NCBI GenBank assembly: GCA_034522055.1
Contig: JAXHLS010000002.1
Location: 372,001 to 436,000 of the forward strand
From: Gammaproteobacteria bacterium
GTDB taxonomy: Bacteria > Pseudomonadota > Gammaproteobacteria > JAABTG01
Length of the DNA stretch: 64,000 nucleotides
Reading direction: 5' to 3'
Position numbers and translations under genes: made by a program. Position 1 is the first letter of the stretch, and the number at the start of each line of letters is the position of its first letter. The notes beneath the pieces are model-generated. The model saw only the letters and a program-made list of their open reading frames with translations, was not told the DNA's origin and made no database searches. Of this stretch, positions 1 through 64,000 are shown in pieces.

Positions 1-807
1 GGCCGGCCCTAGGAAGCTGCCGGCCACCGGTGGCACGGCCTCCGGGTGGCGGGCCACCGCCACCGCAATATGCCGGTCGCCCGTCACGGTGCCACTGGTG
101 GGGTCGAAACCCTTCCAGCCGGCGCCAGGCAGATAGACCTCGGCCCAGGCGTGGGTGGAGGCGCTGTCGGCCTCGCCCGACTCCACGTACAGATAACCGC
201 TGACGAAACGGCTCGCGAGGCCAAGCGCGCGGCAGACCTCGATGAACAGGGCCGCGAAGTCCCGGCAGGAGCCGGCGTTGAGGGCCAGGGTAAGGGCGGG
301 CCCCTGTACCCCGGGCTCCTCGCGGATCTGATAGACGAAGCCGTTGGCGATGGCACGGTTCAGGCGATCCAGCAACACGATGGTCTGATCCGGACGCCTC
401 AAGTCCAGGGCGTCAAGCCATTGCCCCACGGCCTGCGCATCGGCCGGATAGTCGGCCTGCTGGAAAGCCGCGAGCTCGGCCTGTTCAGCGGCCGCGTATT
501 TGAAAGGGTAGGCCACCGCGTAGTCCTCCAGCAGGAAATCGAAGGGGTTGTCCTCGTAATGCTGGATGATCACGTTGCTGGCGATACACAGGCGATCCGT
601 CGGTTCCAAGAAACTCACCACCGCCACGGAATTATCCAGCACGTCCCGTTGCCACTGCACGCTGTGGGAAGGCACGATGTCCAGCTCGGCGCATTCGATG
701 CGCACGTTGTGGTTCTCCCGCGGGCGCAGCAACAGGCGGTGCGGCAACAGCGATGCCGGGACCGGGAAGCGGTACTCGGTGACATGACTGATATTCAGAC
801 GTCGCAT
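1..807 (-). CDS. Transglutaminase-like domain protein (3' end outside window)
   Basis: The reading frame starts at the ATG at 805-807, behind an AGGAG ribosome site, and stays open for 269 codons to the window edge, so the C-terminus is missing. The N-terminus (MRRLNISHVTEYRFP) matches the beta-strand region that precedes bacterial transglutaminase-like domains. The catalytic Cys lies in LNAGSCRDFA, and the His in STHAWAEVYLPG is followed by GFDPTSG, which supplies the Asp. Members are predicted cytoplasmic proteases or peptide-modifying enzymes, often beside circularly permuted ATP-grasp/alpha-E genes; those neighbours would lie outside this window. The family call is firm, but the substrate is unknown. 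Confidence 0.88.
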   Translation of the reverse strand, partial: MRRLNISHVTEYRFPVPASLLPHRLLLRPRENHNVRIECAELDIVPSHSVQWQRDVLDNSVAVVSFLEPTDRLCIASNVIIQHYEDNPFDFLLEDYAVAYPFKYAAAEQAELAAFQQADYPADAQAVGQWLDALDLRRPDQTIVLLDRLNRAIANGFVYQIREEPGVQGPALTLALNAGSCRDFAALFIEVCRALGLASRFVSGYLYVESGEADSASTHAWAEVYLPGAGWKGFDPTSGTVTGDRHIAVAVARHPEAVPPVAGSFLGPA

Positions 808-925
808 GGTGAAGCTCCTGCCCTGTCATGAGTGGGTATGGTGGGAGAAGGTGGCGGGACCATGACGTCACCGGTGAAAAGCCGTTCGCAGGGCGACGCG
901 GCCCCGCCCATCCGCGGCCGTGGAT

Positions 926-1984
926 TCACCCAGCCTCCTCCGGCTCGCTGTTGAAGTCGCGCATGAAGATCCCCCAGAAGGCCACGAACAGGGCCGCCAC
1001 CATGGGACCGATGACGAAGCCGTTCATGCCGAACAGCACGAAGCCGCCCAGAGTGGAGAGCAGCACCAGGTAATCCGGGAGCTTGGTATCCCGTCCCACC
1101 AGCACGGGACGCAGCACATTGTCGGCGAGCCCGATGACCCCCATGCCGAAGCCCGTCAGCACCAGCCCCTGCACCCAGTCGCCGGTGGCGAACAGGTAGA
1201 TGGCCACCGGCGCCCAGATGAGGCCCGCCCCCACCACCGGGATGAGGGACAGCAGGGCCATGACCACGCCCCACAACAGAGCGCCGTAGATGTCGAGGAT
1301 CCAGAAGATGAGGCCACCCAATGCCCCCTGGACCAGGGCCACCACCAGGTTGCCCTTGATGGTGGCACGGGTCACCTCGGCGAACTTGGCGAACAGCAGG
1401 TGCTCCCGCTCGTCCCCCAGGGGCAGGGCCCGCACCAGCAGGGCCACCAGGGCGGGGCCGTCGCGCAGCATGAAGAAGGTAATGTAGAGCATCAGGGCCA
1501 GGGAGACGAAGAACTGCACGGTGCCCTGGCCCAGTTGCACGGCATTCTCGGCAATGAAGCGGGTGGCCCCCACGGCGCCGTCGGCGAGCCGCTGCTTGAG
1601 GCTCGCGAGGTCCACATCCAGGCGCTCCAGCAGGCCCTGGATCATGGGAAAACCCTCGCGGATACGGTCCAGATAGGCGCCGGGGTCCAGCTCGCCACTC
1701 TGCAGGCGCTGGTAGAGGGCCACCCCCTCCTGGAAAAACGACCCCAGCACGAACAGTGCCGGCACCACGCCGACGAACACACACAGGATGAGGGTAATCA
1801 GGGCCGCCAGGTTGGGACGCCCTTCGAGCCGCCGCAACACCCGGCGATGCAGCGGATAGAATATGAGGCCAATGACACAGGCCCAGAACACGGCACCGAA
1901 GAAGGGCTTGAGCAGGTACAGAAACAACAGCGTCACCCCCGCCAGCACCAGCAGAAACGACCGGTCTTCGAGCTTGCCCCCCAT
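926..1984 (-). CDS. AI-2E family transporter (PerM/TqsA-like membrane protein)
   Basis: This 352-residue inner-membrane protein starts at an ATG preceded by GGAGG. It has paired hydrophobic segments at the N-terminus (about residues 10-70), a soluble middle region and several further membrane segments, including the Gly/Pro-rich stretch around LLSLIPVVGAGLIW that is typical of the AI-2E transporter family. Family members have been linked to autoinducer-2 export or to Na+/H+ exchange, and the sequence does not show which applies. It stands alone, 118 bp upstream of the transglutaminase gene on the same strand. A tandem repeat block lies in its upstream region. Confidence 0.85.
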   Translation of the reverse strand: MGGKLEDRSFLLVLAGVTLLFLYLLKPFFGAVFWACVIGLIFYPLHRRVLRRLEGRPNLAALITLILCVFVGVVPALFVLGSFFQEGVALYQRLQSGELDPGAYLDRIREGFPMIQGLLERLDVDLASLKQRLADGAVGATRFIAENAVQLGQGTVQFFVSLALMLYITFFMLRDGPALVALLVRALPLGDEREHLLFAKFAEVTRATIKGNLVVALVQGALGGLIFWILDIYGALLWGVVMALLSLIPVVGAGLIWAPVAIYLFATGDWVQGLVLTGFGMGVIGLADNVLRPVLVGRDTKLPDYLVLLSTLGGFVLFGMNGFVIGPMVAALFVAFWGIFMRDFNSEPEEAG

Positions 1985-2100
1985 TCTACCCTCCTTCGCC
2001 GCCCCCCCTGGTGGAGGGGATGTCAGGGGGCAAAGGATACTGGAAAGACAACCCGGCGTGGGTACCGGCCCGGCGTCGGTGCCTGCGGCGGGGTGTGAAT

Positions 2101-2275
2101 GTCGGGATGAATCCCGACCTACATTCGTGCCCCGGGAACGTGCCGTGGTGGTGTATCTGGCCGGAATGTCGGGATGAATCCCGACCTACATTCGTGCCCC
2201 GGGAACGTGCGGTGGTGATGTATCTGGCCGGGGTGTCGGGATGAATCCCGACCTACATTCGTGCCCCGGGAACGG
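2101..2275. repeat. 67-bp tandem repeat with REP-like palindrome (3 copies)
   Basis: The palindrome GTCGGGATGAATCCCGAC occurs at 2101, 2168 and 2235, exactly 67 bp apart. Each copy continues with CTACATTCGTGCCCCGGGAAC; the third is cut short before the next gene. The interval 1985-2354 otherwise shows nothing coding. Related single copies lie at 35864 and 36556, so this is a dispersed REP-like element that has been tandemly amplified here. Confidence 0.85.
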
Positions 2276-2354
2276 GCGGTTATTGATATCGTGAGGCACT
2301 TTGGCTGCCGTATGATGTCAAGGCTATGCAATGCCGTCGGCCAAGGAGAATTTC

Positions 2355-3647
2355 ATGAGCTTCGGTACGGGGTCGCCCGGCGGCGGCCGGTTCCCCGCTA
2401 TCTTCGTCCTGGCGGCCGTCCTGGTTATGAGCGGTTGTGGCGAGCCGGCAACGGCCCCCAGCGAGTCCCTGGCCGAGGCGGCAGATGACACCGCTTTGGA
2501 ACACGCCCGCAAGCACCTCGACCCCAAATACGTATGCCCCATGCATCCGCAGATCGTCAAGGATGACCCGGGCACCTGCCCCATCTGCGGCATGGACCTG
2601 GTGAAGAAGACCATGGAGTCCACCGATGAGACCTACCCCGCGGTGACCATCAGCGCCGCCATGGTGCAGAACATGGGCGTGCGCACCGCCGTCGCGGAAC
2701 GGGGCACCCTGTGGCGTTTCGTGCGCACCGTAGGCCGGGTGGCCTACGACGAGACCCGCATCGCCCACATCCACCCCCGCGCGGAGGGCTGGATAGAGGG
2801 CCTGGCGGTGCGCTCGGAGGGGGAGCCCGTGACCCGCGGCCAGAACCTCGCCGACCTCTACGCCCCCAATATCCTGTCCGCCCAGGTGGATTTTCTCATC
2901 GCCACCGGGCCCGAGGGCGGCGCCACCCGGCCCGGCCGGGTGGAGAAGGCCCGCAACCTGCTGCGCCTGCTGGACGTGCCGGACACCATCATCCGCGACA
3001 TCGAGGAGGCCCGGGTGACCCGCAACACGGTGCCCGTGCGAGCCCCCATCTCGGGCGTCATCACCCAGATGATGGCCCGCGAGGGCATGTACGTCAGCAA
3101 GGATACGGAGATGTTCACCATCGCCGATCTGAGCCAAGTGTGGGTGATGGTGGACGTGTTCGAGCATCAGATCGACTGGGTGGCCCGCGGCCAGACGGCG
3201 GAGATCACCGTACCCGCTCATCCCGGCAGGACCTGGGAGGGCACGGTGGACTACCTCTACCCGGACCTCGACCCCGTCACCCGCACCCTGCGGGTGCGCC
3301 TGGTGTTCCCGAACCCGGGGCTGGAACTCAAGCCCAACATGTTCGCCGACGTGGTCATCTACGGCGGCCCCAAGCGGGATGTCCTCAAGATCCCCCGTCC
3401 CGCCCTCATCGTCACCGGCGAGCGGGAGGCGGTGATCAAGGCCCTGGGGGACGGCCGCTTCCAGCCCGTGGACGTGGTCACGGGCATGCAGCGCGGCGGC
3501 GAGGTGGAGGTCCTGTCGGGGCTCGAGGCGGGGGACGAGGTCGTGGTCTCCGGCCAGTTCCTCATCGATTCCGAGTCCAGCCTCCAGGCCAGCTTCATGC
3601 GCATGTCGGACGGTGCCCCGGCCGGGACTGCCCATGACGGCCACTGA
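2355..3647 (+). CDS. cusB: CusB/CzcB-type periplasmic adaptor lipoprotein of an HME-RND efflux pump
   Basis: The start is taken at 2355 because AAGGAG sits just upstream, whereas the ATG at 2331 has no ribosome site; this gives 430 residues. A signal peptide ends in a lipobox with Cys28 (VMSGC). A heavy-metal-binding module follows (C61-PMHP, then C75-PIC-GM80), and after it the membrane-fusion core with barrel-sandwich hybrid and beta-barrel segments. It should link the RND pump encoded 34 bp downstream to an outer-membrane channel. No CusC-like gene is present. The metal-binding module and the partner support Cu/Ag or related export, but the exact metal is inferred. Confidence 0.88.
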   Translation: MSFGTGSPGGGRFPAIFVLAAVLVMSGCGEPATAPSESLAEAADDTALEHARKHLDPKYVCPMHPQIVKDDPGTCPICGMDLVKKTMESTDETYPAVTISAAMVQNMGVRTAVAERGTLWRFVRTVGRVAYDETRIAHIHPRAEGWIEGLAVRSEGEPVTRGQNLADLYAPNILSAQVDFLIATGPEGGATRPGRVEKARNLLRLLDVPDTIIRDIEEARVTRNTVPVRAPISGVITQMMAREGMYVSKDTEMFTIADLSQVWVMVDVFEHQIDWVARGQTAEITVPAHPGRTWEGTVDYLYPDLDPVTRTLRVRLVFPNPGLELKPNMFADVVIYGGPKRDVLKIPRPALIVTGEREAVIKALGDGRFQPVDVVTGMQRGGEVEVLSGLEAGDEVVVSGQFLIDSESSLQASFMRMSDGAPAGTAHDGH

Positions 3648-3681
3648 AGGCCGCCACCGGCCGGCGGCGCGGCGGTAAGCC

Positions 3682-6600
3682 ATGGACAAGGTCATCCAGT
3701 GGTCGGTGCACAACCGTTTCCTGGTGCTGCTGGCCACCATCATCCTCACCGCCTGGGGGCTGCTGTCCCTGCGGGAGACGCCGCTCGACGCCATTCCCGA
3801 CCTGTCGGACGTCCAGGTCATCGTGCGCACCACCTTCCCGGGCCAGGCCCCGCGGGTGGTGGAGGAGCAGGTCACCTACCCCATCACCACCACCATGCTG
3901 GCGGTGCCGGGGGCCCAGACGGTGCGCGGCTATTCCTTCTTCGGCGACTCCTTCGTCTACGTCATCTTCGAGGACGGCACCGACATCTACTGGGCCCGCT
4001 CGCGGGTCCTGGAGTACCTGAACCAGGCGGCCGCGGATCTGCCGGAGGGGGTGGCGCCGCGCCTCGGCCCCGATGCCACCGGGGTGGGCTGGGTGTACAG
4101 CTATGCCCTCACCGACCCCACCGGGACCCACGATCTCGCCGAGCTGCGCAGCCTCCAGGACTGGTTCCTCAAGCTGGAGCTGCAGACGGTCCCGGGGGTG
4201 GCCGAGGTGGCCACCGTGGGGGGCATGGTGCGCCAGTACCAGGTGGTGGCGGATCCGGAGAAGCTGCGGGCCTATGGCATTCCTCTGCGGCGCCTCGACG
4301 AGGCCATCCGCAACGCCAACCGCGAGGTGGGGGGCTCGGTGGTGGAGCTGGCGGAGGCGGAATACATGGTGCGCACCCGCGGCTACATCCAGTCCCTGGA
4401 GGACATCGAACACATCCCCGTGGGCATCGATCCCCGGGGCGTGCCCATCCTGCTCCGTGAGCTGGCCACGGTGCAGGTGGGGCCGGAGATGCGCCGCGTG
4501 GTGGCGGACCTCGACGGCGAGGGGGAGATCACCGGCGGCATCGTGGTGATGCGCTACGGCGAGAACGCCCTGGCCACCATCGCCGCCGTCAAGGAAAAGC
4601 TGGAAGAGCTGGCGGCAGGGCTGCCGGCGGGGGTGGAGATCGTCCCCACCTATGACCGCTCCGAACTGATCCTGGACGCGGTGGACAACCTCCAGAGCAA
4701 GCTGGTGGAGGAGTTCATCGTCGTGGCCCTGGTGTGCCTGGTATTCCTGTTCCACCTGCGCTCGGCCTTCGTGGCCATCGTCACCCTGCCCCTCGGGGTG
4801 CTGGCCGCCTTCGTGGTCATGCGTTACCAGGGCATCAACGCCAACATCATGTCCCTCGGCGGCATCGCCATCGCCATCGCCATCGGCGCCATGGTAGACG
4901 CCGCCATCGTCATGATCGAGAACGCCCACAAGCACCTGGAACGCTATCGCCAGACCTTCGGCCACGCGCCCCGTGGCGAGGAACACTGGCGGGTGGTGAC
5001 CCGCGCCGCCACCGAGGTGGGGCCGGCCCTGTTCTTCTCCCTCCTCATCATCACCCTGAGCTTCCTGCCGGTGTTCACCCTCGAGGCCCAGGAGGGGCGC
5101 CTGTTCGCGCCCCTGGCCTACACCAAGACCTATGCCATGGCCGCCTCCGCAGGCCTAGCGGTGACCCTGGTGCCGGTGCTCATGGGTTACTTCATCCGCG
5201 GTCGCATCCCACGGGAGGAGACCAATCCCCTGAATCGCCTGCTGGTGTGGCTGTACCGGCCCCTGCTGCGGGTGGTACTGGCGGCCCCCCGCACCACCAT
5301 CGCCGTATCCGCCCTGCTGTTCGCCACCCTGCTGGTGCCCCTGTATGGCGTGGGCGGCCTGCTGGAGCCCCTGAAGTGGCCCTTCCAGGCCGCCTCCCTG
5401 GCGGCCCCCGGCACCGGCGACCGAGCGGTCACCACCATCGAGGGCTGGCAGGCCGGCCTCACCGACGGCTGGCGCACCGCCACCCGCGGCGTGCCCGTGG
5501 TGGCGGACTGGCACGAGGGCCTCGGTTCGGAGTTCATGCCGGAACTCTTCGAGGGCGATCTCATGTACATGCCCACCACCCTGCCCGGCCTGTCCATCGG
5601 CAAGGCTCGGGAACTGCTGCAACAGACCGACCGCATCATCGCCAGCCTGCCCGAGGTGGAGCGGGTGTTCGGCAAGGTGGGGCGCGCCGACACCGCCACG
5701 GATCCGGCGCCCCTGACCATGATCGAGACCGTGATCCAGCTCCGGCCCCGATCCGAGTGGCGCCCCGGCCTGACGGTGGACGGCCTCATCGAGGAACTGG
5801 ACCGCAAGGTGGATTTCCCCGGCGTCACCAACGCCTGGGTGATGCCCATCAAGACCCGCATCGACATGCTGGCCACGGGCATCAAGACCCCCGTGGGCAT
5901 CAAGATCGCCGGCCCCGACCTCAAGGAGATCCAGCGCCTCGGCCAGGCGGTGGAGCGGACCGTGCTGCAGGTGCCGGGCACCGCCTCGGCCTTCTCCGAA
6001 CGGGTGGCGGGGGGGCGCTACATCGAGATCCGCCCCCACCGCCTGGAGGCCGCCCGGGTGGGCCTCAACGTGGAGGACATCAACCGCATGGTGGCGGCCG
6101 CCGTGGGCGGCATCAACATCACCCGCACCGTGGAGGGCCTGGAGCGCTATCCCGTCAACCTGCGCTTCCCGCGGGAGCAGCGGGACGACGTGTATAAACT
6201 CCGGGAGATGCCCATCGTCACCCCCACCGGCGCCCACGTGACCCTGGGCAGCGTCGCCGAGGTGGTCATCACGGACGGCGCTCCCCTGCTGAAGAGCGAG
6301 AACGCGCGCCTCAATGGCTGGACCTTCGTGGACATCCGCGGCCGCGACGTGGGCGGTTACGTGAAAGAGGCCCGGCAGCGGGTGCGCGCGGAGGTGGAAC
6401 TCCCCCCCGGCTACTCCCTCACCTGGTCCGGCCAGTACGAGTACATGCTGCGGGCCCAGGAGAGGCTGGCCCAGGTGGTGCCCTTCACCCTCGCCATCAT
6501 CTTCGTGCTGCTCTACATGATTTTCCGGCGTGCCGCCGAGGCCTGGCTGGTGATGCTGTCCCTGCCCTTCGCCCTGGTGGGGGGCTTCTGGCTCATCTAT

Positions 6601-7026
6601 GTGCTGGGCTACAACCTGTCGGTGGCGGTGGCCGTGGGCTTCATCGCCCTGGCCGGGGTGGCGGCGGAGTTCGGCGTGATAATGCTGGTGTACCTGGACA
6701 ATGCCCTCAAGGACCGCCGCGACATCGGCCGGCTGGGGAGCGAGGACGACCTCAAGGCAGCCATCATGGAGGGCGCGGTGATGCGGGTGCGACCCAAGGC
6801 CATGACCGTGGCCACCATCATCGCCGGCCTGCTGCCCATCATGCTGGGGGCCGGCGCCGGCTCCGAGGTGATGCGGCGCATCGCCGCCCCCATGGTGGGG
6901 GGCATGATCACCGCCCCGCTGCTGAGCCTGTTCGTCATCCCCGCCATCTACCTGCTGTGGCAGCGCCGGCTGCTGGCCCGGGCGGATACGGACACCAATG
7001 CCCACGCCCCCGGCTGGGTGCCGTGA
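3682..7026 (+). CDS. cusA: CusA/CzcA family heavy-metal efflux RND permease
   Basis: This 1114-residue inner-membrane proton-driven pump begins with the hallmark MDKVIQWSVHNRF and carries the HME-RND signatures DAIPDLSDVQVIV and SEFMPELFEGDLMYMPTT. Proton-relay acids are visible in TM4 (D406 in MVDAAIVMIEN, with E413). It is longer than the usual 1020-1050 residues because of about 55-60 extra residues at roughly 554-613, between the second block of membrane segments and the SEFMPEL motif. It is the second gene of a cusBA operon. Substrate choice (Cu/Ag versus Zn/Co/Cd) cannot be fixed from these motifs alone. Confidence 0.9.
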   Translation: MDKVIQWSVHNRFLVLLATIILTAWGLLSLRETPLDAIPDLSDVQVIVRTTFPGQAPRVVEEQVTYPITTTMLAVPGAQTVRGYSFFGDSFVYVIFEDGTDIYWARSRVLEYLNQAAADLPEGVAPRLGPDATGVGWVYSYALTDPTGTHDLAELRSLQDWFLKLELQTVPGVAEVATVGGMVRQYQVVADPEKLRAYGIPLRRLDEAIRNANREVGGSVVELAEAEYMVRTRGYIQSLEDIEHIPVGIDPRGVPILLRELATVQVGPEMRRVVADLDGEGEITGGIVVMRYGENALATIAAVKEKLEELAAGLPAGVEIVPTYDRSELILDAVDNLQSKLVEEFIVVALVCLVFLFHLRSAFVAIVTLPLGVLAAFVVMRYQGINANIMSLGGIAIAIAIGAMVDAAIVMIENAHKHLERYRQTFGHAPRGEEHWRVVTRAATEVGPALFFSLLIITLSFLPVFTLEAQEGRLFAPLAYTKTYAMAASAGLAVTLVPVLMGYFIRGRIPREETNPLNRLLVWLYRPLLRVVLAAPRTTIAVSALLFATLLVPLYGVGGLLEPLKWPFQAASLAAPGTGDRAVTTIEGWQAGLTDGWRTATRGVPVVADWHEGLGSEFMPELFEGDLMYMPTTLPGLSIGKARELLQQTDRIIASLPEVERVFGKVGRADTATDPAPLTMIETVIQLRPRSEWRPGLTVDGLIEELDRKVDFPGVTNAWVMPIKTRIDMLATGIKTPVGIKIAGPDLKEIQRLGQAVERTVLQVPGTASAFSERVAGGRYIEIRPHRLEAARVGLNVEDINRMVAAAVGGINITRTVEGLERYPVNLRFPREQRDDVYKLREMPIVTPTGAHVTLGSVAEVVITDGAPLLKSENARLNGWTFVDIRGRDVGGYVKEARQRVRAEVELPPGYSLTWSGQYEYMLRAQERLAQVVPFTLAIIFVLLYMIFRRAAEAWLVMLSLPFALVGGFWLIYVLGYNLSVAVAVGFIALAGVAAEFGVIMLVYLDNALKDRRDIGRLGSEDDLKAAIMEGAVMRVRPKAMTVATIIAGLLPIMLGAGAGSEVMRRIAAPMVGGMITAPLLSLFVIPAIYLLWQRRLLARADTDTNAHAPGWVP

Positions 7027-7109
7027 AGCACCCCGATCGGAATCATTCCCACCCAGTGCCATCCAGGGTCCGGTGTCGCCTCTTCTACCCTGCCCGCGAC
7101 CATCGGGAC

Positions 7110-9239
7110 TCAGAGCCTTTGGGCGAGGCCGGAAGCGCGGACCACCTGCTGCTCCACGCTGTCGCGCAATACCTGGGCATCGCCGGTGATCAGGCTGAAC
7201 CAGTTTTTCGCCCGGGTGATGGCGGTGTAGATCAGCTCCCGGGTCATTACCGGGCTGAGCCGGTCCGGCAATAGCAGGCTGGTGTGGTTGAACTCCGAGC
7301 CCTGGGATTTGTGCACCGTCATGGCGTACACGGTCTCCAGCTGCTGCAGCCGGCTGGGGGATAACCAGCGAATGTCCCCGGTGCCGTCCCCACTCGGGAA
7401 GGCAACCCGCAGCATGGGTTTCGGCTCACCCGTCCCGGCCTGGTCCCAGGGCACACGGAAGGTGATGCCGATATCCCCGTTCATCAGACCCAGGTTGTAA
7501 TCGTTACCGGTAATGAGCACGGGGCGTCCTTCATACCAGCCTTCGGCCCGGGGAATCAGCCTCTCGCCCAGGAGGCGAAGGGCCACCCGCTCGTTCAGGC
7601 CCTCCACTCCCCAGGGGCCTTTGCGTAAGGCGCAGAGAAGCTGGAAATCGTTGAAGGCCTCCAGGACGTCCCTCGCCAGATCGTCCCAGTCTTGCCGGGG
7701 ACTGTGGGCCGTCAGCTCGTGCTGCTGTATCTTCTCCAGATAGTGCCGATACCCCACCGGCGGCGGCAATGGCCGGTTGTCCACTAGCCGACCCCGGCCG
7801 TGGTTGCTGAAGGCCTCCGGCGTGCCCGTGACGGCATGGCTGCAGACCCGGTCCAGGATATCGCCCGGGACCGGTTTGACCCTGCGACCATTCAGCCACA
7901 TGACATCATCGAAACTACCGTCCCGGCACTGCTGCAATACGGTGGCATCCAGGGTATTGGTATTCACCGCATCCGCCAGCTTGCGGATGCCACTGTCTTC
8001 ACCGAACCGGTAACTCCTGCGCAGCATCGCCACGGCCTGGTCCAGGGGCTGGCCATGGGCGTCGATCAGCGCATCGGGAATCGGCTCACCGATGATCGCC
8101 CGCAGCCAGTGGGCGGTATCCGGGGTGTAGTGGGCGTCCGGCGCCCGCCGGCATAATTCACCCAGGACGGCACCCGCGTCCACCGAGGCCAGTTGGTCCT
8201 TGTCGCCCAGCAGGATCAGGTGGGCATTGGCAGGCAGGGCGTCGAACACCGAGGCCATCAGGTCCACATCCACCATGGAGGCCTCGTCGATCACCAGGAT
8301 ATCCACCAGCAGCGGGTTATCCCGGTCGTGACGGAATCTGCGGGTGTCCGGGTGACTGCCCAGCAGACGATGCAGGGTGGTGACCCGGGTGGGGATGTCA
8401 TCCAGCACCACGTGGCCCGGCAACTCACCCAGGGGCAGACGGCTGGCGGCCCCCCCAATGGACTCGTTCAGCCGCGCAGCGGCCTTGCCGGTGGGTGCGG
8501 CCAGACGAATGCGGTATTTGCGACCGGCCCGTTGCGGGGATTCACCGGCCACGGCCTGCAAGGCCGCCAGCAGCTTCACCACCGTGGTGGTCTTGCCGGT
8601 GCCCGGCCCACCGGTGATCACCGCAAAGCGGTTGCGGGCGGCCAGGGCACAAGCCAGCTTCTGGTAATCCACGCCTTGCTGCGGTTTGAACAAATGCCCC
8701 AGGGCCTCGGCCAAGGTGCGGGCGGGCGCTGATCCAGGATCGGCCAGCGCCGAAGGGAAGGCCAGTCGTTCGCGAATACCCTCGGCGATGCGCTGCTCGT
8801 AGCGCCAGAACCGGCGAAGGTACAGGCGGCTGTCGTTCAACACCAGAGGGGACACAGAAGTGCCGTCAGTCACTGCGAGAGCGTCATCCAGAGCGGACAG
8901 GCAGTCCCGCAGGGAAACGTCGGCCAGCACATCGTCCGGTGTCAGCGGGCCGGGAACCGCAACTTCGGGGAGGATCGGCCTTACCCCTACCTGTTCTTCC
9001 GGTGGCAGCGACAGTGTCTTACCGGCATCCGCCAGCAGGGTCGCCAGATCAATACACACATGACCGCGGCCGACCTGGTGGGACGCCAGCACCGCCAGCA
9101 ACAACAATAACGGCCGCGGGCTATCCCCCTGCGCTTCCGAAAGCGTCCGGACGAGTCGCGCGAAGCCCACATCCAGAGGGCGGACCCATGCCGCCTGCTG
9201 CCAGCCCTCCAGCAGAGCTTCCACCTCGCCCATCCTCAT
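7110..9239 (-). CDS. recD: Exodeoxyribonuclease V subunit alpha (RecD helicase)
   Basis: The product has 709 residues. An N-terminal domain is followed by a superfamily 1 helicase core with Walker A GGPGTGKT at residues 210-217, DEASMVD as motif II, and a C-terminal AMTVHKSQGSEF plus LIYTAITRAK. RecD is the 5'-3' motor of RecBCD, which processes double-strand ends. The ATG overlaps the recB stop by 4 bp, so translation is probably coupled. It is the last gene of the recC-recB-recD operon; no clear hairpin terminator was seen between its end and cusA, which converges on it. Confidence 0.95.
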   Translation of the reverse strand: MRMGEVEALLEGWQQAAWVRPLDVGFARLVRTLSEAQGDSPRPLLLLLAVLASHQVGRGHVCIDLATLLADAGKTLSLPPEEQVGVRPILPEVAVPGPLTPDDVLADVSLRDCLSALDDALAVTDGTSVSPLVLNDSRLYLRRFWRYEQRIAEGIRERLAFPSALADPGSAPARTLAEALGHLFKPQQGVDYQKLACALAARNRFAVITGGPGTGKTTTVVKLLAALQAVAGESPQRAGRKYRIRLAAPTGKAAARLNESIGGAASRLPLGELPGHVVLDDIPTRVTTLHRLLGSHPDTRRFRHDRDNPLLVDILVIDEASMVDVDLMASVFDALPANAHLILLGDKDQLASVDAGAVLGELCRRAPDAHYTPDTAHWLRAIIGEPIPDALIDAHGQPLDQAVAMLRRSYRFGEDSGIRKLADAVNTNTLDATVLQQCRDGSFDDVMWLNGRRVKPVPGDILDRVCSHAVTGTPEAFSNHGRGRLVDNRPLPPPVGYRHYLEKIQQHELTAHSPRQDWDDLARDVLEAFNDFQLLCALRKGPWGVEGLNERVALRLLGERLIPRAEGWYEGRPVLITGNDYNLGLMNGDIGITFRVPWDQAGTGEPKPMLRVAFPSGDGTGDIRWLSPSRLQQLETVYAMTVHKSQGSEFNHTSLLLPDRLSPVMTRELIYTAITRAKNWFSLITGDAQVLRDSVEQQVVRASGLAQRL

Positions 9240-12200
9240 GGGGCCACCCCCCCTTGCCCGGCCTCGCCATCGAACAGGGCGTCCAGCTTCTCGATGAGTT
9301 CCCTCGGAGGTTTGTCCGTGAACGCCCCGGCACTCGGCGCATTGACGCCGCGCAGAAACAGATACACGGCGCCGCCGATATGGCTGTCGTAGTCGTAATC
9401 GGCCAGCCGCGCCTTCAGCAATCGGTGCAGGGCCAGCAGGTAAAGAATGTATTGCAAATCGTAGCGTTCTTTCAGGATCGCCTCGCCCATGGCCCGATGG
9501 GTGTAGGCGTCGTCGCCGGTGCCCAGGGTATTGGATTTGTAGTCCAATACGTAATACCGCCCATGGTGCTCAAACATCAGGTCGATGAAACCCTTGAGCA
9601 TGCCGTTGAAGCGGCGGTCTTCCACCCGGGGCCGGTCGGCGCCGTTGAGAGTGAGTCGTGTGACCCACTCATCCAGGACCCGGGTGCTGACGTTGCAGCT
9701 CTCGAACCAGAATTCCAGTTCCGGGCGCAGGGTGCCCAAGTCCGCCAGGGTGACGGTTTCATCGCCGCCCCGGCCCAGGGGCAGCGGCTTGCCGATCAGC
9801 GCCAGCAACCACTTTTCCAAAGGTACCGCCCATGGATTCCAGCCCCTCGTGCTGCACCGGCGGATGAGCTGTTCGCGTAACTGTGCCGGGTTGTTCATAA
9901 CCTGTTTGAAGCCCTGGCGGGCGCACCATTCCAGCACTTCGTGCAGGAAGGTACCGGGACCGGCGCCCTGGGGAAAATGATGATGGTCGCGGGTGGCCGG
10001 ACTCGAAGGCGTCTCTTCGCCCGCCTGCCTGACACTTTCTTCCAGAATGTTCTGAGTCTCCGCGTCTTCCACTTCCCCGGCGAACACGATACCCGTCCCC
10101 GCCATGCCGGTGTATTCGATGGAGGAGTAACTGGCAATCCACCAGTCTTCCCATGCTTCCCGCTTCGAGTTCAAGGCAGGTCCCAGGGCCTCCGGCATTT
10201 TCTCGAGATAGTGTCCACCGGTGGCTGCCGGCAGCGACGTAATCGCAATGGCCGGGTGTTCCCCCGCCAGTGTGTTCAGGAAATCGCCGACGGGCTGCTG
10301 CTCCCCGCCTTCTCCCCCTATCACGTAGCCCAGGCCACTCAGTTCCCAGTCGTCGATCGCCGCCACACCCACCCAGGCGGCGAACCGGGCGCGTGTCAGG
10401 GCCACATAGAGTTTACGGATATCTTCACCCAGCCGTTCCCGATCTGCCCGCGCCACATCTTCAGGCGTTGGATCAAACACGGTCACCGGCCTGCCGCCGT
10501 CGTCGTGATAGCGCACAAACGCCCGCTTCCCCCTTTCCGCCCGATGGGCGGTGCCGAACGGCAGGAACACCAGCGGGTATTCCAGACCCTTCGATTTATG
10601 CACCGTAATCACCTTCACCAAACCGGCATCACTTTCCAGACGCAGGGTGCGGTGTTCGTCTTCCTCATCCGCCACTCGCAGCATCTGGGTGTAGTGGTGA
10701 ACGAGGGCATGTTCCCCATCCAGTTGCAGGCTGTCCTGCTGGAGCAGTTCGGCAATATGGAGGATGTCCGTCAGCCGGCGCTCGCCATCCGGACGTTGCA
10801 GCAGCCGGCCGGGGACATCGAAATCCATCAGGAAAGTGCGCAGCATGGGCAGCACACCCTGGCGTTGCCACTGCTGCTGGTAACCCATAAAGCGTTCGAT
10901 CTCCCGCTCCAGGGCGATCTCATCGGCCAGCAACCGGTCCAGAGACTGCCAGGACTGCCCCAGCGTCGGCGTGGCCAGCGCGGCTCGCGCGTAGGCCAGT
11001 TGGCGAGGTTCGGCGAAGGCCTTGATCCAGTAAAGCACTTCTTTCGCTTCCTGGGACGTCAGCACGGAATCCCGGTCAGACAGGTACACGCTCTTGATAC
11101 GCCGCCGCCCGAGAGCATCCCGCACCGCACTGGCTTCAACGCGGTTGTTGACCAGAACCGCGACGTCCCCGGGTGCGAGAGGCTGAATATCCGACCCGTT
11201 GTGCGCCACCACGAACCCGGCCTTTCGTTGCTGCCCGAGGGTCAGCAGCCGAGTGATCTCGCTGGCACAGGCTTCGGCCACCTCGCTGGTCGCGGCGCCT
11301 TTGGCCAGCCTCTTGCTGTTGCCGGCGCTGTCTTCTGCCTCGGATTCCAGGGCCCAGAAGGTGAGGCTGGGCCCGACCTGCCCATTCACCGACCATGACC
11401 GTTCGGTGCCATTGGCGTCCACGGCACGGAACGGCAGTGCCGAGGTATCGCCCTTGCCAAACAGGAAGGCGCCGTCACGGCCGCTTTTATCGCCATGCTC
11501 GAACACCCGATTGACCGCCTTCACCATGGGTTCTGCGGATCGGAAATTGCGGCCCAGGGTGTAGGTACGCCCCAGGGCGCCCTTGCGGGCTTCCAGGTAG
11601 GTGTGGATATCGGCGCCCCGGAAGCCGTAGATGGCCTGCTTCGGGTCACCGATCATCAGCATGCAGGTATCAGGATCGTTGTCCGCCACCCGGTAGATGC
11701 GGTTGAAAATCCGGTACTGTACCGGGTCCGTATCCTGGAACTCGTCGATCAGCGCCACCGGGAACTGGCGGCGGATGGTCACTGCCAGTTGATCACCCCG
11801 GGAGCCGTGCAGGGCGTCATCCAGGCGGGTAAGCAGATCGTCGAAGCCCATTTCCGAGCGTTTATGTTTTTCCGATTCCAGACGCCGGGCGACCCAATGG
11901 CTGGCATGCCTGAGGATATCAGCCTCGGCGCCGGGCAGGTTCTCGCTGAATGCGACCAGTTCGGCAATGGCGTCGAAGGCGGCATGGTGTGGCGCCGGGC
12001 CCTCAACCTTGAGGGTCTTCTTCAGACCCGCCGGCGTCTGGTTCTTGAAACCGGCTTTGTCCAGACCCTCGGGAAGGAGTTCGTCCGATTCGGCCCATGA
12101 CGACAGTATGTCCCAGACCTTGCGCATCGCATTCCTGCTATTACCGTGCAGGCGTCGCGCGGCGTGAAGTTCGTCGAGCAGTTCCAGGACTTCGCTTTTC

Positions 12201-12955
12201 CAGGCCCTCCAGTCATTGGCTTTCAATGCCCGCGCCCGTTCCAGGCGCTCATCGAGCGTCCGCTCGATGGCCTGTTTCACATCTCCGACGGTCACTTCCA
12301 GGCTGTCCGCAAGCGGAATCAGGTTGCGTACCGCGTTGCCCAGGTCGTCCGGCGTCGTCCAGTGGCAGAGGACTTCATCCATCAACACGGGAGGCAGGGG
12401 ATAGATAAAGGTACGCCAGTAATCCCGCACCACTTCGTCCAGCAGATCCCTATGGTCGGTTTCCAGGGTGAGTTTGAACAGACTGCCGCTGTCGAAGGCA
12501 TGCTCGCCGAGCATGCGGTTACACCAGGCGTGGATGGTGGATACGGCGGCCTCATCCATCCACTCGGCGGCCAGCAACAACTTCTTACGACAATCCGGCC
12601 AGGTACCCCGATCCGGGTAGCCCTCGTCCCGCAATCGGAAGATCAGCCGGGTATCCGGCGAGGGCTCGAGGCCATCGATGTTCCCGGAGAAGACCTCGGC
12701 GGCCTGGGTCAACCGTGTGCGGATGCGATCCCGCAGCTCCTTGGTGGCGGCATCCGTGAAGGTCACGACCAGCAGGTTCGGCGGCAATATGCCCCCGGCC
12801 AGCGGGCTGTCGGGCGGCTGGCCGTGGCCCAATACCAGACGCACGTACAGAATGGCGATGGTGAAGGTCTTGCCGGTGCCGGCGCTGGCTTCAATCAGGG
12901 TGCTGCCGTTGAGGGGCAACGTTAAGGGGTCGAGGCTCGGGTTCACATCGTTCAT
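9236..12955 (-). CDS. recB: Exodeoxyribonuclease V subunit beta (RecB helicase-nuclease)
   Basis: This 1239-residue protein is the 3'-5' helicase and only nuclease of RecBCD. Walker A (EASAGTGKT, residues 22-31) lies at the N-terminus, LIDEFQDTD marks motif II, and ITVHKSKGLEYPLVF lies in the second helicase half. The C-terminal nuclease domain has FIDLMFEH followed by VLDYKSN near residue 1135, the Asp/Lys pair of the RecB nuclease active site, so the enzyme looks intact. It overlaps recC by 4 bp upstream and recD by 4 bp downstream. Confidence 0.96.
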   Translation of the reverse strand: MNDVNPSLDPLTLPLNGSTLIEASAGTGKTFTIAILYVRLVLGHGQPPDSPLAGGILPPNLLVVTFTDAATKELRDRIRTRLTQAAEVFSGNIDGLEPSPDTRLIFRLRDEGYPDRGTWPDCRKKLLLAAEWMDEAAVSTIHAWCNRMLGEHAFDSGSLFKLTLETDHRDLLDEVVRDYWRTFIYPLPPVLMDEVLCHWTTPDDLGNAVRNLIPLADSLEVTVGDVKQAIERTLDERLERARALKANDWRAWKSEVLELLDELHAARRLHGNSRNAMRKVWDILSSWAESDELLPEGLDKAGFKNQTPAGLKKTLKVEGPAPHHAAFDAIAELVAFSENLPGAEADILRHASHWVARRLESEKHKRSEMGFDDLLTRLDDALHGSRGDQLAVTIRRQFPVALIDEFQDTDPVQYRIFNRIYRVADNDPDTCMLMIGDPKQAIYGFRGADIHTYLEARKGALGRTYTLGRNFRSAEPMVKAVNRVFEHGDKSGRDGAFLFGKGDTSALPFRAVDANGTERSWSVNGQVGPSLTFWALESEAEDSAGNSKRLAKGAATSEVAEACASEITRLLTLGQQRKAGFVVAHNGSDIQPLAPGDVAVLVNNRVEASAVRDALGRRRIKSVYLSDRDSVLTSQEAKEVLYWIKAFAEPRQLAYARAALATPTLGQSWQSLDRLLADEIALEREIERFMGYQQQWQRQGVLPMLRTFLMDFDVPGRLLQRPDGERRLTDILHIAELLQQDSLQLDGEHALVHHYTQMLRVADEEDEHRTLRLESDAGLVKVITVHKSKGLEYPLVFLPFGTAHRAERGKRAFVRYHDDGGRPVTVFDPTPEDVARADRERLGEDIRKLYVALTRARFAAWVGVAAIDDWELSGLGYVIGGEGGEQQPVGDFLNTLAGEHPAIAITSLPAATGGHYLEKMPEALGPALNSKREAWEDWWIASYSSIEYTGMAGTGIVFAGEVEDAETQNILEESVRQAGEETPSSPATRDHHHFPQGAGPGTFLHEVLEWCARQGFKQVMNNPAQLREQLIRRCSTRGWNPWAVPLEKWLLALIGKPLPLGRGGDETVTLADLGTLRPELEFWFESCNVSTRVLDEWVTRLTLNGADRPRVEDRRFNGMLKGFIDLMFEHHGRYYVLDYKSNTLGTGDDAYTHRAMGEAILKERYDLQYILYLLALHRLLKARLADYDYDSHIGGAVYLFLRGVNAPSAGAFTDKPPRELIEKLDALFDGEAGQGGVAP

Positions 12956-15900
12956 GCCGTGGCCTCAATCTGTTCGGCGGCGGACTTATCCTGCTCGGCC
13001 TCCCACAGTGGCACATAGAGTGAATGCAGTAACGCCTCGAACTCACCGCCGGCCGTCAGTAAGTCCGCACGCTCGAAGGCCCCCCTCAGGTAACCGGCAT
13101 CGCGTTCCAATGCCGTGGTGTAGGCCTGTTCGGCATCGCTGATGGCCCGCTCATGCTGACCGCGAAACTTCCTGCTCTGGTAGAAACTGTAAATCCAGGC
13201 AAAGCCGGCATTACAGTGCAGGGGCAGGGGCCGGGTGGTGGCGTCCATCCAGTGGGCGACAATCGCTTCGAGATGGATCCGGGCCCGTTCCCGGCCCAGG
13301 GACGCGAAGCGGAAACTGCGCCCCTCTTCCTTGGCCAGAATCAGGGTCTCGAAGGGTTGCCCCGTGAGCTGCCCGGCCACATGGATCACCCAGTCCCGCA
13401 TCAGGTTGGCATAGCGCACTTTCCTGGCCGAGCCGGAGCCGGACAGCAAACCGGAACGCGCCACAACCAGGCGGCACCACCGGCCGTCGGAGTTGCGACG
13501 CAGGCCGTCAATCAGATCCACGACCTCCACCGAACTACCGTCATGGTTGAAACGGCATTCGAAGGGCAACGGCTCGCTGACTACTTCCGGCCAGGCCGCC
13601 AGGGCGCTCCGGTAGCGCTCGAACAGATCCGGCAGCCGGGCCGATAGATCGCTGCGCAGGCGGTGCTCGGTGACGCCCATGCCGAGCTCACCCCGCCGGG
13701 CCATGCGGTCCAGAGTGGCCTCCAGCCGTTCGCGCAAGTCTTCTTCGGAAGCGGCTTTCAGCAGGCCGTCCCGAATCAGTTCGTCATCCAACCGCCAGCG
13801 ATCCAGACCGGAGAGGTCAAAGTTTTCGTTGTCGGCGTCCTTGTCCTCCACATCCTCGAAGCGCACCTGCAGGCGGCGCTGGTAGAAGGTGTCTATGGGC
13901 TTTTTAAGGAACGCCGCCAGGTCATTCAGGGTGAGGGGTTCCTCGGGCTCCCGGTAGGCCAAGGGGCGCCGTTCCCGATGCGGCGCCTCGATACCATGGG
14001 CGCTGCGCCATTCCCGCTCGTAGGTGAACAGGCTACGGGCCTGGAGCACTTCGGCCACAGGTCTGGGTGGACTGTTCTCGCCTTGTTCCAGTCCATTGGC
14101 CTTGGGAAAGTACTCGCGGCTGAAGGGCTGCAGCGGATGCCGGGTGGTCAGGGCTCCGGTGACGGTCGTATCGGCCGTGCCGTCAACCTGCCACAGGCTG
14201 TCCAGATGATCCCGCAACTGGCCCACCAGCACCGACGGAGGGCGCGCGGAATCGTCCTTGATACTGCGCCCCACCCAGCTGATGTAAAGCTGTTCCCGCG
14301 CCGATAACAGGGCTTCCAGGAACAGGTACCGGTCGTCTTCCCGGCGGGAACGATCCCCGGGCCGATAATCCCGGGCCATCAGATCGAAATCCACCGGCGG
14401 CCGGGAGCGGGGGTAGTCACCGTCGTTCATGCCCAGCAGGCACACCATGCGGAAGGGGATCGCCCGCATCGGCATCAGGGTGGCGAAATTTACCTTGCCG
14501 GCCAGGAAACGCTGGTTGAGGCCGCCATCGTCCAGGCCTTCAAGCAGCACGTCCTTGACGATATTCAGGGGCAGGGTCCGGTCTTTCAGGCCGGCCGCCA
14601 GGGCATCGTCCAGCCACTGTTCCAACTGGCGACGGAAGCGGTTGAGGAGGAGCAAATCACTGCCGGTGACCTGGTGAAAAAACCGCGCCAGCATGGCCGA
14701 GAAAAGGATCTCCCATTCCCCCGGGGTGCGGGCTGTTTGCAGCGCCTGCCACAGGGCTTCCAGGCGCTCCACGAACTCGCCGAGGCGGCCGGCAAGACTG
14801 GCCTCAAGCCCGGCGATCTCGCCGTAAGGCTGCACACCGGCCCACGGTGCGTCATCCCCCATGCCGTAACCCAGGAGCATGGAACGCAGGCCCGCTTGCC
14901 AGGTATTGCGCTCGAGCCCTGCGGGCAGTCCCAGGCTTTCCCGGTGCCGGCCGTGCAGGCCCCAGCGGATGTTGGCGCCTTCCACCCAGCGCCGGGCCAG
15001 GGGGATTTCTTGTTCGGCAATATCGAAACGGTCGCGAATCCCCGGCACCTCCAGCAGGCTGATGATCTCGCTCACGCCGAAGCGGCTGCGAGGCAGGGAC
15101 ATGAGGGTTTCCAGGGCGATCAGCACCGGTTCGTGGTGGCGCTGACCCTGGTCGGCGAGGGTGAACGGGATATGGCGCCTGCGCCCGGGCTGGTAACGGC
15201 CGAACACCGCCTGGATATGAGGGGCGTAAACGTTGATATCCGGCACCATGACCATGACATCCCGGGGCCGCAACGTCGGATCGGCATTGAAGGCGGCCAG
15301 TAACCGGTCGTGGAGGATTTCCATCTCGCGCTGGGGGCTGTGGGCATCGTGGAACGCCAGGGAGTGGTCCCGTACAAGATCCAGGCGGCGGTTCTCGGCC
15401 CGGATGTCCCGCAGGGGTGTCAGGTTGTAGATGTCGTTCTGCAACTGGTGCAGCACAGAGGGGGCTTCACCGGCGCCGTGCTCCGAGAAGATGTCGATCT
15501 TCTGGTCCGGGATCCGGAAGCTGCCCCGATACTGGTCCGGGTCATCGAATTCGTCCAGCAGGCGAATGTAATCCCGCCCCTGTTTGCCCCAGGCTGCCAG
15601 CAACGGATTGGCGTGCTGGTGCAGCTGGTCCGGATCGGCAATCCGCGAGAGCGTGGGGTGGGCGGCGCCGCGCTTGCGTTCGGCCTTCAGTAACTCCCGG
15701 TCGCTGATGATGTCCGCCCAATAAAACTGGCAGGGGTTATGGACACACAGCACCACCTGGCTGAAACGGCTGAGTACGTACAGGGCTTCCAGGGCCTGCC
15801 GGGGCAGCGAGGACACGCCGAACACCACGATGCGCCGGGGCAGCCGGGAGGGATTGGCCGGCACACGGATACGCTGGCCTGCGGCCATGAATCGGGTATG

Positions 15901-16545
15901 GATCTGCGAACGGCTGGTGTGGGGGTCGGTACCCACGTCTGCCACCAGCCTGCGCCATAACCGCGGCTGCCAGCGGGTTTCTTCCTCGACTGATCTTTCC
16001 TCGCCCCTGGCGGTGATGATCACATCCTGCCCCTGCTCCCAGGCGCTGAGCCAGTCGGCCCGGAATACCTGATACTGGTCGAACAGGTCCGCCACCTTCT
16101 CTGCCAGTTGGAAGCCCCGCAGCTCCGGATCGCTGCCCTCCAAAAAGCGGCCGAGGGGAGCAAACACCTCATCCTGCCCCACCAGTTCCGGCAACAACCG
16201 GTACAGCCGCCACAGCAGCCGGCGCTTGTCGAAGGGTGACTGCTCCGGTACCTCGCCCTCCGGCAGCACCGCCCGGTAGGCCTGCCAGATAAAACGGGCA
16301 GGGAACAGGAAGTCCATACCGGCAGCAATGCCGAGGCCACCTTCACGGCCGTCTTCCGAGCGCTTCGCTGCCAGCGCCAGCTTCAGCCACTGGGCGATGC
16401 CGTTGCTTTGTACCAGAAAGGTTTCGCTCCCGAGAGGCGGCACGGCGTTGCGATGGCAGATGTACACCACGGCGCGGCGCAGATCTTCCAGATGATTGGC
16501 GTGGATGGCATGAAAGCCCGGTTGGATGGCGGCAGGTTCGATCAT
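12952..16545 (-). CDS. recC: Exodeoxyribonuclease V subunit gamma (RecC)
   Basis: RecC (1197 residues) is the scaffold and Chi-recognition subunit of RecBCD. The N-terminal GFHAIHANHLEDLRRAVV, the FLVQSNGIAQWLKL segment, HIPFTLADQG and the RAIPFRMVCLLGMNDGDYPR region are characteristic of the inactivated helicase fold of RecC. It is the first gene of the operon; it starts at the ATG at 16545 and overlaps recB by 4 bp. Gene order recC-recB-recD without ptrA between recC and recB differs from E. coli, where ptrA intervenes. Confidence 0.95.
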   Translation of the reverse strand: MIEPAAIQPGFHAIHANHLEDLRRAVVYICHRNAVPPLGSETFLVQSNGIAQWLKLALAAKRSEDGREGGLGIAAGMDFLFPARFIWQAYRAVLPEGEVPEQSPFDKRRLLWRLYRLLPELVGQDEVFAPLGRFLEGSDPELRGFQLAEKVADLFDQYQVFRADWLSAWEQGQDVIITARGEERSVEEETRWQPRLWRRLVADVGTDPHTSRSQIHTRFMAAGQRIRVPANPSRLPRRIVVFGVSSLPRQALEALYVLSRFSQVVLCVHNPCQFYWADIISDRELLKAERKRGAAHPTLSRIADPDQLHQHANPLLAAWGKQGRDYIRLLDEFDDPDQYRGSFRIPDQKIDIFSEHGAGEAPSVLHQLQNDIYNLTPLRDIRAENRRLDLVRDHSLAFHDAHSPQREMEILHDRLLAAFNADPTLRPRDVMVMVPDINVYAPHIQAVFGRYQPGRRRHIPFTLADQGQRHHEPVLIALETLMSLPRSRFGVSEIISLLEVPGIRDRFDIAEQEIPLARRWVEGANIRWGLHGRHRESLGLPAGLERNTWQAGLRSMLLGYGMGDDAPWAGVQPYGEIAGLEASLAGRLGEFVERLEALWQALQTARTPGEWEILFSAMLARFFHQVTGSDLLLLNRFRRQLEQWLDDALAAGLKDRTLPLNIVKDVLLEGLDDGGLNQRFLAGKVNFATLMPMRAIPFRMVCLLGMNDGDYPRSRPPVDFDLMARDYRPGDRSRREDDRYLFLEALLSAREQLYISWVGRSIKDDSARPPSVLVGQLRDHLDSLWQVDGTADTTVTGALTTRHPLQPFSREYFPKANGLEQGENSPPRPVAEVLQARSLFTYEREWRSAHGIEAPHRERRPLAYREPEEPLTLNDLAAFLKKPIDTFYQRRLQVRFEDVEDKDADNENFDLSGLDRWRLDDELIRDGLLKAASEEDLRERLEATLDRMARRGELGMGVTEHRLRSDLSARLPDLFERYRSALAAWPEVVSEPLPFECRFNHDGSSVEVVDLIDGLRRNSDGRWCRLVVARSGLLSGSGSARKVRYANLMRDWVIHVAGQLTGQPFETLILAKEEGRSFRFASLGRERARIHLEAIVAHWMDATTRPLPLHCNAGFAWIYSFYQSRKFRGQHERAISDAEQAYTTALERDAGYLRGAFERADLLTAGGEFEALLHSLYVPLWEAEQDKSAAEQIEATA

Positions 16546-16852
16546 GGAGATCCTTGGCTGGTGTGCGACTCAGTGCTGATGTTACAGGCTACCGGTGTGA
16601 CACCCGATTCGGGCAGTCAGAACATTCAGATTGTCCGCAAGCGATTCTTAGCCTCACTCCCCTCTCGATGGCAAACAGGCATGGAAAAGCCAGTAATTGC
16701 ATGAACTTACGAGCGCGTCCATCAGACCCTAGGCCATCGACAGGGACGTCCCCTGAGGCACCGCGTGCGCCTCCACTCCATACCTATGTTATTCGAGATA
16801 TACTAACCTTCTGATTAGCGAAGTCATTACGCGCACCCCACAGGAGACAACG
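16546..16852. other. Gene-free interval upstream of recC and the 16853 gene
   Basis: These 307 bp between two divergent genes should hold both promoters. The only motif I can point to is TATACT at 16799-16804, about 50 bp before the plus-strand gene. No repeat or RNA gene is visible. Confidence 0.5.
16799..16804 (+). promoter_or_regulatory. Possible -10 box for the 16853 gene
   Basis: TATACT matches five of six bases of the sigma-70 -10 consensus in a locally AT-rich stretch. No convincing -35 is found 16-18 bp upstream. Confidence 0.3.
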
Positions 16853-17323
16853 ATGCGCAAACGCAGAATGGACAAACAGACAGAGGCGCCCATCCCCAAT
16901 CGCGAATGGCTCGACGTGGAGCAGCTGGCGACGGTGGAGTTCAGCTCGGAGGACCCGGACTTCCCCATCGAGGGGGCGCTGGTCCCGGGCCACGATGCCG
17001 GCTGGCGGGCCGCCGGACCCGGTGAGCAGATCATCCGGCTCTCCTTCGACGAGCCCCTGAGCATCACCCTGATCCAGCTGCTTTTTATCGAGAACAACAC
17101 CGAGCGTACCCAGGAGTTCATGCTGCGCTGGTCACGCGACAGCGACGGGCCCATGGAGGAGATCGTGCGCCAGCAGTATCACTTCAGCCCGCCTACCACC
17201 ACCACCGAGATCGAGGACTACGGCTTGCAGCTGGAGGGCGTGAGAGTACTGGAACTCTCCATCATTCCGGATATCAGCGGCGGCCAGGCCCGGGCGGTGC
17301 TGGAGGAACTGCGGTTGGCCTGA
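16853..17323 (+). CDS. Small protein with a carbohydrate-binding/discoidin-like beta-sandwich pattern
   Basis: The product has 156 residues and a good AGGAGA ribosome site. It has no signal peptide or membrane segment. The pattern of GWRAAGPGEQIIRLSFDEPLSITLIQLLFIENN, then ...QEFMLRWSRDSDG and a C-terminal VRVLELSIIPDISGG is like galactose-binding/F5-8C-type folds, in which a loss or interaction term is followed by strand-rich segments. The residues that would bind ligand are not recognisable, and the function is unknown. It is convergent with the PRK-like gene; heptamer arrays lie between them. Confidence 0.7.
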   Translation: MRKRRMDKQTEAPIPNREWLDVEQLATVEFSSEDPDFPIEGALVPGHDAGWRAAGPGEQIIRLSFDEPLSITLIQLLFIENNTERTQEFMLRWSRDSDGPMEEIVRQQYHFSPPTTTTEIEDYGLQLEGVRVLELSIIPDISGGQARAVLEELRLA

Positions 17324-17331
17324 GGTTTCCA

Positions 17332-17380
17332 GGGAAATGGGAAATGGGAAATGGGAAATGGGAAATGGGAAATGGGAAAT
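17332..17380. repeat. Heptanucleotide tandem array GGGAAAT (7 units)
   Basis: Seven perfect GGGAAAT units run without interruption directly behind the 16853 gene. The complementary unit type appears 76 bp downstream, so a transcript could fold into a long hairpin between the two convergent genes. Confidence 0.9.
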
Positions 17381-17456
17381 GCAAGAGTGTAGCCTGACCC
17401 GGCGCGCCCGCCAACAAGGTTTTTTGTTTTTGCTCTCGTTGTTGCTTTTGCTTAAC

Positions 17457-17484
17457 TTTTCCCTTTTCCCATTTCCCTTTTCCC
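17457..17484. repeat. Heptanucleotide array TTTTCCC/ATTTCCC (4 units)
   Basis: Four in-register heptamers (TTTTCCC, TTTTCCC, ATTTCCC, TTTTCCC) are the reverse complement type of the array at 17332. A further pyrimidine-rich stretch to about 17545 contains a 19-bp unit (CTTTTCTTCCTTTTCCCCG) twice. Confidence 0.85.
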
Positions 17485-17540
17485 TGCTTTTCTTCCTTTT
17501 CCCCGCTTTTCTTCCTTTTCCCCGCTCTTCTCCCTTTCCA

Positions 17541-18503
17541 CTATTCCCCCGCCTTCCTCCGCCTCTCCACCAACTCATGCACCAGGGGGGCGCAGATCAC
17601 CTCCAGGGCGTGACGTATGCTGCCATTGGGCAGTACCAGGGTGTTAGCCCGTGACATGAAGCTGCCATCCAGGCGCTTGCGCAGGTTGGGGAAATCGAAG
17701 CGACGCGGTTCGCGGAGACGGATCACCAGTGCGCTCTCATCGGCCGTCGGGACGTCGCGGGCCGTGAACGGATTGGAGGTGTCCACCAGGGGAATACGCT
17801 GGAAGTTGATGTCGGTGTAGGAGAACTGGGGGGTGATGTAGTGCACGTAGTCGGGCAGGCGCCGCAGGATGGCTTCGGTGGCGGCCTCCGCCGAGGCCCC
17901 CGTCAGGCTGACGTCGCGATGGATCTTCTGGATCCATTCCAGGTTCACGGAGGGCACCACGCCGATGAGCAGGTCCACCCAGCGGGCCACGTCCACGCCG
18001 TAGTCGCTGCGCTCCTGCTGCACGTGCCGGCGCAACTTGACGACGAGGGGATTGTGGGGTGGTCCCATGGTGCGGTGGGTCCACAGGTCCGATGTGTAAC
18101 CGCCGTGCATGCCTTCGTAGAACAGCAGATCGGTGCCCGGCAGGATCTCCTCCCAGGAGGTGAAGGTACCCTCGGGGTGCTGGTGACGCGCCGCCATGGC
18201 TGGACTCTCCACGTAATGCCGGATGAGCCCGGTACCGGTGCGGGAGTACTCCGTGAACAGGCCCTCGAGACGGTCCAGCAGGTTCGCCTCCGGCCCGAAA
18301 CGCGACATGATGCGGCCTTCCCGGGCGTTCTGCTCCACCCAGCACTTCATCTCCACGCGATCATAGCGGCGGAAACTATTGCCCTGTACGAAAACCGCGT
18401 TCATGGCCTCCCGCAGAAAGATCTCCTGGAAGGCCTCGCGCACGGACGTGGTGCCGGCTCCGGAGGAGCCGGTGATGGCGACGATGGGATATTTGACCGA
18501 CAT
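17541..18503 (-). CDS. Phosphoribulokinase-family protein with altered catalytic residues
   Basis: The start at 18503 has a GAGG site and gives the expected MSVKYPIVAITGSS N-terminus; the upstream extension is not protein-like. It has 320 residues: a P-loop (GSSGAGTT, residues 12-19), YEGMHGG, VPSVNLEWIQKIHRD, DTSNPF and GSFMSR, all PRK family blocks. Two things differ from active Calvin-cycle PRK. Residue 42 is Asn where the R. sphaeroides enzyme has the catalytic base Asp42, and residue 45 is Arg instead of His. About 30 extra residues also follow YEGMHGG. No RuBisCO gene is nearby. It may have another substrate or be inactive. Confidence 0.82.
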   Translation of the reverse strand: MSVKYPIVAITGSSGAGTTSVREAFQEIFLREAMNAVFVQGNSFRRYDRVEMKCWVEQNAREGRIMSRFGPEANLLDRLEGLFTEYSRTGTGLIRHYVESPAMAARHQHPEGTFTSWEEILPGTDLLFYEGMHGGYTSDLWTHRTMGPPHNPLVVKLRRHVQQERSDYGVDVARWVDLLIGVVPSVNLEWIQKIHRDVSLTGASAEAATEAILRRLPDYVHYITPQFSYTDINFQRIPLVDTSNPFTARDVPTADESALVIRLREPRRFDFPNLRKRLDGSFMSRANTLVLPNGSIRHALEVICAPLVHELVERRRKAGE

Positions 18504-18729
18504 GATGACCTCGCCCGCGGCGGATATCTGGCAAAGTATGACAGTGCCGCACCGAAAGCCAAAGGCACCCCAGGGAATAGCGCACGGTGCCCGACCGTCT
18601 GAGCAGGGATGGGGCGATGCCGGGCGGGGGCGGAAATGAAACCCTTTCTCTCCGGGGGAGGTCGAATCCACAGGCCCTCGGTGAGGCGAACCGGAGCCAC
18701 CTGCGGCAAACGAGGTCATTATCGAGTCC

Positions 18730-19908
18730 ATGGAATCCTACGTATTCGCCACCCAACTGCTGCTGGCCGTCGTGGCCGGGGCGGTGCTGAATCTGACACC
18801 GTGCGTGCTGCCCGCCATCCCGGTGAAGCTGCGCATGATCACCGCCGCCGTGGGGGCGGGCCCGGGGCCGCGGTGGGTGGCGGCCGGAGCGGTGCTGGCG
18901 GGCACCTGGACCTTCTTCGGCGGCCTCGCCCTGGCGGCCGGGGGCGCAGCCTGGAACTGGGGCGAGCTGTTTCAAAGCCCGGCCGTGCGCCTGGGGCTGG
19001 CCCTGGTGCTGGTGGTGCTGGGGCTGATGAGCATGGCCGCCAGGGGCTTCAAGGTGCCGGAGAGGCTCTACCGTCTCGGCGGCCGCGGCTACGCGGAGCC
19101 CTATCTGGCGGGCCTGCTGGCGGCCCTGCTGTCCACCCCCTGTACCGGCCCCTTCCTGGGTGGCGTGCTGGCCTTCGCCGTGACCCGGCCACCGGGCCAC
19201 GTGATGGCCATCTTCCTGGCTATAGGCCTCGGCCTGGCCCTGCCCTACCTGATTCTGCTCGCCTCCCCGCGCCTGCTGGCCCGACTACCGAAAAGCGGCC
19301 CCTGGAGCCGCCGGGTCCATCAGGCCCTGGGCCTGGTGCTGCTGGCCGGCGGGGTGTTCTTCGCCGCCCCCGACCTCACCCCGGCCATCACCCGTCTGCT
19401 ATGGGGCGCGCTGGCCCTCACGGCCCTGGGCTGGGCCCTGTGGGTACTGTGGCAGGGCCCGGACCTGAGAGCCCGGGCCGTGCCCGTGGTATGTGCGATC
19501 CTGCTGGCCCCCCTGGTACCCCTGGCCCTGGACCCGGGCGACGGCGGGCCGGAGGATGTCTTGCCATGGCAGCCCTTTTCCGAGGCCGCCCTGGCCACCG
19601 CCAGGGCCGACGGCCGGCCCGTGCTGGTGGAGTTCACCGCCGACTGGTGCATCACCTGCAAGGTGCTGGAGCGCACCGTCTATCGCCACCCCCGCACCCT
19701 GGCGACGGCCCGGGAGGCCGGCCTCGTGACGTTGCAGGTAGACCTCACCGCCGCCATACCCGCACTCCAGGCCCGGCTGCTGGGCTGGGGCGGCGCCGGC
19801 ATACCCTTCGCCGTAGTGCTGGACGGCGAGGGCGAAGTGGTGAAACGCCTGCCCGACATGTTCCAGCGCGACACCCTGGTGGCGGCCATCCGGGCCGCCC
19901 GCGGCTGA
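18730..19908 (+). CDS. DsbD-like thiol:disulfide interchange protein lacking the alpha domain
   Basis: This 392-residue inner-membrane protein starts directly in the membrane (beta) domain: C25 in [11 protein letters not shown] and C138 in [11 protein letters not shown] are the paired membrane cysteines that carry electrons across the membrane in DsbD. The C-terminal thioredoxin-like gamma domain has W306-CITC-310 in [12 protein letters not shown]. coli DsbD also has an N-terminal periplasmic alpha domain; here it is absent. The next gene, 7 bp downstream, carries an alpha-like domain at its C-terminus, so the two proteins probably work together in supplying reductant to the periplasm. Confidence 0.87.
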
Positions 19909-19915
19909 CGAGACC

Positions 19916-22234
19916 ATGACCTTGAAGAACCCCTTTACCCCTCTTGTCCTGTTGACCCTTGCCGCGGTCCTGCCCGCCGGCGCCGCCGCACCCCCCGACG
20001 CCCCGGCCGCGAGTGGCGGCCATCGTCTCGCCGACGCCACCAGCCCCTACCTCCAGCAACATGCCGGCAACCCGGTGGAATGGTATCCCTGGGGCGAGGA
20101 GGCCTTCGAGAAGGCGCGCCGCGAGGACAAGTTCATCCTCCTGTCCGTGGGCTACTCCACCTGCTACTGGTGCCACGTCATGAAGCGGGAGTCCTTCGCC
20201 GACGAGGAGACGGCGGCGCTGCTGAACCGCCACGCCGTGAGCATCAAGGTGGACCGCGAGGAACGGCCCGACGTGGACGCCATCTACATGACGGCGGTGC
20301 AACTGCTGGCCGGCCATGGCGGCTGGCCCATGACCCTGCTACTGACCGCCGACCTCGAGCCCTTTTTCGCCGCCACCTACCTGCCCCGGGACCGCTTCCA
20401 GGGCCTGATCCGCAATGCTCGGGAGCTGTGGAACGACAACCGCCCCGCCGTGGAGGCCCAGGGCGCGCGGGTGGCGGCCGCCATCCAACACGCCGGCCGG
20501 CTGCCCGGCGAACCCCTCGCGACCCTGCCGGACGAGGCCCTCGCGGACCAGGCCGTGGCCCGCCTGGCCGAGCGCTTCGATACCTTCGACGGCGGCTTCC
20601 AGCAGGCGCCCAAGTTTCCCATGTCCTCGATCCTGGAACTGCTGCTGGACCGTTACGAGCACGAAGGTGACACCCGGGCCCTGGACATGGCCACCACCAC
20701 CCTCGGCGCCATGGCCCGCGGCGGCATCCACGACCAGGTGGGCGGCGGTTTCCACCGCTATGCCATCGACAACCAGTGGCTGGTACCCCACTTCGAGAAG
20801 ATGCTCTACGACAACGCCCAGTTGCTGCACACCTACGCCCGCGCCCACGTCCTCACCGGCAACGCCCACTTCGAGCGCGTGGCCCATGACATCGTGGCCT
20901 ACGTGGAACGGGATATGACAGGCCCCGGCGGCCTGTTTTACTCGGCCCAGGACGCGGAGGTGGATGCCGTGGAGGGTGAGTCCTACCTGTGGACCCCGGA
21001 AGAACTGGCGGAACTGCTGCCCGCCGCCGATTACGATCTGGTGCGCCGGGTATGGGGCCTCGACGGTCCGCCCGACTTCGAGGGCGGGCATATCCTCCAC
21101 TGGCCGCGGGGCTACGCCGCCACTGCCGCCGCCCTGGAGATAACAATCGGGGACCTGATGGCCCGCCTCGAGCCCATCCGCACCCGCCTGCTGGCCAGCC
21201 GCCAGCAACGCCCCCAGCCCCACCTCGACGACAAGGTCATCACCGCCTGGAACGGCCTCATGATCTGGGCCCTCGCCTACGCCGGGGAGGTGCTGGAGCG
21301 ACCCGCCTACGTGGCCATGGCCGAACGGGCCGCCACCGCCCTGCTGGCCACCCTGCGGGACGACCAGGGCCGCCTGCTGCATGTCGCCCGTCACGGCCGC
21401 GCCCGTCTGGACGCCTACCTCGATGACTATGCCGCGGTGATCCTCGGCCTCACGGAACTCCACCGCGTCAGCGGCGAGGCAGCCTGGCTGGACGAGGCCC
21501 GGATGCTGGCCGACACCATGCTCGCCACCCTGAAAGACCCCGCCGGCGGTTTCCATTACGCCCCACCCACGGTGGACCACCTGCTGGCCCGCCCCAAGGC
21601 CACCCATGACGGCGCCATGCCCGGCGCCGACAGCCTCGCCACCCGCGCCCTGGTGGCCCTCGCCAGGGAGACGGACGACAGACGCTACGCCGCCGCGGCC
21701 GCCGCCACCTTGCGGGCCTACGGCCCCCTGCTGGGAAAGGCCCCCGACGACATGCCCTACATGCTGTGGGGTCTGGCCGACTATCGCCGCGCCGGCCTCG
21801 CCGAGGATACCCCCGCGGCGCCCGCCATCGCCGCCCTCGAGACCACCTCGGACCACCTGCGCATCAGTGCCCGCCGCCTCCCGGGCGACGGCCACCGCCT
21901 GGAGGCCACGCTGCACCTGGCCCCCGGCTGGCACGTGAACGCCACGCCCGCCTCCCTGGACTTCCTCACCGCCACCCGGGTGCGCGCCCGGGCCCAGGGG
22001 GAGGTTCTGGCCCTGACCGTGGACTACCCGCGGGGCGAGAAGATGGATACCGGCCTCGGCACCCCCATCCGCATCTACGGTGACGGCACCCGTCTCAGCG
22101 CCGTCGCGGACCCGCCGCTGCCCGCCGGCACCACCGTCACGGTCCACGCCCAGGCCTGCAACGACAGCGGCCGCTGCCTGGCCCCCGCCGAGGTCACGAC
22201 CCGTCTCGAAGGGCCACCGCCTGCCGCCCCCTGA
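19916..22234 (+). CDS. Exported DUF255 thioredoxin-domain protein with a DsbD-alpha-like C-terminal domain
   Basis: This 772-residue protein has a signal peptide (cleavage near residue 24). The DUF255/YyaL/SSP411-type thioredoxin domain ([17 protein letters not shown]83-YWC-86-H) is followed by the large alpha/alpha-toroid-like domain. The last 130 residues add a segment ([19 protein letters not shown]) ending in C748-x5-C754 ([11 protein letters not shown]). This matches the redox-active C-x5-C pair of the DsbD N-terminal alpha domain by eye. Most family members are not exported and lack this tail. It is co-transcribed with the alpha-less DsbD-like gene. Substrates are unknown. Confidence 0.85.
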
Positions 22235-22277
22235 CGCCCCGCCTCCCCGCCCTTCGACCGCCCCACCCCGGGGCGGA

Positions 22278-22283
22278 TATAAT
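22278..22283 (+). promoter_or_regulatory. -10 box of ppc
   Basis: A perfect TATAAT lies 68 bp upstream of the ppc start in an otherwise very GC-rich spacer. No clear -35 is seen at 17 bp. Confidence 0.5.
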
Positions 22284-22350
22284 GCCCGCTTTGCGCGTCC
22301 CGCCCGCCGGTCCCCGGGGGCGTCATTCCCCACCCCGGAGTCCTGTTCCC

Positions 22351-25164
<2,814 letters not shown>

Positions 25165-25171
25165 GGAGATA

Positions 25172-25208
25172 GTGAATGGTGAATACAGTGAATGGTGAAT
25201 AGTGAATG
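25172..25208. repeat. Heptanucleotide array GTGAATG/GTGAATA
   Basis: Five units alternate GTGAATG and GTGAATA, with a 2-bp interruption after the second. It sits 7 bp past the ppc stop. Complementary units follow at 25311-25338 and 25401-25421. Confidence 0.88.
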
Positions 25209-25250
25209 GTGCAGCGGGTCCACTAACAGACTGCGCAGGTAGTCGCTTGT

Positions 25251-25421
25251 AGAATGGCCGCGCTGTTCAGGTACACCCAGGTATATCGCTAATCTTCACC
25301 GTCGCCTAACCATTCACTATTCACTATTCACTATTCACTTAGAACGGCCGCGCTGTTCAGATGCACCCAGGTATATCGCTAATCTTCGCCGCCGCCTAAC
25401 CATTCACTATTCACCATTCCC
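25251..25421. repeat. Two 80-bp direct repeats each ending in a heptamer array
   Basis: The segment starting AGAATGGCCGCGCTGTTCAG at 25251 recurs at 25341 (period 90 bp) with only a few substitutions. Each copy ends in CATTCAC/TATTCAC heptamers (25311-25338 and 25401-25421), which are the reverse complement of the array at 25172. The interval 25165-25462 contains no gene. Confidence 0.85.
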
Positions 25422-25462
25422 CAACACCCGGGCCGCCGCTAGTCGCGGACCGCCGCCGGTGC

Positions 25463-25954
25463 CTACGCCCTGGCCCGAACTACCCAGAACACCCCCGCGT
25501 CCACTCCGGCCACTCGTACCCGGGTGCCGCCGGGGATGGCGCCGGCGGCGAGTTCCGGGTCGGGGCGCACCTCCCAGGTGATACCCGAGTAGGAGACGCT
25601 GGAGGGGCGGGTGGTGTCGATGTCGCCGGGCAGGGTGAACTCGTAACCGATGAGGTCGCTGGTGCGGTCGCGCCCGGGCGCGGCTCGGCCGTGCTGGAGG
25701 CGCATCAGGGGCCGCCACAGCACCGCGGTGCTGACGGCCGCCAGGATGCCGAAGCCGGCGATGCCGGCAGTCCAGGTCTCGGGCAGCACACCGGCCATCA
25801 TCAGGATACCGGTGAGCAGGGCCCCGATGGCGCCGAACAGCAGCACGCCGGAGGCCAGCCCCAGCACCAGGGTCTCGATGGCCACCAGGGCGAAGCCCAC
25901 GAAGATCCAGAACTCGGCCTGGTGGGCGTCGATGTAGCCGACCACCGGTAGCAT
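25463..25954 (-). CDS. NfeD-family membrane protein
   Basis: The start at 25954 (MLPVVGYIDAHQAEF) follows the SPFH gene stop by one base and gives 163 residues; the longer frame is the shadow of the SPFH gene. Two or three membrane helices (residues about 14-75) are followed by a soluble OB-fold-like tail ending in GVDAGVFWVVRA. NfeD proteins partner with SPFH/band-7 proteins, as in the E. coli qmcA-ybbJ pair, and may organise membrane microdomains. Confidence 0.87.
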   Translation of the reverse strand: MLPVVGYIDAHQAEFWIFVGFALVAIETLVLGLASGVLLFGAIGALLTGILMMAGVLPETWTAGIAGFGILAAVSTAVLWRPLMRLQHGRAAPGRDRTSDLIGYEFTLPGDIDTTRPSSVSYSGITWEVRPDPELAAGAIPGGTRVRVAGVDAGVFWVVRARA

Positions 25955-25955
25955 C

Positions 25956-26915
25956 TCAGGCCCCGCCGGTCCTGGCCCTGAGGGTATCGGCAATGGCCAT
26001 GACGCCGGCCACCAGGGAGCCCGCCTCGGTCTGCTGGTCGGGCATGAGTACCACGGTGGACTCCCGGGCGATGGCCTGCTTGGCCTTGATGGCGTCGCCG
26101 GCCAGTTCGTACTGGATGGCCTTCTGGCCGGCCTCGGTATTGGCCGCCTCGCCCACCTTGCGGATGGCCTCGGCATTGGCCTCGGCCACGGCGGTGATGG
26201 CCCGCGCCTCGCCCTCGGCCCTGAGGATCTGCTGTTCCTTGTCGGCCTCGGCCGCCAGTACCACCGCCTGCTTCTCACCCTCGGCGACGTTGATCTGGGA
26301 CTGGCGATGGCCCTCGGATTCGAGGATGGTGGCGCGCTTCTCGCGCTCGGCCTTCATCTGGCGTTCCATGGCCTCCAGCACGCTGCGGGGCGGATTGATG
26401 TCCTTGATCTCGTAACGCAACACCTGGATCCCCCAGGGCTGGGCCGCCTCGTTGATGGAGGACACGATGGCGGCGTTCAGGGTGTCCCGCTCCTCGAAGG
26501 TCTTGTCCAGCTCCATCTTGCCGATCTCGGAGCGCATGGTGGTCTGGGCCAGCTGGCCCACCGCGAAGTGGTAGTCCTCCACGCCGTAGCAGGCCTTGTA
26601 GGAATCGATGACCTTGAGGTAAAGCACGCCGTCCACGGTGAGCGAGATGTTGTCCCGGGTGATGGCCGCCTGACTGGCCACATCGATGGCCTGCTCCTTG
26701 AGGGTGCGGCGGTAGGCCACCCGGTCGATGACGGGCACCACGAAGTTGAGCCCCGCGGTCATGGTCTTCAAGTACTTGCCGAAGCGTTCCACCACGAAGG
26801 TGGTGTTGTGGGGCACGAACTTGACGCTCGACTTCAGGATCACGAGGGCGACGACGGCGAGCCCGGTCCAGAAGTTGAATATCAGGCCCATGAGACCGGT
26901 CATTGGATCGCCCAT
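25956..26915 (-). CDS. qmcA: SPFH/band 7 membrane protein (QmcA/paraslipin type)
   Basis: The start is placed at 26915 (MGDPMTGLMGLIFNF), behind GAGAGG, giving 319 residues. One N-terminal membrane anchor is followed by the band-7 domain (VVERFGKYLKTMTAGLNFVVPVIDRV) and a long Glu/Ala/Lys coiled coil (MERQMKAEREKRATILESEG onward) that drives oligomerisation. It is the first gene of a two-gene operon with nfeD. Such pairs form flotillin-like membrane scaffolds; client proteins cannot be told from sequence. Confidence 0.9.
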   Translation of the reverse strand: MGDPMTGLMGLIFNFWTGLAVVALVILKSSVKFVPHNTTFVVERFGKYLKTMTAGLNFVVPVIDRVAYRRTLKEQAIDVASQAAITRDNISLTVDGVLYLKVIDSYKACYGVEDYHFAVGQLAQTTMRSEIGKMELDKTFEERDTLNAAIVSSINEAAQPWGIQVLRYEIKDINPPRSVLEAMERQMKAEREKRATILESEGHRQSQINVAEGEKQAVVLAAEADKEQQILRAEGEARAITAVAEANAEAIRKVGEAANTEAGQKAIQYELAGDAIKAKQAIARESTVVLMPDQQTEAGSLVAGVMAIADTLRARTGGA

Positions 26916-27127
26916 AGGTGTTTTCCTCTCGTTGAGTTGCCCGCGGCGGGCCCCTGCCCGCAGCAATGCGCATTATGGCGCGCCGGCGCCCCGGCGTCTC
27001 GCGCGGCCGTGCCGGCTGCTCCCACCCGGGTCCTTGACTCCGGCATGAAACCCCACTGTTACGGGGTGGAATTTTTCAAAAGCCCGACAGGTCTACTCAA
27101 GTATGATGGCTACCTGGCGCGAAGACG

Positions 27128-27448
27128 ATGAAGACCATCCTGTCCTGGCTGGGTCGGCGCACAACGGACTGGCTGACCGGAGAGAACGCGAGGCCCGCTG
27201 TCCCGCTGTGCGACTTCAAACGCCTGCGCTTCGAACTGCGCCCCGCCGATGTGTTGCTGGTGGAGGGGCGCAGCCGCGTGGGCGATGTCATCAAGCTCAT
27301 CACCCAGAGTCCCTGGAGCCACGCGGCCCTCTATATCGGCCGCCTGTTCGACATCCGTGACGAGGCCCTGCGGGAGCGGGTGCGGCAATGCTACCGCGGC
27401 GATCCCCGGGAGCAAACGCCATTATCTGCCGCGCCTGGCGACGGGTGA
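27128..27448 (+). pseudogene. 5' fragment of a YiiX/YebB-like (permuted NlpC/P60) hydrolase gene
   Basis: MKTILSWLGRRTTDWLTGEN and the core ADVLLVEGRSRVGDVIKLITQSPWSHAALYIGRLFD match the first ~97 residues of permuted NlpC/P60 (DUF830-type) cysteine hydrolases; H of SPWSHAALYIG is the expected active-site His. Similarity stops at about 27415, after YRGDPREQ. The frame then runs into fadE sequence in the wrong frame and stops at 27448. The C-terminal half of the enzyme is missing, so the product should be non-functional. The break coincides with the start of the fadE homology. Confidence 0.8.
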
Positions 27449-29219
27449 GGAGATACCGTGCTTCGCCCTCACCGGCCCCGAGGCCGGCAGCGATGCCTCC
27501 GCCATCCCCGACACGGGCGTGGTGTGCCGCGGCGAGTGGCAGGGCCGCGAGGTGCTCGGGGTGCGCATCGACTGGGACAAGCGCTACATCACCCTGGCCC
27601 CGGTGGCCAGCATCATCGGGCTGGCCTTCAGGCTCCGGGACCCCGACCACCTGCTGGGAGAACGGGAGGACATCGGCATCACCGTGGCCCTCATCCCCCG
27701 CCACCTGCCGGGGATCACCATCGGCCGGCGCCACATCACCCTGGGGATCCCGTTCCAGAACGGTCCCATCAGCGGCCGCGGAGTGTTCGTGCCCCTGGAG
27801 CAGATCATCGGCGGCCGCACCGGCGCCGGCCACGGCTGGGCCATGCTCATGGAATGCCTGGCCGAGGGCCGCGGCATCTCCCTGCCGGCCCTGGCGGTGG
27901 GGGCGGCCAAGACGGCGAGCCGCTACACCGGGGCCTACGCCGCGGTACGCCGCCAGTTCGGCACCCCCATCGGCCATTTCGAGGGGGTGGAGGAGATCCT
28001 GGCCCGCATCGGCGGCCTCACCTATCAGATGGACGCCGCGCGCCTGCTGTGCCTCACCGGCCTCGACCTGGGCGAGCAACCGGCCGTGATCTCGGCCATC
28101 GTCAAGCTCCACCTCACGGAGGGCTACCGCCGCATCATCAATGACGCCATGGACATCCAGGGCGGCAGCGGCATCTGCCCCGGCCCCGGCAACCTCTTCG
28201 GCCGCGCCTACCAGGCCATCCCCATCGCCATCACCGTGGAGGGCGCCAATGTCCTGACCCGCAACATGATCGTCTTCGGCCAGGGCGCCATCCGCTGCCA
28301 TCCCTGGGTGCTGGAGGAACTGGAAGCGGTCCATGATGCGGACAAGGCAAGGGGCCTCGCACGCTTCGACCGCGCGCTGGCCGGCCATGTGGCCTTCCTG
28401 CTCGGCAACCTCGCCCGCACTCTGTTTCTCGGCCTCGGCGACGGGCGCCTGTCGGCGGCACCGCCCCACCCCGCCACGCGGCGCCATTATCAGCACTTGA
28501 ACCGCATCAGCGCCGCCTTCGCCCTGTGCGCCGACGCCACCATGATGACTCTCGGCGGCACCCTGAAGCGCCGTGAGCGCCTGTCGGCCCGCCTCGGCGA
28601 CGTGCTGAGCGAGCTGGTGCTGGCCTCGGCGGTGCTCAAGCGCTTCGAGGACGACGGCCGCCCGGCGGCCGATCTGCCCCTGGTGCACTGGTGCTGCGAG
28701 CGCGGCCTGTACCGCATGCAGGAGGCCCTGCGGGCCCAGCTTGGCGCCATCCCGTTGCGGCCCCTGGGCTGGCTGCTGCGCCTGCTGGTCTTCCCCACCG
28801 GCTGTCACTACGGCCCGCCCGACGACCGCCTGGACCACGAGGTGGCCCGCCTGCTGCTCGCGCCGTCCGCCACCCGCGACCGCCTCACCGCCGGCATCTT
28901 CACCACCACCGATCCGAGCCTGCGCCAGGGCCAGTTGGAGCGCGCCTTGCTCCAGACCCGGCGCACGGCGCCACTGGAGAAGACCCTGCGGGACCTCCAG
29001 CGCAACGGTGTGGTGACCGCATCCGGCCCCGTGGAGCAGGCCCGCCAGGCCCGTGCCCGGGGCTTCATCACGGCCCGCGAGTGCAGCGAGCTGGAGCGCA
29101 TGTTCCGGTGGCGCGCCGAGGTCGTCGCCGTGGACCACTTCGAGGACTACGGCCACCGCTGGGCCCTGACGGCCGATGGCCGCGAGCCGGCCGCCACCGC
29201 CGCGCCCCACGCCGCCTGA
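27414..29219 (+). pseudogene. fadE: FadE-type acyl-CoA dehydrogenase lacking its N-terminal ~210 residues
   Basis: From KRHYLPRLATGEEIPCFALT to the end, about 600 residues align by eye with E. coli FadE (814 residues), including PEAGSDASAIPDTG, KRYITLAP, FQNGP, GAYAAVRRQF, AITVEGANVLTR, FGQGAIRCHP and HYQHLNRISA. The first ~210 residues and the start codon are gone; the DNA before 27414 belongs to another gene in another frame. An in-frame ATG at 27249 would add only an out-of-frame reading of that gene. Downstream genes complete a beta-oxidation operon, so the loss looks recent or is an assembly join. Confidence 0.82.
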
Positions 29220-29258
29220 GGCGGCGCCGGACCCGGCCTGCGACGAGGAGGAACCGTC

Positions 29259-30569
29259 ATGAACCGACCCATGCAGACCCCCGCCGGGCGCGATGTCTAC
29301 GTGGTGGACGGCAGCCGCACGCCATTCCTCAAGAGCCGCGGCACCCCCGGCCCCTTCGCCGCCGCCGACCTGGCCCACCATGCCGGGCGCGCCCTCTTCA
29401 CCCGCCTCGACCTCGACCCACAGGCGGTGGACGAGGTGATACTGGGCTGTGTCTCGCCCGGCCCCGACGAGGCCAACATCGCCCGCGTGGTGGCCCTGCG
29501 CCTGGGCTGCGGCCATGACGTGCCCGCCATGACGGTGCAGCGCAACTGCGCCTCGGGGATGCAGGCCCTGGCCAGCGCCGCCGACCATATCGCCGCCGGC
29601 GCCGCCCACCTGGTGCTGGCGGGGGGTACCGAGGCCATGAGCCGCCATCCCCTGCTGGTGGCCGAGGCGATGCAGCACTGGCTCGCCCTGTGGGGACGCG
29701 CCCGCGGCGTGGCGGCGCGGGGCCGGCTGCTGGCACGCCTGCGGGCCGGCCATTTCAAACCGGTGATCGCCCTGCTGCGCGGCCTCACGGATCCGGTCTA
29801 CGGCCTCTCCATGGGCCAGACGGCCGAGCAGTTGGCGGCCGATTTCGACATCGGTCGCGAGGCCATGGACGCCTTCGCCGCCGCCAGCCACCGGCGCCTG
29901 GCCGCGGCCATGGACGCCGGCCACCTGACGGAAGTGGAGCCCCTGTTCGATGGCGCCGGCACGTTCTATGACGCCGACACCGGGCTGCGGCGGGACACCA
30001 CCCCCGAGGGCCTGGCGCGCCTCGCCCCGGTCTTCGACCGCCCCTTCGGCCATGTCACCGCCGGCAACAGCGCCCAGGTGACGGACGGCGCCGCCCTGGC
30101 ACTGTTGGCCTCCGGGGAGGCGGTGGCACGCCACCGGCTGCCGGTGCTGGGGCGCATCGCCGATATCCAGTGGGCGGCCCTGGACCCGCGGCGCATGGGC
30201 CTCGGCCCGGTGCACGCCATGGCCCCCATCATGGAACGCCAGGGTCTCGCCAGCGCCGACGTGGATTACTGGGAGATCAACGAGGCCTTCGCCGCCCAGG
30301 TGCTGGCCTGTCTCGCGGCGTGGCGGCACGAGGGCTTCTGCCGCAGCGCCCTGGGGCGGGAGCAGCCTTTCGCGGCCATCGCCGAGACGCGCCTCAACGT
30401 CGACGGCGGGGCCATCGGCCTCGGCCACCCGGTGGGGGCGAGCGGCGCGCGCATCGTCCTGCACCTGCTCAAGACCTTGAAACGCACGGGCGCCCGCCGC
30501 GGCATGGCGAGCCTGTGCGTAGGTGGCGGCCAGGGCGGCGCCATGCTGGTGGAACGCGTGGAGGATTGA
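29259..30569 (+). CDS. fadI: Acetyl-CoA C-acyltransferase (FadI/FadA-type thiolase)
   Basis: This 436-residue thiolase starts behind GAGGAGGAA. The acyl-enzyme cysteine is C97 in QRNCASGMQA; the C-terminal His is in GLGHPVGASGAR and the second Cys in LCVGGGQGGAM. It cleaves 3-ketoacyl-CoA to acetyl-CoA and a shortened acyl-CoA. It is followed after 2 bp by the hydratase/dehydrogenase gene, an arrangement like fadIJ; the length also fits FadI better than the shorter FadA. Confidence 0.9.
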   Translation: MNRPMQTPAGRDVYVVDGSRTPFLKSRGTPGPFAAADLAHHAGRALFTRLDLDPQAVDEVILGCVSPGPDEANIARVVALRLGCGHDVPAMTVQRNCASGMQALASAADHIAAGAAHLVLAGGTEAMSRHPLLVAEAMQHWLALWGRARGVAARGRLLARLRAGHFKPVIALLRGLTDPVYGLSMGQTAEQLAADFDIGREAMDAFAAASHRRLAAAMDAGHLTEVEPLFDGAGTFYDADTGLRRDTTPEGLARLAPVFDRPFGHVTAGNSAQVTDGAALALLASGEAVARHRLPVLGRIADIQWAALDPRRMGLGPVHAMAPIMERQGLASADVDYWEINEAFAAQVLACLAAWRHEGFCRSALGREQPFAAIAETRLNVDGGAIGLGHPVGASGARIVLHLLKTLKRTGARRGMASLCVGGGQGGAMLVERVED

Positions 30570-30571
30570 CC

Positions 30572-32587
30572 ATGAGCGAGCACTTCCGTCTGACCCACGA
30601 CGCCGGCCACGTGGCCTGGCTTGCCTTCGATATGGCGGACAGCACCGTCAACGTGCTCTCCGAGGAGTTGCTGCTGGCCTTCGAAGAACAGTTGATAGCG
30701 GTGGCCCAGGGGCATCCCGCCGGCCTCGTGCTCACCTCGGCCAAGCCCGGCGGCTTCATCGCCGGGGCCGATATCAAGCGGTTCGAACGGCCACCGGCGG
30801 ACGACCAAGCGGAGCGGCTCATCCTGCGGGTACACGAGATCCTCCAGCGTCTGGAGGCCCTGGCCTTCCCCACCGTAGCCCTCATCGACGGCCACTGCCT
30901 GGGGGGCGGCCTGGAGCTGGCCCTGGCCTGCGATTACCGCATCGCCTCCACCGAGGCCCACACCCGCCTCGGCTTCCCGGAGGTGCGCCTGGGGATCTTC
31001 CCGGGCTTCGGCGGCACCGTGCGCGCCACCCGCACCATGGGCCACCTGCGGGCCCTGGAGCAGATGCTGGGTGGCGCCACCGTGGATGCCCGGCGCGCCG
31101 CCACGCTGGGCCTGGTGGACCACGCCCTGCCGCCCCGCCAGTTGGCCAACGCCGCCCGCCGCCTCATCGCCATCCGCCCGTCCCGCCACCAGCCGTCACT
31201 CCTGCAGCGCCTGGCGGGCCTGGCACCGGCGCGCTGGTTGCTCACCCCCGTACTGCGCCGCGGCCTCGCCCGCCGGGTGCCGGAGCACCACTACCCCGCC
31301 CCCTACGCCCTGCTGCACCACTGGCAACACCATGGCGGGCGCAGGCAGGAGATGTACGCCAACGAGGCGCGGGCGGTGCCGGCGCTGCTGCGCGGCGACA
31401 CCGCCCGCAACCTCATCCGGGTGTTCCGGCTCAAGGAGCGCCTCAAGGGCCTCGCGGGCGGTGGCGCCTTCCAGCCCCGCCGGGTGCATGTCATGGGGGC
31501 CGGTGCCATGGGAGGTGACATCGCCGCCTGGTGTGCCATGGAGGGCCTCATGACCACCCTGCACGACCCCCGCAGCGAGGCCATCGGCGCCGCCCTGGCG
31601 CGCGGGCATGACCTGTTCCGGGGCCGCCTCAAGGACCCTTATCGGGTGCGGGCCGCCGCCGACCGCCTCATGCCCGATCCCCGCAATCACGGCCTCGCCG
31701 GGGCCGACGTGGTGATCGAGGCCATCGTCGAGGACGCCACTGCCAAGCGGGCCCTCTACGCCGAGGCGGAACGCGCCATGGCCCCCACGGCCCTGCTGGC
31801 CACCAATACCTCCAGCCTGCCCCTGGAGGCCCTGGGCCGCGACCTCGAGCGGCCCGGCCGCCTGGTGGGACTGCATTTCTTCAACCCGGTCAGTCGCATG
31901 GAGTTGGTGGAGGTGGTCACCGGGGAGGCCACGGAGCAAGCGGCCGTGGACCAGGCCCTGGCCTTCACCCGCTGCATCCACAAGCTGCCCCTGCCGGTGG
32001 CCGCCACGCCGGGCTTCCTGGTGAACCGCGTGCTCATGCCCTACCTGCTGGAGGCCATGGCGCTGCTGGAGGAAGGCGCCAACGCCCCACGCATCGACGC
32101 CGCGGCCCGCCACTTCGGCATGCCCGTGGGCCCGGTGGAACTGGCGGATCGGGTGGGGCTGGACATCTGCCTCAGGGTGGCCGAGGAGCTTGCCCCGCTG
32201 CTCGATGCCGATGTGCCCACCCTGTTGCGCCGCCATGTGGAAGCCGGCCGGCTGGGCAGGAAGTCCGGCCACGGCTTCTATGGCTGGCGCCACGGCCGGG
32301 CGGTCAGCCACCGGGCGCGCCACGGTGCCGAGGACGAACTGGCGGATCGCCTCATCCTCCCCCTCATCAACGAGGCGGTGGCCTGCCTGCGCCAGGGGGT
32401 GGTGGCGGACGCCGATCTGCTGGACGCGGGACTGGTGTTCGGCGCCGGCTTCGCACCCTTTCGCGGCGGCCCCATGGCCTACGCCCGGGAACGGGGGACG
32501 GGACGGGTGCAGGCCCGGCTGCGGCAACTGGAGACCCGCCACGGCAGACACTTCCACGCCGATTCCGGCTGGGCCGCGGTGGGCTGA
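30572..32587 (+). CDS. fadJ: Bifunctional enoyl-CoA hydratase/3-hydroxyacyl-CoA dehydrogenase (FadJ-like)
   Basis: The start at 30572 overlies a GAGG site at the thiolase stop, giving 671 residues. The N-terminal crotonase part has GGFIAGADIKRFE and DGHCLGGGLELALACDYRIAS with PEVRLGIFPGFGG (the catalytic Glu pair). The dehydrogenase part starts near residue 305 with the NAD fold VHVMGAGAMGGDIA and includes NTSSLPLEAL, GLHFFNPV and the PGFLVNRVLMPYL motif. It carries out the hydration and oxidation steps of fatty-acid beta-oxidation. It is slightly shorter than E. coli FadJ (714). Confidence 0.92.
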   Translation: MSEHFRLTHDAGHVAWLAFDMADSTVNVLSEELLLAFEEQLIAVAQGHPAGLVLTSAKPGGFIAGADIKRFERPPADDQAERLILRVHEILQRLEALAFPTVALIDGHCLGGGLELALACDYRIASTEAHTRLGFPEVRLGIFPGFGGTVRATRTMGHLRALEQMLGGATVDARRAATLGLVDHALPPRQLANAARRLIAIRPSRHQPSLLQRLAGLAPARWLLTPVLRRGLARRVPEHHYPAPYALLHHWQHHGGRRQEMYANEARAVPALLRGDTARNLIRVFRLKERLKGLAGGGAFQPRRVHVMGAGAMGGDIAAWCAMEGLMTTLHDPRSEAIGAALARGHDLFRGRLKDPYRVRAAADRLMPDPRNHGLAGADVVIEAIVEDATAKRALYAEAERAMAPTALLATNTSSLPLEALGRDLERPGRLVGLHFFNPVSRMELVEVVTGEATEQAAVDQALAFTRCIHKLPLPVAATPGFLVNRVLMPYLLEAMALLEEGANAPRIDAAARHFGMPVGPVELADRVGLDICLRVAEELAPLLDADVPTLLRRHVEAGRLGRKSGHGFYGWRHGRAVSHRARHGAEDELADRLILPLINEAVACLRQGVVADADLLDAGLVFGAGFAPFRGGPMAYARERGTGRVQARLRQLETRHGRHFHADSGWAAVG

Positions 32588-32599
32588 GGAGGTGCTGTC

Positions 32600-34405
32600 A
32601 TGAAAAGCGCGCACAATCCGGCGGCCATCCCCATCGCCGAGGCCCCCACCCTCAACGCGATATTCCGGGAACGGGTGAACCGCACCCCCGAGGCCACCGC
32701 CTACATCCAGTATGACGAGGCCGGCGGCCGCTGGCGCTCCCACAGCTGGCAGGAGACGGCCCTCCAGGTGGCCCGCTGGCAGGCCGTCCTGGCCGCGGCA
32801 GGGCTGGAGAAGGGTGACCGGGTGGCCATCCTGTGCCGCAACGGCTGGCAGTGGGTGATCGTGGACCAGGCCGTGCTGGGCCTCGGCCTGGTGCTGGTGC
32901 CCCTGTATGCCGATGACCGACCGGACAACATCGCCCGCATCCTCGCCGATTCCGGCACCCGCCTGCTGGTGGTGGAGCGGGAGGCGGCGTGGCGCGACCT
33001 GCAGGCCCTGAACATGCCCCTGCCCGGGCTGCAACGGGTGGTCACCCTGGGCCCCTGCCGAGGCGGCGACGCCGAGTCCGTGGCGGCGGCGGCCTGGCTG
33101 CCCGCGGTGGGCACCATCGCCCTGGACGTGGAGGTCCGTCCCGGCGACCTCGCCACCATCGTCTACACCTCGGGCACCACCGGCCGGCCCAAGGGGGTGA
33201 TGCTCAGCCACTACAACATCGTGTGGAACATCCATGCCTGTCTGCAACTGTTCGAGGTGGGGCCGTCGGACCGGCTGCTCTCCTTCCTGCCCCTGTCCCA
33301 CACCTTCGAGCGCACCGTGGGCTATTACCTGCCCATGGTGGCCGGACCGGCGGTGGCCTACAACCGCGGCATCCCCCAACTCGCCGAGGACCTGGCCGCC
33401 ATCCGCCCCACTATTCTCATCTCGGTGCCGCGGATCTTCGAGCGCGTCTACGCCCGGGTGATGGACGGCCTGAGACAGGCGCCGGCCGTCAAGCGGCGCT
33501 TGTTCCACCGTGCGGTGGCCACGGGCTGGCGCCGCTACCGCCACCGCCAGGACCAGATCCCCTGGTCGCCACAGCTGCTCATGGCCCCCCTGCTGGACCG
33601 CCTGGTGGGACGCAGGATAAGGGAGCGCCTGGGCGGGCGGCTGCGTTTCTCGGTATGCGGCGGCGCTCCCCTCAACCCGGAGGTGGCCAAGACCTTCATC
33701 GGTCTCGGCGTCCCCATCGTCCAGGGCTATGGACTCACCGAGACCAGCCCCGTCATCTCGGTGAACCTGCTGTACCGCAACATCCCGGAGAGCGTGGGGC
33801 CACCCCTACCGGGGGTGGAGACCCGGCTCACGACGGACAACGAGCTGCTGGTGCGCAGTCCCGCCGTGATGCAGGGCTACTGGAACGATGCCACGGCCAG
33901 CGCCCGCATCCTGGACGGCGACGGCTGGCTGCACACCGGCGACCGGGCCGAGATCGATGCCGCGGGCCATATCCATATCACCGGCCGCTTCAAGGACATC
34001 ATCATGCTCTCCAACGGCGAGAAGATCCCGCCGGCGGAGCTGGAGAACGCCATCTGCCTGGACCGCCTCATCGACCAGGTATTGCTGGTGGGTGAGGGGC
34101 GCCCCTACCTGGCGGCCCTGGTGGTGCCCAACCGCGAGGAGTTCGGCCAGCTCCTCAAGGCCATGGACCTCGACCCGGCGAGCGAGTCGGCGTGCCGTGA
34201 CAACCGGGTATGCCGGGCGGTGCTGGACCATGTGGAGCGCCAGCTCCGTGCCTTCCCCGGCTACGCCCAGATCCGCCGCCTGGCCCTGGTGGCCGAGCCG
34301 TGGACCCCGGAGAACGGCCTCATGACCCCCACCCTCAAGCTCAAACGGGGCGCCATCCTGAAAAAACACGCCGATCTCACCGCCGGCCTCTACGCGGGGC
34401 ATTGA
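32600..34405 (+). CDS. Long-chain acyl-CoA synthetase (AMP-binding, FadD15-like)
   Basis: This 601-residue adenylate-forming enzyme starts behind GAGGAGG. The ATP motif YTSGTTGRPKGVMLSH is followed by LPLSHTFERTVGYY, GYGLTETSPVIS, the hinge TGDRAEID, and the C-terminal MTPTLKLKR lysine. It activates fatty acids to acyl-CoA and so feeds the preceding fad genes; spacing of 12 bp suggests one operon. Its composition is closest to the bacterial long-chain AMP-ligases of the FadD15/Acsl class rather than to E. coli FadD. Confidence 0.9.
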   Translation: MKSAHNPAAIPIAEAPTLNAIFRERVNRTPEATAYIQYDEAGGRWRSHSWQETALQVARWQAVLAAAGLEKGDRVAILCRNGWQWVIVDQAVLGLGLVLVPLYADDRPDNIARILADSGTRLLVVEREAAWRDLQALNMPLPGLQRVVTLGPCRGGDAESVAAAAWLPAVGTIALDVEVRPGDLATIVYTSGTTGRPKGVMLSHYNIVWNIHACLQLFEVGPSDRLLSFLPLSHTFERTVGYYLPMVAGPAVAYNRGIPQLAEDLAAIRPTILISVPRIFERVYARVMDGLRQAPAVKRRLFHRAVATGWRRYRHRQDQIPWSPQLLMAPLLDRLVGRRIRERLGGRLRFSVCGGAPLNPEVAKTFIGLGVPIVQGYGLTETSPVISVNLLYRNIPESVGPPLPGVETRLTTDNELLVRSPAVMQGYWNDATASARILDGDGWLHTGDRAEIDAAGHIHITGRFKDIIMLSNGEKIPPAELENAICLDRLIDQVLLVGEGRPYLAALVVPNREEFGQLLKAMDLDPASESACRDNRVCRAVLDHVERQLRAFPGYAQIRRLALVAEPWTPENGLMTPTLKLKRGAILKKHADLTAGLYAGH

Positions 34406-34458
34406 GGGCGCCGGGACGACGCCCCCAGGTTATCAGCGAGGGCCAATACTGAGGGCCA

Positions 34459-34923
34459 TCATGGGCGAGGCGCGTGCTGCGCCTCCAGGGCCAGCAGCCG
34501 CTCCTTGGCGGAGACACCGCCGCCGTAGCCCCCCACTTCGCCGGTGGCCCGGATGACGCGGTGACAGGGGATGAAGATGCTCAGGGGGTTACGGGCGTTG
34601 GCCGTGCCCACGGCCCGCGCGGCACCCGGCCTGCCCACCGCCGCCGCCAGCTCGCGGTAGCTCCAGGTGGCACCGTAGGGAATGGTGGTCAGGGCCTGCC
34701 ACACCGCCTCCTGGAAGGGCGTGCCCCGGGGCCGCAGGGGTATGTCGAATACGCTCCGGCGGCCCGCCAGGTACTCCGACAGTTGGCCGGCGGCCCGCTC
34801 CAGGGTGGACGTGGGCGCGGTGGCATCCCCGTCCTCTCCGCTCCACAGGCAGGCGGTGAGGAAACCGCCCTCCTCCTCCAAGCGCAAGGGGCCCAACGAG
34901 GTCAAAAACACCATGACGTGCAT
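34459..34923 (-). CDS. ogt: Methylated-DNA-[protein]-cysteine S-methyltransferase
   Basis: The product has 154 residues. The helix-turn-helix region (TPFQEAVWQALTTIPYGATWSYRELA) and the acceptor C120 in IPCHRVIRATGEVGGYGGG show an O6-alkylguanine-DNA alkyltransferase that removes alkyl groups from guanine in a suicide reaction. There is no Ada N-terminal metal domain, so it is the Ogt type. The start is uncertain: the ATG at 34923 lacks a ribosome site, and the ATG at 34914 is an alternative. It converges on the fad operon. Confidence 0.92.
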   Translation of the reverse strand: MHVMVFLTSLGPLRLEEEGGFLTACLWSGEDGDATAPTSTLERAAGQLSEYLAGRRSVFDIPLRPRGTPFQEAVWQALTTIPYGATWSYRELAAAVGRPGAARAVGTANARNPLSIFIPCHRVIRATGEVGGYGGGVSAKERLLALEAQHAPRP

Positions 34924-35021
34924 ATTGCGCGCTCCGCGGATGCGACTCTGCGACAGTGTACTTGACTCTTGCCTTATGCCGGAGTGCGCCGCGCTCCATC
35001 AGCCTACGCGCTGAAAAAGGA

Positions 35022-35183
35022 AACCACGAAATACGCGAAATAACGTGAAAAAGACGTGTCAGGGGTGTAGGGCGGAACAAGCGCAGCGGTTCCGCCGTTA
35101 CAGCGGAAATGGCATCGCCCCACCCGGGGCCCGATGCGCCTGAGCCGAATGATCTTTCGCGGTATTTCGCGTCTTTCGTGGTT
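35022..35183. repeat. MITE-like element with 29-bp inverted ends and an inner hairpin
   Basis: The left end (35022-35050, starting AACCACGAAATACGCG) and the right end (35155-35183, reading the complement) match at about 25 of 29 positions. Inside, GGCGGAAC (35071-35078) and GTTCCGCC (35089-35096) form a perfect 8-bp stem around AAGCGCAGCG, a widely dispersed palindromic repeat type. I see no target-site duplication. Confidence 0.6.
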
Positions 35184-35250
35184 AATCTTCACGCAGGGCA
35201 GGTCGAACCCATGGGCGCGGCGGCCGCGAGCGCCGGAACCGGGGAAGGAT

Positions 35251-35259
35251 TGGTATACT
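35251..35259 (+). promoter_or_regulatory. Extended -10 promoter for the methionine-rich gene
   Basis: TGGTATACT fits the extended -10 form (TGn followed by TATACT) 62 bp upstream of the ATG at 35321. No -35 is evident, as is common for extended -10 promoters. Confidence 0.45.
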
Positions 35260-35320
35260 CCGAACAGGCAACAGACCACCACCCGCCGCCGGCGGGGGAC
35301 CCGGTTTAAGGAGACCCATC

Positions 35321-35848
35321 ATGGCAGCGGCCGAGGACAGACAAACCCGCAACGGCGGCCTCGCCCGCGGCGGCCTCATCGGCATCCTCCTGGTGGCCGC
35401 CGCCGGAGCCTTCCTGGGCATGGGCCTGTTCATGTTCAACATGGGCAACGACATGAGCACCATGACCGGCGCCGTGACCCAGATGGGCCGCGATGTCGGC
35501 AGCATGGCGCGGGACATGGGAGAGATGACCGGGCGCATGCAGGTCATGGCCGACAGCATGGTGGAGGGCCAAGCCGGCATGTCCGATGACCTGCACCAGG
35601 TCAGGCTCGGCATGGAACGCATGGCCGGCAACATGCACACCATGAGCCGGGACATGCACCAGTTGAACGGCAACATCGCCGGCATGAGCGGCAACATCGG
35701 CACCATGACCGAGAACATCGCTACCATGAACGCCAACATGGCCCAGATGAACCAGTCCATGGCCAGCATGAACGCCTCCATGGGCCGGATGGGCTACGAC
35801 ATCAACAAGTTCACCCGCCCCGAGAGCCTGATGCCCTTCATGCGCTGA
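35321..35848 (+). CDS. Methionine-rich single-pass membrane protein with heptad-like repeats
   Basis: The product has 175 residues and a strong AAGGAG site. One membrane helix (about residues 18-41) is followed by a long segment in which Met recurs every three to four residues, as in GNIAGMSGNIGTMTENIATMNANMAQMNQ; I count 30 Met in 175. The spacing predicts a long alpha-helix or coiled coil in the periplasm (orientation by the positive-inside rule). The function is unknown. Met-rich surfaces can bind Cu(I)/Ag(I), and a Cus pump lies elsewhere in the window, but no link is shown. Confidence 0.75.
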   Translation: MAAAEDRQTRNGGLARGGLIGILLVAAAGAFLGMGLFMFNMGNDMSTMTGAVTQMGRDVGSMARDMGEMTGRMQVMADSMVEGQAGMSDDLHQVRLGMERMAGNMHTMSRDMHQLNGNIAGMSGNIGTMTENIATMNANMAQMNQSMASMNASMGRMGYDINKFTRPESLMPFMR

Positions 35849-35863
35849 GCCCGCCGGCCGGAT

Positions 35864-35900
35864 GTCGGGATGAATCCCGACCCACAACCGTGCCCCGGGA
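35864..35900. repeat. Single REP-like element
   Basis: GTCGGGATGAATCCCGAC followed by CCACA..CGTGCCCCGGGAAC is the same element as the tandem copies at 2101-2275. A second palindrome (GCCGGGCGTCGGCCCGAC) follows near 35927. Confidence 0.75.
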
Positions 35901-35950
35901 ACAGGCGATTGTCTTGAACCTGTAGCCGGGCGTCGGCCCGACAGGCTCGA

Positions 35951-36370
35951 TCATGGCGGTTCGCCGTAAAACCTGACGGCGTCCAGCCGTTCCGAGGCCA
36001 TGAATTCGGCCTCCCGGCGGGCGTGGTAGGCGTCCACCAGGGCGGCGACCTCGGGGTCCTCCCGGCTGGCCAGGGACTCTCCGGCGCAGAAGTGGACACG
36101 GCAGTCGATGGGGCGCACCGCGTAGATGCCGCAACGGCCGTCCGCGCCGAGAAACTTGCAGGCCCCGGGACCGGCGGCATGGAAGGGGAACGGCCCCCGG
36201 GCGGCGAGATGGCGGTTGATGGCGCCGACCTCGGATGCCGTCACACTGGGCTCACCGCCCGGCAGGGAGGGCCAGCAACAGCTGGCATCGCAACCCCGGA
36301 GTTGGCCACAGGCCATGGCGGCCCTCTCCTGAACCTCGGCCAAACGTTCGAACAATTCATCCAGACTCAT
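35951..36370 (-). CDS. YkgJ-family cysteine-cluster protein
   Basis: The start at 36370 (MSLDELFERLAEVQERAAM) gives 139 residues. The Cys pattern CGQLRGCDASCCWPSLPGG, CKFL...GRCGIY and DCRVHFC is the YkgJ/CxxCxxCC type thought to bind Zn or an Fe-S cluster. Its function is unknown. It is flanked by REP-like and heptamer repeats and separated from the ABC operon upstream. Confidence 0.82.
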   Translation of the reverse strand: MSLDELFERLAEVQERAAMACGQLRGCDASCCWPSLPGGEPSVTASEVGAINRHLAARGPFPFHAAGPGACKFLGADGRCGIYAVRPIDCRVHFCAGESLASREDPEVAALVDAYHARREAEFMASERLDAVRFYGEPP

Positions 36371-36410
36371 TTCATCCCCGGCTCGTCGGCAGAATTCGTG
36401 GGTGTGGTAT

Positions 36411-36571
36411 CTGTAGGTCGGCTGCTCTTGGCAGCCGACGGAACCCCGGCGGTTTGCGGTCGCGGATGTCGGTTGTCGGTTGTCGGTTGTCGGGAGCAAC
36501 CGATCCTGGACTGGCGAGTTCCAGCCCGGCCTGGGTGTATGGCGCGGGGCCGGCTCTCGGGATAAATCCCG
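36411..36571. repeat. Repeat cluster: hairpin, TGTCGGT heptamers and REP palindrome
   Basis: GTCGGCTGCTCTTGGCAGCCGAC forms a hairpin at about 36417-36439. Four heptamers TGTCGGT, TGTCGGT, TGTCGGT, TGTCGGG run at 36467-36494. TCGGGATAAATCCCGA at 36556-36571 is a REP-like copy. The interval between the ykgJ-like gene and the permease gene is otherwise empty. Confidence 0.8.
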
Positions 36572-36586
36572 ACCCACACCCGGGGC

Positions 36587-37804
36587 TCAGATCTCGCGGA
36601 TGCCGTCGGAGGGTTCGATGCCGGCCGCCCGGAAGCCGCCCAGCAGGGCCGCCATGACGGCGGCCACCAGGGTGATACCCAGGGCCCAGGCGTAATGCTC
36701 CGGTAGCAGCAGGCAGATGGTGTCGCGGGTGGCCATCTGGGCCGCCAGCATGCGGTTGATGGTCTCCTGCACCACCACGTAGATGAGGGAGCCGAGGGCC
36801 CAGCCCAGCACGCCGGTGAACAGCGACTGGAGCAAGGGGAAGCCGATGATGGAGCCGGTGCGGAAACCCACCAGACGCAGGATGCTGAGTTCCCGGCGCT
36901 TGCGGTCCACGTTGGCCCACAGGCTCGCCCCCAGGGACAGAGAGAAGCCCACCAGCCCCACCACCGCCACCACCCAGAACAGCAGGGAGAGGTTACGGTC
37001 GATGGCCTGAACGCTCTCGATCTCGGCGGCGTTGGTACGCACCTCCATGCCGGCGGCCTCGAGGGCGTCGCGCAGCCCGGCCACGTCGCCGATGGCGGCG
37101 GCGTAGAGGCGGTAGCTCGGATAGCGCCGCTCCTCGCCCACCGCCGGATCGCCATCCCAGCCCAGCGCCGCCACCCGGCGACCGTCGCGGAAATCCTCCA
37201 TGGCGGTGACGAAGGGCACGGCTACGAAGGCGCCATCCCGGCCGAAGGCCGTGGCCGGGGCGACGGCCGTCACTTCCACTTCCAGGGTCTCGCGCTCCCG
37301 CTGGCCGCGGAAACGGCGGCTCACGCTGGCCCTGACGGTATCCCCCGGCCCCACCTCCAACTGGCGCGCCGCGGCGGCCGAGAGCACCGCCTGGTGGAAA
37401 CCCGTGGGGGCCGCGGTGCCCGAGGGCAGCAGGGGATCGCCGGGCCCCGAGGGGATCAGCTCCACGTCGATGATGCGCCCGGCCTGCTCGCTGTGGACCT
37501 TGATGGTGGAGGCCAGGGAGCGCGTCTCGGGCACCAGGAAACCGACATCGGGGCGGGCAGCCATGGTGTCGAACCAGGCAGGGGTGAAGCGGCCGCTGCC
37601 GACGTTGCGGATCTCGCGGTTGTGGGGGTTCTGCACCAGGTCCTCGACCATGTGGGTGACGATGCCGAACTTGAGGCCGAACAGCACCATCATGGGCCCC
37701 AGCACCGCCGCCAGGGCGAGGATGAAGCAGGTGGACATGCGCCACTCGTGGACGTAGTCCCGCAGGGCCAGATAAAGGATATTGCCGAGCTGGGTGCGTG
37801 CCAT
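36587..37804 (-). CDS. ABC transporter permease (FtsX/MacB/LolC-like)
   Basis: This 405-residue inner-membrane protein has one N-terminal membrane helix (ALAAVLGPMMVLFGLKFG), a large periplasmic domain (about residues 50-265) and three C-terminal helices, with the FtsX signature around RKRRELSILRLVGFRTGSIIGF. Its start shares a TGATG with the ATPase stop, so the two are translationally coupled. FtsX-like permeases transmit mechanical force rather than importing solutes. It is the last gene of the Sel1/VWA/ABC operon. Confidence 0.87.
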   Translation of the reverse strand: MARTQLGNILYLALRDYVHEWRMSTCFILALAAVLGPMMVLFGLKFGIVTHMVEDLVQNPHNREIRNVGSGRFTPAWFDTMAARPDVGFLVPETRSLASTIKVHSEQAGRIIDVELIPSGPGDPLLPSGTAAPTGFHQAVLSAAAARQLEVGPGDTVRASVSRRFRGQRERETLEVEVTAVAPATAFGRDGAFVAVPFVTAMEDFRDGRRVAALGWDGDPAVGEERRYPSYRLYAAAIGDVAGLRDALEAAGMEVRTNAAEIESVQAIDRNLSLLFWVVAVVGLVGFSLSLGASLWANVDRKRRELSILRLVGFRTGSIIGFPLLQSLFTGVLGWALGSLIYVVVQETINRMLAAQMATRDTICLLLPEHYAWALGITLVAAVMAALLGGFRAAGIEPSDGIREI

Positions 37805-38526
37805 CAGTCGCTGAACACCGATTCGGTGACGTTGTCCGCCTTCTGGCGGGTGTGGTGGGTCAGCTTGCGCAGGTCCAGGCGGTCCACCTGGGCCCAGTCG
37901 TGGCTGGCCACCAGCACCGTCATGCCGAGGTTCTCCACCAACCCCATGAACAGGCGCATGATGCGCCGCCCGGTGATGGGGTCGAGCGACGCCGTGGGCT
38001 CGTCGGCGATCACCACGCTGGGCTCGTGGGCCAGGGCGCGGGCGATGGCCACCCGCTGGCGCTCGCCCGCCGACAGCAGGCCGGGCAGCTTGTCCAGGTG
38101 GCCCTCGATGCCCATGCCCTCGGCCAGGCGGCGGGTACTCTCGCCTTCCGACAGCCCCTGGAGGCGCCGCGACAGGGCGATGTTGTCCCGCACCGTCAGG
38201 TAGGGCAACAGGCCGCCGGTCTGCAGTACGTAGCCGATATGGCGCTTGCGCAGGTCACTGAGGCGGTTGCGTTTGTTCTTCTTCCACAACCACTGCACGT
38301 CCTGCTCGGCGCTGTCCCGGGGAGTGAAGAGAAACTCCTCGGCCTCGTTGGGCTGCAGCACCATGGCCAGCAGGTCCAGCAGGGTACTCTTGCCACAACC
38401 GCTCTGGCCCACCATGGCCACCCGCTCACCGGGCTGGATGCTGAGTTCCGGCACCACCAGGCGGAAGGTGGACGACTGGGTCGTGCGGGTCTTGACCACC
38501 TCCCGCAGGCGATAGACCGGCGGCAT
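37804..38526 (-). CDS. ABC transporter ATP-binding protein (LolD/MacB-like)
   Basis: The product has 240 residues. Walker A GQSGCGKST (residues 40-48), signature LSAGERQRVAIARAL and Walker B SVVIADEPTASLD are intact. About 20 extra residues (TPRDSAEQDVQWLWKKNKRN) lie before the Q-loop region (HIGYVLQTGGLLPYLTV), a place where LolD normally is compact. It begins immediately after the VWA-protein gene and overlaps the permease gene. It energises the FtsX-like permease. Confidence 0.9.
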   Translation of the reverse strand: MPPVYRLREVVKTRTTQSSTFRLVVPELSIQPGERVAMVGQSGCGKSTLLDLLAMVLQPNEAEEFLFTPRDSAEQDVQWLWKKNKRNRLSDLRKRHIGYVLQTGGLLPYLTVRDNIALSRRLQGLSEGESTRRLAEGMGIEGHLDKLPGLLSAGERQRVAIARALAHEPSVVIADEPTASLDPITGRRIMRLFMGLVENLGMTVLVASHDWAQVDRLDLRKLTHHTRQKADNVTESVFSD

Positions 38527-40494
38527 TCAGGGCAGAAGCTCCAGGGCCACCGGAAACACCGAGTCGCCGGTGACGGCACCGCCGTCCAGGGACACCCACA
38601 GATCGGTGTTGTCGTGCAGCGCGGTGTAGTAGTTGATCTTGGCCTCGATGCGGTGGATGAACTCGATCTGCTCCCGGGCGGGCCACTCGGCCCAGTCGTC
38701 CAGGGAGACGTTCATCACCTCGCCGGTATAGGGCAGGTCCTCGATGTATTCGCGCATGTAGCCCAGATCCGCCAGGTTCTGGCCACCGGCCCCCGCCACC
38801 CGGGTGCTGCCCGGGGCGGCGGAGGGATCGCGGGACAGGCTCGCCGCCACGCTCTTGAGGTCGTTGATGAAACCACCGGGGGACAGCAGGCCTTCCTCGG
38901 CGGCCTGGAGGACGCGGCGCAACACATCCTGCATGTCGCTCAACTGGTCGCGGGTCAGCAGCACCCGCACGTCCACGGTCTGCACGTCGGGGTTCTCGAA
39001 GTCGCGGTCCACCAGCCAGGCGTCGAACACCGTGGGGGCCTGTACGCCCTGGCGTTTCTGCAGATAACGCATGCGCAGGGCATAGCCCAGGGTCTCCACC
39101 TTCTGCTGCAGGCGCGCGAGTTCACTGGCCTGCCTGGCCACCGGAGTGGTGGCGGGCACCGGCGAGGCCCCCGCTAAGGTCTTGCGTACCTGCTCGGTGA
39201 GCTGGATGGCGAGGGCCTCCAGCACGTCGCCGAACTCGTCCACGTCCCCCATGCCCACGCCGTAGTAGAAATCGCCGATGCCGGGATAGGTGGAGAGCAC
39301 GCGGTACTCGCGCTCCGCCGCGGCGTGGTCCCGGGCACCCTGAGGCGTCAGCAGGTGCATGACCCAGATGGCCACGCCCTTGTCCTGGGCCAGCTGGCGC
39401 AGGGCCCGGGTATCGAGGCCGGTGGCCGAGAGGGGGTCGCCACCGCTGCGCGGCCCGGCGTCGGTGACCAGGATGATGAAGCGTGCGTCGAAGTCCCGCC
39501 AGTCCATGTCCTCGATGGCACGCTTGATACCCGCGTAGGCATCCTCCTTGAAATCTTTGCTGGAGACCTCGGCCGGCTCCATCTCCGCCACCCGCTCGAA
39601 GAAGGTATCCGCCGCCAGTCCGCTCCGCAGATCGGCGAACTCGCGGGTGAGATAGCCGAGTTCGGGACGCACCGCCACGTTGTCGCGATAGGCGATGAGG
39701 CCGAAGCTCACCTGATTCTCCAGCTCGGCGACCTCGATGGCATCGTAGACGCCGCGCACCACTTCGCGGGTGCGGTCGATGTAGGGTCCCATGGACACCG
39801 TCGAGTCGATGACGAACACCACCCCGGAGCGGTAGTCGCGGGCCGGGGCGGCGGCCTCCTTCTCTTCCAGGGTTTTCGACTCTTCCAGGGGCACCGAGGC
39901 CACCTTGAGCATGCGCGCCTGGCGGTCTCCCAGGAACACGTCCTCGTGGTCGAGTATGGGCACCAGATAGAAATTCTCCTGGATGTCGAGGTTGGCACTG
40001 GGCTGGATGGCCGCCACCGGGGAATCCGGCCCGATCTCGCCCGCCACCGCCTCGTCATAGAGGGCCCGGTAGGTCTCCAGGTCGCGGCTGTCCACCAGCG
40101 CCTTGAGGGACTCGCGGTCGCTGAACAGCATCACCCGATCCCGGCCCAGGGGCTCGCGGAAGGCCACGGTCAGGGACTGCTGCCACTCGATGACCTGGTC
40201 CTCCGCCAGCCAGCCGAGGTTCTGGCCGTGGCTGTCGGTCCCCACCCGCACCCAGGGTGCGCCCCCCAGTTCCTGCCGCTCGTAGACATAGAGGGCGGTG
40301 AAGGGCACTACGGCGCGGGCCGCGCCGGTCGTGGACGGCTCGTCGTAGAGCACGCTGCCGGGACGGGCCACCACCCGCTGGTACAGGCTCTGCTTGCCCG
40401 GCACCAGCAGGGGCTCAGCCGCCATCACCTCGGACGGGGCGCCCGCCAGCAGCACCAGCAGCGCAACGACGATGCGAAAATATGGATACACCAT
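38527..40494 (-). CDS. Exported SH3-like/VWA-domain protein (PpkA C-terminal-like)
   Basis: I place the start at 40494 (MVYPYFRIVVALLVLL), behind AAAGGA; the ATG at 40518 overlapping the previous stop (ATGA) is an alternative. The product has 655 residues with a signal peptide ending at about A26. An SH3-like segment (45-105, ...VRVGTDSHGQNLGWLAEDQ) is followed by a VWA domain whose MIDAS reads D230-STVS with TDAG and conserved acids later. The composition recalls the C-terminal part of PpkA-type kinases, but no kinase domain is present. It lies between a Sel1 protein and an ABC pair. Confidence 0.8.
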   Translation of the reverse strand: MVYPYFRIVVALLVLLAGAPSEVMAAEPLLVPGKQSLYQRVVARPGSVLYDEPSTTGAARAVVPFTALYVYERQELGGAPWVRVGTDSHGQNLGWLAEDQVIEWQQSLTVAFREPLGRDRVMLFSDRESLKALVDSRDLETYRALYDEAVAGEIGPDSPVAAIQPSANLDIQENFYLVPILDHEDVFLGDRQARMLKVASVPLEESKTLEEKEAAAPARDYRSGVVFVIDSTVSMGPYIDRTREVVRGVYDAIEVAELENQVSFGLIAYRDNVAVRPELGYLTREFADLRSGLAADTFFERVAEMEPAEVSSKDFKEDAYAGIKRAIEDMDWRDFDARFIILVTDAGPRSGGDPLSATGLDTRALRQLAQDKGVAIWVMHLLTPQGARDHAAAEREYRVLSTYPGIGDFYYGVGMGDVDEFGDVLEALAIQLTEQVRKTLAGASPVPATTPVARQASELARLQQKVETLGYALRMRYLQKRQGVQAPTVFDAWLVDRDFENPDVQTVDVRVLLTRDQLSDMQDVLRRVLQAAEEGLLSPGGFINDLKSVAASLSRDPSAAPGSTRVAGAGGQNLADLGYMREYIEDLPYTGEVMNVSLDDWAEWPAREQIEFIHRIEAKINYYTALHDNTDLWVSLDGGAVTGDSVFPVALELLP

Positions 40495-40514
40495 GATCGG
40501 GGTCCTTTGCAGTC

Positions 40515-41090
40515 TCATTGCCATATCAGCAGCAACTGACGGGCCTCGGGGTCGCCGCGGGCCGCCGCGTCCTCGGCCCACCCCCGCAGGTTCGCCAGAT
40601 AGTCCTCGGCGATGGCGGAGCCGGCATCGGCGGCGACGCGGTACCACTTGAGGGCCTGGGCCGCGATGGGCTCGTCCACCAGGGACTGGGGATCATCCGG
40701 CCCCGTGGGATCGTACATGCGCCCCAGCATCAGCGCCGCGGCGGGATCACCCTTGCGGGCGCCATAGAAATACAGCAGGTAGGCATCGGCCAGGTGGCCC
40801 TGGGCCTGGAGTTCCCGCGCCTTGGCGAAGATGGCGTCCAGGTCCTCTTCCGATTCGCCGGCCCGCAACCGGGCGATGATGGCGCGCGCCTGGTCACCCC
40901 GCTCCCGGGCCCCGGGGTCTTCGGCCGGCGGGGTTGGCTCCGCCTCGGGGACCGGCGGCACCTCGACCATCTCCGTGGCATCGTCCCGCGTCTGCACGTA
41001 GACCAGCGCCGCCGCCAGGATCACCACGATGACGGCCACCAGGATACGCGCACCGCGACGTGACTCCTGGGTCTCGGATTGGTTATTCAT
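40515..41090 (-). CDS. Membrane-anchored Sel1-repeat protein
   Basis: The product has 191 residues. A short cytoplasmic N-terminus precedes one membrane helix (about residues 14-33), then a Pro/Glu-rich linker and Sel1-like alpha-helical repeats (HLADAYLLYFYGARKGDPAAALMLGRMYDP, AAQALKWYRVAADAGSAIAEDYL). Its stop overlaps a possible start of the VWA gene. As first gene of the operon it may recruit or organise the VWA protein and the ABC complex; this is inference from order only. Confidence 0.78.
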   Translation of the reverse strand: MNNQSETQESRRGARILVAVIVVILAAALVYVQTRDDATEMVEVPPVPEAEPTPPAEDPGARERGDQARAIIARLRAGESEEDLDAIFAKARELQAQGHLADAYLLYFYGARKGDPAAALMLGRMYDPTGPDDPQSLVDEPIAAQALKWYRVAADAGSAIAEDYLANLRGWAEDAAARGDPEARQLLLIWQ

Positions 41091-41210
41091 TCGGATCCAT
41101 TGGCGTGTGGACGGGGCCGTGGGCGGCGGTTGGGTCTGTTCTCGCCACCGGGCCGCGGGCCGTTGATGATAACCGCAATGCCCGGCAGTGCAAGGAGCGA
41201 CGGTGCAGAG

Positions 41211-42293
41211 TCAGCAGATCCCCACCCGGCAACCCAGGATGCCACAGAACAGCGCCATCCTCAGGGACACGGCCCCGCGGATCTGGGTGAAATAGGCGTT
41301 GTGGGTGGAGTTGTTCAACAGGTCGCTGAACACCTGGGTCTGGATGCGGGGATTGAGCACCATGGCGTCCTTGCGCAGATAGCTCATGCCCTCGATGAGT
41401 TCCATGCGGGTGTACTGATGGGGCGTCCCGCTGTGGATGTAGACCACGTCCAGCTCGGGCACGATATTCTGATAGGCCTTCATCTTGGAGTCCATGGGAT
41501 GGAGTTCCTCCACCAGCTGGATGGTGATCCCCGCGTCCTCCAACTGCTCGCGCTCATGACACACGAACATGTTGTCCCGGCGTTCGAAGAACACCACCCG
41601 TTCCACGGCATGGGGGAAACGGGCCAGGGCGAGGAGGAAACTGCGAATGGTGCGGGTGCGGGCATGGTGGCCGAATATGCCGATCTGCAGCGGGTTGCCG
41701 GCGGTCTTGGGGTCCAGCAGGTCGGGACGCCACTTGAAGAGGGTGTAGAGGTCCGCCATGGCGTTGGTGGGATGTTCGTCTTCGCCGTTGCCGGCGTTGA
41801 TGACCGGGATCTCGAACATGCCCACCATCTCGGTGAGTTCCTGGCCCTCGATGGTGCGCAGCACCGCGGCATCGCCGTAGGCGTTGCATAACTGCACCAG
41901 CTCGTCGGGGGCATGGCGGTGGAGGGTGATCTGGTCGACGGCCTTCTCGAAGTTGAGCAGGCTGCCACCCATGCGCAGCCACGCGGAGTTGAAGGACAGA
42001 CGGGTGTGGCTGCGGGAGTTGTCCCAGAACAGGTTGCTCAGGATCTTGCCTTCGAGGGGGTGTTCGTCGCGGGCCTTGCACTTCTCGATGACCCCCGCGA
42101 GGCGCAGTATCTGCAGCAGCAGGGGGGCGTCAAAATGGGCGATGGACAGCACGTGGCGGTTACGCAGGCGCTGCATCTGCTGCGCATCCTCCGGAATGGC
42201 GTCCACCAAGGCCTGGACGCGCGCCGGGTCCCGCACCTCGTGTTCGACACGCGCGGACCGGGTGACCGGCCCTGGCAATTCCTCTTGACTCAT
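41211..42293 (-). CDS. Divergent aspartate/ornithine carbamoyltransferase-family protein
   Basis: The start at 42293 follows GAGGAG and gives 360 residues. Family blocks are visible: LSFNSAWLRMGGSLLNF, INAGNGEDEHPTNAMADLYTLF, IGIFGHHARTRTIRSFLLAL and the C-terminal HSGTPHQYTRMELIEG. Several ATCase catalytic positions differ by eye: STRTR (E. coli 52-56) reads RSHTR, HPTQ reads HPTN, and the Lys84 loop is not recognisable. It could be a paralogue with another amino substrate or a non-catalytic relative. No pyrC or pyrI gene is adjacent. Confidence 0.78.
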   Translation of the reverse strand: MSQEELPGPVTRSARVEHEVRDPARVQALVDAIPEDAQQMQRLRNRHVLSIAHFDAPLLLQILRLAGVIEKCKARDEHPLEGKILSNLFWDNSRSHTRLSFNSAWLRMGGSLLNFEKAVDQITLHRHAPDELVQLCNAYGDAAVLRTIEGQELTEMVGMFEIPVINAGNGEDEHPTNAMADLYTLFKWRPDLLDPKTAGNPLQIGIFGHHARTRTIRSFLLALARFPHAVERVVFFERRDNMFVCHEREQLEDAGITIQLVEELHPMDSKMKAYQNIVPELDVVYIHSGTPHQYTRMELIEGMSYLRKDAMVLNPRIQTQVFSDLLNNSTHNAYFTQIRGAVSLRMALFCGILGCRVGIC

Positions 42294-42397
42294 GTTAGCT
42301 CCTCTATCGCAACGCCGGGGTGAACCGCGACGGTGAGGGTATAGGCGGCGGCAGGCACCCATGATGCCGGCACTCGAATCGCCGGTCCCGACCCGGA

Positions 42398-42428
42398 GGT
42401 GGCCGAATCACCCCTCGGCTCGGCCACC
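42398..42428. other. 9-bp perfect hairpin upstream of the carbamoyltransferase-like gene
   Basis: GGTGGCCGA (42398-42406) and TCGGCCACC (42420-42428) pair around a 13-nt loop, about 105 bp upstream of the gene start and 135 bp before marC. No U-tract follows on either strand, so it may be a regulator site or an RNA structure rather than a terminator. Confidence 0.4.
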
Positions 42429-42562
42429 GGTGTTTCCCAAACAGGCGTTGAATCATAGCGCAGTCGGACGCGCGCCTTCTATCCTGCCCCCTCCCCGGGA
42501 GATGGCTTTAGTCCCGTTCAGGAACCATACTTTTCCCACTCGGCCGCAACCCGCACCCCATC

Positions 42563-43180
42563 ATGGAAGTTGAACTGAGATCCTTTCTGTTGCTGTTCGT
42601 GTTGCTCAACCCCTTCATCCTGAGCATCTACCTGCTCGAGCTGGTGAAGGAACTGAGCCTGCGCGAGTTCTCGACGCAAATCGTCAAGGCCGCCGTACTC
42701 AGCTTCGCCATCTTCCTGGTATTCGCCTGGGCCGGTGATCGCATCTTCGCCGACGTGCTGCAGATCCGTTTCCTGGCCTTCATGATCTTCGGTGGGGTCA
42801 TTTTTCTCATCGTCGGGGTGCGCCTGATCCTCGGCATCGGCCCGCCCGTGGAGGTCCCCTCCGCCGGGCACCACGACATGTCGGGGGCCATCGCCATGCC
42901 CTTCATCGTCGGGCCCGGCACCATCAGCGCCGTGGTCATCATCAGCAGCAACCATGACTTCGGCGTCACCGTGACCACCATCACCCTGGCCATGGTGGCC
43001 GCGGTGACGGCCCTGCTGGTCCTCAAGTGGCTGCATGATTTCGTGCGCTACCGCAACGAGCGCTACGTGGAGCGCTACACGGAGATCGCCGGCCGCGTCA
43101 CCGCCCTGTTCACGGGCAGCTTCGCCATCGACATGATCCTGAAGGGCTTCGAACGCTGGATGATAGAACTCCCCCCATGA
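42563..43180 (+). CDS. MarC-family integral membrane protein
   Basis: The product has 205 residues and six predicted membrane helices in two related halves, with LFVLLNPFILSIYLLEL and AIAMPFIVGPGTISAVVIISS as the family's paired Pro/Gly motifs. MarC proteins are of unknown transport role despite their name. The gene is preceded by no clear ribosome site and is followed by a mixed heptamer array. Confidence 0.87.
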   Translation: MEVELRSFLLLFVLLNPFILSIYLLELVKELSLREFSTQIVKAAVLSFAIFLVFAWAGDRIFADVLQIRFLAFMIFGGVIFLIVGVRLILGIGPPVEVPSAGHHDMSGAIAMPFIVGPGTISAVVIISSNHDFGVTVTTITLAMVAAVTALLVLKWLHDFVRYRNERYVERYTEIAGRVTALFTGSFAIDMILKGFERWMIELPP

Positions 43181-43222
43181 GCCACACCCCACACCCAAAC
43201 GATTTCCCAGTCCCCTTTCCAC

Positions 43223-43285
43223 CATTCACTATTCACTATTCCCCTTTCCCCTTTCCCCTTTCCCCTTTCCCTTTTCCCTATTCAC
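43223..43285. repeat. Mixed heptanucleotide array (9 in-register units)
   Basis: Units in order are CATTCAC, TATTCAC, TATTCCC, CTTTCCC four times, TTTTCCC and TATTCAC. They show both the ATTCAC type seen at 25 and 61 kb and the TTTCCC type seen at 17 kb in one register, so these array types form one family. A last single CATTCAC lies at about 43290. Confidence 0.88.
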
Positions 43286-43356
43286 CTCACCATTCACTAT
43301 CCTCAATCCCCCCCCCCAATGCACCAACCCCACGGATCCGCTACCGTAGCCCCACC

Positions 43357-44022
43357 ATGACATCCCTGCTTAAATTCTTCATCGTCATCGTGCTGGTGCA
43401 GGGTGCCACGGCCGCCCTCATGGTGGGCGCCGTGGACCCGCGGTTCGAGAGCGCCTGGTTCTTCTTCGCCTCGAGCGCCTTCATCATCGCGGTGCTGGCG
43501 ACCATCTGGTTCCACACCAGGTTCAAGCGTATGAAGAACGCCGCCCGCGCCCGCACCCGCGAGGAGTTCATCGCCGAACGGGAGGCCCTGCTGCTGAAGA
43601 CCGAACGAGAGAAACGGAAGGTGGTGGAGGCCAGCCACCGGGAACGTCAGAAACTGGCGGAGCAGAGCCACCAGCAGCAGCAGCGCCTGCTGGAAGAGAG
43701 CCACCGGCGGGTGACGAGGGAGACCGGCCGCGTGCGGACCTACGCCGGCATCAAGCTGTGGGTGGCGCTGGCGGCCCTGGCCGCCCTCGGCTCCGTGCTC
43801 ATATTCGCCCAATTCATCACCTTCGGCGCCCTCGCCCTGTCTGGGGCCGGGGGCACGCTCATCGGTTACAGCCTGCGGGCCCGTCAGGGTCGCTTGGCGC
43901 CGCACCCCGAATCGCCCGCGGCCAAACCCGGCCTGCTGCACAGGCTGCTGGGACGAAGCGACGCCGCGCCCGGCAGGGGGCCATCCCCGGACTCGCAGTC
44001 GCCGCCACGGCGCCCCGAATAG
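43357..44022 (+). CDS. Membrane protein with central coiled coil
   Basis: The start at 43357 (MTSLLKFFIVIVLVQGATAA) gives 221 residues; the longer frame reads through the heptamer array. Two N-terminal membrane helices are followed by a charged coiled coil (about residues 55-118, rich in Arg/Glu/Gln with repeated SHRERQKLAEQSHQQQQ), then two more hydrophobic segments and a Pro-rich tail. It has no family I recognise. No ribosome site is obvious. Confidence 0.7.
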   Translation: MTSLLKFFIVIVLVQGATAALMVGAVDPRFESAWFFFASSAFIIAVLATIWFHTRFKRMKNAARARTREEFIAEREALLLKTEREKRKVVEASHRERQKLAEQSHQQQQRLLEESHRRVTRETGRVRTYAGIKLWVALAALAALGSVLIFAQFITFGALALSGAGGTLIGYSLRARQGRLAPHPESPAAKPGLLHRLLGRSDAAPGRGPSPDSQSPPRRPE

Positions 44023-44147
44023 CGGGGCGTCCCGGCATCGATCCGGCCATCGAGCACGGAGCGTCATGGAAGGCGGGGGCGCCGCGCGTTGCAAAATGCC
44101 ACGGAATTGCCTATTTTCCTGCGGTTTGCTCCCCATCGGACCTATCC

Positions 44148-44723
44148 ATGCCCCTGTCTACACCCCGTGCCCGCCGCCACTATCACACCCGTCGCGTCCA
44201 CTGCGAGGGCTATCTGCGCGAGGATGGCCTGTGGGATATCGAGGCCCGCTTGGGCGACACCAAGACCTACGCCTTCGACAACGACGAACGGGGCCGTGTC
44301 GAGCCTGGCCAGTTGTTGCATGGCATGGCGCTGCGACTCACCCTCGATGATGCCATGGTCATCCAGGGGGTGGAGGCGGCCATCGACCACAGCCCCTTTG
44401 ACATGTGTACGGATATCACGGACCACTACCATAGCCTGGTGGGTCTCACCATCAAGCCCGGCTTCACCCTGCGTCTGAAAGAACGTGTGGGGGGCACCCG
44501 GGGCTGCACCCACCTCACCGAGCTCATTGGCGTGATGGCCACCGTGGCCTTCCAGACCATCCATGGCTCCGGCGACCGGGCGGTGGCCGAAGGTCGCAAG
44601 GCACCGCCAGACGACGGAGGCCGCCCGGCGCACCTGGGAGGATGCCACGCCCTGGCCAGCCACAGCCCCGTGGTGGCCCTGCACTGGCCGCAACACTTCG
44701 CCGGAGAAGCGGTAGAGGGCTGA
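44148..44723 (+). CDS. DUF2889-type protein
   Basis: The start at 44148 (MPLSTPRARRHYHTRRVHCEGYLREDG) gives 191 residues. HTRRVHCEGYLREDGLWDIEARLGDTK, LHGMALRLTLDD and the GCTHLTELIGVMATVAFQTI segment are characteristic of DUF2889, whose role is unknown. Several His and Cys residues (H12-H13, and those in GCTHL) could bind a metal. It carries no signal peptide or membrane helix. Confidence 0.78.
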   Translation: MPLSTPRARRHYHTRRVHCEGYLREDGLWDIEARLGDTKTYAFDNDERGRVEPGQLLHGMALRLTLDDAMVIQGVEAAIDHSPFDMCTDITDHYHSLVGLTIKPGFTLRLKERVGGTRGCTHLTELIGVMATVAFQTIHGSGDRAVAEGRKAPPDDGGRPAHLGGCHALASHSPVVALHWPQHFAGEAVEG

Positions 44724-44828
44724 GGTCTCACCATGGCCCGCGGGATCTCCTAGAATAGGCCTTGAGCATGCGGCCCCTGGCCGGCACCCGGGCCGCCACA
44801 CCCACACCAGGACGGAGGTAAGCGGACC

Positions 44829-45134
44829 ATGGAGTCCATCAGTTTCGAGCAATGGCTGCATGCCAGCGATGCCGAGAGGAACGCCATTCTGGCCCAGTGG
44901 CAATCGGACCCCGAGGCCGGGCGGTCCATCGTCGCTGCGGTGGCGCGCCTGTTCCAGAAGGAGTGCATCTACGAGGTGAATGCCGCGGAGATCGCCCGGG
45001 AGGGCGCCTCATGGCTCATCAATGCCTATATCGATACCGACGATTACGCTTTGCTGAGCAAGCGCAAGCTGGTGAAATTCCTTGGTATTCCCATCCGTTT
45101 TCACGAGTCCAGAGGGCCCGCCACCAGCCACTGA
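44829..45134 (+). CDS. Small cytoplasmic protein of unknown function
   Basis: The product has 101 residues and a GGAGG site about ten bases upstream of the ATG. It looks helical, starting MESISFEQWLHASDAERNAI, and holds one hydrophobic stretch (SIVAAVARLFQ) that is too short to span a membrane. No domain was recognised. It precedes a short open frame and yajD on the same strand. Confidence 0.65.
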   Translation: MESISFEQWLHASDAERNAILAQWQSDPEAGRSIVAAVARLFQKECIYEVNAAEIAREGASWLINAYIDTDDYALLSKRKLVKFLGIPIRFHESRGPATSH

Positions 45135-45205
45135 CGGGGCCGCCATCGGCAAACCGGCGCCGGCCCTGTCGAACAGCACCATCGGAACCGCTCGAGGAGG
45201 TAGCC

Positions 45206-45277
45206 ATGACCCGCATCACCCGTCTCTCCATGCCGGCCCGCGCCGCCGCGCACGACCCTGGCGCGCCCGCGCCATGA
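45206..45277 (+). CDS. Possible 23-residue leader peptide coupled to yajD
   Basis: An ATG with a strong CGAGGAGG site six bases upstream opens a 23-codon frame (MTRITRLSMPARAAAHDPG then APAP). Its TGA overlaps the yajD ATG as ATGA at 45274-45277. The yajD gene itself has no good ribosome site, so translation of the leader probably delivers ribosomes to it. The peptide sequence itself shows no known attenuator pattern. Confidence 0.5.
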   Translation: MTRITRLSMPARAAAHDPGAPAP

Positions 45278-45642
45278 GTGCGCCCAAACAGCCCGACGAC
45301 AACCGCCTCGACCGCATAGTCAGGGATGCCCGACGCGACAGCGAGGAACGCGACCGCGGCTACCGCGAGCAGGCCCTCAGGATGTATCCCTGGATATGCG
45401 GGCGCTGCGGGCGCGAGTTCACCCGCGAGAACCTGCGCGAACTGACGGTCCACCACCGCGACCACAACCACGACAACAATCCCGCCGACGGCAGCAACTG
45501 GGAACTGCTGTGCCTGTACTGCCACGACAACGAGCACGCCCGGCAGCTCGAGGCCACGGGCGTGGTAGCGGGCAAGGGTGACGAGGGCTCCGCCATGACC
45601 CAGCGTCCCTTCGCCGCCCTCGGCGATCTATTCAAGAAATAG
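45274..45642 (+). CDS. yajD: YajD-type HNH nuclease-fold protein
   Basis: The product has 122 residues. The HNH motif is complete: CGRCGREF, LTVHHRDHNHDNNP and NWELLCLYCHDNEH, with four Cys for a structural Zn and the His/Asn active-site set. E. coli YajD has 115 residues and a similar layout; its biological role is not settled. The start at 45274 overlaps the stop of the upstream 23-codon frame. Confidence 0.88.
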   Translation: MSAPKQPDDNRLDRIVRDARRDSEERDRGYREQALRMYPWICGRCGREFTRENLRELTVHHRDHNHDNNPADGSNWELLCLYCHDNEHARQLEATGVVAGKGDEGSAMTQRPFAALGDLFKK

Positions 45643-45658
45643 CCCCGACGCGTCGCCG

Positions 45659-45916
45659 GTGAAACGGGCCATAGTGGGCTACCACCGGGACGACGAAGGC
45701 CACTGGGTGGCGCGCCTGGCCTGTGGCCACGACCAGCACGTACGCCATCAGCCCCCCTTCATCCAGCGCCCGTGGGTAACGAACCCTGGCGGCCGCACGG
45801 CCCATCTGGGCACCACCCTCGAGTGCCTCAAGTGCCAACGCGGCGAGCCGCGGGACCGGCCGGCGGAGCCGGAACGCCCCCCTATGCCACCGGACCCGGA
45901 CGCAACGCCCCGTTGA
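45659..45916 (+). CDS. DUF3565 small protein
   Basis: The product has 85 residues and begins with GTG at 45659. RAIVGYHRDDEGHWVARLACGHDQHVRHQPPF and the LECLKCQRGE end match DUF3565; His/Cys pairs (CGHDQH, CLKC) suggest Zn binding. The function is unknown. It starts 16 bp after yajD, with no ribosome site of its own. Confidence 0.82.
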   Translation: MKRAIVGYHRDDEGHWVARLACGHDQHVRHQPPFIQRPWVTNPGGRTAHLGTTLECLKCQRGEPRDRPAEPERPPMPPDPDATPR

Positions 45917-45941
45917 CGCCCCGGGGCGGGGCGAAGAGGGG

Positions 45942-45947
45942 TACAAT
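45942..45947 (+). promoter_or_regulatory. Possible -10 box for the PilZ gene
   Basis: TACAAT lies 55 bp upstream of the PilZ start. A TTGACG upstream is 23 bp away, too far to pair with it. Confidence 0.35.
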
Positions 45948-46002
45948 CATCCCTTTTCCAGGCCCGGCGTGGGAAAGCATCAGTCTGAAGAGGAGCCTGC
46001 CC

Positions 46003-46356
46003 ATGTCCCAACCCCCTGGCGCCGAACGCCGGATCCATCCCCGCTTTGCCGCCCACTTGCGGGTGCGGGTGCGCGACGTGGAGATGTACACCGCCAACGT
46101 CTCGCGCTCCGGCATGCAGATCGCCTGTGCCGTAACTTTAGCCACCATCATCCAGCGCGACCTGGACAGCGGCAGCCTGAGGCTGGAACTGGAATTACCC
46201 GCAGGCGGGCGCGTGGCCATGACGTCGGAAGTGCGTTATGTGGCGGAGGTGGAGGATGAACTCCTCATCGGCATCCAGCACACGGGCTTCGAGGGTGATG
46301 GAGAGGACCGCTATGAGCAGTTCTGCGCGGCGGCCTGCAAATACCGTGCCGTCTGA
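46003..46356 (+). CDS. PilZ-domain protein (cyclic-di-GMP receptor)
   Basis: The start at 46003 is preceded by GAGGAG and gives 117 residues made of a single PilZ domain. The c-di-GMP motifs are RRIHPRF (RxxxR type) near the N-terminus and NVSRSGM (D/NxSxxG). It should bind the second messenger; with no output domain it must act on a partner. The divergent GAF gene next door also looks like a signalling protein, but the two are convergently placed. Confidence 0.87.
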   Translation: MSQPPGAERRIHPRFAAHLRVRVRDVEMYTANVSRSGMQIACAVTLATIIQRDLDSGSLRLELELPAGGRVAMTSEVRYVAEVEDELLIGIQHTGFEGDGEDRYEQFCAAACKYRAV

Positions 46357-46370
46357 TGCCATGTCGCCCG

Positions 46371-46991
46371 TCAGCTGCCGCCGCCCTCGGTGGCGATGCG
46401 TTCCTCCATGGAATGGAGCAGCTCGCCGGCGAAGCGGCACAGCAGAGTCACCAGGGTGAGGTCGTCGACGGTGAAGGTATGACCCTTCACCTTGTTGAGG
46501 ATCTCCACCACGCCGAGGACCCGCCCGCCCCCCACGATAGGCGAACACAGCACGGTGTGGGTCTCGAAGCCGAAGTGGTCATCCACACTCGAGAAGAAAC
46601 GGTCGTCCTTGTGCACGTCGTCCACGATGGTGGGCTCCTGGTTCTCCACCACCCAGCCAGAGATGCCCCGACCCTTGGGCACGCGGAAACCGAAGATCTG
46701 CTCCTGCGGTATGCGCCCCATAGCCAGCACAAACACCAGGTCACCGGTGTCCTCGTCCAGGATCATCAGGGACCCATCCTCGGCGCTGATGGCATCCAGG
46801 GAACTCTTGAGGATCTGGCGCAACAGGGCCATGGTGTCCTCGGGCCCTGTGCGGCGCCGGCTCGCGTCGGCGAGGTCCTGCAGGGAGCGCACGAAATGGC
46901 GCAGCGACATCAACTCGTTGCCGAGGAGCCGGTTCTCCTCTTCCAGACGCGTCAACTCTTCGTGGAACCGCTGGGTCTCGCTTTCAGGCAC
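46371..46991 (-). CDS. GAF-domain protein with N-terminal coiled coil
   Basis: I place the start at a GTG at 46991, behind GGGAG, giving 206 residues. A coiled coil (about residues 8-45, TRLEEENRLLGNELMSLRHFV) precedes a GAF domain (AEDGSLMILDEDTGDLVFVLAMG, GISGWVVENQEPTIVDDV, THTVLCSPI...GVVEILNK). GAF domains bind small ligands or mediate dimerisation; no enzymatic output is attached. Reading frames start 5' of this GTG, but they lack a ribosome site. Confidence 0.8.
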   Translation of the reverse strand: MPESETQRFHEELTRLEEENRLLGNELMSLRHFVRSLQDLADASRRRTGPEDTMALLRQILKSSLDAISAEDGSLMILDEDTGDLVFVLAMGRIPQEQIFGFRVPKGRGISGWVVENQEPTIVDDVHKDDRFFSSVDDHFGFETHTVLCSPIVGGGRVLGVVEILNKVKGHTFTVDDLTLVTLLCRFAGELLHSMEERIATEGGGS

Positions 46992-47095
46992 GTGCTTCTC
47001 CCATGATGTGATGGGCCACCGCGGCGGGACGCGAATACGCCCCCCATGACACGCCGGTCCGACACGGCGCGGCAAATGCTCAGTTTAGCGATAAA

Positions 47096-47123
47096 TTGAC
47101 CGCGGCGCCCGCAAACCGATAAG
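47096..47123 (+). promoter_or_regulatory. Candidate promoter for pap
   Basis: TTGACC (47096-47101) and GATAAG (47118-47123) are 16 bp apart. The heptamer array would lie in the 5' untranslated region. The promoter is flanked by the 8-bp inverted repeat, which could be an operator. Confidence 0.3.
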
Positions 47124-47204
47124 GACTAAACTGAAGATCAGCGGGCCAAGAAAAACCACCGTTGAAAGATGCCGGCCGATCATGATGCCATGGGCCCTGG
47201 CCTA

Positions 47205-47267
47205 TGAGCTATGAGCTATGAGCTATGAGCTATGAGCTATGAGCTATGAGCTATGAGCTATGGGCTA
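47205..47267. repeat. Heptanucleotide array TGAGCTA (8 units plus TGGGCTA)
   Basis: Eight identical TGAGCTA units and a variant TGGGCTA run without interruption 86 bp upstream of pap. The AGCT core is self-complementary. Confidence 0.92.
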
Positions 47268-47352
47268 TGGGGCGTGACACGACCCTCTTCGCCGTTCTAG
47301 CCACCGGCACCGCGCACGCCTAACCACACGCCACAACGAGGGATGCACCATA

Positions 47353-48915
47353 ATGTTCGAAACCGCCGAACTGGGCCGCCAGGTCGCCCGCAAGGAATAC
47401 AAGGAGCAGGTTCCGAGGCTGCGAGAGAGGTTGCTCGAGGTCCAGCAGGAGCTGCGCCGCGTGAAGGCGCCGGTGGTCCTGGTGTTCGCCGGCGTGGACG
47501 GCGCCGGCAAGGGGGAGACCATCAACCTGCTATCGGGCTGGATGGACCCGCGCTGGATGGTCACCCACGCCTACACGGAACCCTCCCAGGAGGAGCGGGA
47601 GCGCCCGCCCTACTGGCGCTATTGGCGCGACCTGCCCGCCAAGGGGCGTATCGGCATCTTCCTCAGCGCGTGGTATTCCCAGCCCGTGCTGGACCGCGTC
47701 AACGAACGCATCACCACGGCCGAGCTCGATGAACGCCTGGACCGCGTCATCGCCTTCGAGAAGGCCCTCGCCGATGATAATGCCCTGGTGGTCAAGTTCT
47801 GGATGCACCTCGGCAAGGAGGCCCAGAAGAAGCGTCTCAAGTGCCTGGAGAAGGACCCCCGGCAGGCGTGGCGGGTCACCGAGTCCGACTGGCACCACTG
47901 GCGCCTCTACGACAACTTCGTGATGGCGGCGGAGCGGGCCATCATGCGTACCAGCACCGGCCACGCCCCCTGGCATATCGTCGAGGGCTACGACTCCAAT
48001 TACCGCAGCCTCACCGTGGCCAACATCCTGCTGGAGTCCATCTCCCGGCACCTGCGGCGGGTGGAGGCAGAGCGTGAGACCCGGCGCAAGGCCCTGGCCG
48101 CGGCCCCCGCGGCGCAAGACGACCGCGACCCGCCCCAGGACGGTCCGCCGGACGCCCCCAACGGTGCCCCCTCGGGGTCCGTGCCCACCGCGGACATCCC
48201 CACCATCCTGGCCACCCTGGACATGAGTCAGGCCCTGGGCAAGAAGGCCTACAAGACCGAACTGGACCGCTACCAGGGGCGCCTCAACCAACTCCAGCAG
48301 CAGGCCTGGGAGCGGGGGATCTCCACCCTGGGGGTGTTCGAGGGCTGGGACGCCGCGGGCAAGGGGGGAGCCATCCGGCGCTGCACGGCGGCCCTGGACG
48401 CCCGCCGCTACGAGGTGATCCCCTTCGCCGCTCCCAGCGACGAGGAGCGGGCTCACCATTACCTGTGGCGCTTCTGGCGCCACCTCGGCCGCGCCGGCCG
48501 CGTCACCTTCTTCGACCGCAGCTGGTACGGCCGGGTGCTGGTGGAACGGGTGGAGGGCTTCACCCACGAGGAGGACTGGATGCGGGCCTATGCGGAGATC
48601 AACGACTTCGAGGCCCAGTTGGTGGAGAGCGGCATCGTGCTGGTGAAGTTCTGGCTCCACATCACCCCGGAGGAACAGTACGCCCGTTTCAAGGCCCGCG
48701 AGGAGGTGGCCTACAAGCGCTGGAAGCTGACAGACGAGGACTGGCGCAACCGCGAGCGGTGGGCGGACTACGAACTGGCCGTCAATGACATGGTGGAGCG
48801 CACCAGTACGGCGCCGGCGCCCTGGACCCTGGTGGAGAGCAACGACAAGCGTTTCGCGCGCATCCGCGTGCTCACGACCCTGTGCGCCAGCCTGGAGAAG
48901 GCCCTGGCCGAATAG
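47353..48915 (+). CDS. pap: Polyphosphate:AMP phosphotransferase (two-domain PPK2)
   Basis: This 520-residue protein consists of two PPK2 domains in tandem. The first has VFAGVDGAGKGETINLL (residues 44-60). The second (from about residue 290) has FEGWDAAGKGGAIRR, FDRSWYGRVLVERVEG and RWKLTDEDWRNRE. The pattern is that of class II PPK2 Pap, which uses polyphosphate to make ADP from AMP. The second domain carries the full catalytic motif set; in known Pap enzymes the N-terminal domain is less active. Confidence 0.92.
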   Translation: MFETAELGRQVARKEYKEQVPRLRERLLEVQQELRRVKAPVVLVFAGVDGAGKGETINLLSGWMDPRWMVTHAYTEPSQEERERPPYWRYWRDLPAKGRIGIFLSAWYSQPVLDRVNERITTAELDERLDRVIAFEKALADDNALVVKFWMHLGKEAQKKRLKCLEKDPRQAWRVTESDWHHWRLYDNFVMAAERAIMRTSTGHAPWHIVEGYDSNYRSLTVANILLESISRHLRRVEAERETRRKALAAAPAAQDDRDPPQDGPPDAPNGAPSGSVPTADIPTILATLDMSQALGKKAYKTELDRYQGRLNQLQQQAWERGISTLGVFEGWDAAGKGGAIRRCTAALDARRYEVIPFAAPSDEERAHHYLWRFWRHLGRAGRVTFFDRSWYGRVLVERVEGFTHEEDWMRAYAEINDFEAQLVESGIVLVKFWLHITPEEQYARFKAREEVAYKRWKLTDEDWRNRERWADYELAVNDMVERTSTAPAPWTLVESNDKRFARIRVLTTLCASLEKALAE

Positions 48916-48928
48916 CGGCGGACCCCGC

Positions 48929-50980
48929 CTATTCCTCCTGGACCCGGGGCCGGTGGGCAGCCACCAGCTCTTGCTGCACCTTGGGCGGCACCGCCTCGTA
49001 ATGGCTGAAATCCATCAGGAAGGTACCCTCACCCCCCGTCACCGACTTGAGGCGGGACTGATAAGCCTCGAGTTCCGACAGGGGCACCTGCCCCATCACC
49101 CGCACCCGGCCGTTGGCCAGGGCGGTGGTGCCGTTGATACGACCCCGCATGCCGGCGAGATCCCCGGTGATGTCGCCGGTACTCGCCGCCGGGGCGTCGA
49201 TGCGGATGTTCACGATGGGCTCCATCACCACCGGTCTGGCCTTGGCCACGGCGTCCAGGAAGGCCTTGCGGCCCGCCGCCACGAAGGCCACTTCCTTGGA
49301 ATCGACGGGATGGTGCTTGCCGTCGTAGACCGTGACCCGCAGATCCTGCATGGGAAAGCCCGCCACGGCGCCCTCCTCCGCCACCTGGCGCACTCCCTTC
49401 TCCACCGCGGGGATGAACACTGAAGGGATGGCGCCACCCACCACCGCGTCCTCGAACAGCAGGCCCTGACCCTGTTCCAGGGGCTCTACCCGCAGGTACA
49501 CCTCGCCGAACTGACCGGCCCCGCCGGTCTGTTTTTTATGGCGCGCGTGGCCGTCCGCCAGTGCGCCGATGGTCTCGCGGTAGGGGATGCTGGGGGGGTG
49601 GGTATCGGCATGGATGTTGAAGCGCTCGGCCATCTTCTCCAGCACCACCTTGAGATGCAGCTCGCCCTGGCCCCGGATCACCGTCTCGTTGGCCTGGGCG
49701 TTGTGCTCCACCCTGAGACAGGGGTCCTCGTCCGCCAGCTTGTGCAGGGCGTCCGAGAGTCTCTTCTCCTCGCCGTGCTGGTTCACCTCGATGGCCAGGC
49801 CGTACATGGGCGCAGGGCAGTCGATGGATTTGAGGTGGAAGTGGTCCTCGTCGTGGGAGTCGTGGAGCACGGCATCGAAGTGCAGGTCGTCCACCTTGGC
49901 CACCGCACAGATGTCACCCGGCACACCGATGCTCACCTCCCGGCTGTCCCGTCCCTGCACCTTGAGCAGGTGGCCCACCTTGAAGGGCTTGCGCGCATCC
50001 CCCACGAACAGCTGGCTGTTGGGAGTCACCGTCCCCTGGTGGACACGGAACAAACCCGTCTTGCCCATGAAGTTGTCATGGCTGACCCTGAACACATGGG
50101 CCACCACGTGGCGTTGGGGATCCGGCACCACGGTGACGGGCCGGGCCTGCTTGCCCTCGCCCTTGAGAAAGGGCGGCGCATTACCCTCGGTGGGATTGGG
50201 CATCAGGCGCACCATGATGTTCAGCAGCTCCGCCACGCCGGCGCCGGTGGCGGCGGCGGTGAAGCACACGGGGATCAGGTGGCCGTCCCGCAGGGCCTGC
50301 TCGAAGGGATCGTGGAGCTGTTCCGGGCGCAGCTCCTGACCCTGCTCCAGATAGACCTCCATGAGGGCCTCATCCACCTCCACCACCTGGTCGATGATGG
50401 CGGTATGGGCCGCCGCCACCGAAGAGAAGTCCGTGGCCTCGCCGCCCGGCTGAAAGAAGCAGTCCAGCACCCGGGCGCCGCCATCGGCGGGCAGGTTGAT
50501 GGGCAGACATTCGGCCCCGAAGGTCTCCTGCAACCGGGCCAGCAGGCCGGGGATGTCGTTGTCGGCATGGTCTATCTTGTTGATCACCACCATGCGGCAC
50601 AGATTGCGTTTGGCGGCCATCTCCATCATGCGCTGGGTAGTGATCTCGATGCCGGCATCGGCGTCCACCACCACCAAAACGGTTTCCACCGCCGGCAGTA
50701 CGCTGACGGCCCGGCCGATGAGATCCGGGGATCCGGGGGTATCCAGAATGTTGATATGGCGACCGTCCGTGTCCAGGCTGACCACGGCGGGCTCGAGGGA
50801 ATGACCCAACCGCTGCTCGAGGGGATCGTAATCGCACACCGTCGTGCCCTTCTCGACGTTGCCGGGCGCGGGGATAGTGCCCGCCTGGTGCAGCAGGGCC
50901 TCCACCAGGGTGGTCTTGCCCGCGCCGCCATAACCCACCAGGGCGATGTTGCGGATATCCTCGGTCCGGTACTGTGGCAT
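48929..50980 (-). CDS. Elongation factor G-like translational GTPase
   Basis: The start at 50980 (MPQYRTEDIRNIALVGYGGAGKTT) follows GAGG and gives 683 residues. G1 reads GYGGAGKTT, G3 DTPGSPDLIG and G4 NKIDHAD, and domains II to V of the EF-G fold follow, with FRVSHDNFMGKTGLFRV and the GQGELHLKVVLEKM segment. The G1 loop differs from the AHIDAGKTT of canonical EF-G, marking the EF-G-like paralogue common in proteobacteria, whose exact job is unsettled. No tuf or rps genes are nearby. Confidence 0.88.
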   Translation of the reverse strand: MPQYRTEDIRNIALVGYGGAGKTTLVEALLHQAGTIPAPGNVEKGTTVCDYDPLEQRLGHSLEPAVVSLDTDGRHINILDTPGSPDLIGRAVSVLPAVETVLVVVDADAGIEITTQRMMEMAAKRNLCRMVVINKIDHADNDIPGLLARLQETFGAECLPINLPADGGARVLDCFFQPGGEATDFSSVAAAHTAIIDQVVEVDEALMEVYLEQGQELRPEQLHDPFEQALRDGHLIPVCFTAAATGAGVAELLNIMVRLMPNPTEGNAPPFLKGEGKQARPVTVVPDPQRHVVAHVFRVSHDNFMGKTGLFRVHQGTVTPNSQLFVGDARKPFKVGHLLKVQGRDSREVSIGVPGDICAVAKVDDLHFDAVLHDSHDEDHFHLKSIDCPAPMYGLAIEVNQHGEEKRLSDALHKLADEDPCLRVEHNAQANETVIRGQGELHLKVVLEKMAERFNIHADTHPPSIPYRETIGALADGHARHKKQTGGAGQFGEVYLRVEPLEQGQGLLFEDAVVGGAIPSVFIPAVEKGVRQVAEEGAVAGFPMQDLRVTVYDGKHHPVDSKEVAFVAAGRKAFLDAVAKARPVVMEPIVNIRIDAPAASTGDITGDLAGMRGRINGTTALANGRVRVMGQVPLSELEAYQSRLKSVTGGEGTFLMDFSHYEAVPPKVQQELVAAHRPRVQEE

Positions 50981-51146
50981 CAGGGTTCCTCGTCGTATTG
51001 GATGGTCTTGCGAAAATGGGCCGGCGTGGTGTCGGGGCGGGGTCAGCGAAGCGAGCCCTGCGCCCTGCGAGGCACTCCCGCGCGCCTGCGCCAAGTCTAA
51101 CCGTTGTCGCCGCCACGAAGCGCTGACCGGGATCAGTGCCGGCCCG

Positions 51147-52046
51147 TCATTCGCCCGCCATGGCCCTCTCATTCTTCGGCAGGGGCGGCAGGGACAGCAG
51201 GTAGGTGGCGATGGCCTCGCGATCGGACGCGCTAAGATGACGCAGCCCGTTGTCGATGACCTCCGACATCATGCCACCGGTGAAATCACCCTCCGGCGTC
51301 ATACCACTTTCCAGAAAATACGCCAGGTCGTCCTGATCCCACTGCCCGATACCGTCCTCGGGGTGGGGCGTGATGTTCGGCACGGGGTCGCCATCGGGAC
51401 CCTCCGGAGTACCGGCATACTTGCGATCGGCGCGCAGATTCCCCATCAGGCCCCGGGGGGTATGGCACTCGCCGCAATGACCGAGAGCCTCGGCCAGATA
51501 GGCGCCCCGATTCCATTGGGCCGAGCGGCCCCGATCATCCTGCCATGGCCCGGGAGAGAAATGCAGCAAGCGCCACAGGCGCATGGCCAGGGGCAACTGC
51601 AGATACCAGTCGCTATCATGGGTCCGCGATGGTTTGGCCACCGTGGGGCGGGCGGACAGATAGGCCCACATGGCCCGGATGTCGTCTTCGCGCATGCGGG
51701 AATAGGCGGTATAGGGAAAGACCGGAAAATAACGCCGGCCGTCGGGGGCCACGCCCTCCCGCAGGGCACGGCGGAAGTCCTCCGCGGTCCAGGCGCCGAT
51801 GCCGTACTCGGGGTGGGGGGTGATGTTGGGGGCATGGAAGGTGCCGAAGGCCGTCTCGAAGGCGCGGCCACCCTCGAGATGCTCGGACTCGCCCTCCTCC
51901 CCGGCGTGGCAGGAGATGCAACCCGCCGCGTACACCACGTACTCGCCGCGCTCCAGCAGATCCGCCGACACCGGTGTACTGGCCACCGCGCCACCCCACC
52001 CGAGTAGCATGAGGAGGCTCAGCGCCAGCGCGACTACAACCTTCAT
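51147..52046 (-). CDS. Exported diheme cytochrome c
   Basis: This 299-residue protein has a signal peptide (cleavage after about residue 22) and two haem c sites, C43-ISC-H47 and C191-GEC-H195. Each is followed by a NITPHPE.GIG.W...D repeat, as in the cytochrome c subunits of membrane dehydrogenases. Met residues such as M118 and those in FTGGMMSE are candidate axial ligands. It is downstream of the cytochrome c'-like gene by 49 bp, so the two are probably co-expressed and exchange electrons in the periplasm. No dehydrogenase partner lies in the window. Confidence 0.87.
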   Translation of the reverse strand: MKVVVALALSLLMLLGWGGAVASTPVSADLLERGEYVVYAAGCISCHAGEEGESEHLEGGRAFETAFGTFHAPNITPHPEYGIGAWTAEDFRRALREGVAPDGRRYFPVFPYTAYSRMREDDIRAMWAYLSARPTVAKPSRTHDSDWYLQLPLAMRLWRLLHFSPGPWQDDRGRSAQWNRGAYLAEALGHCGECHTPRGLMGNLRADRKYAGTPEGPDGDPVPNITPHPEDGIGQWDQDDLAYFLESGMTPEGDFTGGMMSEVIDNGLRHLSASDREAIATYLLSLPPLPKNERAMAGE

Positions 52047-52095
52047 GGGATAGCGGGCTTCGGGGTCGCCGGAGACGAAAGGGACCCGGGACTAC

Positions 52096-52560
52096 TCAGT
52101 CGTCGTCCTCCTTGAAATCCTCATGGCAGCCCTTGCAGGACTCGCCCAGGGTCTTGAAGGCATCACCGATGGCCGCCTTGTCACCGGAGTCCACGGCCAC
52201 CACCAGGGCATCCGCCGCCTCCTTGGCCTCATCCGCGGCCTTCTCGAAGTCGGCCCAGCGCTCCCATATCTCCATCTTCGCATCGGTCACACCGAAGTCG
52301 GAGCCCTCGGGAAACATGGACTTGATATGCCCCGCCACCCCGGCCACGCCCACGGCATGGGCCTTCATGTGCTCCGTGTAGGACACCTTGCCGCGCACGA
52401 TCTGCGACATGGCACTCACGTGCCCCCCCTGGGACGCCATGGCCTTCTGGCGATACTTGATGATGTCCTCGGAATCGTCGGCGGCGATCTCCGCCACCGG
52501 CCCGGCCATCAGGAGTAAGGCGACGGCAGCGATTGCCATGGGTTTCATGCGTGTCATCAT
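52096..52560 (-). CDS. Cytochrome c'/c556-type protein
   Basis: The product has 154 residues with a signal peptide (MMTRMKPMAIAAVALLLMAG; cleavage near AADD). The single haem site C142-KGC-H146 lies at the C-terminus behind a four-helix-bundle pattern (DIIKYRQKAMASQGGHVSAM...), as in cytochrome c' and c556. The start offers alternatives (ATG at 52560 or 52557). Cytochrome c' proteins bind NO or CO and may protect against nitrosative stress; whether this one is five-coordinate cannot be told. Confidence 0.88.
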   Translation of the reverse strand: MMTRMKPMAIAAVALLLMAGPVAEIAADDSEDIIKYRQKAMASQGGHVSAMSQIVRGKVSYTEHMKAHAVGVAGVAGHIKSMFPEGSDFGVTDAKMEIWERWADFEKAADEAKEAADALVVAVDSGDKAAIGDAFKTLGESCKGCHEDFKEDDD

Positions 52561-52816
52561 GGTGGGATCCTCCAGCGATTCTTATGGGGTTGTGGCCCGC
52601 CGCCGCAGCGGGGAGCTTCAGAGCATTGACTCCGTTACGGGACAATTGTTCTGGAAAGTCCGACGGCTTTCAACGCGTGGTGTCACCGCAGTCCTCGACC
52701 TTCCGGCAAAAACTGTCGGTTTACTTTGGGCGTCCGGTAGGCGAGCCTTGCTTAATTGATTCCAAACGATTCTGTCCTGGAATCGCCACCGTCATTCTCA
52801 ACGAGGCTACAGCGAC

Positions 52817-53116
52817 ATGGCTGCAAACGACGCATCGAAGGAAGAGAAGGTCCTGGACATGGTCTACGCGGTGCTGGTGGACGTCATCAAGGACACCACC
52901 ACCGATCCCCGCCTGCGTCACCCCCTGTCGGAGGGGACGCGCACGAACATCCGCGACTGCCTCGACCTCATCACCGCGCGCCGTATGGAACTCACCAAGG
53001 AACGCGGGGCGCATCGTGAGATGCGTCCCCACTATACCGACGAGCCCCAGGATTCCATGGTGGTACAAATGCCCACCACGAAAAAGAGCGCCCGGCAGGA
53101 CCCCGATCAATCCTGA
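52817..53116 (+). CDS. Small hypothetical protein
   Basis: The product has 99 residues and an ATG at 52817 without a strong ribosome site. It is largely helical and charged; KEEKVLDMVYAVLVDVIKDTTTDPRLRHPLSEGTRTNIRDCLDLITARR is the conserved-looking core, followed by a disordered tail. No family was recognised. Its last 10 bp overlap the convergent Sel1 gene. Confidence 0.6.
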   Translation: MAANDASKEEKVLDMVYAVLVDVIKDTTTDPRLRHPLSEGTRTNIRDCLDLITARRMELTKERGAHREMRPHYTDEPQDSMVVQMPTTKKSARQDPDQS

Positions 53117-53691
53117 GGCGCAGGCGGGACAATCACGGGCAACGCCGCTTCATCCATGGCCTTTTCCATGGCCTGGCGGATCAGTTCGAGTTCGCGGCGC
53201 GGCGGCCGATAGCCCTCCTGGGTCGAGGCCTTAATCCATCTGACCGCCTCGGCGCTGTCGCGCCGCACACCGAGGCCGAGGGCATACATCTCCCCGAGGT
53301 AGAATCGCGCCGGCGCGTAGCCCGCCTCCGCGGCCTCGCGCATCAGCGGCAGGGCCCGCCCCGCGTCGTGCTCCCCCCCGAGACCCTTGAGGTGCATATA
53401 GGCCAGTTTGAACTTGGCCTTGACCATGCCGCCCCGTGCCGCCCTGCCGAACCACACCCGCGCGGCCGGACGATCCACCACCACTCCCCGGCCCTTGAGC
53501 AGCATATCCCCGACGTGATACTGGGCCCCTGCGTCGCCGGCTTCGGCCCGCACCAGGCGCTCATGGAAGTGCGCCTGCAGCCGATAGTCCACCTCGGCCC
53601 GGGCGCTCACCACGGCCATGAGCAAGGCACACGCCAGGGCAGGGAGCCACCGCCGCCACGGTGTCCTACACTCGTATACGACCCGCTGCAT
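53107..53691 (-). CDS. Exported Sel1-repeat protein
   Basis: The product has 194 residues with a signal peptide (cleavage after ARA, about residue 32). It contains Sel1-type repeats (QYHVGDMLLKGRGVVVDRPAARVWFGRAAR, AKFKLAYMHLKGLGGEHDAGRALPLMREAAEAG, APARFYLGEMYALGLGVRRDSAEAVRWIKAS), so it is a periplasmic protein-interaction scaffold. Partners are unknown. It diverges from the CPXCG gene. Confidence 0.83.
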   Translation of the reverse strand: MQRVVYECRTPWRRWLPALACALLMAVVSARAEVDYRLQAHFHERLVRAEAGDAGAQYHVGDMLLKGRGVVVDRPAARVWFGRAARGGMVKAKFKLAYMHLKGLGGEHDAGRALPLMREAAEAGYAPARFYLGEMYALGLGVRRDSAEAVRWIKASTQEGYRPPRRELELIRQAMEKAMDEAALPVIVPPAPQD

Positions 53692-53735
53692 GACTACAGG
53701 CGCGAACCGTGAATCAACCGCCCTGGGATCCCGCC

Positions 53736-53927
53736 ATGAATGAACTCCTCGCGTATGCCCTCACCTGCCCCCATTGCTGGTCGGCTTTCGAGACCACCAT
53801 CGACGCTTCGGGCGGCAACCAGGTCTATTACGAGGACTGCCCGGTATGCTGCGCCTCCATCGAGTTGCGAGTGTGGATGGATGACGGCGGGCAGTTCCAG
53901 GTGGAGGCGGAGCGCGGCGACGGTTGA
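53736..53927 (+). CDS. CPXCG-motif zinc-ribbon-like small protein
   Basis: The ATG at 53736 gives 63 residues and the family's usual N-terminus; a GTG at 53709 would add nine residues. The cysteine pattern TCPHCWSAF and EDCPVCCASIELRV is the CPXCG Zn-binding family, although the first knuckle reads CPHC-W instead of CPxCG. The function is unknown. The last 100 bp overlap the 3' end of the convergent YqgE-like gene. Confidence 0.78.
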   Translation: MNELLAYALTCPHCWSAFETTIDASGGNQVYYEDCPVCCASIELRVWMDDGGQFQVEAERGDG

Positions 53928-54610
53928 GGGGGGCGAATATCGACCCAGCGCCCCCGGTGGGTGGCGATCAGACGTTCCCATAACCGGCGGCCATCGGCGG
54001 CAAACACATGCTCCTCGGCCGCCCGCACCAGATGCCAGTCGCCGCGCCCGATCTCCCGTTGCAGCTGGCCGGGGGCCCAACCCGCATGGCCGACGAAGGC
54101 GCGGGCGTGGGCCTCGGCCGGGCGGCCGGCCAGCAGTTGTTCGAGGGTGGCCATGCTGACGCTGGCGTAGACCCCGGCGAGCACCGGCACCGCTTCCAGC
54201 GGCGCCTCCCGGGCCCGGATCAGCAGAGTCACCCGCCCCAGTCCCACGGGCCCACCCAGGTAGACATCGGGGGCGTCACCGGCACCGGCGTCCAGCTCGG
54301 GCACCAGGGCCGCCAGGGGCAGGCGTGCCGGCCGGTTGACCACCAGCCCGAGGGCCGGGCCGTCGTCGGCATAATCCACCAGCAACACCACCGAGCGCGC
54401 GAAGTTGGGGTCCCGCAGGGACTCCGCCGCCACCAGCAACACCCCCCTGGCGGGCCGCTCCACCGGCTCCGGCGGCGCAGCGGCGTTCCATGCCCGCGGC
54501 CCATCCCCGGCATGGACGGCCGTGGGACCCCATAGACAAAGCGCCAGCAGCGCCGCGAAGCCCCGGCGCAGGGGCCAAGGAAACCCGATGAATATGCCTG
54601 CCCGACCCAT
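53828..54610 (-). CDS. Exported YqgE/AlgH-family protein with 3' overlap
   Basis: The start at 54610 (MGRAGIFIGFPWPLRRGFAALLALCL) gives 260 residues with a hydrophobic signal segment (cleavage near HAGDG). The YqgE core is clear: RGVLLVAAESLRDPNFARSVVLLVDY, PALGLVVNRPA, VYLGGPVGLGRVTLL and FVGHAGWAPGQLQREI. E. coli YqgE (187 residues) is cytoplasmic and has no signal peptide. The C-terminal ~33 residues are antisense to the CPXCG gene and look non-family, so the stop codon may once have been further upstream. Confidence 0.8.
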   Translation of the reverse strand: MGRAGIFIGFPWPLRRGFAALLALCLWGPTAVHAGDGPRAWNAAAPPEPVERPARGVLLVAAESLRDPNFARSVVLLVDYADDGPALGLVVNRPARLPLAALVPELDAGAGDAPDVYLGGPVGLGRVTLLIRAREAPLEAVPVLAGVYASVSMATLEQLLAGRPAEAHARAFVGHAGWAPGQLQREIGRGDWHLVRAAEEHVFAADGRRLWERLIATHRGRWVDIRPPQPSPRSASTWNCPPSSIHTRNSMEAQHTGQSS

Positions 54611-54640
54611 GGCCAGACTATAGCAGAGGCCTTCCGGCCA

Positions 54641-54665
54641 AAGAAAAACCCGGCCGCAGCCGGGT
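54641..54665 (-). terminator. Rho-independent terminator of the Slam-like/FecR operon
   Basis: On the minus strand, ACCCGGC (54665-54659) and GCCGGGT (54654-54648) form a 7-bp GC-rich stem with a 4-nt loop, followed by TTTTCTT. It lies 50 bp past the FecR gene stop and before the YqgE-like gene, so the latter has its own promoter. Confidence 0.85.
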
Positions 54666-54714
54666 CCCACAACGAGTCCCGAACCAGCGCCGACCAGGGG
54701 GCTGGCGCCAAACC

Positions 54715-56433
54715 CTACAGCGGCGGCTCGGGATCGAAAGAATCCTGCTTGAACCCACCCACGCCGGTAATGTAGTCGTCCGGTGCATCGGCCGGCTGGA
54801 GCTTGAACGAAGCCCCCACGCCATCCGGCGCCGCGCCGCCGGAGGCATCGGTGAATACGCCGTTGACGTAGGCCCCACAGCTCGGATTGCACGGTCCCGC
54901 CGAATCGCTGAACCCATCACCGGAGGTGGCGAAGCCCGCGCGGTTGGAGAACATGGGCCCCGAGGTCATGACGTCGATGGCGCCTCCATGATTGACGGTG
55001 AGGTCCGTCTGCACGAACAGGGAGCCGAAGTCGGCCGTGATGGTGCCGGCAGTGATGCCCTGGCCGATGCTGTCGCCGCTGGCGGTAGTGGATGGCGTAC
55101 CCCCGATGAAGCTGTACTCGGCCACCCCCTGGGTGGGCAGGACATCGGGACGGGGACCATAAATCCAATGATCGCTCTGGTTGCCCGTGAGTTCCACCAA
55201 GTCGATATCAGCACTGTCGTCGAAGCTCTCGAAGTCCACCACTAGCACGTTGCCGCCGGTCCAGCGCCCCCAGGTTAGTCCGGTGGCATCGTCGTGGGCC
55301 ACATCGGCGTTGGTGGCGACATTGGCGAAGGTGTCGTCGATAAACTGCTCGATTTCCGCCAACTCCGCCGCCGTCAATCCGAAGTCGCCCTCCACCAGAC
55401 CCACCACGAAGTCCTCCGCCACGACACGGCTGATGGTGATCAAGGAGTCATCGATCTCCCCCCCCGTGAATTCGTCGACCTGAAATCTCGCGACGAGTGC
55501 CTCAGCGCCATCCATCGGTGTGGTGAACAGCACGTCCACGATACTGCTAGCAAGGGTATCGTCTGCATCTTCGGGGACTATCTCGACCGCCAAGGACCCA
55601 CTATCCGGATCCAGTACTACCGCTGCCAGCACGTAGGCATTGAACTCCAAGGCATTCACGACCTCCGAAGGCTCGGGCTCCGTGGGCTCGGGCTCCATGA
55701 GCTCGGTCAACAGGCCCTCTGGATCAGCACCACTCAGCAGAGAAGACTGATCTACATCGCTCTCATCCCCTTCGCCGCTTTCTTCCGTGCCCTCCGGCTG
55801 GGCCGCAGCCACCTGGGCCTGCTCGGTGGTGGGCCGCGGCGGCGAGCCCTCACCCTCCACCACCACCGAGCCCCCGGGACCGATGACGATGGACTTGCCC
55901 GCGGCGGTGATCTGGAGACCCGAGTCCGGATCGGTGGGGTCCACTCCCACGCTGGCGAGGAACTTCATGATCACCGGGTCGAAGGTGGCCCGGTAGAGGG
56001 TGCCGCGGATGCCGATGGTGGCCACCACCGTCGAGAGCTGGTAGCTCTCGCGGTTCTTCTTACCCACCAGGCCGGTCAGCGCCCGCATGCCACCCTTGAT
56101 GAGGCTGAAGAAACCCTTCTCCGAGCCATCGGCCTCCCCTTCGAAGCGATACTCATCGATGCGGAAGCTGGTGTCGGGGGTCAGGGATACGAAGCCGCCG
56201 TCGGTGAAGCGCATCTGCACCCGCCCCCGGGGACCGGTGGAGATGGTGTCGCCGGAGTACAGGGTCACCCCCCGGCGCGCCGTGCGCTCGGCGCCATCCG
56301 TGCCTTCGATGGTGGCATCGCCGAAGGCGAAAGAGACGCTGCCCGCCTCCGTGGCCGCCTGGGCCCCGAACGCCACGACGGCCCACAGCAGCAGTACGCC
56401 CACGACCTTTCCCGGTTTGCTATACATAGTCAT
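54715..56433 (-). CDS. Exported FecR-domain protein with TbpB-like C-terminal segment
   Basis: The start at 56433 follows GTGAGGA and gives 572 residues. A signal peptide (cleavage after AQA) precedes a FecR domain (about residues 40-150; TLYSGDTISTGPRGRVQMRFTDGG, STVVATIGIRGTLYRATF). A long acidic linker follows (residues 190-300, many Glu/Pro), and then a Gly/Ser/Thr-rich C-terminal region (SFIGGTPSTTASGDSI, NGVFTDASGGAAPDGVGASFKL) that resembles the small barrel of TbpB-type Slam substrates. Two Cys (CNPSC) lie near the end. It is co-transcribed with the Slam-like gene. Confidence 0.75.
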   Translation of the reverse strand: MTMYSKPGKVVGVLLLWAVVAFGAQAATEAGSVSFAFGDATIEGTDGAERTARRGVTLYSGDTISTGPRGRVQMRFTDGGFVSLTPDTSFRIDEYRFEGEADGSEKGFFSLIKGGMRALTGLVGKKNRESYQLSTVVATIGIRGTLYRATFDPVIMKFLASVGVDPTDPDSGLQITAAGKSIVIGPGGSVVVEGEGSPPRPTTEQAQVAAAQPEGTEESGEGDESDVDQSSLLSGADPEGLLTELMEPEPTEPEPSEVVNALEFNAYVLAAVVLDPDSGSLAVEIVPEDADDTLASSIVDVLFTTPMDGAEALVARFQVDEFTGGEIDDSLITISRVVAEDFVVGLVEGDFGLTAAELAEIEQFIDDTFANVATNADVAHDDATGLTWGRWTGGNVLVVDFESFDDSADIDLVELTGNQSDHWIYGPRPDVLPTQGVAEYSFIGGTPSTTASGDSIGQGITAGTITADFGSLFVQTDLTVNHGGAIDVMTSGPMFSNRAGFATSGDGFSDSAGPCNPSCGAYVNGVFTDASGGAAPDGVGASFKLQPADAPDDYITGVGGFKQDSFDPEPPL

Positions 56434-56453
56434 GACTTTGTCCTCACGAACTC

Positions 56454-57857
56454 TCATTTGAAGGTGTAGCGGGCGGTGACGTGGGCCTGCCAGCGGTCGT
56501 AGTCGCTGAAGTTCACGTTGGAGTCGTTGTTGGTGTAGGTCAGGCGCGGACGCACGAGCCACTGGCGCGAGGCCTTATAGTTGCCCCCCACGGAGAGATG
56601 ATAGAAGTCATCCTCCCGTTCACGATCGGAGAACGACGGGTGGGGGCCGTCGTAGTCGCTAAACTGGGCGGTGGCGGAACCCACGAGGTCCCAGCGCTCA
56701 TCGAGGGTGTACTGTCCACCCACGCGAAGTCCCCAGAAGTCGCGGGCCACCAGGCCCGAGGTATTGACCGGCACACCATTGACCGTGGTGGACACCTTGC
56801 GGCGCTCGTCGTCCTCGGCGTAATAGACGCTGGCAAACAGCACCGGCGAGCCCTGGCCGCCGAATTCATGGCCCCAGGCGGCGCCCACCAGCCACTGGTC
56901 CGCGTCGTTGAGGGGATTGCCGGGATAAATAGTGGACTCCTGATAGCGCAGGTTGGTCGTGCGCACGAAACCCGTGAGCTGGTTGCGGGCGTCCAGGGCG
57001 TGCTGCCACTGGAGACTCAGGCCGCCGCTGGAGCGATAGGAGACGTCGTTGAGGTTCATCCGCTCGCCCGACAGGGTGGCGGTGAAGGTGTTGGCCCCCT
57101 TGAAGTACCGCAGGCCGATGTCGGCACCGTAGCGATGGTCGTCGAAGTCCTCGCCCCCGGCACTGATAAGCTTTTCGCCCCCGGTATTCTCGCGGCCGCT
57201 CAGACGCCCGCGCACGAAGAAGTAGAGGTCGGGGGTAACGCTATGGGTGATGCCGGCCCCCAGCTGTCCCGTCAGGAAAACGGCATTCTCTTCGGTATCG
57301 ATTCGGTCCCGGGCAGAAAGCCGGTTTAGGGGAATGACGAAGTCGTCGTCACCGGTGGCCGCGTTGATATTGGTATCGAAGCCGATACCGGCCTGAGCGT
57401 ACACCGACACATGGGTACGCAGGGCCTCGAAGCGCTGATCCAGGGCATCCAGGTACTTGTTGATGGTGGCCTGGACCGGCTCCGGTGGCGCCATGGCCTT
57501 GACGTTCTCCAGTTCCTGCTTGGCCAACTCGTTGTCATGGAGCATGAAATAGGCCCGCGCCAGCTCGGCCCGGGCCTGGGCGTTGTCCGGTTGCATCGCC
57601 ACCACCCGCTCCAGGGCGAACACCGCGGTCCCCGGCCTGCCGGCATCCAGGGCGGCGATGCCCAGCAGGTAATCGTAATCCGGGTCACCGGCGCGCTCGC
57701 CCTCCATGACCAGGAGCCTGTCCAACGCCGCCTGGGCCTGACCTGCGCCCAGCATGCGGCGGGCGTCGTCGAGTTCGCCCGCCCCGGCGGCGCCCTGCCC
57801 GCCGGCAAGCAGGGCCACCAGAATGGAGGCCCTCATTAGATCGAATTTATGCACCAT
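56454..57857 (-). CDS. TPR plus beta-barrel outer-membrane protein (Slam/DUF560-like)
   Basis: The start at 57857 (MVHKFDLMRASILVALL) follows GGGGG and gives 467 residues. A signal peptide (cleavage near GAAGAG) is followed by TPR-like repeats (residues about 28-135; ALERVVAMQPDNAQARAELARAYF), and then an amphipathic beta-barrel region with alternating aromatic residues, beginning YAQAGIGFDTNINAAT and ending in ARYTFK, a typical outer-membrane C-terminus. This layout is that of surface lipoprotein assembly modifiers. The FecR-domain gene 20 bp downstream is its likely partner or substrate. Confidence 0.8.
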   Translation of the reverse strand: MVHKFDLMRASILVALLAGGQGAAGAGELDDARRMLGAGQAQAALDRLLVMEGERAGDPDYDYLLGIAALDAGRPGTAVFALERVVAMQPDNAQARAELARAYFMLHDNELAKQELENVKAMAPPEPVQATINKYLDALDQRFEALRTHVSVYAQAGIGFDTNINAATGDDDFVIPLNRLSARDRIDTEENAVFLTGQLGAGITHSVTPDLYFFVRGRLSGRENTGGEKLISAGGEDFDDHRYGADIGLRYFKGANTFTATLSGERMNLNDVSYRSSGGLSLQWQHALDARNQLTGFVRTTNLRYQESTIYPGNPLNDADQWLVGAAWGHEFGGQGSPVLFASVYYAEDDERRKVSTTVNGVPVNTSGLVARDFWGLRVGGQYTLDERWDLVGSATAQFSDYDGPHPSFSDREREDDFYHLSVGGNYKASRQWLVRPRLTYTNNDSNVNFSDYDRWQAHVTARYTFK

Positions 57858-58269
57858 TTCATTTCCCCCCGGAAGAATCCCCAAGCGATGCGGGTGTGAG
57901 TCTGATATGGTCTTGGAATCTTGCCTGAAATACTATACCTAACAAAACAACAATTCAACCTTCTTACAACACTGTTGCCTGTACGCAACAGAGGGGCCAC
58001 GCCTGCAGCCGAGGGCCGAAGGCCGTACCCCTGGCGCATGCGGCGTTAGCGGGCTTGCGCAGATAGGGCGCTACTCGGTTAACATGGGCCCCGGAAACGG
58101 AAAGTGGACGAAGCGACACGGCTCAGGGAATCGCCGGCGGGGCCTTCCGAGGACCCTACTCCGCCGGCCCGGGGCCGCCCGAAACGCGCCTTTTCCCGCA
58201 GATGAAGGATGACGGGCACAGCGCTGCCCTCCCGGCAGCGCCTGCCCTCGCAACAGGGATTCGACCCAT
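57858..58269. other. Intergenic region between the Slam-like and por operons
   Basis: These 412 bp between divergent operons hold an AT-rich island at 57920-57975 with the promoter below. The remainder is GC-rich and I see no gene or repeat. Confidence 0.5.
57930..57958 (-). promoter_or_regulatory. Sigma-70-like promoter of the Slam-like/FecR operon
   Basis: TTGAAT (57958-57953) and TAGTAT (57935-57930) are 17 bp apart on the minus strand in an AT-rich stretch unlike the surrounding DNA, about 70 bp upstream of the gene start. TATAGT at 57937-57932 is an alternative -10. Confidence 0.45.
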
Positions 58270-58842
58270 ATGCTTGAGATCCGGATACACGGCCGCGGCG
58301 GCCAGGGGAACGTGGTAGCCGCCTATCTTCTCGCCACCGCTGCCATCGGCGAAGGCCGCTACGCCCAGGCCTTCCCCGCCTTCGGCGCCGAGCGCCGCGG
58401 CGCGCCGGTGGTGGCCTTCACACGCATCGGCACCGCCCCCATCCATCGCCGCTGCCAGGTCCTGCAACCCGCCTTCCTCATCGTCCAGGACCGCGCCCTG
58501 CTGCATGTGCCGGGGGTCCTGAATGGGTTGAAGGCGGGCGGCGGTATCCTGGTGAATGCCAACGACCGGCCTGACGACGAAGACTTGGGTGACGCCGACG
58601 TGGTTACCCTGCCGGCCACCGCGCTCGCCAACGAATACCTCGGCCGGCCGGTGCCCAACACCGCCCTGCTGGCGGCCTTCCTCAGCCTCACCGGAATGCT
58701 GCCGGTAGCGGCCCTTACCAACGCCCTCGGCGAGCGCTTCACGGGCAAGGTGCTGGAACGCAACACCGCCCTGGTGGAGAACGCGGCCTCCCAGGTGGAC
58801 GCAGGCAGATGGCAGGAGGTGGCCCATGCCGCTGGCGCTTGA
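58270..58842 (+). CDS. porG: 2-oxoacid:ferredoxin oxidoreductase, gamma subunit
   Basis: The product has 190 residues. IRIHGRGGQGNVVAAYLLATA is the CoA-binding gamma-domain signature, followed by FPAFGAERRGAPVVAFTR and the GVLNGLKAGGGILVNA fold. It forms the gamma part of the enzyme that interconverts 2-oxoacid plus CoA and acyl-CoA plus CO2 with ferredoxin. It overlaps the alpha-subunit gene by 17 bp, so translation is coupled. Pyruvate is the likely but unproven substrate. Confidence 0.9.
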   Translation: MLEIRIHGRGGQGNVVAAYLLATAAIGEGRYAQAFPAFGAERRGAPVVAFTRIGTAPIHRRCQVLQPAFLIVQDRALLHVPGVLNGLKAGGGILVNANDRPDDEDLGDADVVTLPATALANEYLGRPVPNTALLAAFLSLTGMLPVAALTNALGERFTGKVLERNTALVENAASQVDAGRWQEVAHAAGA

Positions 58843-59992
58843 AGGTTCCCAGGCCCTGGCGCGGACGGTGGCCCTGTGCCGGCCCCAGGTGGTGGCGGCC
58901 TACCCCATCACTCCTCAGACCCATATCGTGGAGAACATCTCCCGCTTGGTGGCGGACGGCACCTTCGATTGCGAGTTCGTCAGCGTGGAGAGCGAGTTCT
59001 CGGCCGCCTCCGTGGTCCTGGGAGCCGCGGCGGCGGGCTCCCGAGCCTACACCGCCAGCGCCTCCCAGGGCATCATGCTCATGAGCGAGGTCCTGTTCAA
59101 TATCGCCGGCCTGCGGGTACCCATGGTCATGACCTGCGCCAACCGCTCCGTGGGCGGGCCCCTGAACATCTGGAACGACCAGCAGGACTCCATGGCGGTG
59201 CGGGACTCGGGCTGGATCCAGCTCTACTGCGCTGACAACCAGGAGGCCATCGACACCACCATCCAGGCCTATCGCATCGCCGAACGCACGGAGCTGCCGG
59301 TTATGGTGTGCGTGGACGGCTTCACCCTCACCCATACCCTGGAGCCCCTGGAGCTGCCCTCCCAGGACGAGGTGGACGCCTTCCTGCCCCCCTACACCTT
59401 CTCCCGCAGCCTGGACCCGGCCCATCCCATCAGCATCGGCACCCTGGTGACCCCCGAGCACTTCAGCGAGGTACGCCACGCCCACCACACCGCCATGGTC
59501 AGGGCCATCGCCGAGATCGAGGCCGCCGACAGGGACTGGCAGGCCCTGAGCGGGCGCTCGGGGGGCGCCCTGCTGGAGAGTTCCGGCCCGGCGGATGCCA
59601 CCGTGGGAGTCCTCACCATCGGCTCCATCCACGGCACCCTCATGGAGGCCATGGCCGAGTACCCGTCGGCGGAGCCTGCCCGGCTCATCAAGCTACGTTG
59701 CTTCCGCCCCTTCCCCGCCGCCGCCATCCGCGCCGCCTGTGCCGGCCTCGAGCGCCTGGTGGTGGTGGAGCGTGCCTTGTCGCCGGGCTCCGGCGGCATC
59801 GTCGGTAACGAGGTGCGGGCGGCCCTGTCCACCATGGATCAGCCGCCCCGAGTAGAGAACTACGCCGTGGGCCTCGGCGGGCGCGACGTGCCCCTGGACC
59901 TGTACCCACGCCTGCTGGAGGCCGACGGCGAGGTGGGTGGATTCAGCGTCTTCGACGTCGATGTGTCGCGCCTCGCCCCCGAAGACCAATGA
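58826..59992 (+). CDS. porA: 2-oxoacid:ferredoxin oxidoreductase, alpha subunit
   Basis: The product has 388 residues, starting behind AGGAGG inside the gamma-subunit gene. AAYPITPQTHIVENISRLV is the hallmark of the pyrimidine-binding alpha domain, with VSVESEFSAASVVLGAAAAG, ASQGIMLMSEVLFNIAGLR and NRSVGGPLNIWNDQQDSM. It forms the dimer interface for the thiamine cofactor with the beta subunit. The RCFRPFPAA segment and the C-terminal domain complete the family layout. It is second in the por operon. Confidence 0.92.
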   Translation: MPLALEGSQALARTVALCRPQVVAAYPITPQTHIVENISRLVADGTFDCEFVSVESEFSAASVVLGAAAAGSRAYTASASQGIMLMSEVLFNIAGLRVPMVMTCANRSVGGPLNIWNDQQDSMAVRDSGWIQLYCADNQEAIDTTIQAYRIAERTELPVMVCVDGFTLTHTLEPLELPSQDEVDAFLPPYTFSRSLDPAHPISIGTLVTPEHFSEVRHAHHTAMVRAIAEIEAADRDWQALSGRSGGALLESSGPADATVGVLTIGSIHGTLMEAMAEYPSAEPARLIKLRCFRPFPAAAIRAACAGLERLVVVERALSPGSGGIVGNEVRAALSTMDQPPRVENYAVGLGGRDVPLDLYPRLLEADGEVGGFSVFDVDVSRLAPEDQ

Positions 59993-60001
59993 GGAACACC
60001 C

Positions 60002-60997
60002 ATGTCCGAAACCATCGTTGACATCGACATCGCGGCCCTGCGCAAGAAGCAGCCGCGCTTTCGCGGCATCGAGGCCGGCCACCGCGCCTGCCTGGGCTGC
60101 GGCCAGGCCCTGGCCGCCCGCCTCATGACCGAGGCCGCCGGCCCCGACGTGACCCTCACCAACGCCACCGGCTGTCTGGAGGTGTTCACCACGCCATGGC
60201 CCGAGTCGGCCTGGCGGGTGCCGTGGATGCACTCCCTGTTCGAGAACTCCGCCGCCATCGCCGCCGGCGTGGAGGCCGCCTACAAGGCCCAGGGGCGCAA
60301 GACCAAGGTCATCGCCATGGGCGGCGACGGCAGTACCTTCGACATCGGCTTCCAGGCCCTGTCCGGGGCCCTGGAGCGCGGCCACAACATGCTCTACGTG
60401 TGCTTCGACAACGAGGCCTACATGAACACCGGCATTCAGCGCTCCAGCTCCACCCCCCACGCGGCCGCCACCACCACCTCGCCGGCGGGCAAGGTGCGCA
60501 TGGGCAAGCGGCACCTCAAGAAGGACATCATCACCATCATCGCCGCCCACCATATTCCCTACGCCGCCACCGCCTCGGTGGCCTACCCCTCCGACGTGCG
60601 CAAGAAGGTGCGCCGTGCCATGGCCATCGAAGGCCCCACCTTCCTGCTCATCCACTCCCCCTGCCCCCTGGGCTGGGGCCACGAGGGTAACCTCACCATC
60701 GAGGTGGCGCGGCTGGCGGTGCAGACAGGGCTCTTTCCCATCATCGAACTGGAACGCGGCCAACTCGCCAATACCATGCCCATCCGCGACCCCCGGCCGG
60801 TGATCGACTACCTGAAGGTGCAGAACCGCTTCCGCCATCTGTTCGCCGACGACCTGCGAGCCAAGGAGGAACTTGAGCACCTGCAGGCCCTGGCGGATTA
60901 CAACATGGAGACCTACGACCTCCGCGGCGACGGCCCCGATGCCATGGATACCGAGGCCGCCGATACCGTCAAGCGCCGGGGGACGCGGTGGGCGTGA
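60002..60997 (+). CDS. porB: 2-oxoacid:ferredoxin oxidoreductase, beta subunit
   Basis: The product has 331 residues. It holds the thiamine diphosphate motif (MGGDGSTFDIGFQALSGAL then CFDNEAYMNTG) and Cys ligands for the proximal [4Fe-4S] cluster (CLGCGQ, NATGCLEV and PCPLGWGHE). It passes electrons from the thiamine intermediate to the ferredoxin domain. It follows porA by 9 bp. A heptamer repeat region separates it from the last gene of the cluster. Confidence 0.93.
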   Translation: MSETIVDIDIAALRKKQPRFRGIEAGHRACLGCGQALAARLMTEAAGPDVTLTNATGCLEVFTTPWPESAWRVPWMHSLFENSAAIAAGVEAAYKAQGRKTKVIAMGGDGSTFDIGFQALSGALERGHNMLYVCFDNEAYMNTGIQRSSSTPHAAATTTSPAGKVRMGKRHLKKDIITIIAAHHIPYAATASVAYPSDVRKKVRRAMAIEGPTFLLIHSPCPLGWGHEGNLTIEVARLAVQTGLFPIIELERGQLANTMPIRDPRPVIDYLKVQNRFRHLFADDLRAKEELEHLQALADYNMETYDLRGDGPDAMDTEAADTVKRRGTRWA

Positions 60998-61034
60998 GGA
61001 AGAGGAAGGGGAAGTGAGTAGGAAAAAGAGAATA

Positions 61035-61177
61035 GTGAATGGTGAATAGTGAATGGAAAAAACCGGTCCCGCCCCGGCGTTCTCTACTGTTGCTTTTACT
61101 ATTCACCATTCACTATTCACTATTCACTTGCTCTTCATCACCATTCACCATTCACTTTTTCCTACCCACCATTCACT
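61035..61177. repeat. Heptanucleotide arrays in opposite orientation
   Basis: GTGAATG, GTGAATA, GTGAATG run at 61035-61055. The complementary TATTCAC, CATTCAC, TATTCAC, TATTCAC run at 61101-61128, with further CATTCAC units at 61143-61156 and 61171. The transcript could form a long hairpin between porB and the GltD-like gene. Confidence 0.88.
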
Positions 61178-61246
61178 CAACTCCATGCGCCGGCATGGCC
61201 CCCATACATTGAACATTGGCAACGCACCAGGACGAGACCACCACCC

Positions 61247-62938
61247 ATGACCATCCTAACCCGCGGCGCCTACGCCCGCCCCGAGACCTCCCTGGACTTC
61301 AAGACCGGCACCTGGCGGGTCGAGCGGCCGGTGCATCACCATCGCAACGCCCCCTGCCATGTGGCCTGTCCGGCCGGCGAGGATGCCCAGGCCTATCTGG
61401 CCAGCCTCGAGGAAGCGGGGCCGCGGGCGGCCTGGGAGACCCTGGTGGCGGCCAACCCCCTGCCCGCCGTCACCGGGCGGGTGTGCCACCACCCCTGCGA
61501 GTCGGCATGCAACCGCCGCGACTACGACGAGTCCATCTCCATCCACAACGTCGAGCGCTTCCTCGGCGACGAGGCCCTGCGCCAGGGCTGGGACTATCCC
61601 GGCATCCCGGCCCGCCGCGACGGCGACGCGGTGGCGGTGGTTGGGGCCGGCCCCGCCGGCCTGGCGGCCGCCTATCACCTGCTGCGCCTCGGCCATCCGG
61701 TGACCGTGTTCGACAAGCTACCCCTGGCCGGCGGCACCCTGCGCACCGCCATTCCCCAGTACCGCCTGCCCCGGGACATCCTCGACAAGGAGATGGAACG
61801 CATCCTGGCCTCGGGCATGGAGTTCCGTGCCCATCACATCCTCGGCCGCGACGTCTCCCTGGCCGAGTTGCAGGCGGAATACGCACGGGTCTTCGTGGCC
61901 CCCGGCTGCCAGGAAGGGCGGGCCTGGAGCATCGACGGCGTCACCCCCAGCGACCTTCATCCCGGCATCACCCAACTGCAGGAATGGATCGCCGTGGGCG
62001 CGGCCCCCGAGGCCCGCAGCGTGGCCATCCTCGGGGGTGGCAACACCGCGATGGACATGGCCCGAGTGATGCGCCGCACCGGCACCAAGGAGGTCCACGT
62101 CATCACCCACAAGGCCATCCCGGGGCCGGGCGTTCCCGCCGCCGATACCATGCCGGCCATCGAACGGGAGGTGCGCCAGGCCATCGAGGAGGGGGTGGTG
62201 GTCCACGAGCATCGCGGCGTCCACCGCCTCATCCTGCGGGGCCAGAAGGTCATCGGCGTGGAGATCGTCCACATGAAAAAGATGATCCAGGAGAACGGAC
62301 GCCTGAAACGCATCGCCTTCGAGGGCACGGAGACGGTGCTCCATGTGGACCAGGTGATCCCGGCGGTAGGCCAGGTGGTGGAACGCCACGGCCTGGGAAC
62401 CATCCTGCCCAAGGGCCGCGACTACCTGCAGGCCGACGACCTCGGCCGGGTGTTCCAGCATCCAAAGCTCTACACCGGCGGTGACGCTCGCGGCGACCGT
62501 GGCACCGTCGCCGAGGCGGTAGGCGACGGGCGCCGTGCCGCCGCGGCCATGCACGCGGATCTGAACGGCGTTGAGCTCGTACCCGAGGTCAAATCACAGC
62601 CCATCGGCATCGAGCAGCTGAACCTCAACTATTTCGAGCACGCCCCGGCGCCCGAGGAAAAGGTATTACCGGTGGAGGAGCGAGGCGAGACAGAGGAAAT
62701 CGAGGGTGGCATCACGGCCCGCCAGGCGGCCGCCGAGGCGGTGCGTTGCTTCTCCTGCGGCAACTGTTTCGCCTGCGACAACTGCTGGACCCTGTGCCCC
62801 GACAACTCGGTGCTGAAGACCCGCGACGTGGCCACCGACGGCACCCACTACGTCTTCGACTACGACTACTGCAAGGGCTGCGGCATGTGCGCCAACGAAT
62901 GCCCCTGCGGCTTCATCGAGATGGTGGTGGAGGCGTAA
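61247..62938 (+). CDS. GltD-like NAD(P) oxidoreductase fused to a 2[4Fe-4S] ferredoxin (Por delta)
   Basis: The start at 61247 (MTILTRGAYARPETSLDF) gives 563 residues; the longer frame reads repeat DNA. An N-terminal Fe-S domain of GltD type (C37, C41, C80, C84, C88) is followed by FAD (VVGAGPAGLAAAYHL, residues 131-145) and NAD(P) (ILGGGNTAMD, 261-270) binding folds. From C501 the protein ends in a two-cluster ferredoxin (CFSCGNCFACDNC, CKGCGMCANECPCG). It would link the porGAB enzyme to pyridine nucleotides, with the ferredoxin replacing a separate delta subunit. Confidence 0.88.
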   Translation: MTILTRGAYARPETSLDFKTGTWRVERPVHHHRNAPCHVACPAGEDAQAYLASLEEAGPRAAWETLVAANPLPAVTGRVCHHPCESACNRRDYDESISIHNVERFLGDEALRQGWDYPGIPARRDGDAVAVVGAGPAGLAAAYHLLRLGHPVTVFDKLPLAGGTLRTAIPQYRLPRDILDKEMERILASGMEFRAHHILGRDVSLAELQAEYARVFVAPGCQEGRAWSIDGVTPSDLHPGITQLQEWIAVGAAPEARSVAILGGGNTAMDMARVMRRTGTKEVHVITHKAIPGPGVPAADTMPAIEREVRQAIEEGVVVHEHRGVHRLILRGQKVIGVEIVHMKKMIQENGRLKRIAFEGTETVLHVDQVIPAVGQVVERHGLGTILPKGRDYLQADDLGRVFQHPKLYTGGDARGDRGTVAEAVGDGRRAAAAMHADLNGVELVPEVKSQPIGIEQLNLNYFEHAPAPEEKVLPVEERGETEEIEGGITARQAAAEAVRCFSCGNCFACDNCWTLCPDNSVLKTRDVATDGTHYVFDYDYCKGCGMCANECPCGFIEMVVEA

Positions 62939-62983
62939 TAAGCCTTTGGGACCGGTCTGCGCCGCAAACCGCAACGGCCCATC

Positions 62984-64000
62984 TCAGCGCTTTCCCAATC
63001 CCAACCCCAGGGGATCCGCCGGGTCCACGTTCTGCATGAACGGCAGGCCGCGCTCGTTGTTGGTGATCTGGTAGACCTTGCCCATCCAGTTGTTCACCAC
63101 CGCCTCGGCGGTGTCATGCCAGGTATTGTGGAGATCACGTGTGATCACCGCCTCGGGGAACTCCGGCAGCACCAGGCCCTTGTCCAGGGCCGTGTCCACC
63201 CGGTGCCGAAACTCGTCGAGCACCGCCTGGTCCCGCAGGCTGAGGTAGGTATCCGGAAAGGGCGGATAGTCTCCGCGCTCGGCGCGGGCGTAGCGCACCA
63301 CCTCCCGCTTGTACTCCTTCAGCAGGCTGATGGAGTCATACTCGGGATGGCCCTGGAAGAACACCACCCGGAAGCCGTCCTCGCTCACCGCCAGATGCAC
63401 CCCCGCCTCGGGACTCTCCGCCAGCACGTGCAAGCCGGCGGCCTCGAACTGCTCGCGGCTGACGTCGTTGAATCGTGAATGGGGGACATTGAACAGGGTG
63501 TTCACGTCACTCACCAGGGGGTGGCGGCGATCCACCAGGTGATGGGGGTACACTCCCCAGATCTTCCGTCCCATGGGGCGCCGGTGCTGGCCATAGCGGA
63601 ACTCCATCACGGCGTGGGTGGCGAGACAGGAGCACAGCACCGAGGTCACGTTGTCGAAGGCCCAGTCCATCACCTCGATGAGGGGCGCCCAGAAGGGCTG
63701 CGCCGAGAGTTCCCGCCCGGCCACGTTGGCACCGGTGATGATGAGGGCATCCAGCCCGTCTTCCCGCAGCTGCTCGAAGGTGTCGTAGTAGGCCTCGATG
63801 TGATGCTGGGCCTTCTCGCTGCGGGGCAGCTCGGGCAGGGTGAAGGGGTGCAGGTAGAACTGGGCGATCTGGTTGCTCTCCCCCACCAGGCGGAAGAACT
63901 GCCGCTCGGTGGCCGCCAGGGCAGCGTCCGGCATCATGTTCAGCAGGCCGATGTGCAATTCCCGGATGTCCTGGTGGGCGGCCCGATAGGGCGTAAGGAC
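62984..64000 (-). CDS. metA: Homoserine O-succinyltransferase-type MetA (5' end outside window)
   Basis: The frame stays open to the window edge; the residues before HIGLLNMMPDAALAATERQF read VLTPYRAAHQDIREL, so the N-terminus lies beyond 64000 and the TTG at 63958 is not the start. The core has IITGANV, WAFDNVTSVLCSCLATHAVMEF with the nucleophilic Cys in the position expected for MetA, and FFQGHPEYD with the active-site His and Glu. It acylates homoserine in methionine synthesis; acetyl versus succinyl donor choice cannot be read from this fragment. Confidence 0.88.
   Translation of the reverse strand, partial: VLTPYRAAHQDIRELHIGLLNMMPDAALAATERQFFRLVGESNQIAQFYLHPFTLPELPRSEKAQHHIEAYYDTFEQLREDGLDALIITGANVAGRELSAQPFWAPLIEVMDWAFDNVTSVLCSCLATHAVMEFRYGQHRRPMGRKIWGVYPHHLVDRRHPLVSDVNTLFNVPHSRFNDVSREQFEAAGLHVLAESPEAGVHLAVSEDGFRVVFFQGHPEYDSISLLKEYKREVVRYARAERGDYPPFPDTYLSLRDQAVLDEFRHRVDTALDKGLVLPEFPEAVITRDLHNTWHDTAEAVVNNWMGKVYQITNNERGLPFMQNVDPADPLGLGLGKR

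Follow-up and report, generated by a model that had tools for sequence, protein, structure and literature searches.

In DsbD, as described for E. coli and N. meningitidis, the alpha, beta and gamma domains are joined in one chain. The cysteine pair of the E. coli alpha domain is C103/C109 in the excerpted text of PMC7347389. Excerpts of PMC4460558 describe two further systems, ScsB, a transporter of the DsbD superfamily, and CcdA, which consists of beta alone. Clients of the alpha domain include the N-terminal domain of Neisseria PilB, which is reduced by DsbD alpha according to the part of PMC6210582 available.

The locus considered here lies in a window of 64,000 nucleotides, the whole stretch of DNA that was analysed, and divides the same three domains between two adjacent genes, the second of which encodes a DUF255 protein. 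Its features are as follows.

18730..19908, + strand: gene 1, P0001, 392 aa, DsbD beta and gamma without alpha (ORF, Pfam, alignment A3)
18754..19365, + strand: beta, DsbD_TM, residues 9-212 (Pfam PF02683)
18802-18804 and 19141-19143, + strand: codons of beta C25 and C138 (alignment A3)
19567..19824, + strand: gamma, Thioredoxin_7, residues 280-365 (Pfam PF13899)
19648-19650 and 19657-19659, + strand: codons of the two cysteines of gamma W-C307-I-T-C310 (alignment A3)
19909..19915, + strand: intergenic gap of 7 nt (ORF coordinates)
19916..22234, + strand: gene 2, P0002, 772 aa, DUF255 with C-terminal DsbD alpha and signal-like N-terminus (ORF, Pfam)
19916..19990, + strand: signal-peptide-like N-terminus, about residues 1-25 (hydrophobicity rule)
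20024..20485, + strand: DUF255/Thioredox_DsbH domain, residues 37-190 (Pfam PF03190)
20162-20164 and 20171-20173, + strand: codons of the two cysteines of C83-Y-W-C86-H, within the DUF255 domain of P0002
20513..21790, + strand: helical rest of the DUF255 core, about residues 200-625 (alignment with PDB 7tkv, weak full-length model)
21869..22204, + strand: DsbD alpha, residues 652-763 (Pfam PF11412, AF2, matches to DsbD alpha in the PDB)
22157-22159 and 22175-22177, + strand: codons of alpha C748 and C754

Judged from its profile matches, P0001 is a membrane electron carrier (beta) joined to a periplasmic thioredoxin domain (gamma). First, it scored 50.8 bits against PF02683 DsbD_TM (cut-off 27.1) and 56.9 bits against PF13899 Thioredoxin_7 (cut-off 27), and a Pfam search found no match to DsbD_N in it at E ≤1. 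Second, C138 is kept in 8/8 rows of alignment A3 and C25 in all seven rows that reach its site, the L113 row being cut short of C25 and left out of that count, while C307 and C310 are invariant across the eight rows. The score against the NCBIfam DsbD model NF001419 was 102.3 bits, below the cut-off of 330, and by a hydrophobicity rule the first hydrophobic stretch starts at about residue 2. The preliminary description had presented P0001 as a protein with the DsbD membrane domain (C25, C138), a WCITC thioredoxin domain and no alpha, and the Pfam results agree with it, as do the coordinates, strand, 7-nt gap and named residues of both genes on re-reading.

P0002 scored 215.1 bits against PF03190 Thioredox_DsbH/DUF255 (cut-off 27) over residues 37-190 and carries C83-Y-W-C86-H87, which bears out its earlier assignment as a DUF255 protein. 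PDB 7tkv matched residues 34-610 (E 7e-101), in an alignment ending at chain residue 622 of 668, and helices were seen in a full-length model of P0002; this model is weak (pLDDT 67.6, from a six-row alignment), too weak for placing alpha relative to C83/C86. The NCBIfam DsbH model NF043050 gave 16 bits, below its cut-off of 190. Export of P0002 is predicted from its signal-like N-terminus, a feature that a crude hydrophobicity rule assigned to 6/6 DUF255-alpha proteins paired with beta-gamma, 17/28 solo-fused DUF255-alpha proteins, 4/28 tail-less DUF255 proteins and, for the tail-less protein of L161, 0/1, with misses that may partly reflect wrong start choices.

The tail of P0002 is, by profile and by model, a DsbD alpha domain, for which a redox role is predicted. 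It scored 31.1 bits against PF11412 DsbD_N (cut-off 25) over residues 652-763, and DsbD_N was found on it at 35.6 bits in a six-frame search of its own genome. An AF2 model of the tail (pLDDT 93.9) gave 3pfu as its best Foldseek match (E 1.5e-6), every one of the 18 matches at E ≤0.001 was a DsbD alpha, and in the VIA comparison DsbD alpha and the N-terminal domain of ScsB reached Z 10.3-11.8, vs ≤8.1 for others. Chance likeness was rejected on the Pfam score, the AF2 fold and the Foldseek and VIA ranking. The cysteine pair was present in 29/29 complete DUF255 tails from a search of the window's class, a count omitting the L039 tail, which is cut at a contig end, and in 6/6 paired tails, two of which are also among the 29. 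Thus, the likeness to DsbD alpha proposed earlier, including C748-x5-C754, holds in sequence, in fold and in conservation of the pair, and neither of the two outcomes named beforehand as refuting it (another fold, a pair not kept in homologues) was seen. The motif Q-A-C-N-D-x-G-x-C-L-x-P is common to the P0002 tail and stand-alone alphas beside beta-gamma (8/8 rows). P0002-type alphas formed a separate family in the tree (split 100/100), on which ground recent copying from the cell's own DsbD was rejected. Ordinary DsbD proteins are also encoded in the genome of the window, with two alpha domains, and in that of L146, with a single one; either could do the same job.

The two genes probably constitute a split DsbD dedicated to the exported DUF255 protein. 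Electrons would pass from cytoplasmic thioredoxin to beta C25/C138 of P0001, from there to gamma C307/C310, then to alpha C748/C754 on P0002, and finally to DUF255 C83/C86, in cis or in a second P0002 copy. The route from P0001 to the P0002 alpha had been suggested before; comparison of genomes backs a functional link between the two proteins, and the electron flow is what their domains would predict.

A pair of the P0001-P0002 type was sought in other genomes, as the preliminary description had proposed, and was found at L126, L136, L146, L149 and L150, which gives six genomes including that of the window and a spread reaching Desulfuromonadales. By gene content, beta-gamma proteins almost always have alpha next door or fused: it lies directly downstream of or fused to beta-gamma in 36/37 loci, where gene neighbours were read by eye and some checked with Pfam (14 of the 36, alpha being confirmed in 14/14). 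Three forms of alpha recur beside beta-gamma, namely a separate anchored protein, a DUF255 tail and a fusion behind gamma, the last being an alpha of the same kind in L152-L155 (two Pfam-checked). Alpha apart from the alpha-beta-gamma chain is thus a recurrent arrangement, and the earlier statement on the order alpha-beta-gamma in one chain needs correcting to that extent. At L132 a beta-gamma gene has no adjoining alpha, and at L161 (Desulfosarcina), whose genome gave no DsbD_N match, the partner of beta-gamma is a DUF255 gene without a tail; thus, alpha is not always needed. At 28 further loci with tail-less DUF255 in Desulfosarcina's phylum, the flanks (≤1.5 kb) showed no beta-gamma. Five split-DsbD loci, chosen by eye, lie near metal-resistance genes.

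The implied rarity of a DUF255 protein with an alpha tail was overstated, as at least 30/369 genomes of the window's class encode one (rows counted by hand). P0002 carries alpha where tail-less DUF255 proteins mostly have a C-terminal C-x4-C-x2-P segment (50/56 vs 0.2 expected from shuffles). Because its place is the one where tail-less proteins mostly end in this segment, alpha probably replaces a built-in relay; it would stand in for that C-terminal relay and connect the DUF255 protein to the flow of electrons from the membrane. The linker before alpha is Cys-free in 33/34 distinct tail-bearing proteins among those listed. Monophyly of the 29 tails could not be rejected in their tree (p-AU 0.356; 0.221 without L093-L095), and in the core tree holding all fused proteins together beat the free tree (log-likelihood +14.94, p-AU 0.794). 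More tentatively, it is possible that DUF255 proteins of the YyaL/SPATA20 type are generally driven by electrons through a C-terminal Cys pair, either the built-in C-x4-C-x2-P or, in the envelope, alpha; the pair of the window, separate alpha, permuted beta-gamma-alpha and tail-less DUF255 beside beta-gamma could then be steps of one modular periplasmic supply, with alpha moving between partners.

The observations allow other readings of the pair. P0001 might reduce the P0002 alpha for the sake of other periplasmic clients (DsbC, CcmG or TlpA-like), with DUF255 being only a carrier or having an unrelated activity. Such a role would suit the E. coli alpha domain, which serves several clients in the excerpted PMC7347389, and the anchored stand-alone alphas without DUF255 at 22/33 named loci. 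However, the DUF255 C-x-x-C is kept in 6/6 paired proteins, tail-less DUF255 proteins mostly have a Cys pair of their own at alpha's place, and at L161 such a tail-less gene lies directly beside beta-gamma, all of which makes this reading unlikely. Somewhat less probable still is an incidental neighbourhood, in which an ordinary DsbD would reduce the P0002 alpha, as it presumably does for solo DUF255-alpha, and P0001 would serve something else. The genome of the window does encode an ordinary DsbD, with two alpha domains, and beta-gamma was absent from the stretch read at 27/27 complete DUF255-alpha loci of the class outside the window genus (the stretch at L060 and L088 being short or ending with the contig), so DUF255 can carry alpha without a beta-gamma neighbour. 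Against this, the pair recurs in distant lineages with its six DUF255 cores forming one clade (SH-aLRT 99), and no DsbD_N match other than the DUF255 tail turned up in the genomes of L136, L149 and L150, whose assemblies are possibly incomplete. Furthermore, Cys spacing follows linkage to beta-gamma, with C-x5-C in 35/35 readable alphas tied to it vs C-x4-C in 27/27 class DUF255 tails without it, the latter being mutually related; another C-x5-C tail, at L215, has its upstream side beyond the contig. A third reading, which takes the tail for some unrelated domain of immunoglobulin-like fold (e.g., CopC-like) with a structural disulfide, is very improbable and was rejected, since the CopC/PcoC folds among its structural matches reached Z ~6.1-6.3 vs 10.3-11.8 for DsbD alpha, which was also matched by sequence and ranked first by Foldseek E, and the motif around the Cys pair is common with stand-alone alphas.

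Among the titles and abstract openings listed from an open-licence full-text library, no description of a DUF255-alpha and beta-gamma pair was found. To our knowledge, DUF255 proteins have no settled function. The role of YyaL, a DUF255 protein, is called unclear in the excerpted PMC7084401. That a DUF255 protein is wired to parts of DsbD points to electrons from the membrane as what keeps its C-x-x-C reduced, and the fusion of one such part to the exported protein suggests a dedicated supply line to it; the two-gene system allows direct testing of such reduction. Moreover, DsbD alpha appears as a mobile module, placed N-terminally, separately, behind gamma or on the client, and the order of domains in DsbD is therefore more variable than E. 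coli DsbD alone would suggest.

Compared to known systems, the pair shares with DsbD of E. coli and N. meningitidis the beta Cys pair, the gamma C-x-x-C, the alpha fold and C-x5-C. It differs in that alpha lies C-terminally on a second protein, forms part of a distinct family of alphas in the tree and has Leu714 at the site of the E. coli cap-loop Phe70. The N-terminal domain of ScsB resembles the P0002 tail (6c29, Z 10.8), and the metal-resistance genes near the five loci picked by eye are a second likeness; however, ScsB has a long N-terminal periplasmic region before beta, whereas P0001 has none and its alpha is on the second protein. CcdA shares the membrane part, to which P0001 adds gamma. 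Tail-less DUF255 proteins of the YyaL type, 7tkv and chlamydial DsbH have the DUF255 thioredoxin-like domain with its C-x-x-C, and the helical core of 7tkv also matches P0002; P0002 is set apart from the tail-less proteins by its signal-like N-terminus and by alpha in place of the C-x4-C-x2-P segment. Finally, Neisseria PilB is likewise a periplasmic protein of several domains, one of them thioredoxin-like, but there alpha stays on DsbD, whereas in P0002 it is carried by the client itself.

The preliminary description placed DsbD domains in two adjacent genes, and this layout was borne out, with both genes on one strand and a gap of 7 nt between them:

18730-19908, same strand as gene 2: gene 1, encoding P0001 (DsbD beta membrane domain, C25/C138, and gamma thioredoxin domain, C307/C310)
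19916-22234, same strand as gene 1: gene 2, encoding P0002 (DUF255 core, C83/C86, and C-terminal DsbD alpha tail, C748/C754)

Pfam recognized DsbD_TM (50.8 bits) and Thioredoxin_7 (56.9 bits) in P0001 and gave no DsbD_N match there; in P0002 it assigned residues 37-190 to Thioredox_DsbH/DUF255 (215.1 bits) and residues 652-763 to DsbD_N (31.1 bits against a cut-off of 25), which confirms the redistribution of domains. The best NCBIfam models for P0001 were below their cut-offs (DsbD-like selenoprotein, 151.1 of 805; DsbD, 102.3 of 330), and residues 34-610 of P0002 were matched (E 7e-101) by PDB 7tkv, whose entry names a Thioredox_DsbH domain-containing protein. A short stretch is repeated near the pair at 17337-17400 of the window, where one frame reads GNGKWEM repeatedly; a similar-looking repeat lies near the pair of the sister genome (L034:7786-8511).

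An AlphaFold2 model of P0002 residues 641-772, built with 22 relatives, reached a pLDDT of 93.9 and a pTM of 0.87. All 18 PDB structures matching this model at E ≤0.001 are DsbD alpha, led by 3pfu (E 1.5e-6, TM 0.61/0.67), so the tail has the fold that had been proposed for it. VIA-align Z scores were 10.3-11.8 for DsbD alpha and for the N-terminal domain of ScsB, versus 8.1 for the best other protein. Sequence-only PDB matches of the tail are weak (E 0.11), yet C748 and C754 align with the paired cysteines of E. coli DsbD alpha.

A search of other genomes showed that the gene pair recurs at five fetched loci:

L126: Thiotrichales bacterium S21.Bin127, of the window genus (same record as genome G001)
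L136 and L150: Desulfuromonadales, pair confirmed with Pfam
L149: titled a deltaproteobacterium, pair confirmed with Pfam
L146: a gammaproteobacterium, pair confirmed with Pfam

The L136 tail barely passes DsbD_N (25.6 vs 25 bits). In a quick tree of DUF255 cores, made without bootstrap, the six paired cores form one clade (SH-aLRT 99) adjoining 28 DUF255-alpha proteins that stand without a beta-gamma gene, here called solo (81), and a larger group around both (98) contains all signal-like proteins of the tree. For L136, L149 and L150, whose genome completeness is not given, the paired tail is the only DsbD_N match in the genome; the L146 genome has a second match, in a 617-aa frame, and the L126 genome also has a two-alpha DsbD. 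Other DsbD_TM matches number three and five in the L149 and L150 genomes (short frames of 253-302 aa), and none was found in the L136 genome. In the phylum to which L136 belongs (297 genomes), the matches listed include two that reach the tail: that of the L136 genome itself and a partial one, G529, which has the spacing C-x5-C and for which the contig does not extend to the upstream side. No beta-gamma gene was found near tail-less DUF255 at 28 fetched loci of this phylum, with flanks of ≤1.5 kb.

Across the class, at least 30 of 369 genomes have a DUF255 protein whose match extends into the tail, counted among matches listed down to E about 7e-182; the G012 sequence stops within the tail. 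The Cys pair, whose conservation among homologues had been at issue, is kept in all 29 complete class tails. Beta-gamma adjoins DUF255-alpha in the window genus (G000, G001); outside it, a three-sequence model found beta-gamma beside none of 27 class loci with a complete tail, L060 and L088 being short or at a contig end. Read by eye, the neighbours of solo genes include disulfide genes (L075, L077, L078, L076, L085, L092), with DsbB in three related genomes (one Pfam-checked), DsbA in one, and redoxin-like genes in two; these figures do not measure enrichment.

The segment C-x4-C-x2-P, commonly A-Y-V-C-x4-C-x2-P, ends 50 of the 56 fetched tail-less DUF255 proteins whose C-terminus is intact (from L008-L033, L040, L042, L072-L073, L161 and L216-L243), with 0.2 expected from shuffles; four of the remaining six have C-x4-C minus that Pro. 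This end may be a redox pair. Alpha-bearing DUF255 proteins do not have the segment; their core and alpha are joined by a linker of some 27-63 residues, which contains Cys in 1 of 34 distinct proteins among the matches listed (L060). Because the segment is lost and alpha stands after the core, alpha occupies the place of the tail-less Cys pair.

With P0001 as query, the 369 class genomes yielded six more beta-gamma genes in short frames, each followed by a gene for a ~200-aa protein with a C-terminal alpha above the DsbD_N cut-off; the G335 gene is truncated by a contig end, and G314 (the L137 record) starts at one, so for these two the absence of alpha from the N-terminal side is not visible. 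In a scan of named genomes, from which the best 80 of 291 loci were taken, the top 33 (L126-L158) all hold beta-gamma genes of the P0001 kind, with alpha separate in 22, in a DUF255-alpha protein in five, fused behind gamma in five, and absent in one (L132). All 22 separate alphas have an N-terminal hydrophobic stretch. Four of these loci coincide with the records G001, G281, G174 and G314; the 33 together with G212, G089, G335 and the window make 37 distinct beta-gamma loci, and alpha adjoins or is fused in 36 of them (listed matches and class search). Among the other 47 loci (L159-L205), an alpha-profile match, in many cases weak, precedes beta in 35. Pfam, run on two of the five permuted chains, assigned DsbD_TM, then Thioredoxin_7, then DsbD_N; at L156 (Thiomonas delicata; 4375-6000) the alpha part is broken by a frame change. 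At L152-L155, from Thiomonas and MAGs titled Proteobacteria, beta-gamma-alpha occupies a single open frame of 537-568 aa, and a redoxin-like gene lies directly upstream of the permuted DsbD at L153:4339-6006. Metal-resistance genes (multicopper oxidases, cation efflux, MerR, heavy-metal ATPase) were picked by eye near split DsbD at L108, L127, L128, L132 and L143. In Desulfosarcina alkanivorans (L161:1879-5658), a tail-less DUF255 gene lies directly 5' of a beta-gamma gene, and a DsbD_N search of this genome gave no match.

Two alpha trees of 129 columns, with many forks open and bootstrap not settled, both split the canonical N-terminal alphas of DsbD (10 rows) from all others at 100/100. In the smaller tree the window tail groups with the six separate alphas (95/91); its group in the larger tree (82/85) comprises separate alphas as well as tails from paired proteins and from 24 solo ones. 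These 24 form a 100/100 clade, and L093-L095 are placed elsewhere. The spacing is C-x5-C in 25/25 separate, 6/6 paired, 4/5 permuted (L156 is unreadable) and 10/10 canonical alphas, and C-x4-C in 27/27 solo tails, which are mutually related and hence not 27 independent events. Alpha Cys spacing thus tracks linkage to beta-gamma.

The window spans 372001-436000 of contig C2 in a 5.14-Mb genome, which also encodes a 741-aa DsbD with two alpha domains:

G000:C2:1710219-1710977: tandem alpha domains of this DsbD

Further rows of one search likewise show two matches per frame. The window's genome also has a DUF255 paralogue that lacks both the tail and a signal-like N-terminus.

The established E. 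coli route, as set out in PMC4460558 and PMC7347389, runs from thioredoxin through beta, gamma and alpha to clients. If this order is transferred to the pair, the final acceptor would be C83/C86 of DUF255, on alpha's own chain. Transfer from gamma of P0001 to alpha of P0002 is well supported by the linkage, and the fusion together with the replaced Cys pair suggests that alpha may in turn reduce DUF255.

No published description of such an arrangement was found in the open-licence literature; as far as that literature shows, the parts of the pair are already known and their arrangement is new. Chlamydial DsbH, namesake of the Pfam family, is described as a periplasmic reducing oxidoreductase (PMC5193440), and Leptospirillum YyaL is listed as cytoplasmic with an unclear role (PMC7084401). 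In the large Neisseria protein PilB, a thioredoxin-like domain is reduced by DsbD alpha, according to PMC6210582. Compared to E. coli DsbD alpha, where a role of the cap loop is described (PMC7347389), the tail of P0002 has Leu714 at the position of the cap-loop Phe70.

Follow-up and report, generated by a model that had tools for sequence, protein, structure and literature searches.

What kind of system is encoded by an operon in which a membrane-anchored Sel1-like protein and an exported VWA protein are placed directly before an ABC ATPase and an FtsX-like permease? The operon lies in a stretch of gammaproteobacterial DNA of 64,000 nucleotides, here called the window (Table 1). A sequence-only reading had described four tightly packed minus-strand genes, with a TGATG where the ABC genes meet and a Sel1 stop that overlaps a possible VWA start; this layout is borne out, in that the Sel1 stop and the VWA start share an ATGA, the ATPase gene starts at the base directly after the VWA stop, and the ATPase and permease genes overlap in the TGATG. 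Pfam matches in the window proteins were to VWA (E-value 4.3e-6), ABC_tran (9.9e-28) and FtsX (2.7e-10). The nearest relative, locus L001, encodes proteins 84-95% identical to the four of the window, and comparison of the two loci gave for each of the four genes a dN of 0.03-0.08, a dS of 0.25-0.37 and a dN/dS of 0.11-0.23: these low ratios indicate that all four are genes under purifying selection.

Table 1. Coordinates of the four genes of the operon, of two further open reading frames of the window, and of features at related loci.
Feature	Sequence	Position	Strand	Remarks
TM-anchored Sel1-like periplasmic protein	window	41090-40515	minus	191 aa
Exported VWA protein	window	40518-38527	minus	663 aa; alternative ATG at 40494
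TagT-like ABC ATPase	window	38526-37804	minus	240 aa
TagS-like FtsX-domain permease	window	37804-36587	minus	405 aa
Met-rich, coiled-coil-like membrane protein	window	35321-35848	plus	175 aa; weak likeness to DUF1664
Further Sel1-repeat ORF	window (G000:C2:425212-425526)	53212-53526	minus	three Sel1 matches
Operon with srfABC	L071 (NZ_CP102995.1)	659-14971
Locus with SUMF1-Sel1 fusion	L060 (G093)	4521-10759
Second, divergent module	L064 (G002)	1531-12217
Second, divergent module	L065 (G003)	1-11809
Penicillin-insensitive murein endopeptidase	L046	7345-8196		Peptidase_M74
Penicillin-insensitive murein endopeptidase	L063	10251-11144		same cluster as in L046
Penicillin-insensitive murein endopeptidase	L066	10299-11192		same cluster as in L046

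Co-occurrence of the four genes in relatives had been put forward as a check on the sequence-only reading, and it is confirmed. A search of 369 genomes of the class with the VWA protein found 20 genomes – about 5% of those sampled – with close homologues of the window's type (identity ~50-88%, the window itself excepted); together with genome G003 these make up 21 stand-alone hosts from nine families. The order TM-Sel1 protein, VWA protein, ABC ATPase, FtsX-like permease is kept in all 19 intact loci, a count that leaves aside two further loci cut by contig ends, and intergenic gaps are mostly below 130 bases (one is 943). Comparison of the neighbourhoods revealed no fifth gene common to most stand-alone loci and none conserved after the permease; at three loci a penicillin-insensitive murein endopeptidase adjoins the Sel1 gene. 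In the tree of VWA proteins 22 stand-alone sequences and one truncated locus form a single group (SH-aLRT 99), and a near-identical group appears in the FtsX tree (98) and in the ATPase tree (96, with one extra unclassified row), all three being unrooted quick searches with some long branches that do not polarise ancestral and derived states. The beginning of the same operon is also present on a 3.2 kb, low-coverage contig of a Desulfobacterales MAG (L002) that nests among sequences of the window's class in the VWA tree, and which may reflect a binning error or a transfer.

A central issue is the identity of the ABC pair. That it is of the FtsX type, as had been read from the letters, is confirmed by the Pfam matches and by the topology of the permease, which has four TM segments and a periplasmic domain of ~220 residues between TM1 and TM2; the ATPase carries Walker A (GQSGCGKST), signature (LSAGERQ) and Walker B (VVIADEP) motifs. 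The more familiar members of this type were tried and rejected: scores were 139.5 for FtsE (cut-off 264.85) and 16.8 for FtsX_Gneg (255), and 126.5 for LolD (307.75) and 26.4 for LolCE (362.45). The permease is 40% identical over 97% of its length to the permease of a type VI secretion (T6SS) cluster from Tistrella, and ATPase and permease, co-aligned and co-treed with proteins of TagT/TagS type, are homologues of TagT and TagS.

The VWA protein points to the same pathway. It comprises a signal peptide, an N-terminal beta-rich (SH3-like) region, a VWA domain with a D-x-T-x-S motif of MIDAS type, and a conserved C-terminal region. The sequence-only reading had already remarked on a likeness to the C-terminal portion of PpkA, and this proved to be an end-to-end alignment with the periplasmic half of fused PpkA; indeed, whatever their context, VWA proteins can be aligned over a stretch that begins near residue 28 (A1 numbering) and runs to the final residue. 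Because the whole exported length aligns across settings, the window protein amounts to a free-standing PpkA periplasmic part. No NCBIfam model matched this protein, a PDB profile search with the VWA family gave no match, and AlphaFold2 predictions reached a pLDDT of 44 for the VWA protein (from only 3 sequences) and of 40 for the permease (from only 2), too poor to judge fold or contacts.

The TagQRST-PpkA pathway of P. aeruginosa detects damage to the outer membrane within seconds, whereupon PpkA is activated, probably via dimerisation (PMC11881912); TagS and TagT make up an ABC unit of the inner membrane that has ATPase activity (PMC6657622), and the extracytoplasmic VWA domain of PpkA has been proposed as the sensor (PMC3224232). 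The trio of VWA protein, ATPase and permease occurs on plasmids in two settings, T6SS and srf, with VWA proteins 38-41% identical to that of the window. The T6SS cluster on pTM1 of Tistrella mobilis runs tssK-icmH-tssM-tagF-PP2C-kinase-vWA-ABC ATPase-FtsX permease-SUMF1-hypothetical-vgrG. A profile search of the phylum produced more T6SS and srf cases, including five Pseudomonadaceae-like T6SS loci that encode kinase, TM segment and VWA domain as a single polypeptide (of 992 and 1164 aa at the two loci where it was read completely) and in which the order is TssM, PP2C, kinase-VWA, ATPase, permease, SUMF1. This order evidently matches the PpkA-TagT-TagS-TagR arrangement; the kinship of the hosts to Pseudomonas we infer.

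For the first gene of the operon the Sel1 label is weak: PF08238 is not matched at E<1 in the window protein, and the label rests on relatives, two of which match at 0.0006-0.003. The protein has a short cytoplasmic tail, one TM segment (residues 14-32) and a periplasmic Sel1-like region. The split kinase of Tistrella ends in just such a TM segment and Sel1-like tail, and a 'YDP' motif is present in both (MYDP in the window, FYDP in the kinase tail). When a profile of 22 Sel1-like sequences was compared with this kinase tail, the match had a probability of 96.6% (E 5.8e-10); for the TM proteins encoded ahead of the VWA gene in srf operons it was 89-98.6%, as against only 43-50% for two unrelated Sel1 proteins of the window's own genome. 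Left out of the comparison were two of the four Sel1 controls (L114, L119) and L057, all three of which proved to be unrelated reading frames. In fused, Pseudomonas-type PpkA the TM segment is present and the Sel1-like tail absent. Since the profile matches both the Tistrella tail and the srf TM proteins, the most fitting reading of the operon's first gene is that of a membrane-anchor subunit without a cytoplasmic head, to all appearances the counterpart of the TM segment and periplasmic tail of the split T6SS kinase, with the kinase missing. A possible intermediate form is found at L060, where a SUMF1-Sel1 fusion follows the permease and a separate Sel1 protein precedes the VWA gene; no kinase, T6SS or Srf gene was found in its surroundings.

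The srf setting is exemplified by plasmids of Klebsiella and Leclercia that carry srfB-srfC, a hypothetical TM protein, the VWA-ATPase-permease trio and a SUMF1 protein; for Klebsiella, matches to the VWA protein occur in 114 plasmid records, of which one, L071, was read. Its arrangement comprises srfABC, a TM-Sel1-like protein, a VWA protein, a TagTS-like pair and SUMF1. TagQRST/PpkA genes beside srfABC, without a T6SS, were reported in 2013 from host-associated Deltaproteobacteria (PMC3608642).

Stand-alone loci lack most of what accompanies the trio in these settings. Of the 21 hosts, 17 have no VipB, the sheath gene of the T6SS, and the window genome (98% complete) is one of these; the remaining four carry it on other contigs than the module. 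SrfB was found in none of the 21 hosts and SUMF1 at none of the stand-alone loci, and 19 hosts, the window genome included, are without a full-length homologue of TagR. Only G002 and G003 have one, in each case adjoining a second, divergent copy of the module. This second copy, seen in the window's family, encodes a TPR protein, a VWA protein (29-34% identity), a large NHL-repeat protein (L064), an ABC ATPase, a permease with an insertion within its periplasmic domain, and SUMF1.

Overall, the best explanation, to which we give a probability of about 0.72, is that the operon constitutes a stand-alone, kinase-less version of the TagT-TagS-PpkA core of the T6SS damage response, one that would use ATP hydrolysis to act on VWA and Sel1 proteins in the periplasm. 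Its identity as a kinase-less TagTS-PpkA core is, judging by homology and gene order, very probable; the envelope mechanism proposed for the ABC unit and its VWA/Sel1 partners draws on analogy and is tentative. In Pseudomonas, machinery of this kind responds to outer-membrane damage by triggering the T6SS. The window locus has no T6SS, no switch kinase and no outer-membrane sensor parts, so that here the core probably serves some other purpose by itself, one of envelope sensing or upkeep – a role that we infer from the T6SS pathway.

Mechanotransmission is the working mode of FtsX-type ABC units (PMC5985334, PMC11491553). By the mechanism that we propose, permease and ATPase, whose topology and motifs fit such a role, would be an ABC unit of type VII (LolCDE/MacB/FtsEX-like), and the VWA protein would be anchored next to the permease by the Sel1 protein; cytoplasmic ATP binding and hydrolysis would be coupled to a change of conformation of the periplasmic VWA/Sel1 complex, driven or read by the ABC unit. 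Action of the permease on the VWA protein, for which the Sel1 protein would be adaptor or anchor, may reasonably be supposed, helped by the covalent TM-VWA fusion of PpkA. The VWA protein may bind an envelope ligand via its intact MIDAS-type motif, and were it to do so the unit would sense or mend envelope damage rather than transport a solute. As there is no cytoplasmic output domain, work from inside to outside appears likelier than signalling of the kinase type.

The output could nonetheless lie in trans: the operon might sense envelope damage, with the Sel1 cytoplasmic tail or the ATPase contacting a kinase or regulator that is encoded elsewhere. In T6SS this core does activate a kinase, four hosts have a T6SS elsewhere in the genome, and Pkinase matches occur elsewhere in 20 of the 21 hosts, with six in the window genome. 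But this is doubtful given that no stand-alone locus has a Ser/Thr kinase fused to or beside the VWA gene, that the cytoplasmic tails are short and without a kinase domain, and that at 1e-10 there is no Pkinase match in one of the hosts, G256, whose genome is 97% complete. Another notion is that of a decaying remnant of a lost T6SS, to which the missing sheath of the window genome lends some colour; purifying selection on all four genes, intact ATPase motifs, and one deep group that keeps the same order across nine families make it hardly credible, and we reject it.

Other explanations take the ABC pair itself as the guide. Transport of a lipoprotein, peptide or lipid by a unit akin to LolCDE or MacB, with the VWA and Sel1 proteins as periplasmic acceptor, would fit the ABC superfamily and the shared topology of four TM segments, the first two of which are separated by a large periplasmic domain; it is unlikely in light of scores far under the curated LolD, LolCE and FtsE cut-offs, of TagT/TagS as the closest kin found, and of a locus with no gene for an outer-membrane channel or adaptor. 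Control of a peptidoglycan hydrolase in the manner of FtsEX is suggested by the FtsX-domain permease and by the Peptidase_M74 murein endopeptidase that adjoins the operon in three loci, but these are only three of ~20, from two families and in differing orientation, and with the FtsE/FtsX equivalog cut-offs not reached this explanation is improbable.

The sequence-only reading knew of no described system with this set of genes. This was too broad in one respect, in that three of the four genes correspond to the described TagST-PpkA core of T6SS and the Sel1 gene to the tail of a split kinase; what stands is that we did not find the exact kinase-less, T6SS-less set of four described. A literature search, conducted mostly outside subscription papers, gave no account of a kinase-less Sel1-VWA-TagT-TagS form, and the stand-alone form – with no kinase, TagR, TagQ-like, T6SS or Srf gene at the locus – appears to be new. 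A widespread minimal form, free of kinase and T6SS, means that the ABC-VWA step can be studied alone and in harmless hosts. Such a form suggests, too, that the core which senses damage can be reused as a module and is more than an accessory of T6SS, and it makes sense of the TM-Sel1 protein encoded ahead of the VWA gene in srf operons. More speculatively, TM-Sel1, VWA, TagT and TagS might comprise a general envelope-sensing and actuating machine with a swappable cytoplasmic head, which would be a kinase in the case of T6SS, a different domain in that of srf operons, and absent here. If true, T6SS and Srf systems would be users of a general machine whose basic envelope job is shown by the stand-alone form.

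It remains to set the operon beside known systems. With the type VII units FtsEX, LolCDE and MacB it has in common an ABC ATPase and an FtsX-domain permease with a large periplasmic domain, but the window pair falls below all curated family cut-offs, and its partners are VWA and Sel1 proteins in place of EnvC, lipoproteins or TolC/MacA. The srfABC-associated TagTS/vWA/SUMF1 operons, often found without a T6SS, are closer, and show the same order of TM-Sel1-like protein, VWA protein, ABC ATPase and FtsX permease; the window differs in having no SrfB/SrfC and no SUMF1 protein, and its Sel1 protein is without the extra N-terminal cytoplasmic domain of the srf-operon counterpart. Compared with TagQRST-PpkA-PppA, as found in the H1-T6SS of P. 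aeruginosa and on pTM1 of Tistrella, the window locus is without the kinase domain, PppA, TagR (SUMF1), a TagQ-like gene and T6SS genes, and its VWA protein is a free exported protein, unlike that of fused PpkA. What the two have in common is the VWA periplasmic part, the TagT-like ATPase, the TagS-like permease and the order of the genes, and, in the split form of Tistrella, the TM anchor with its Sel1-like tail.
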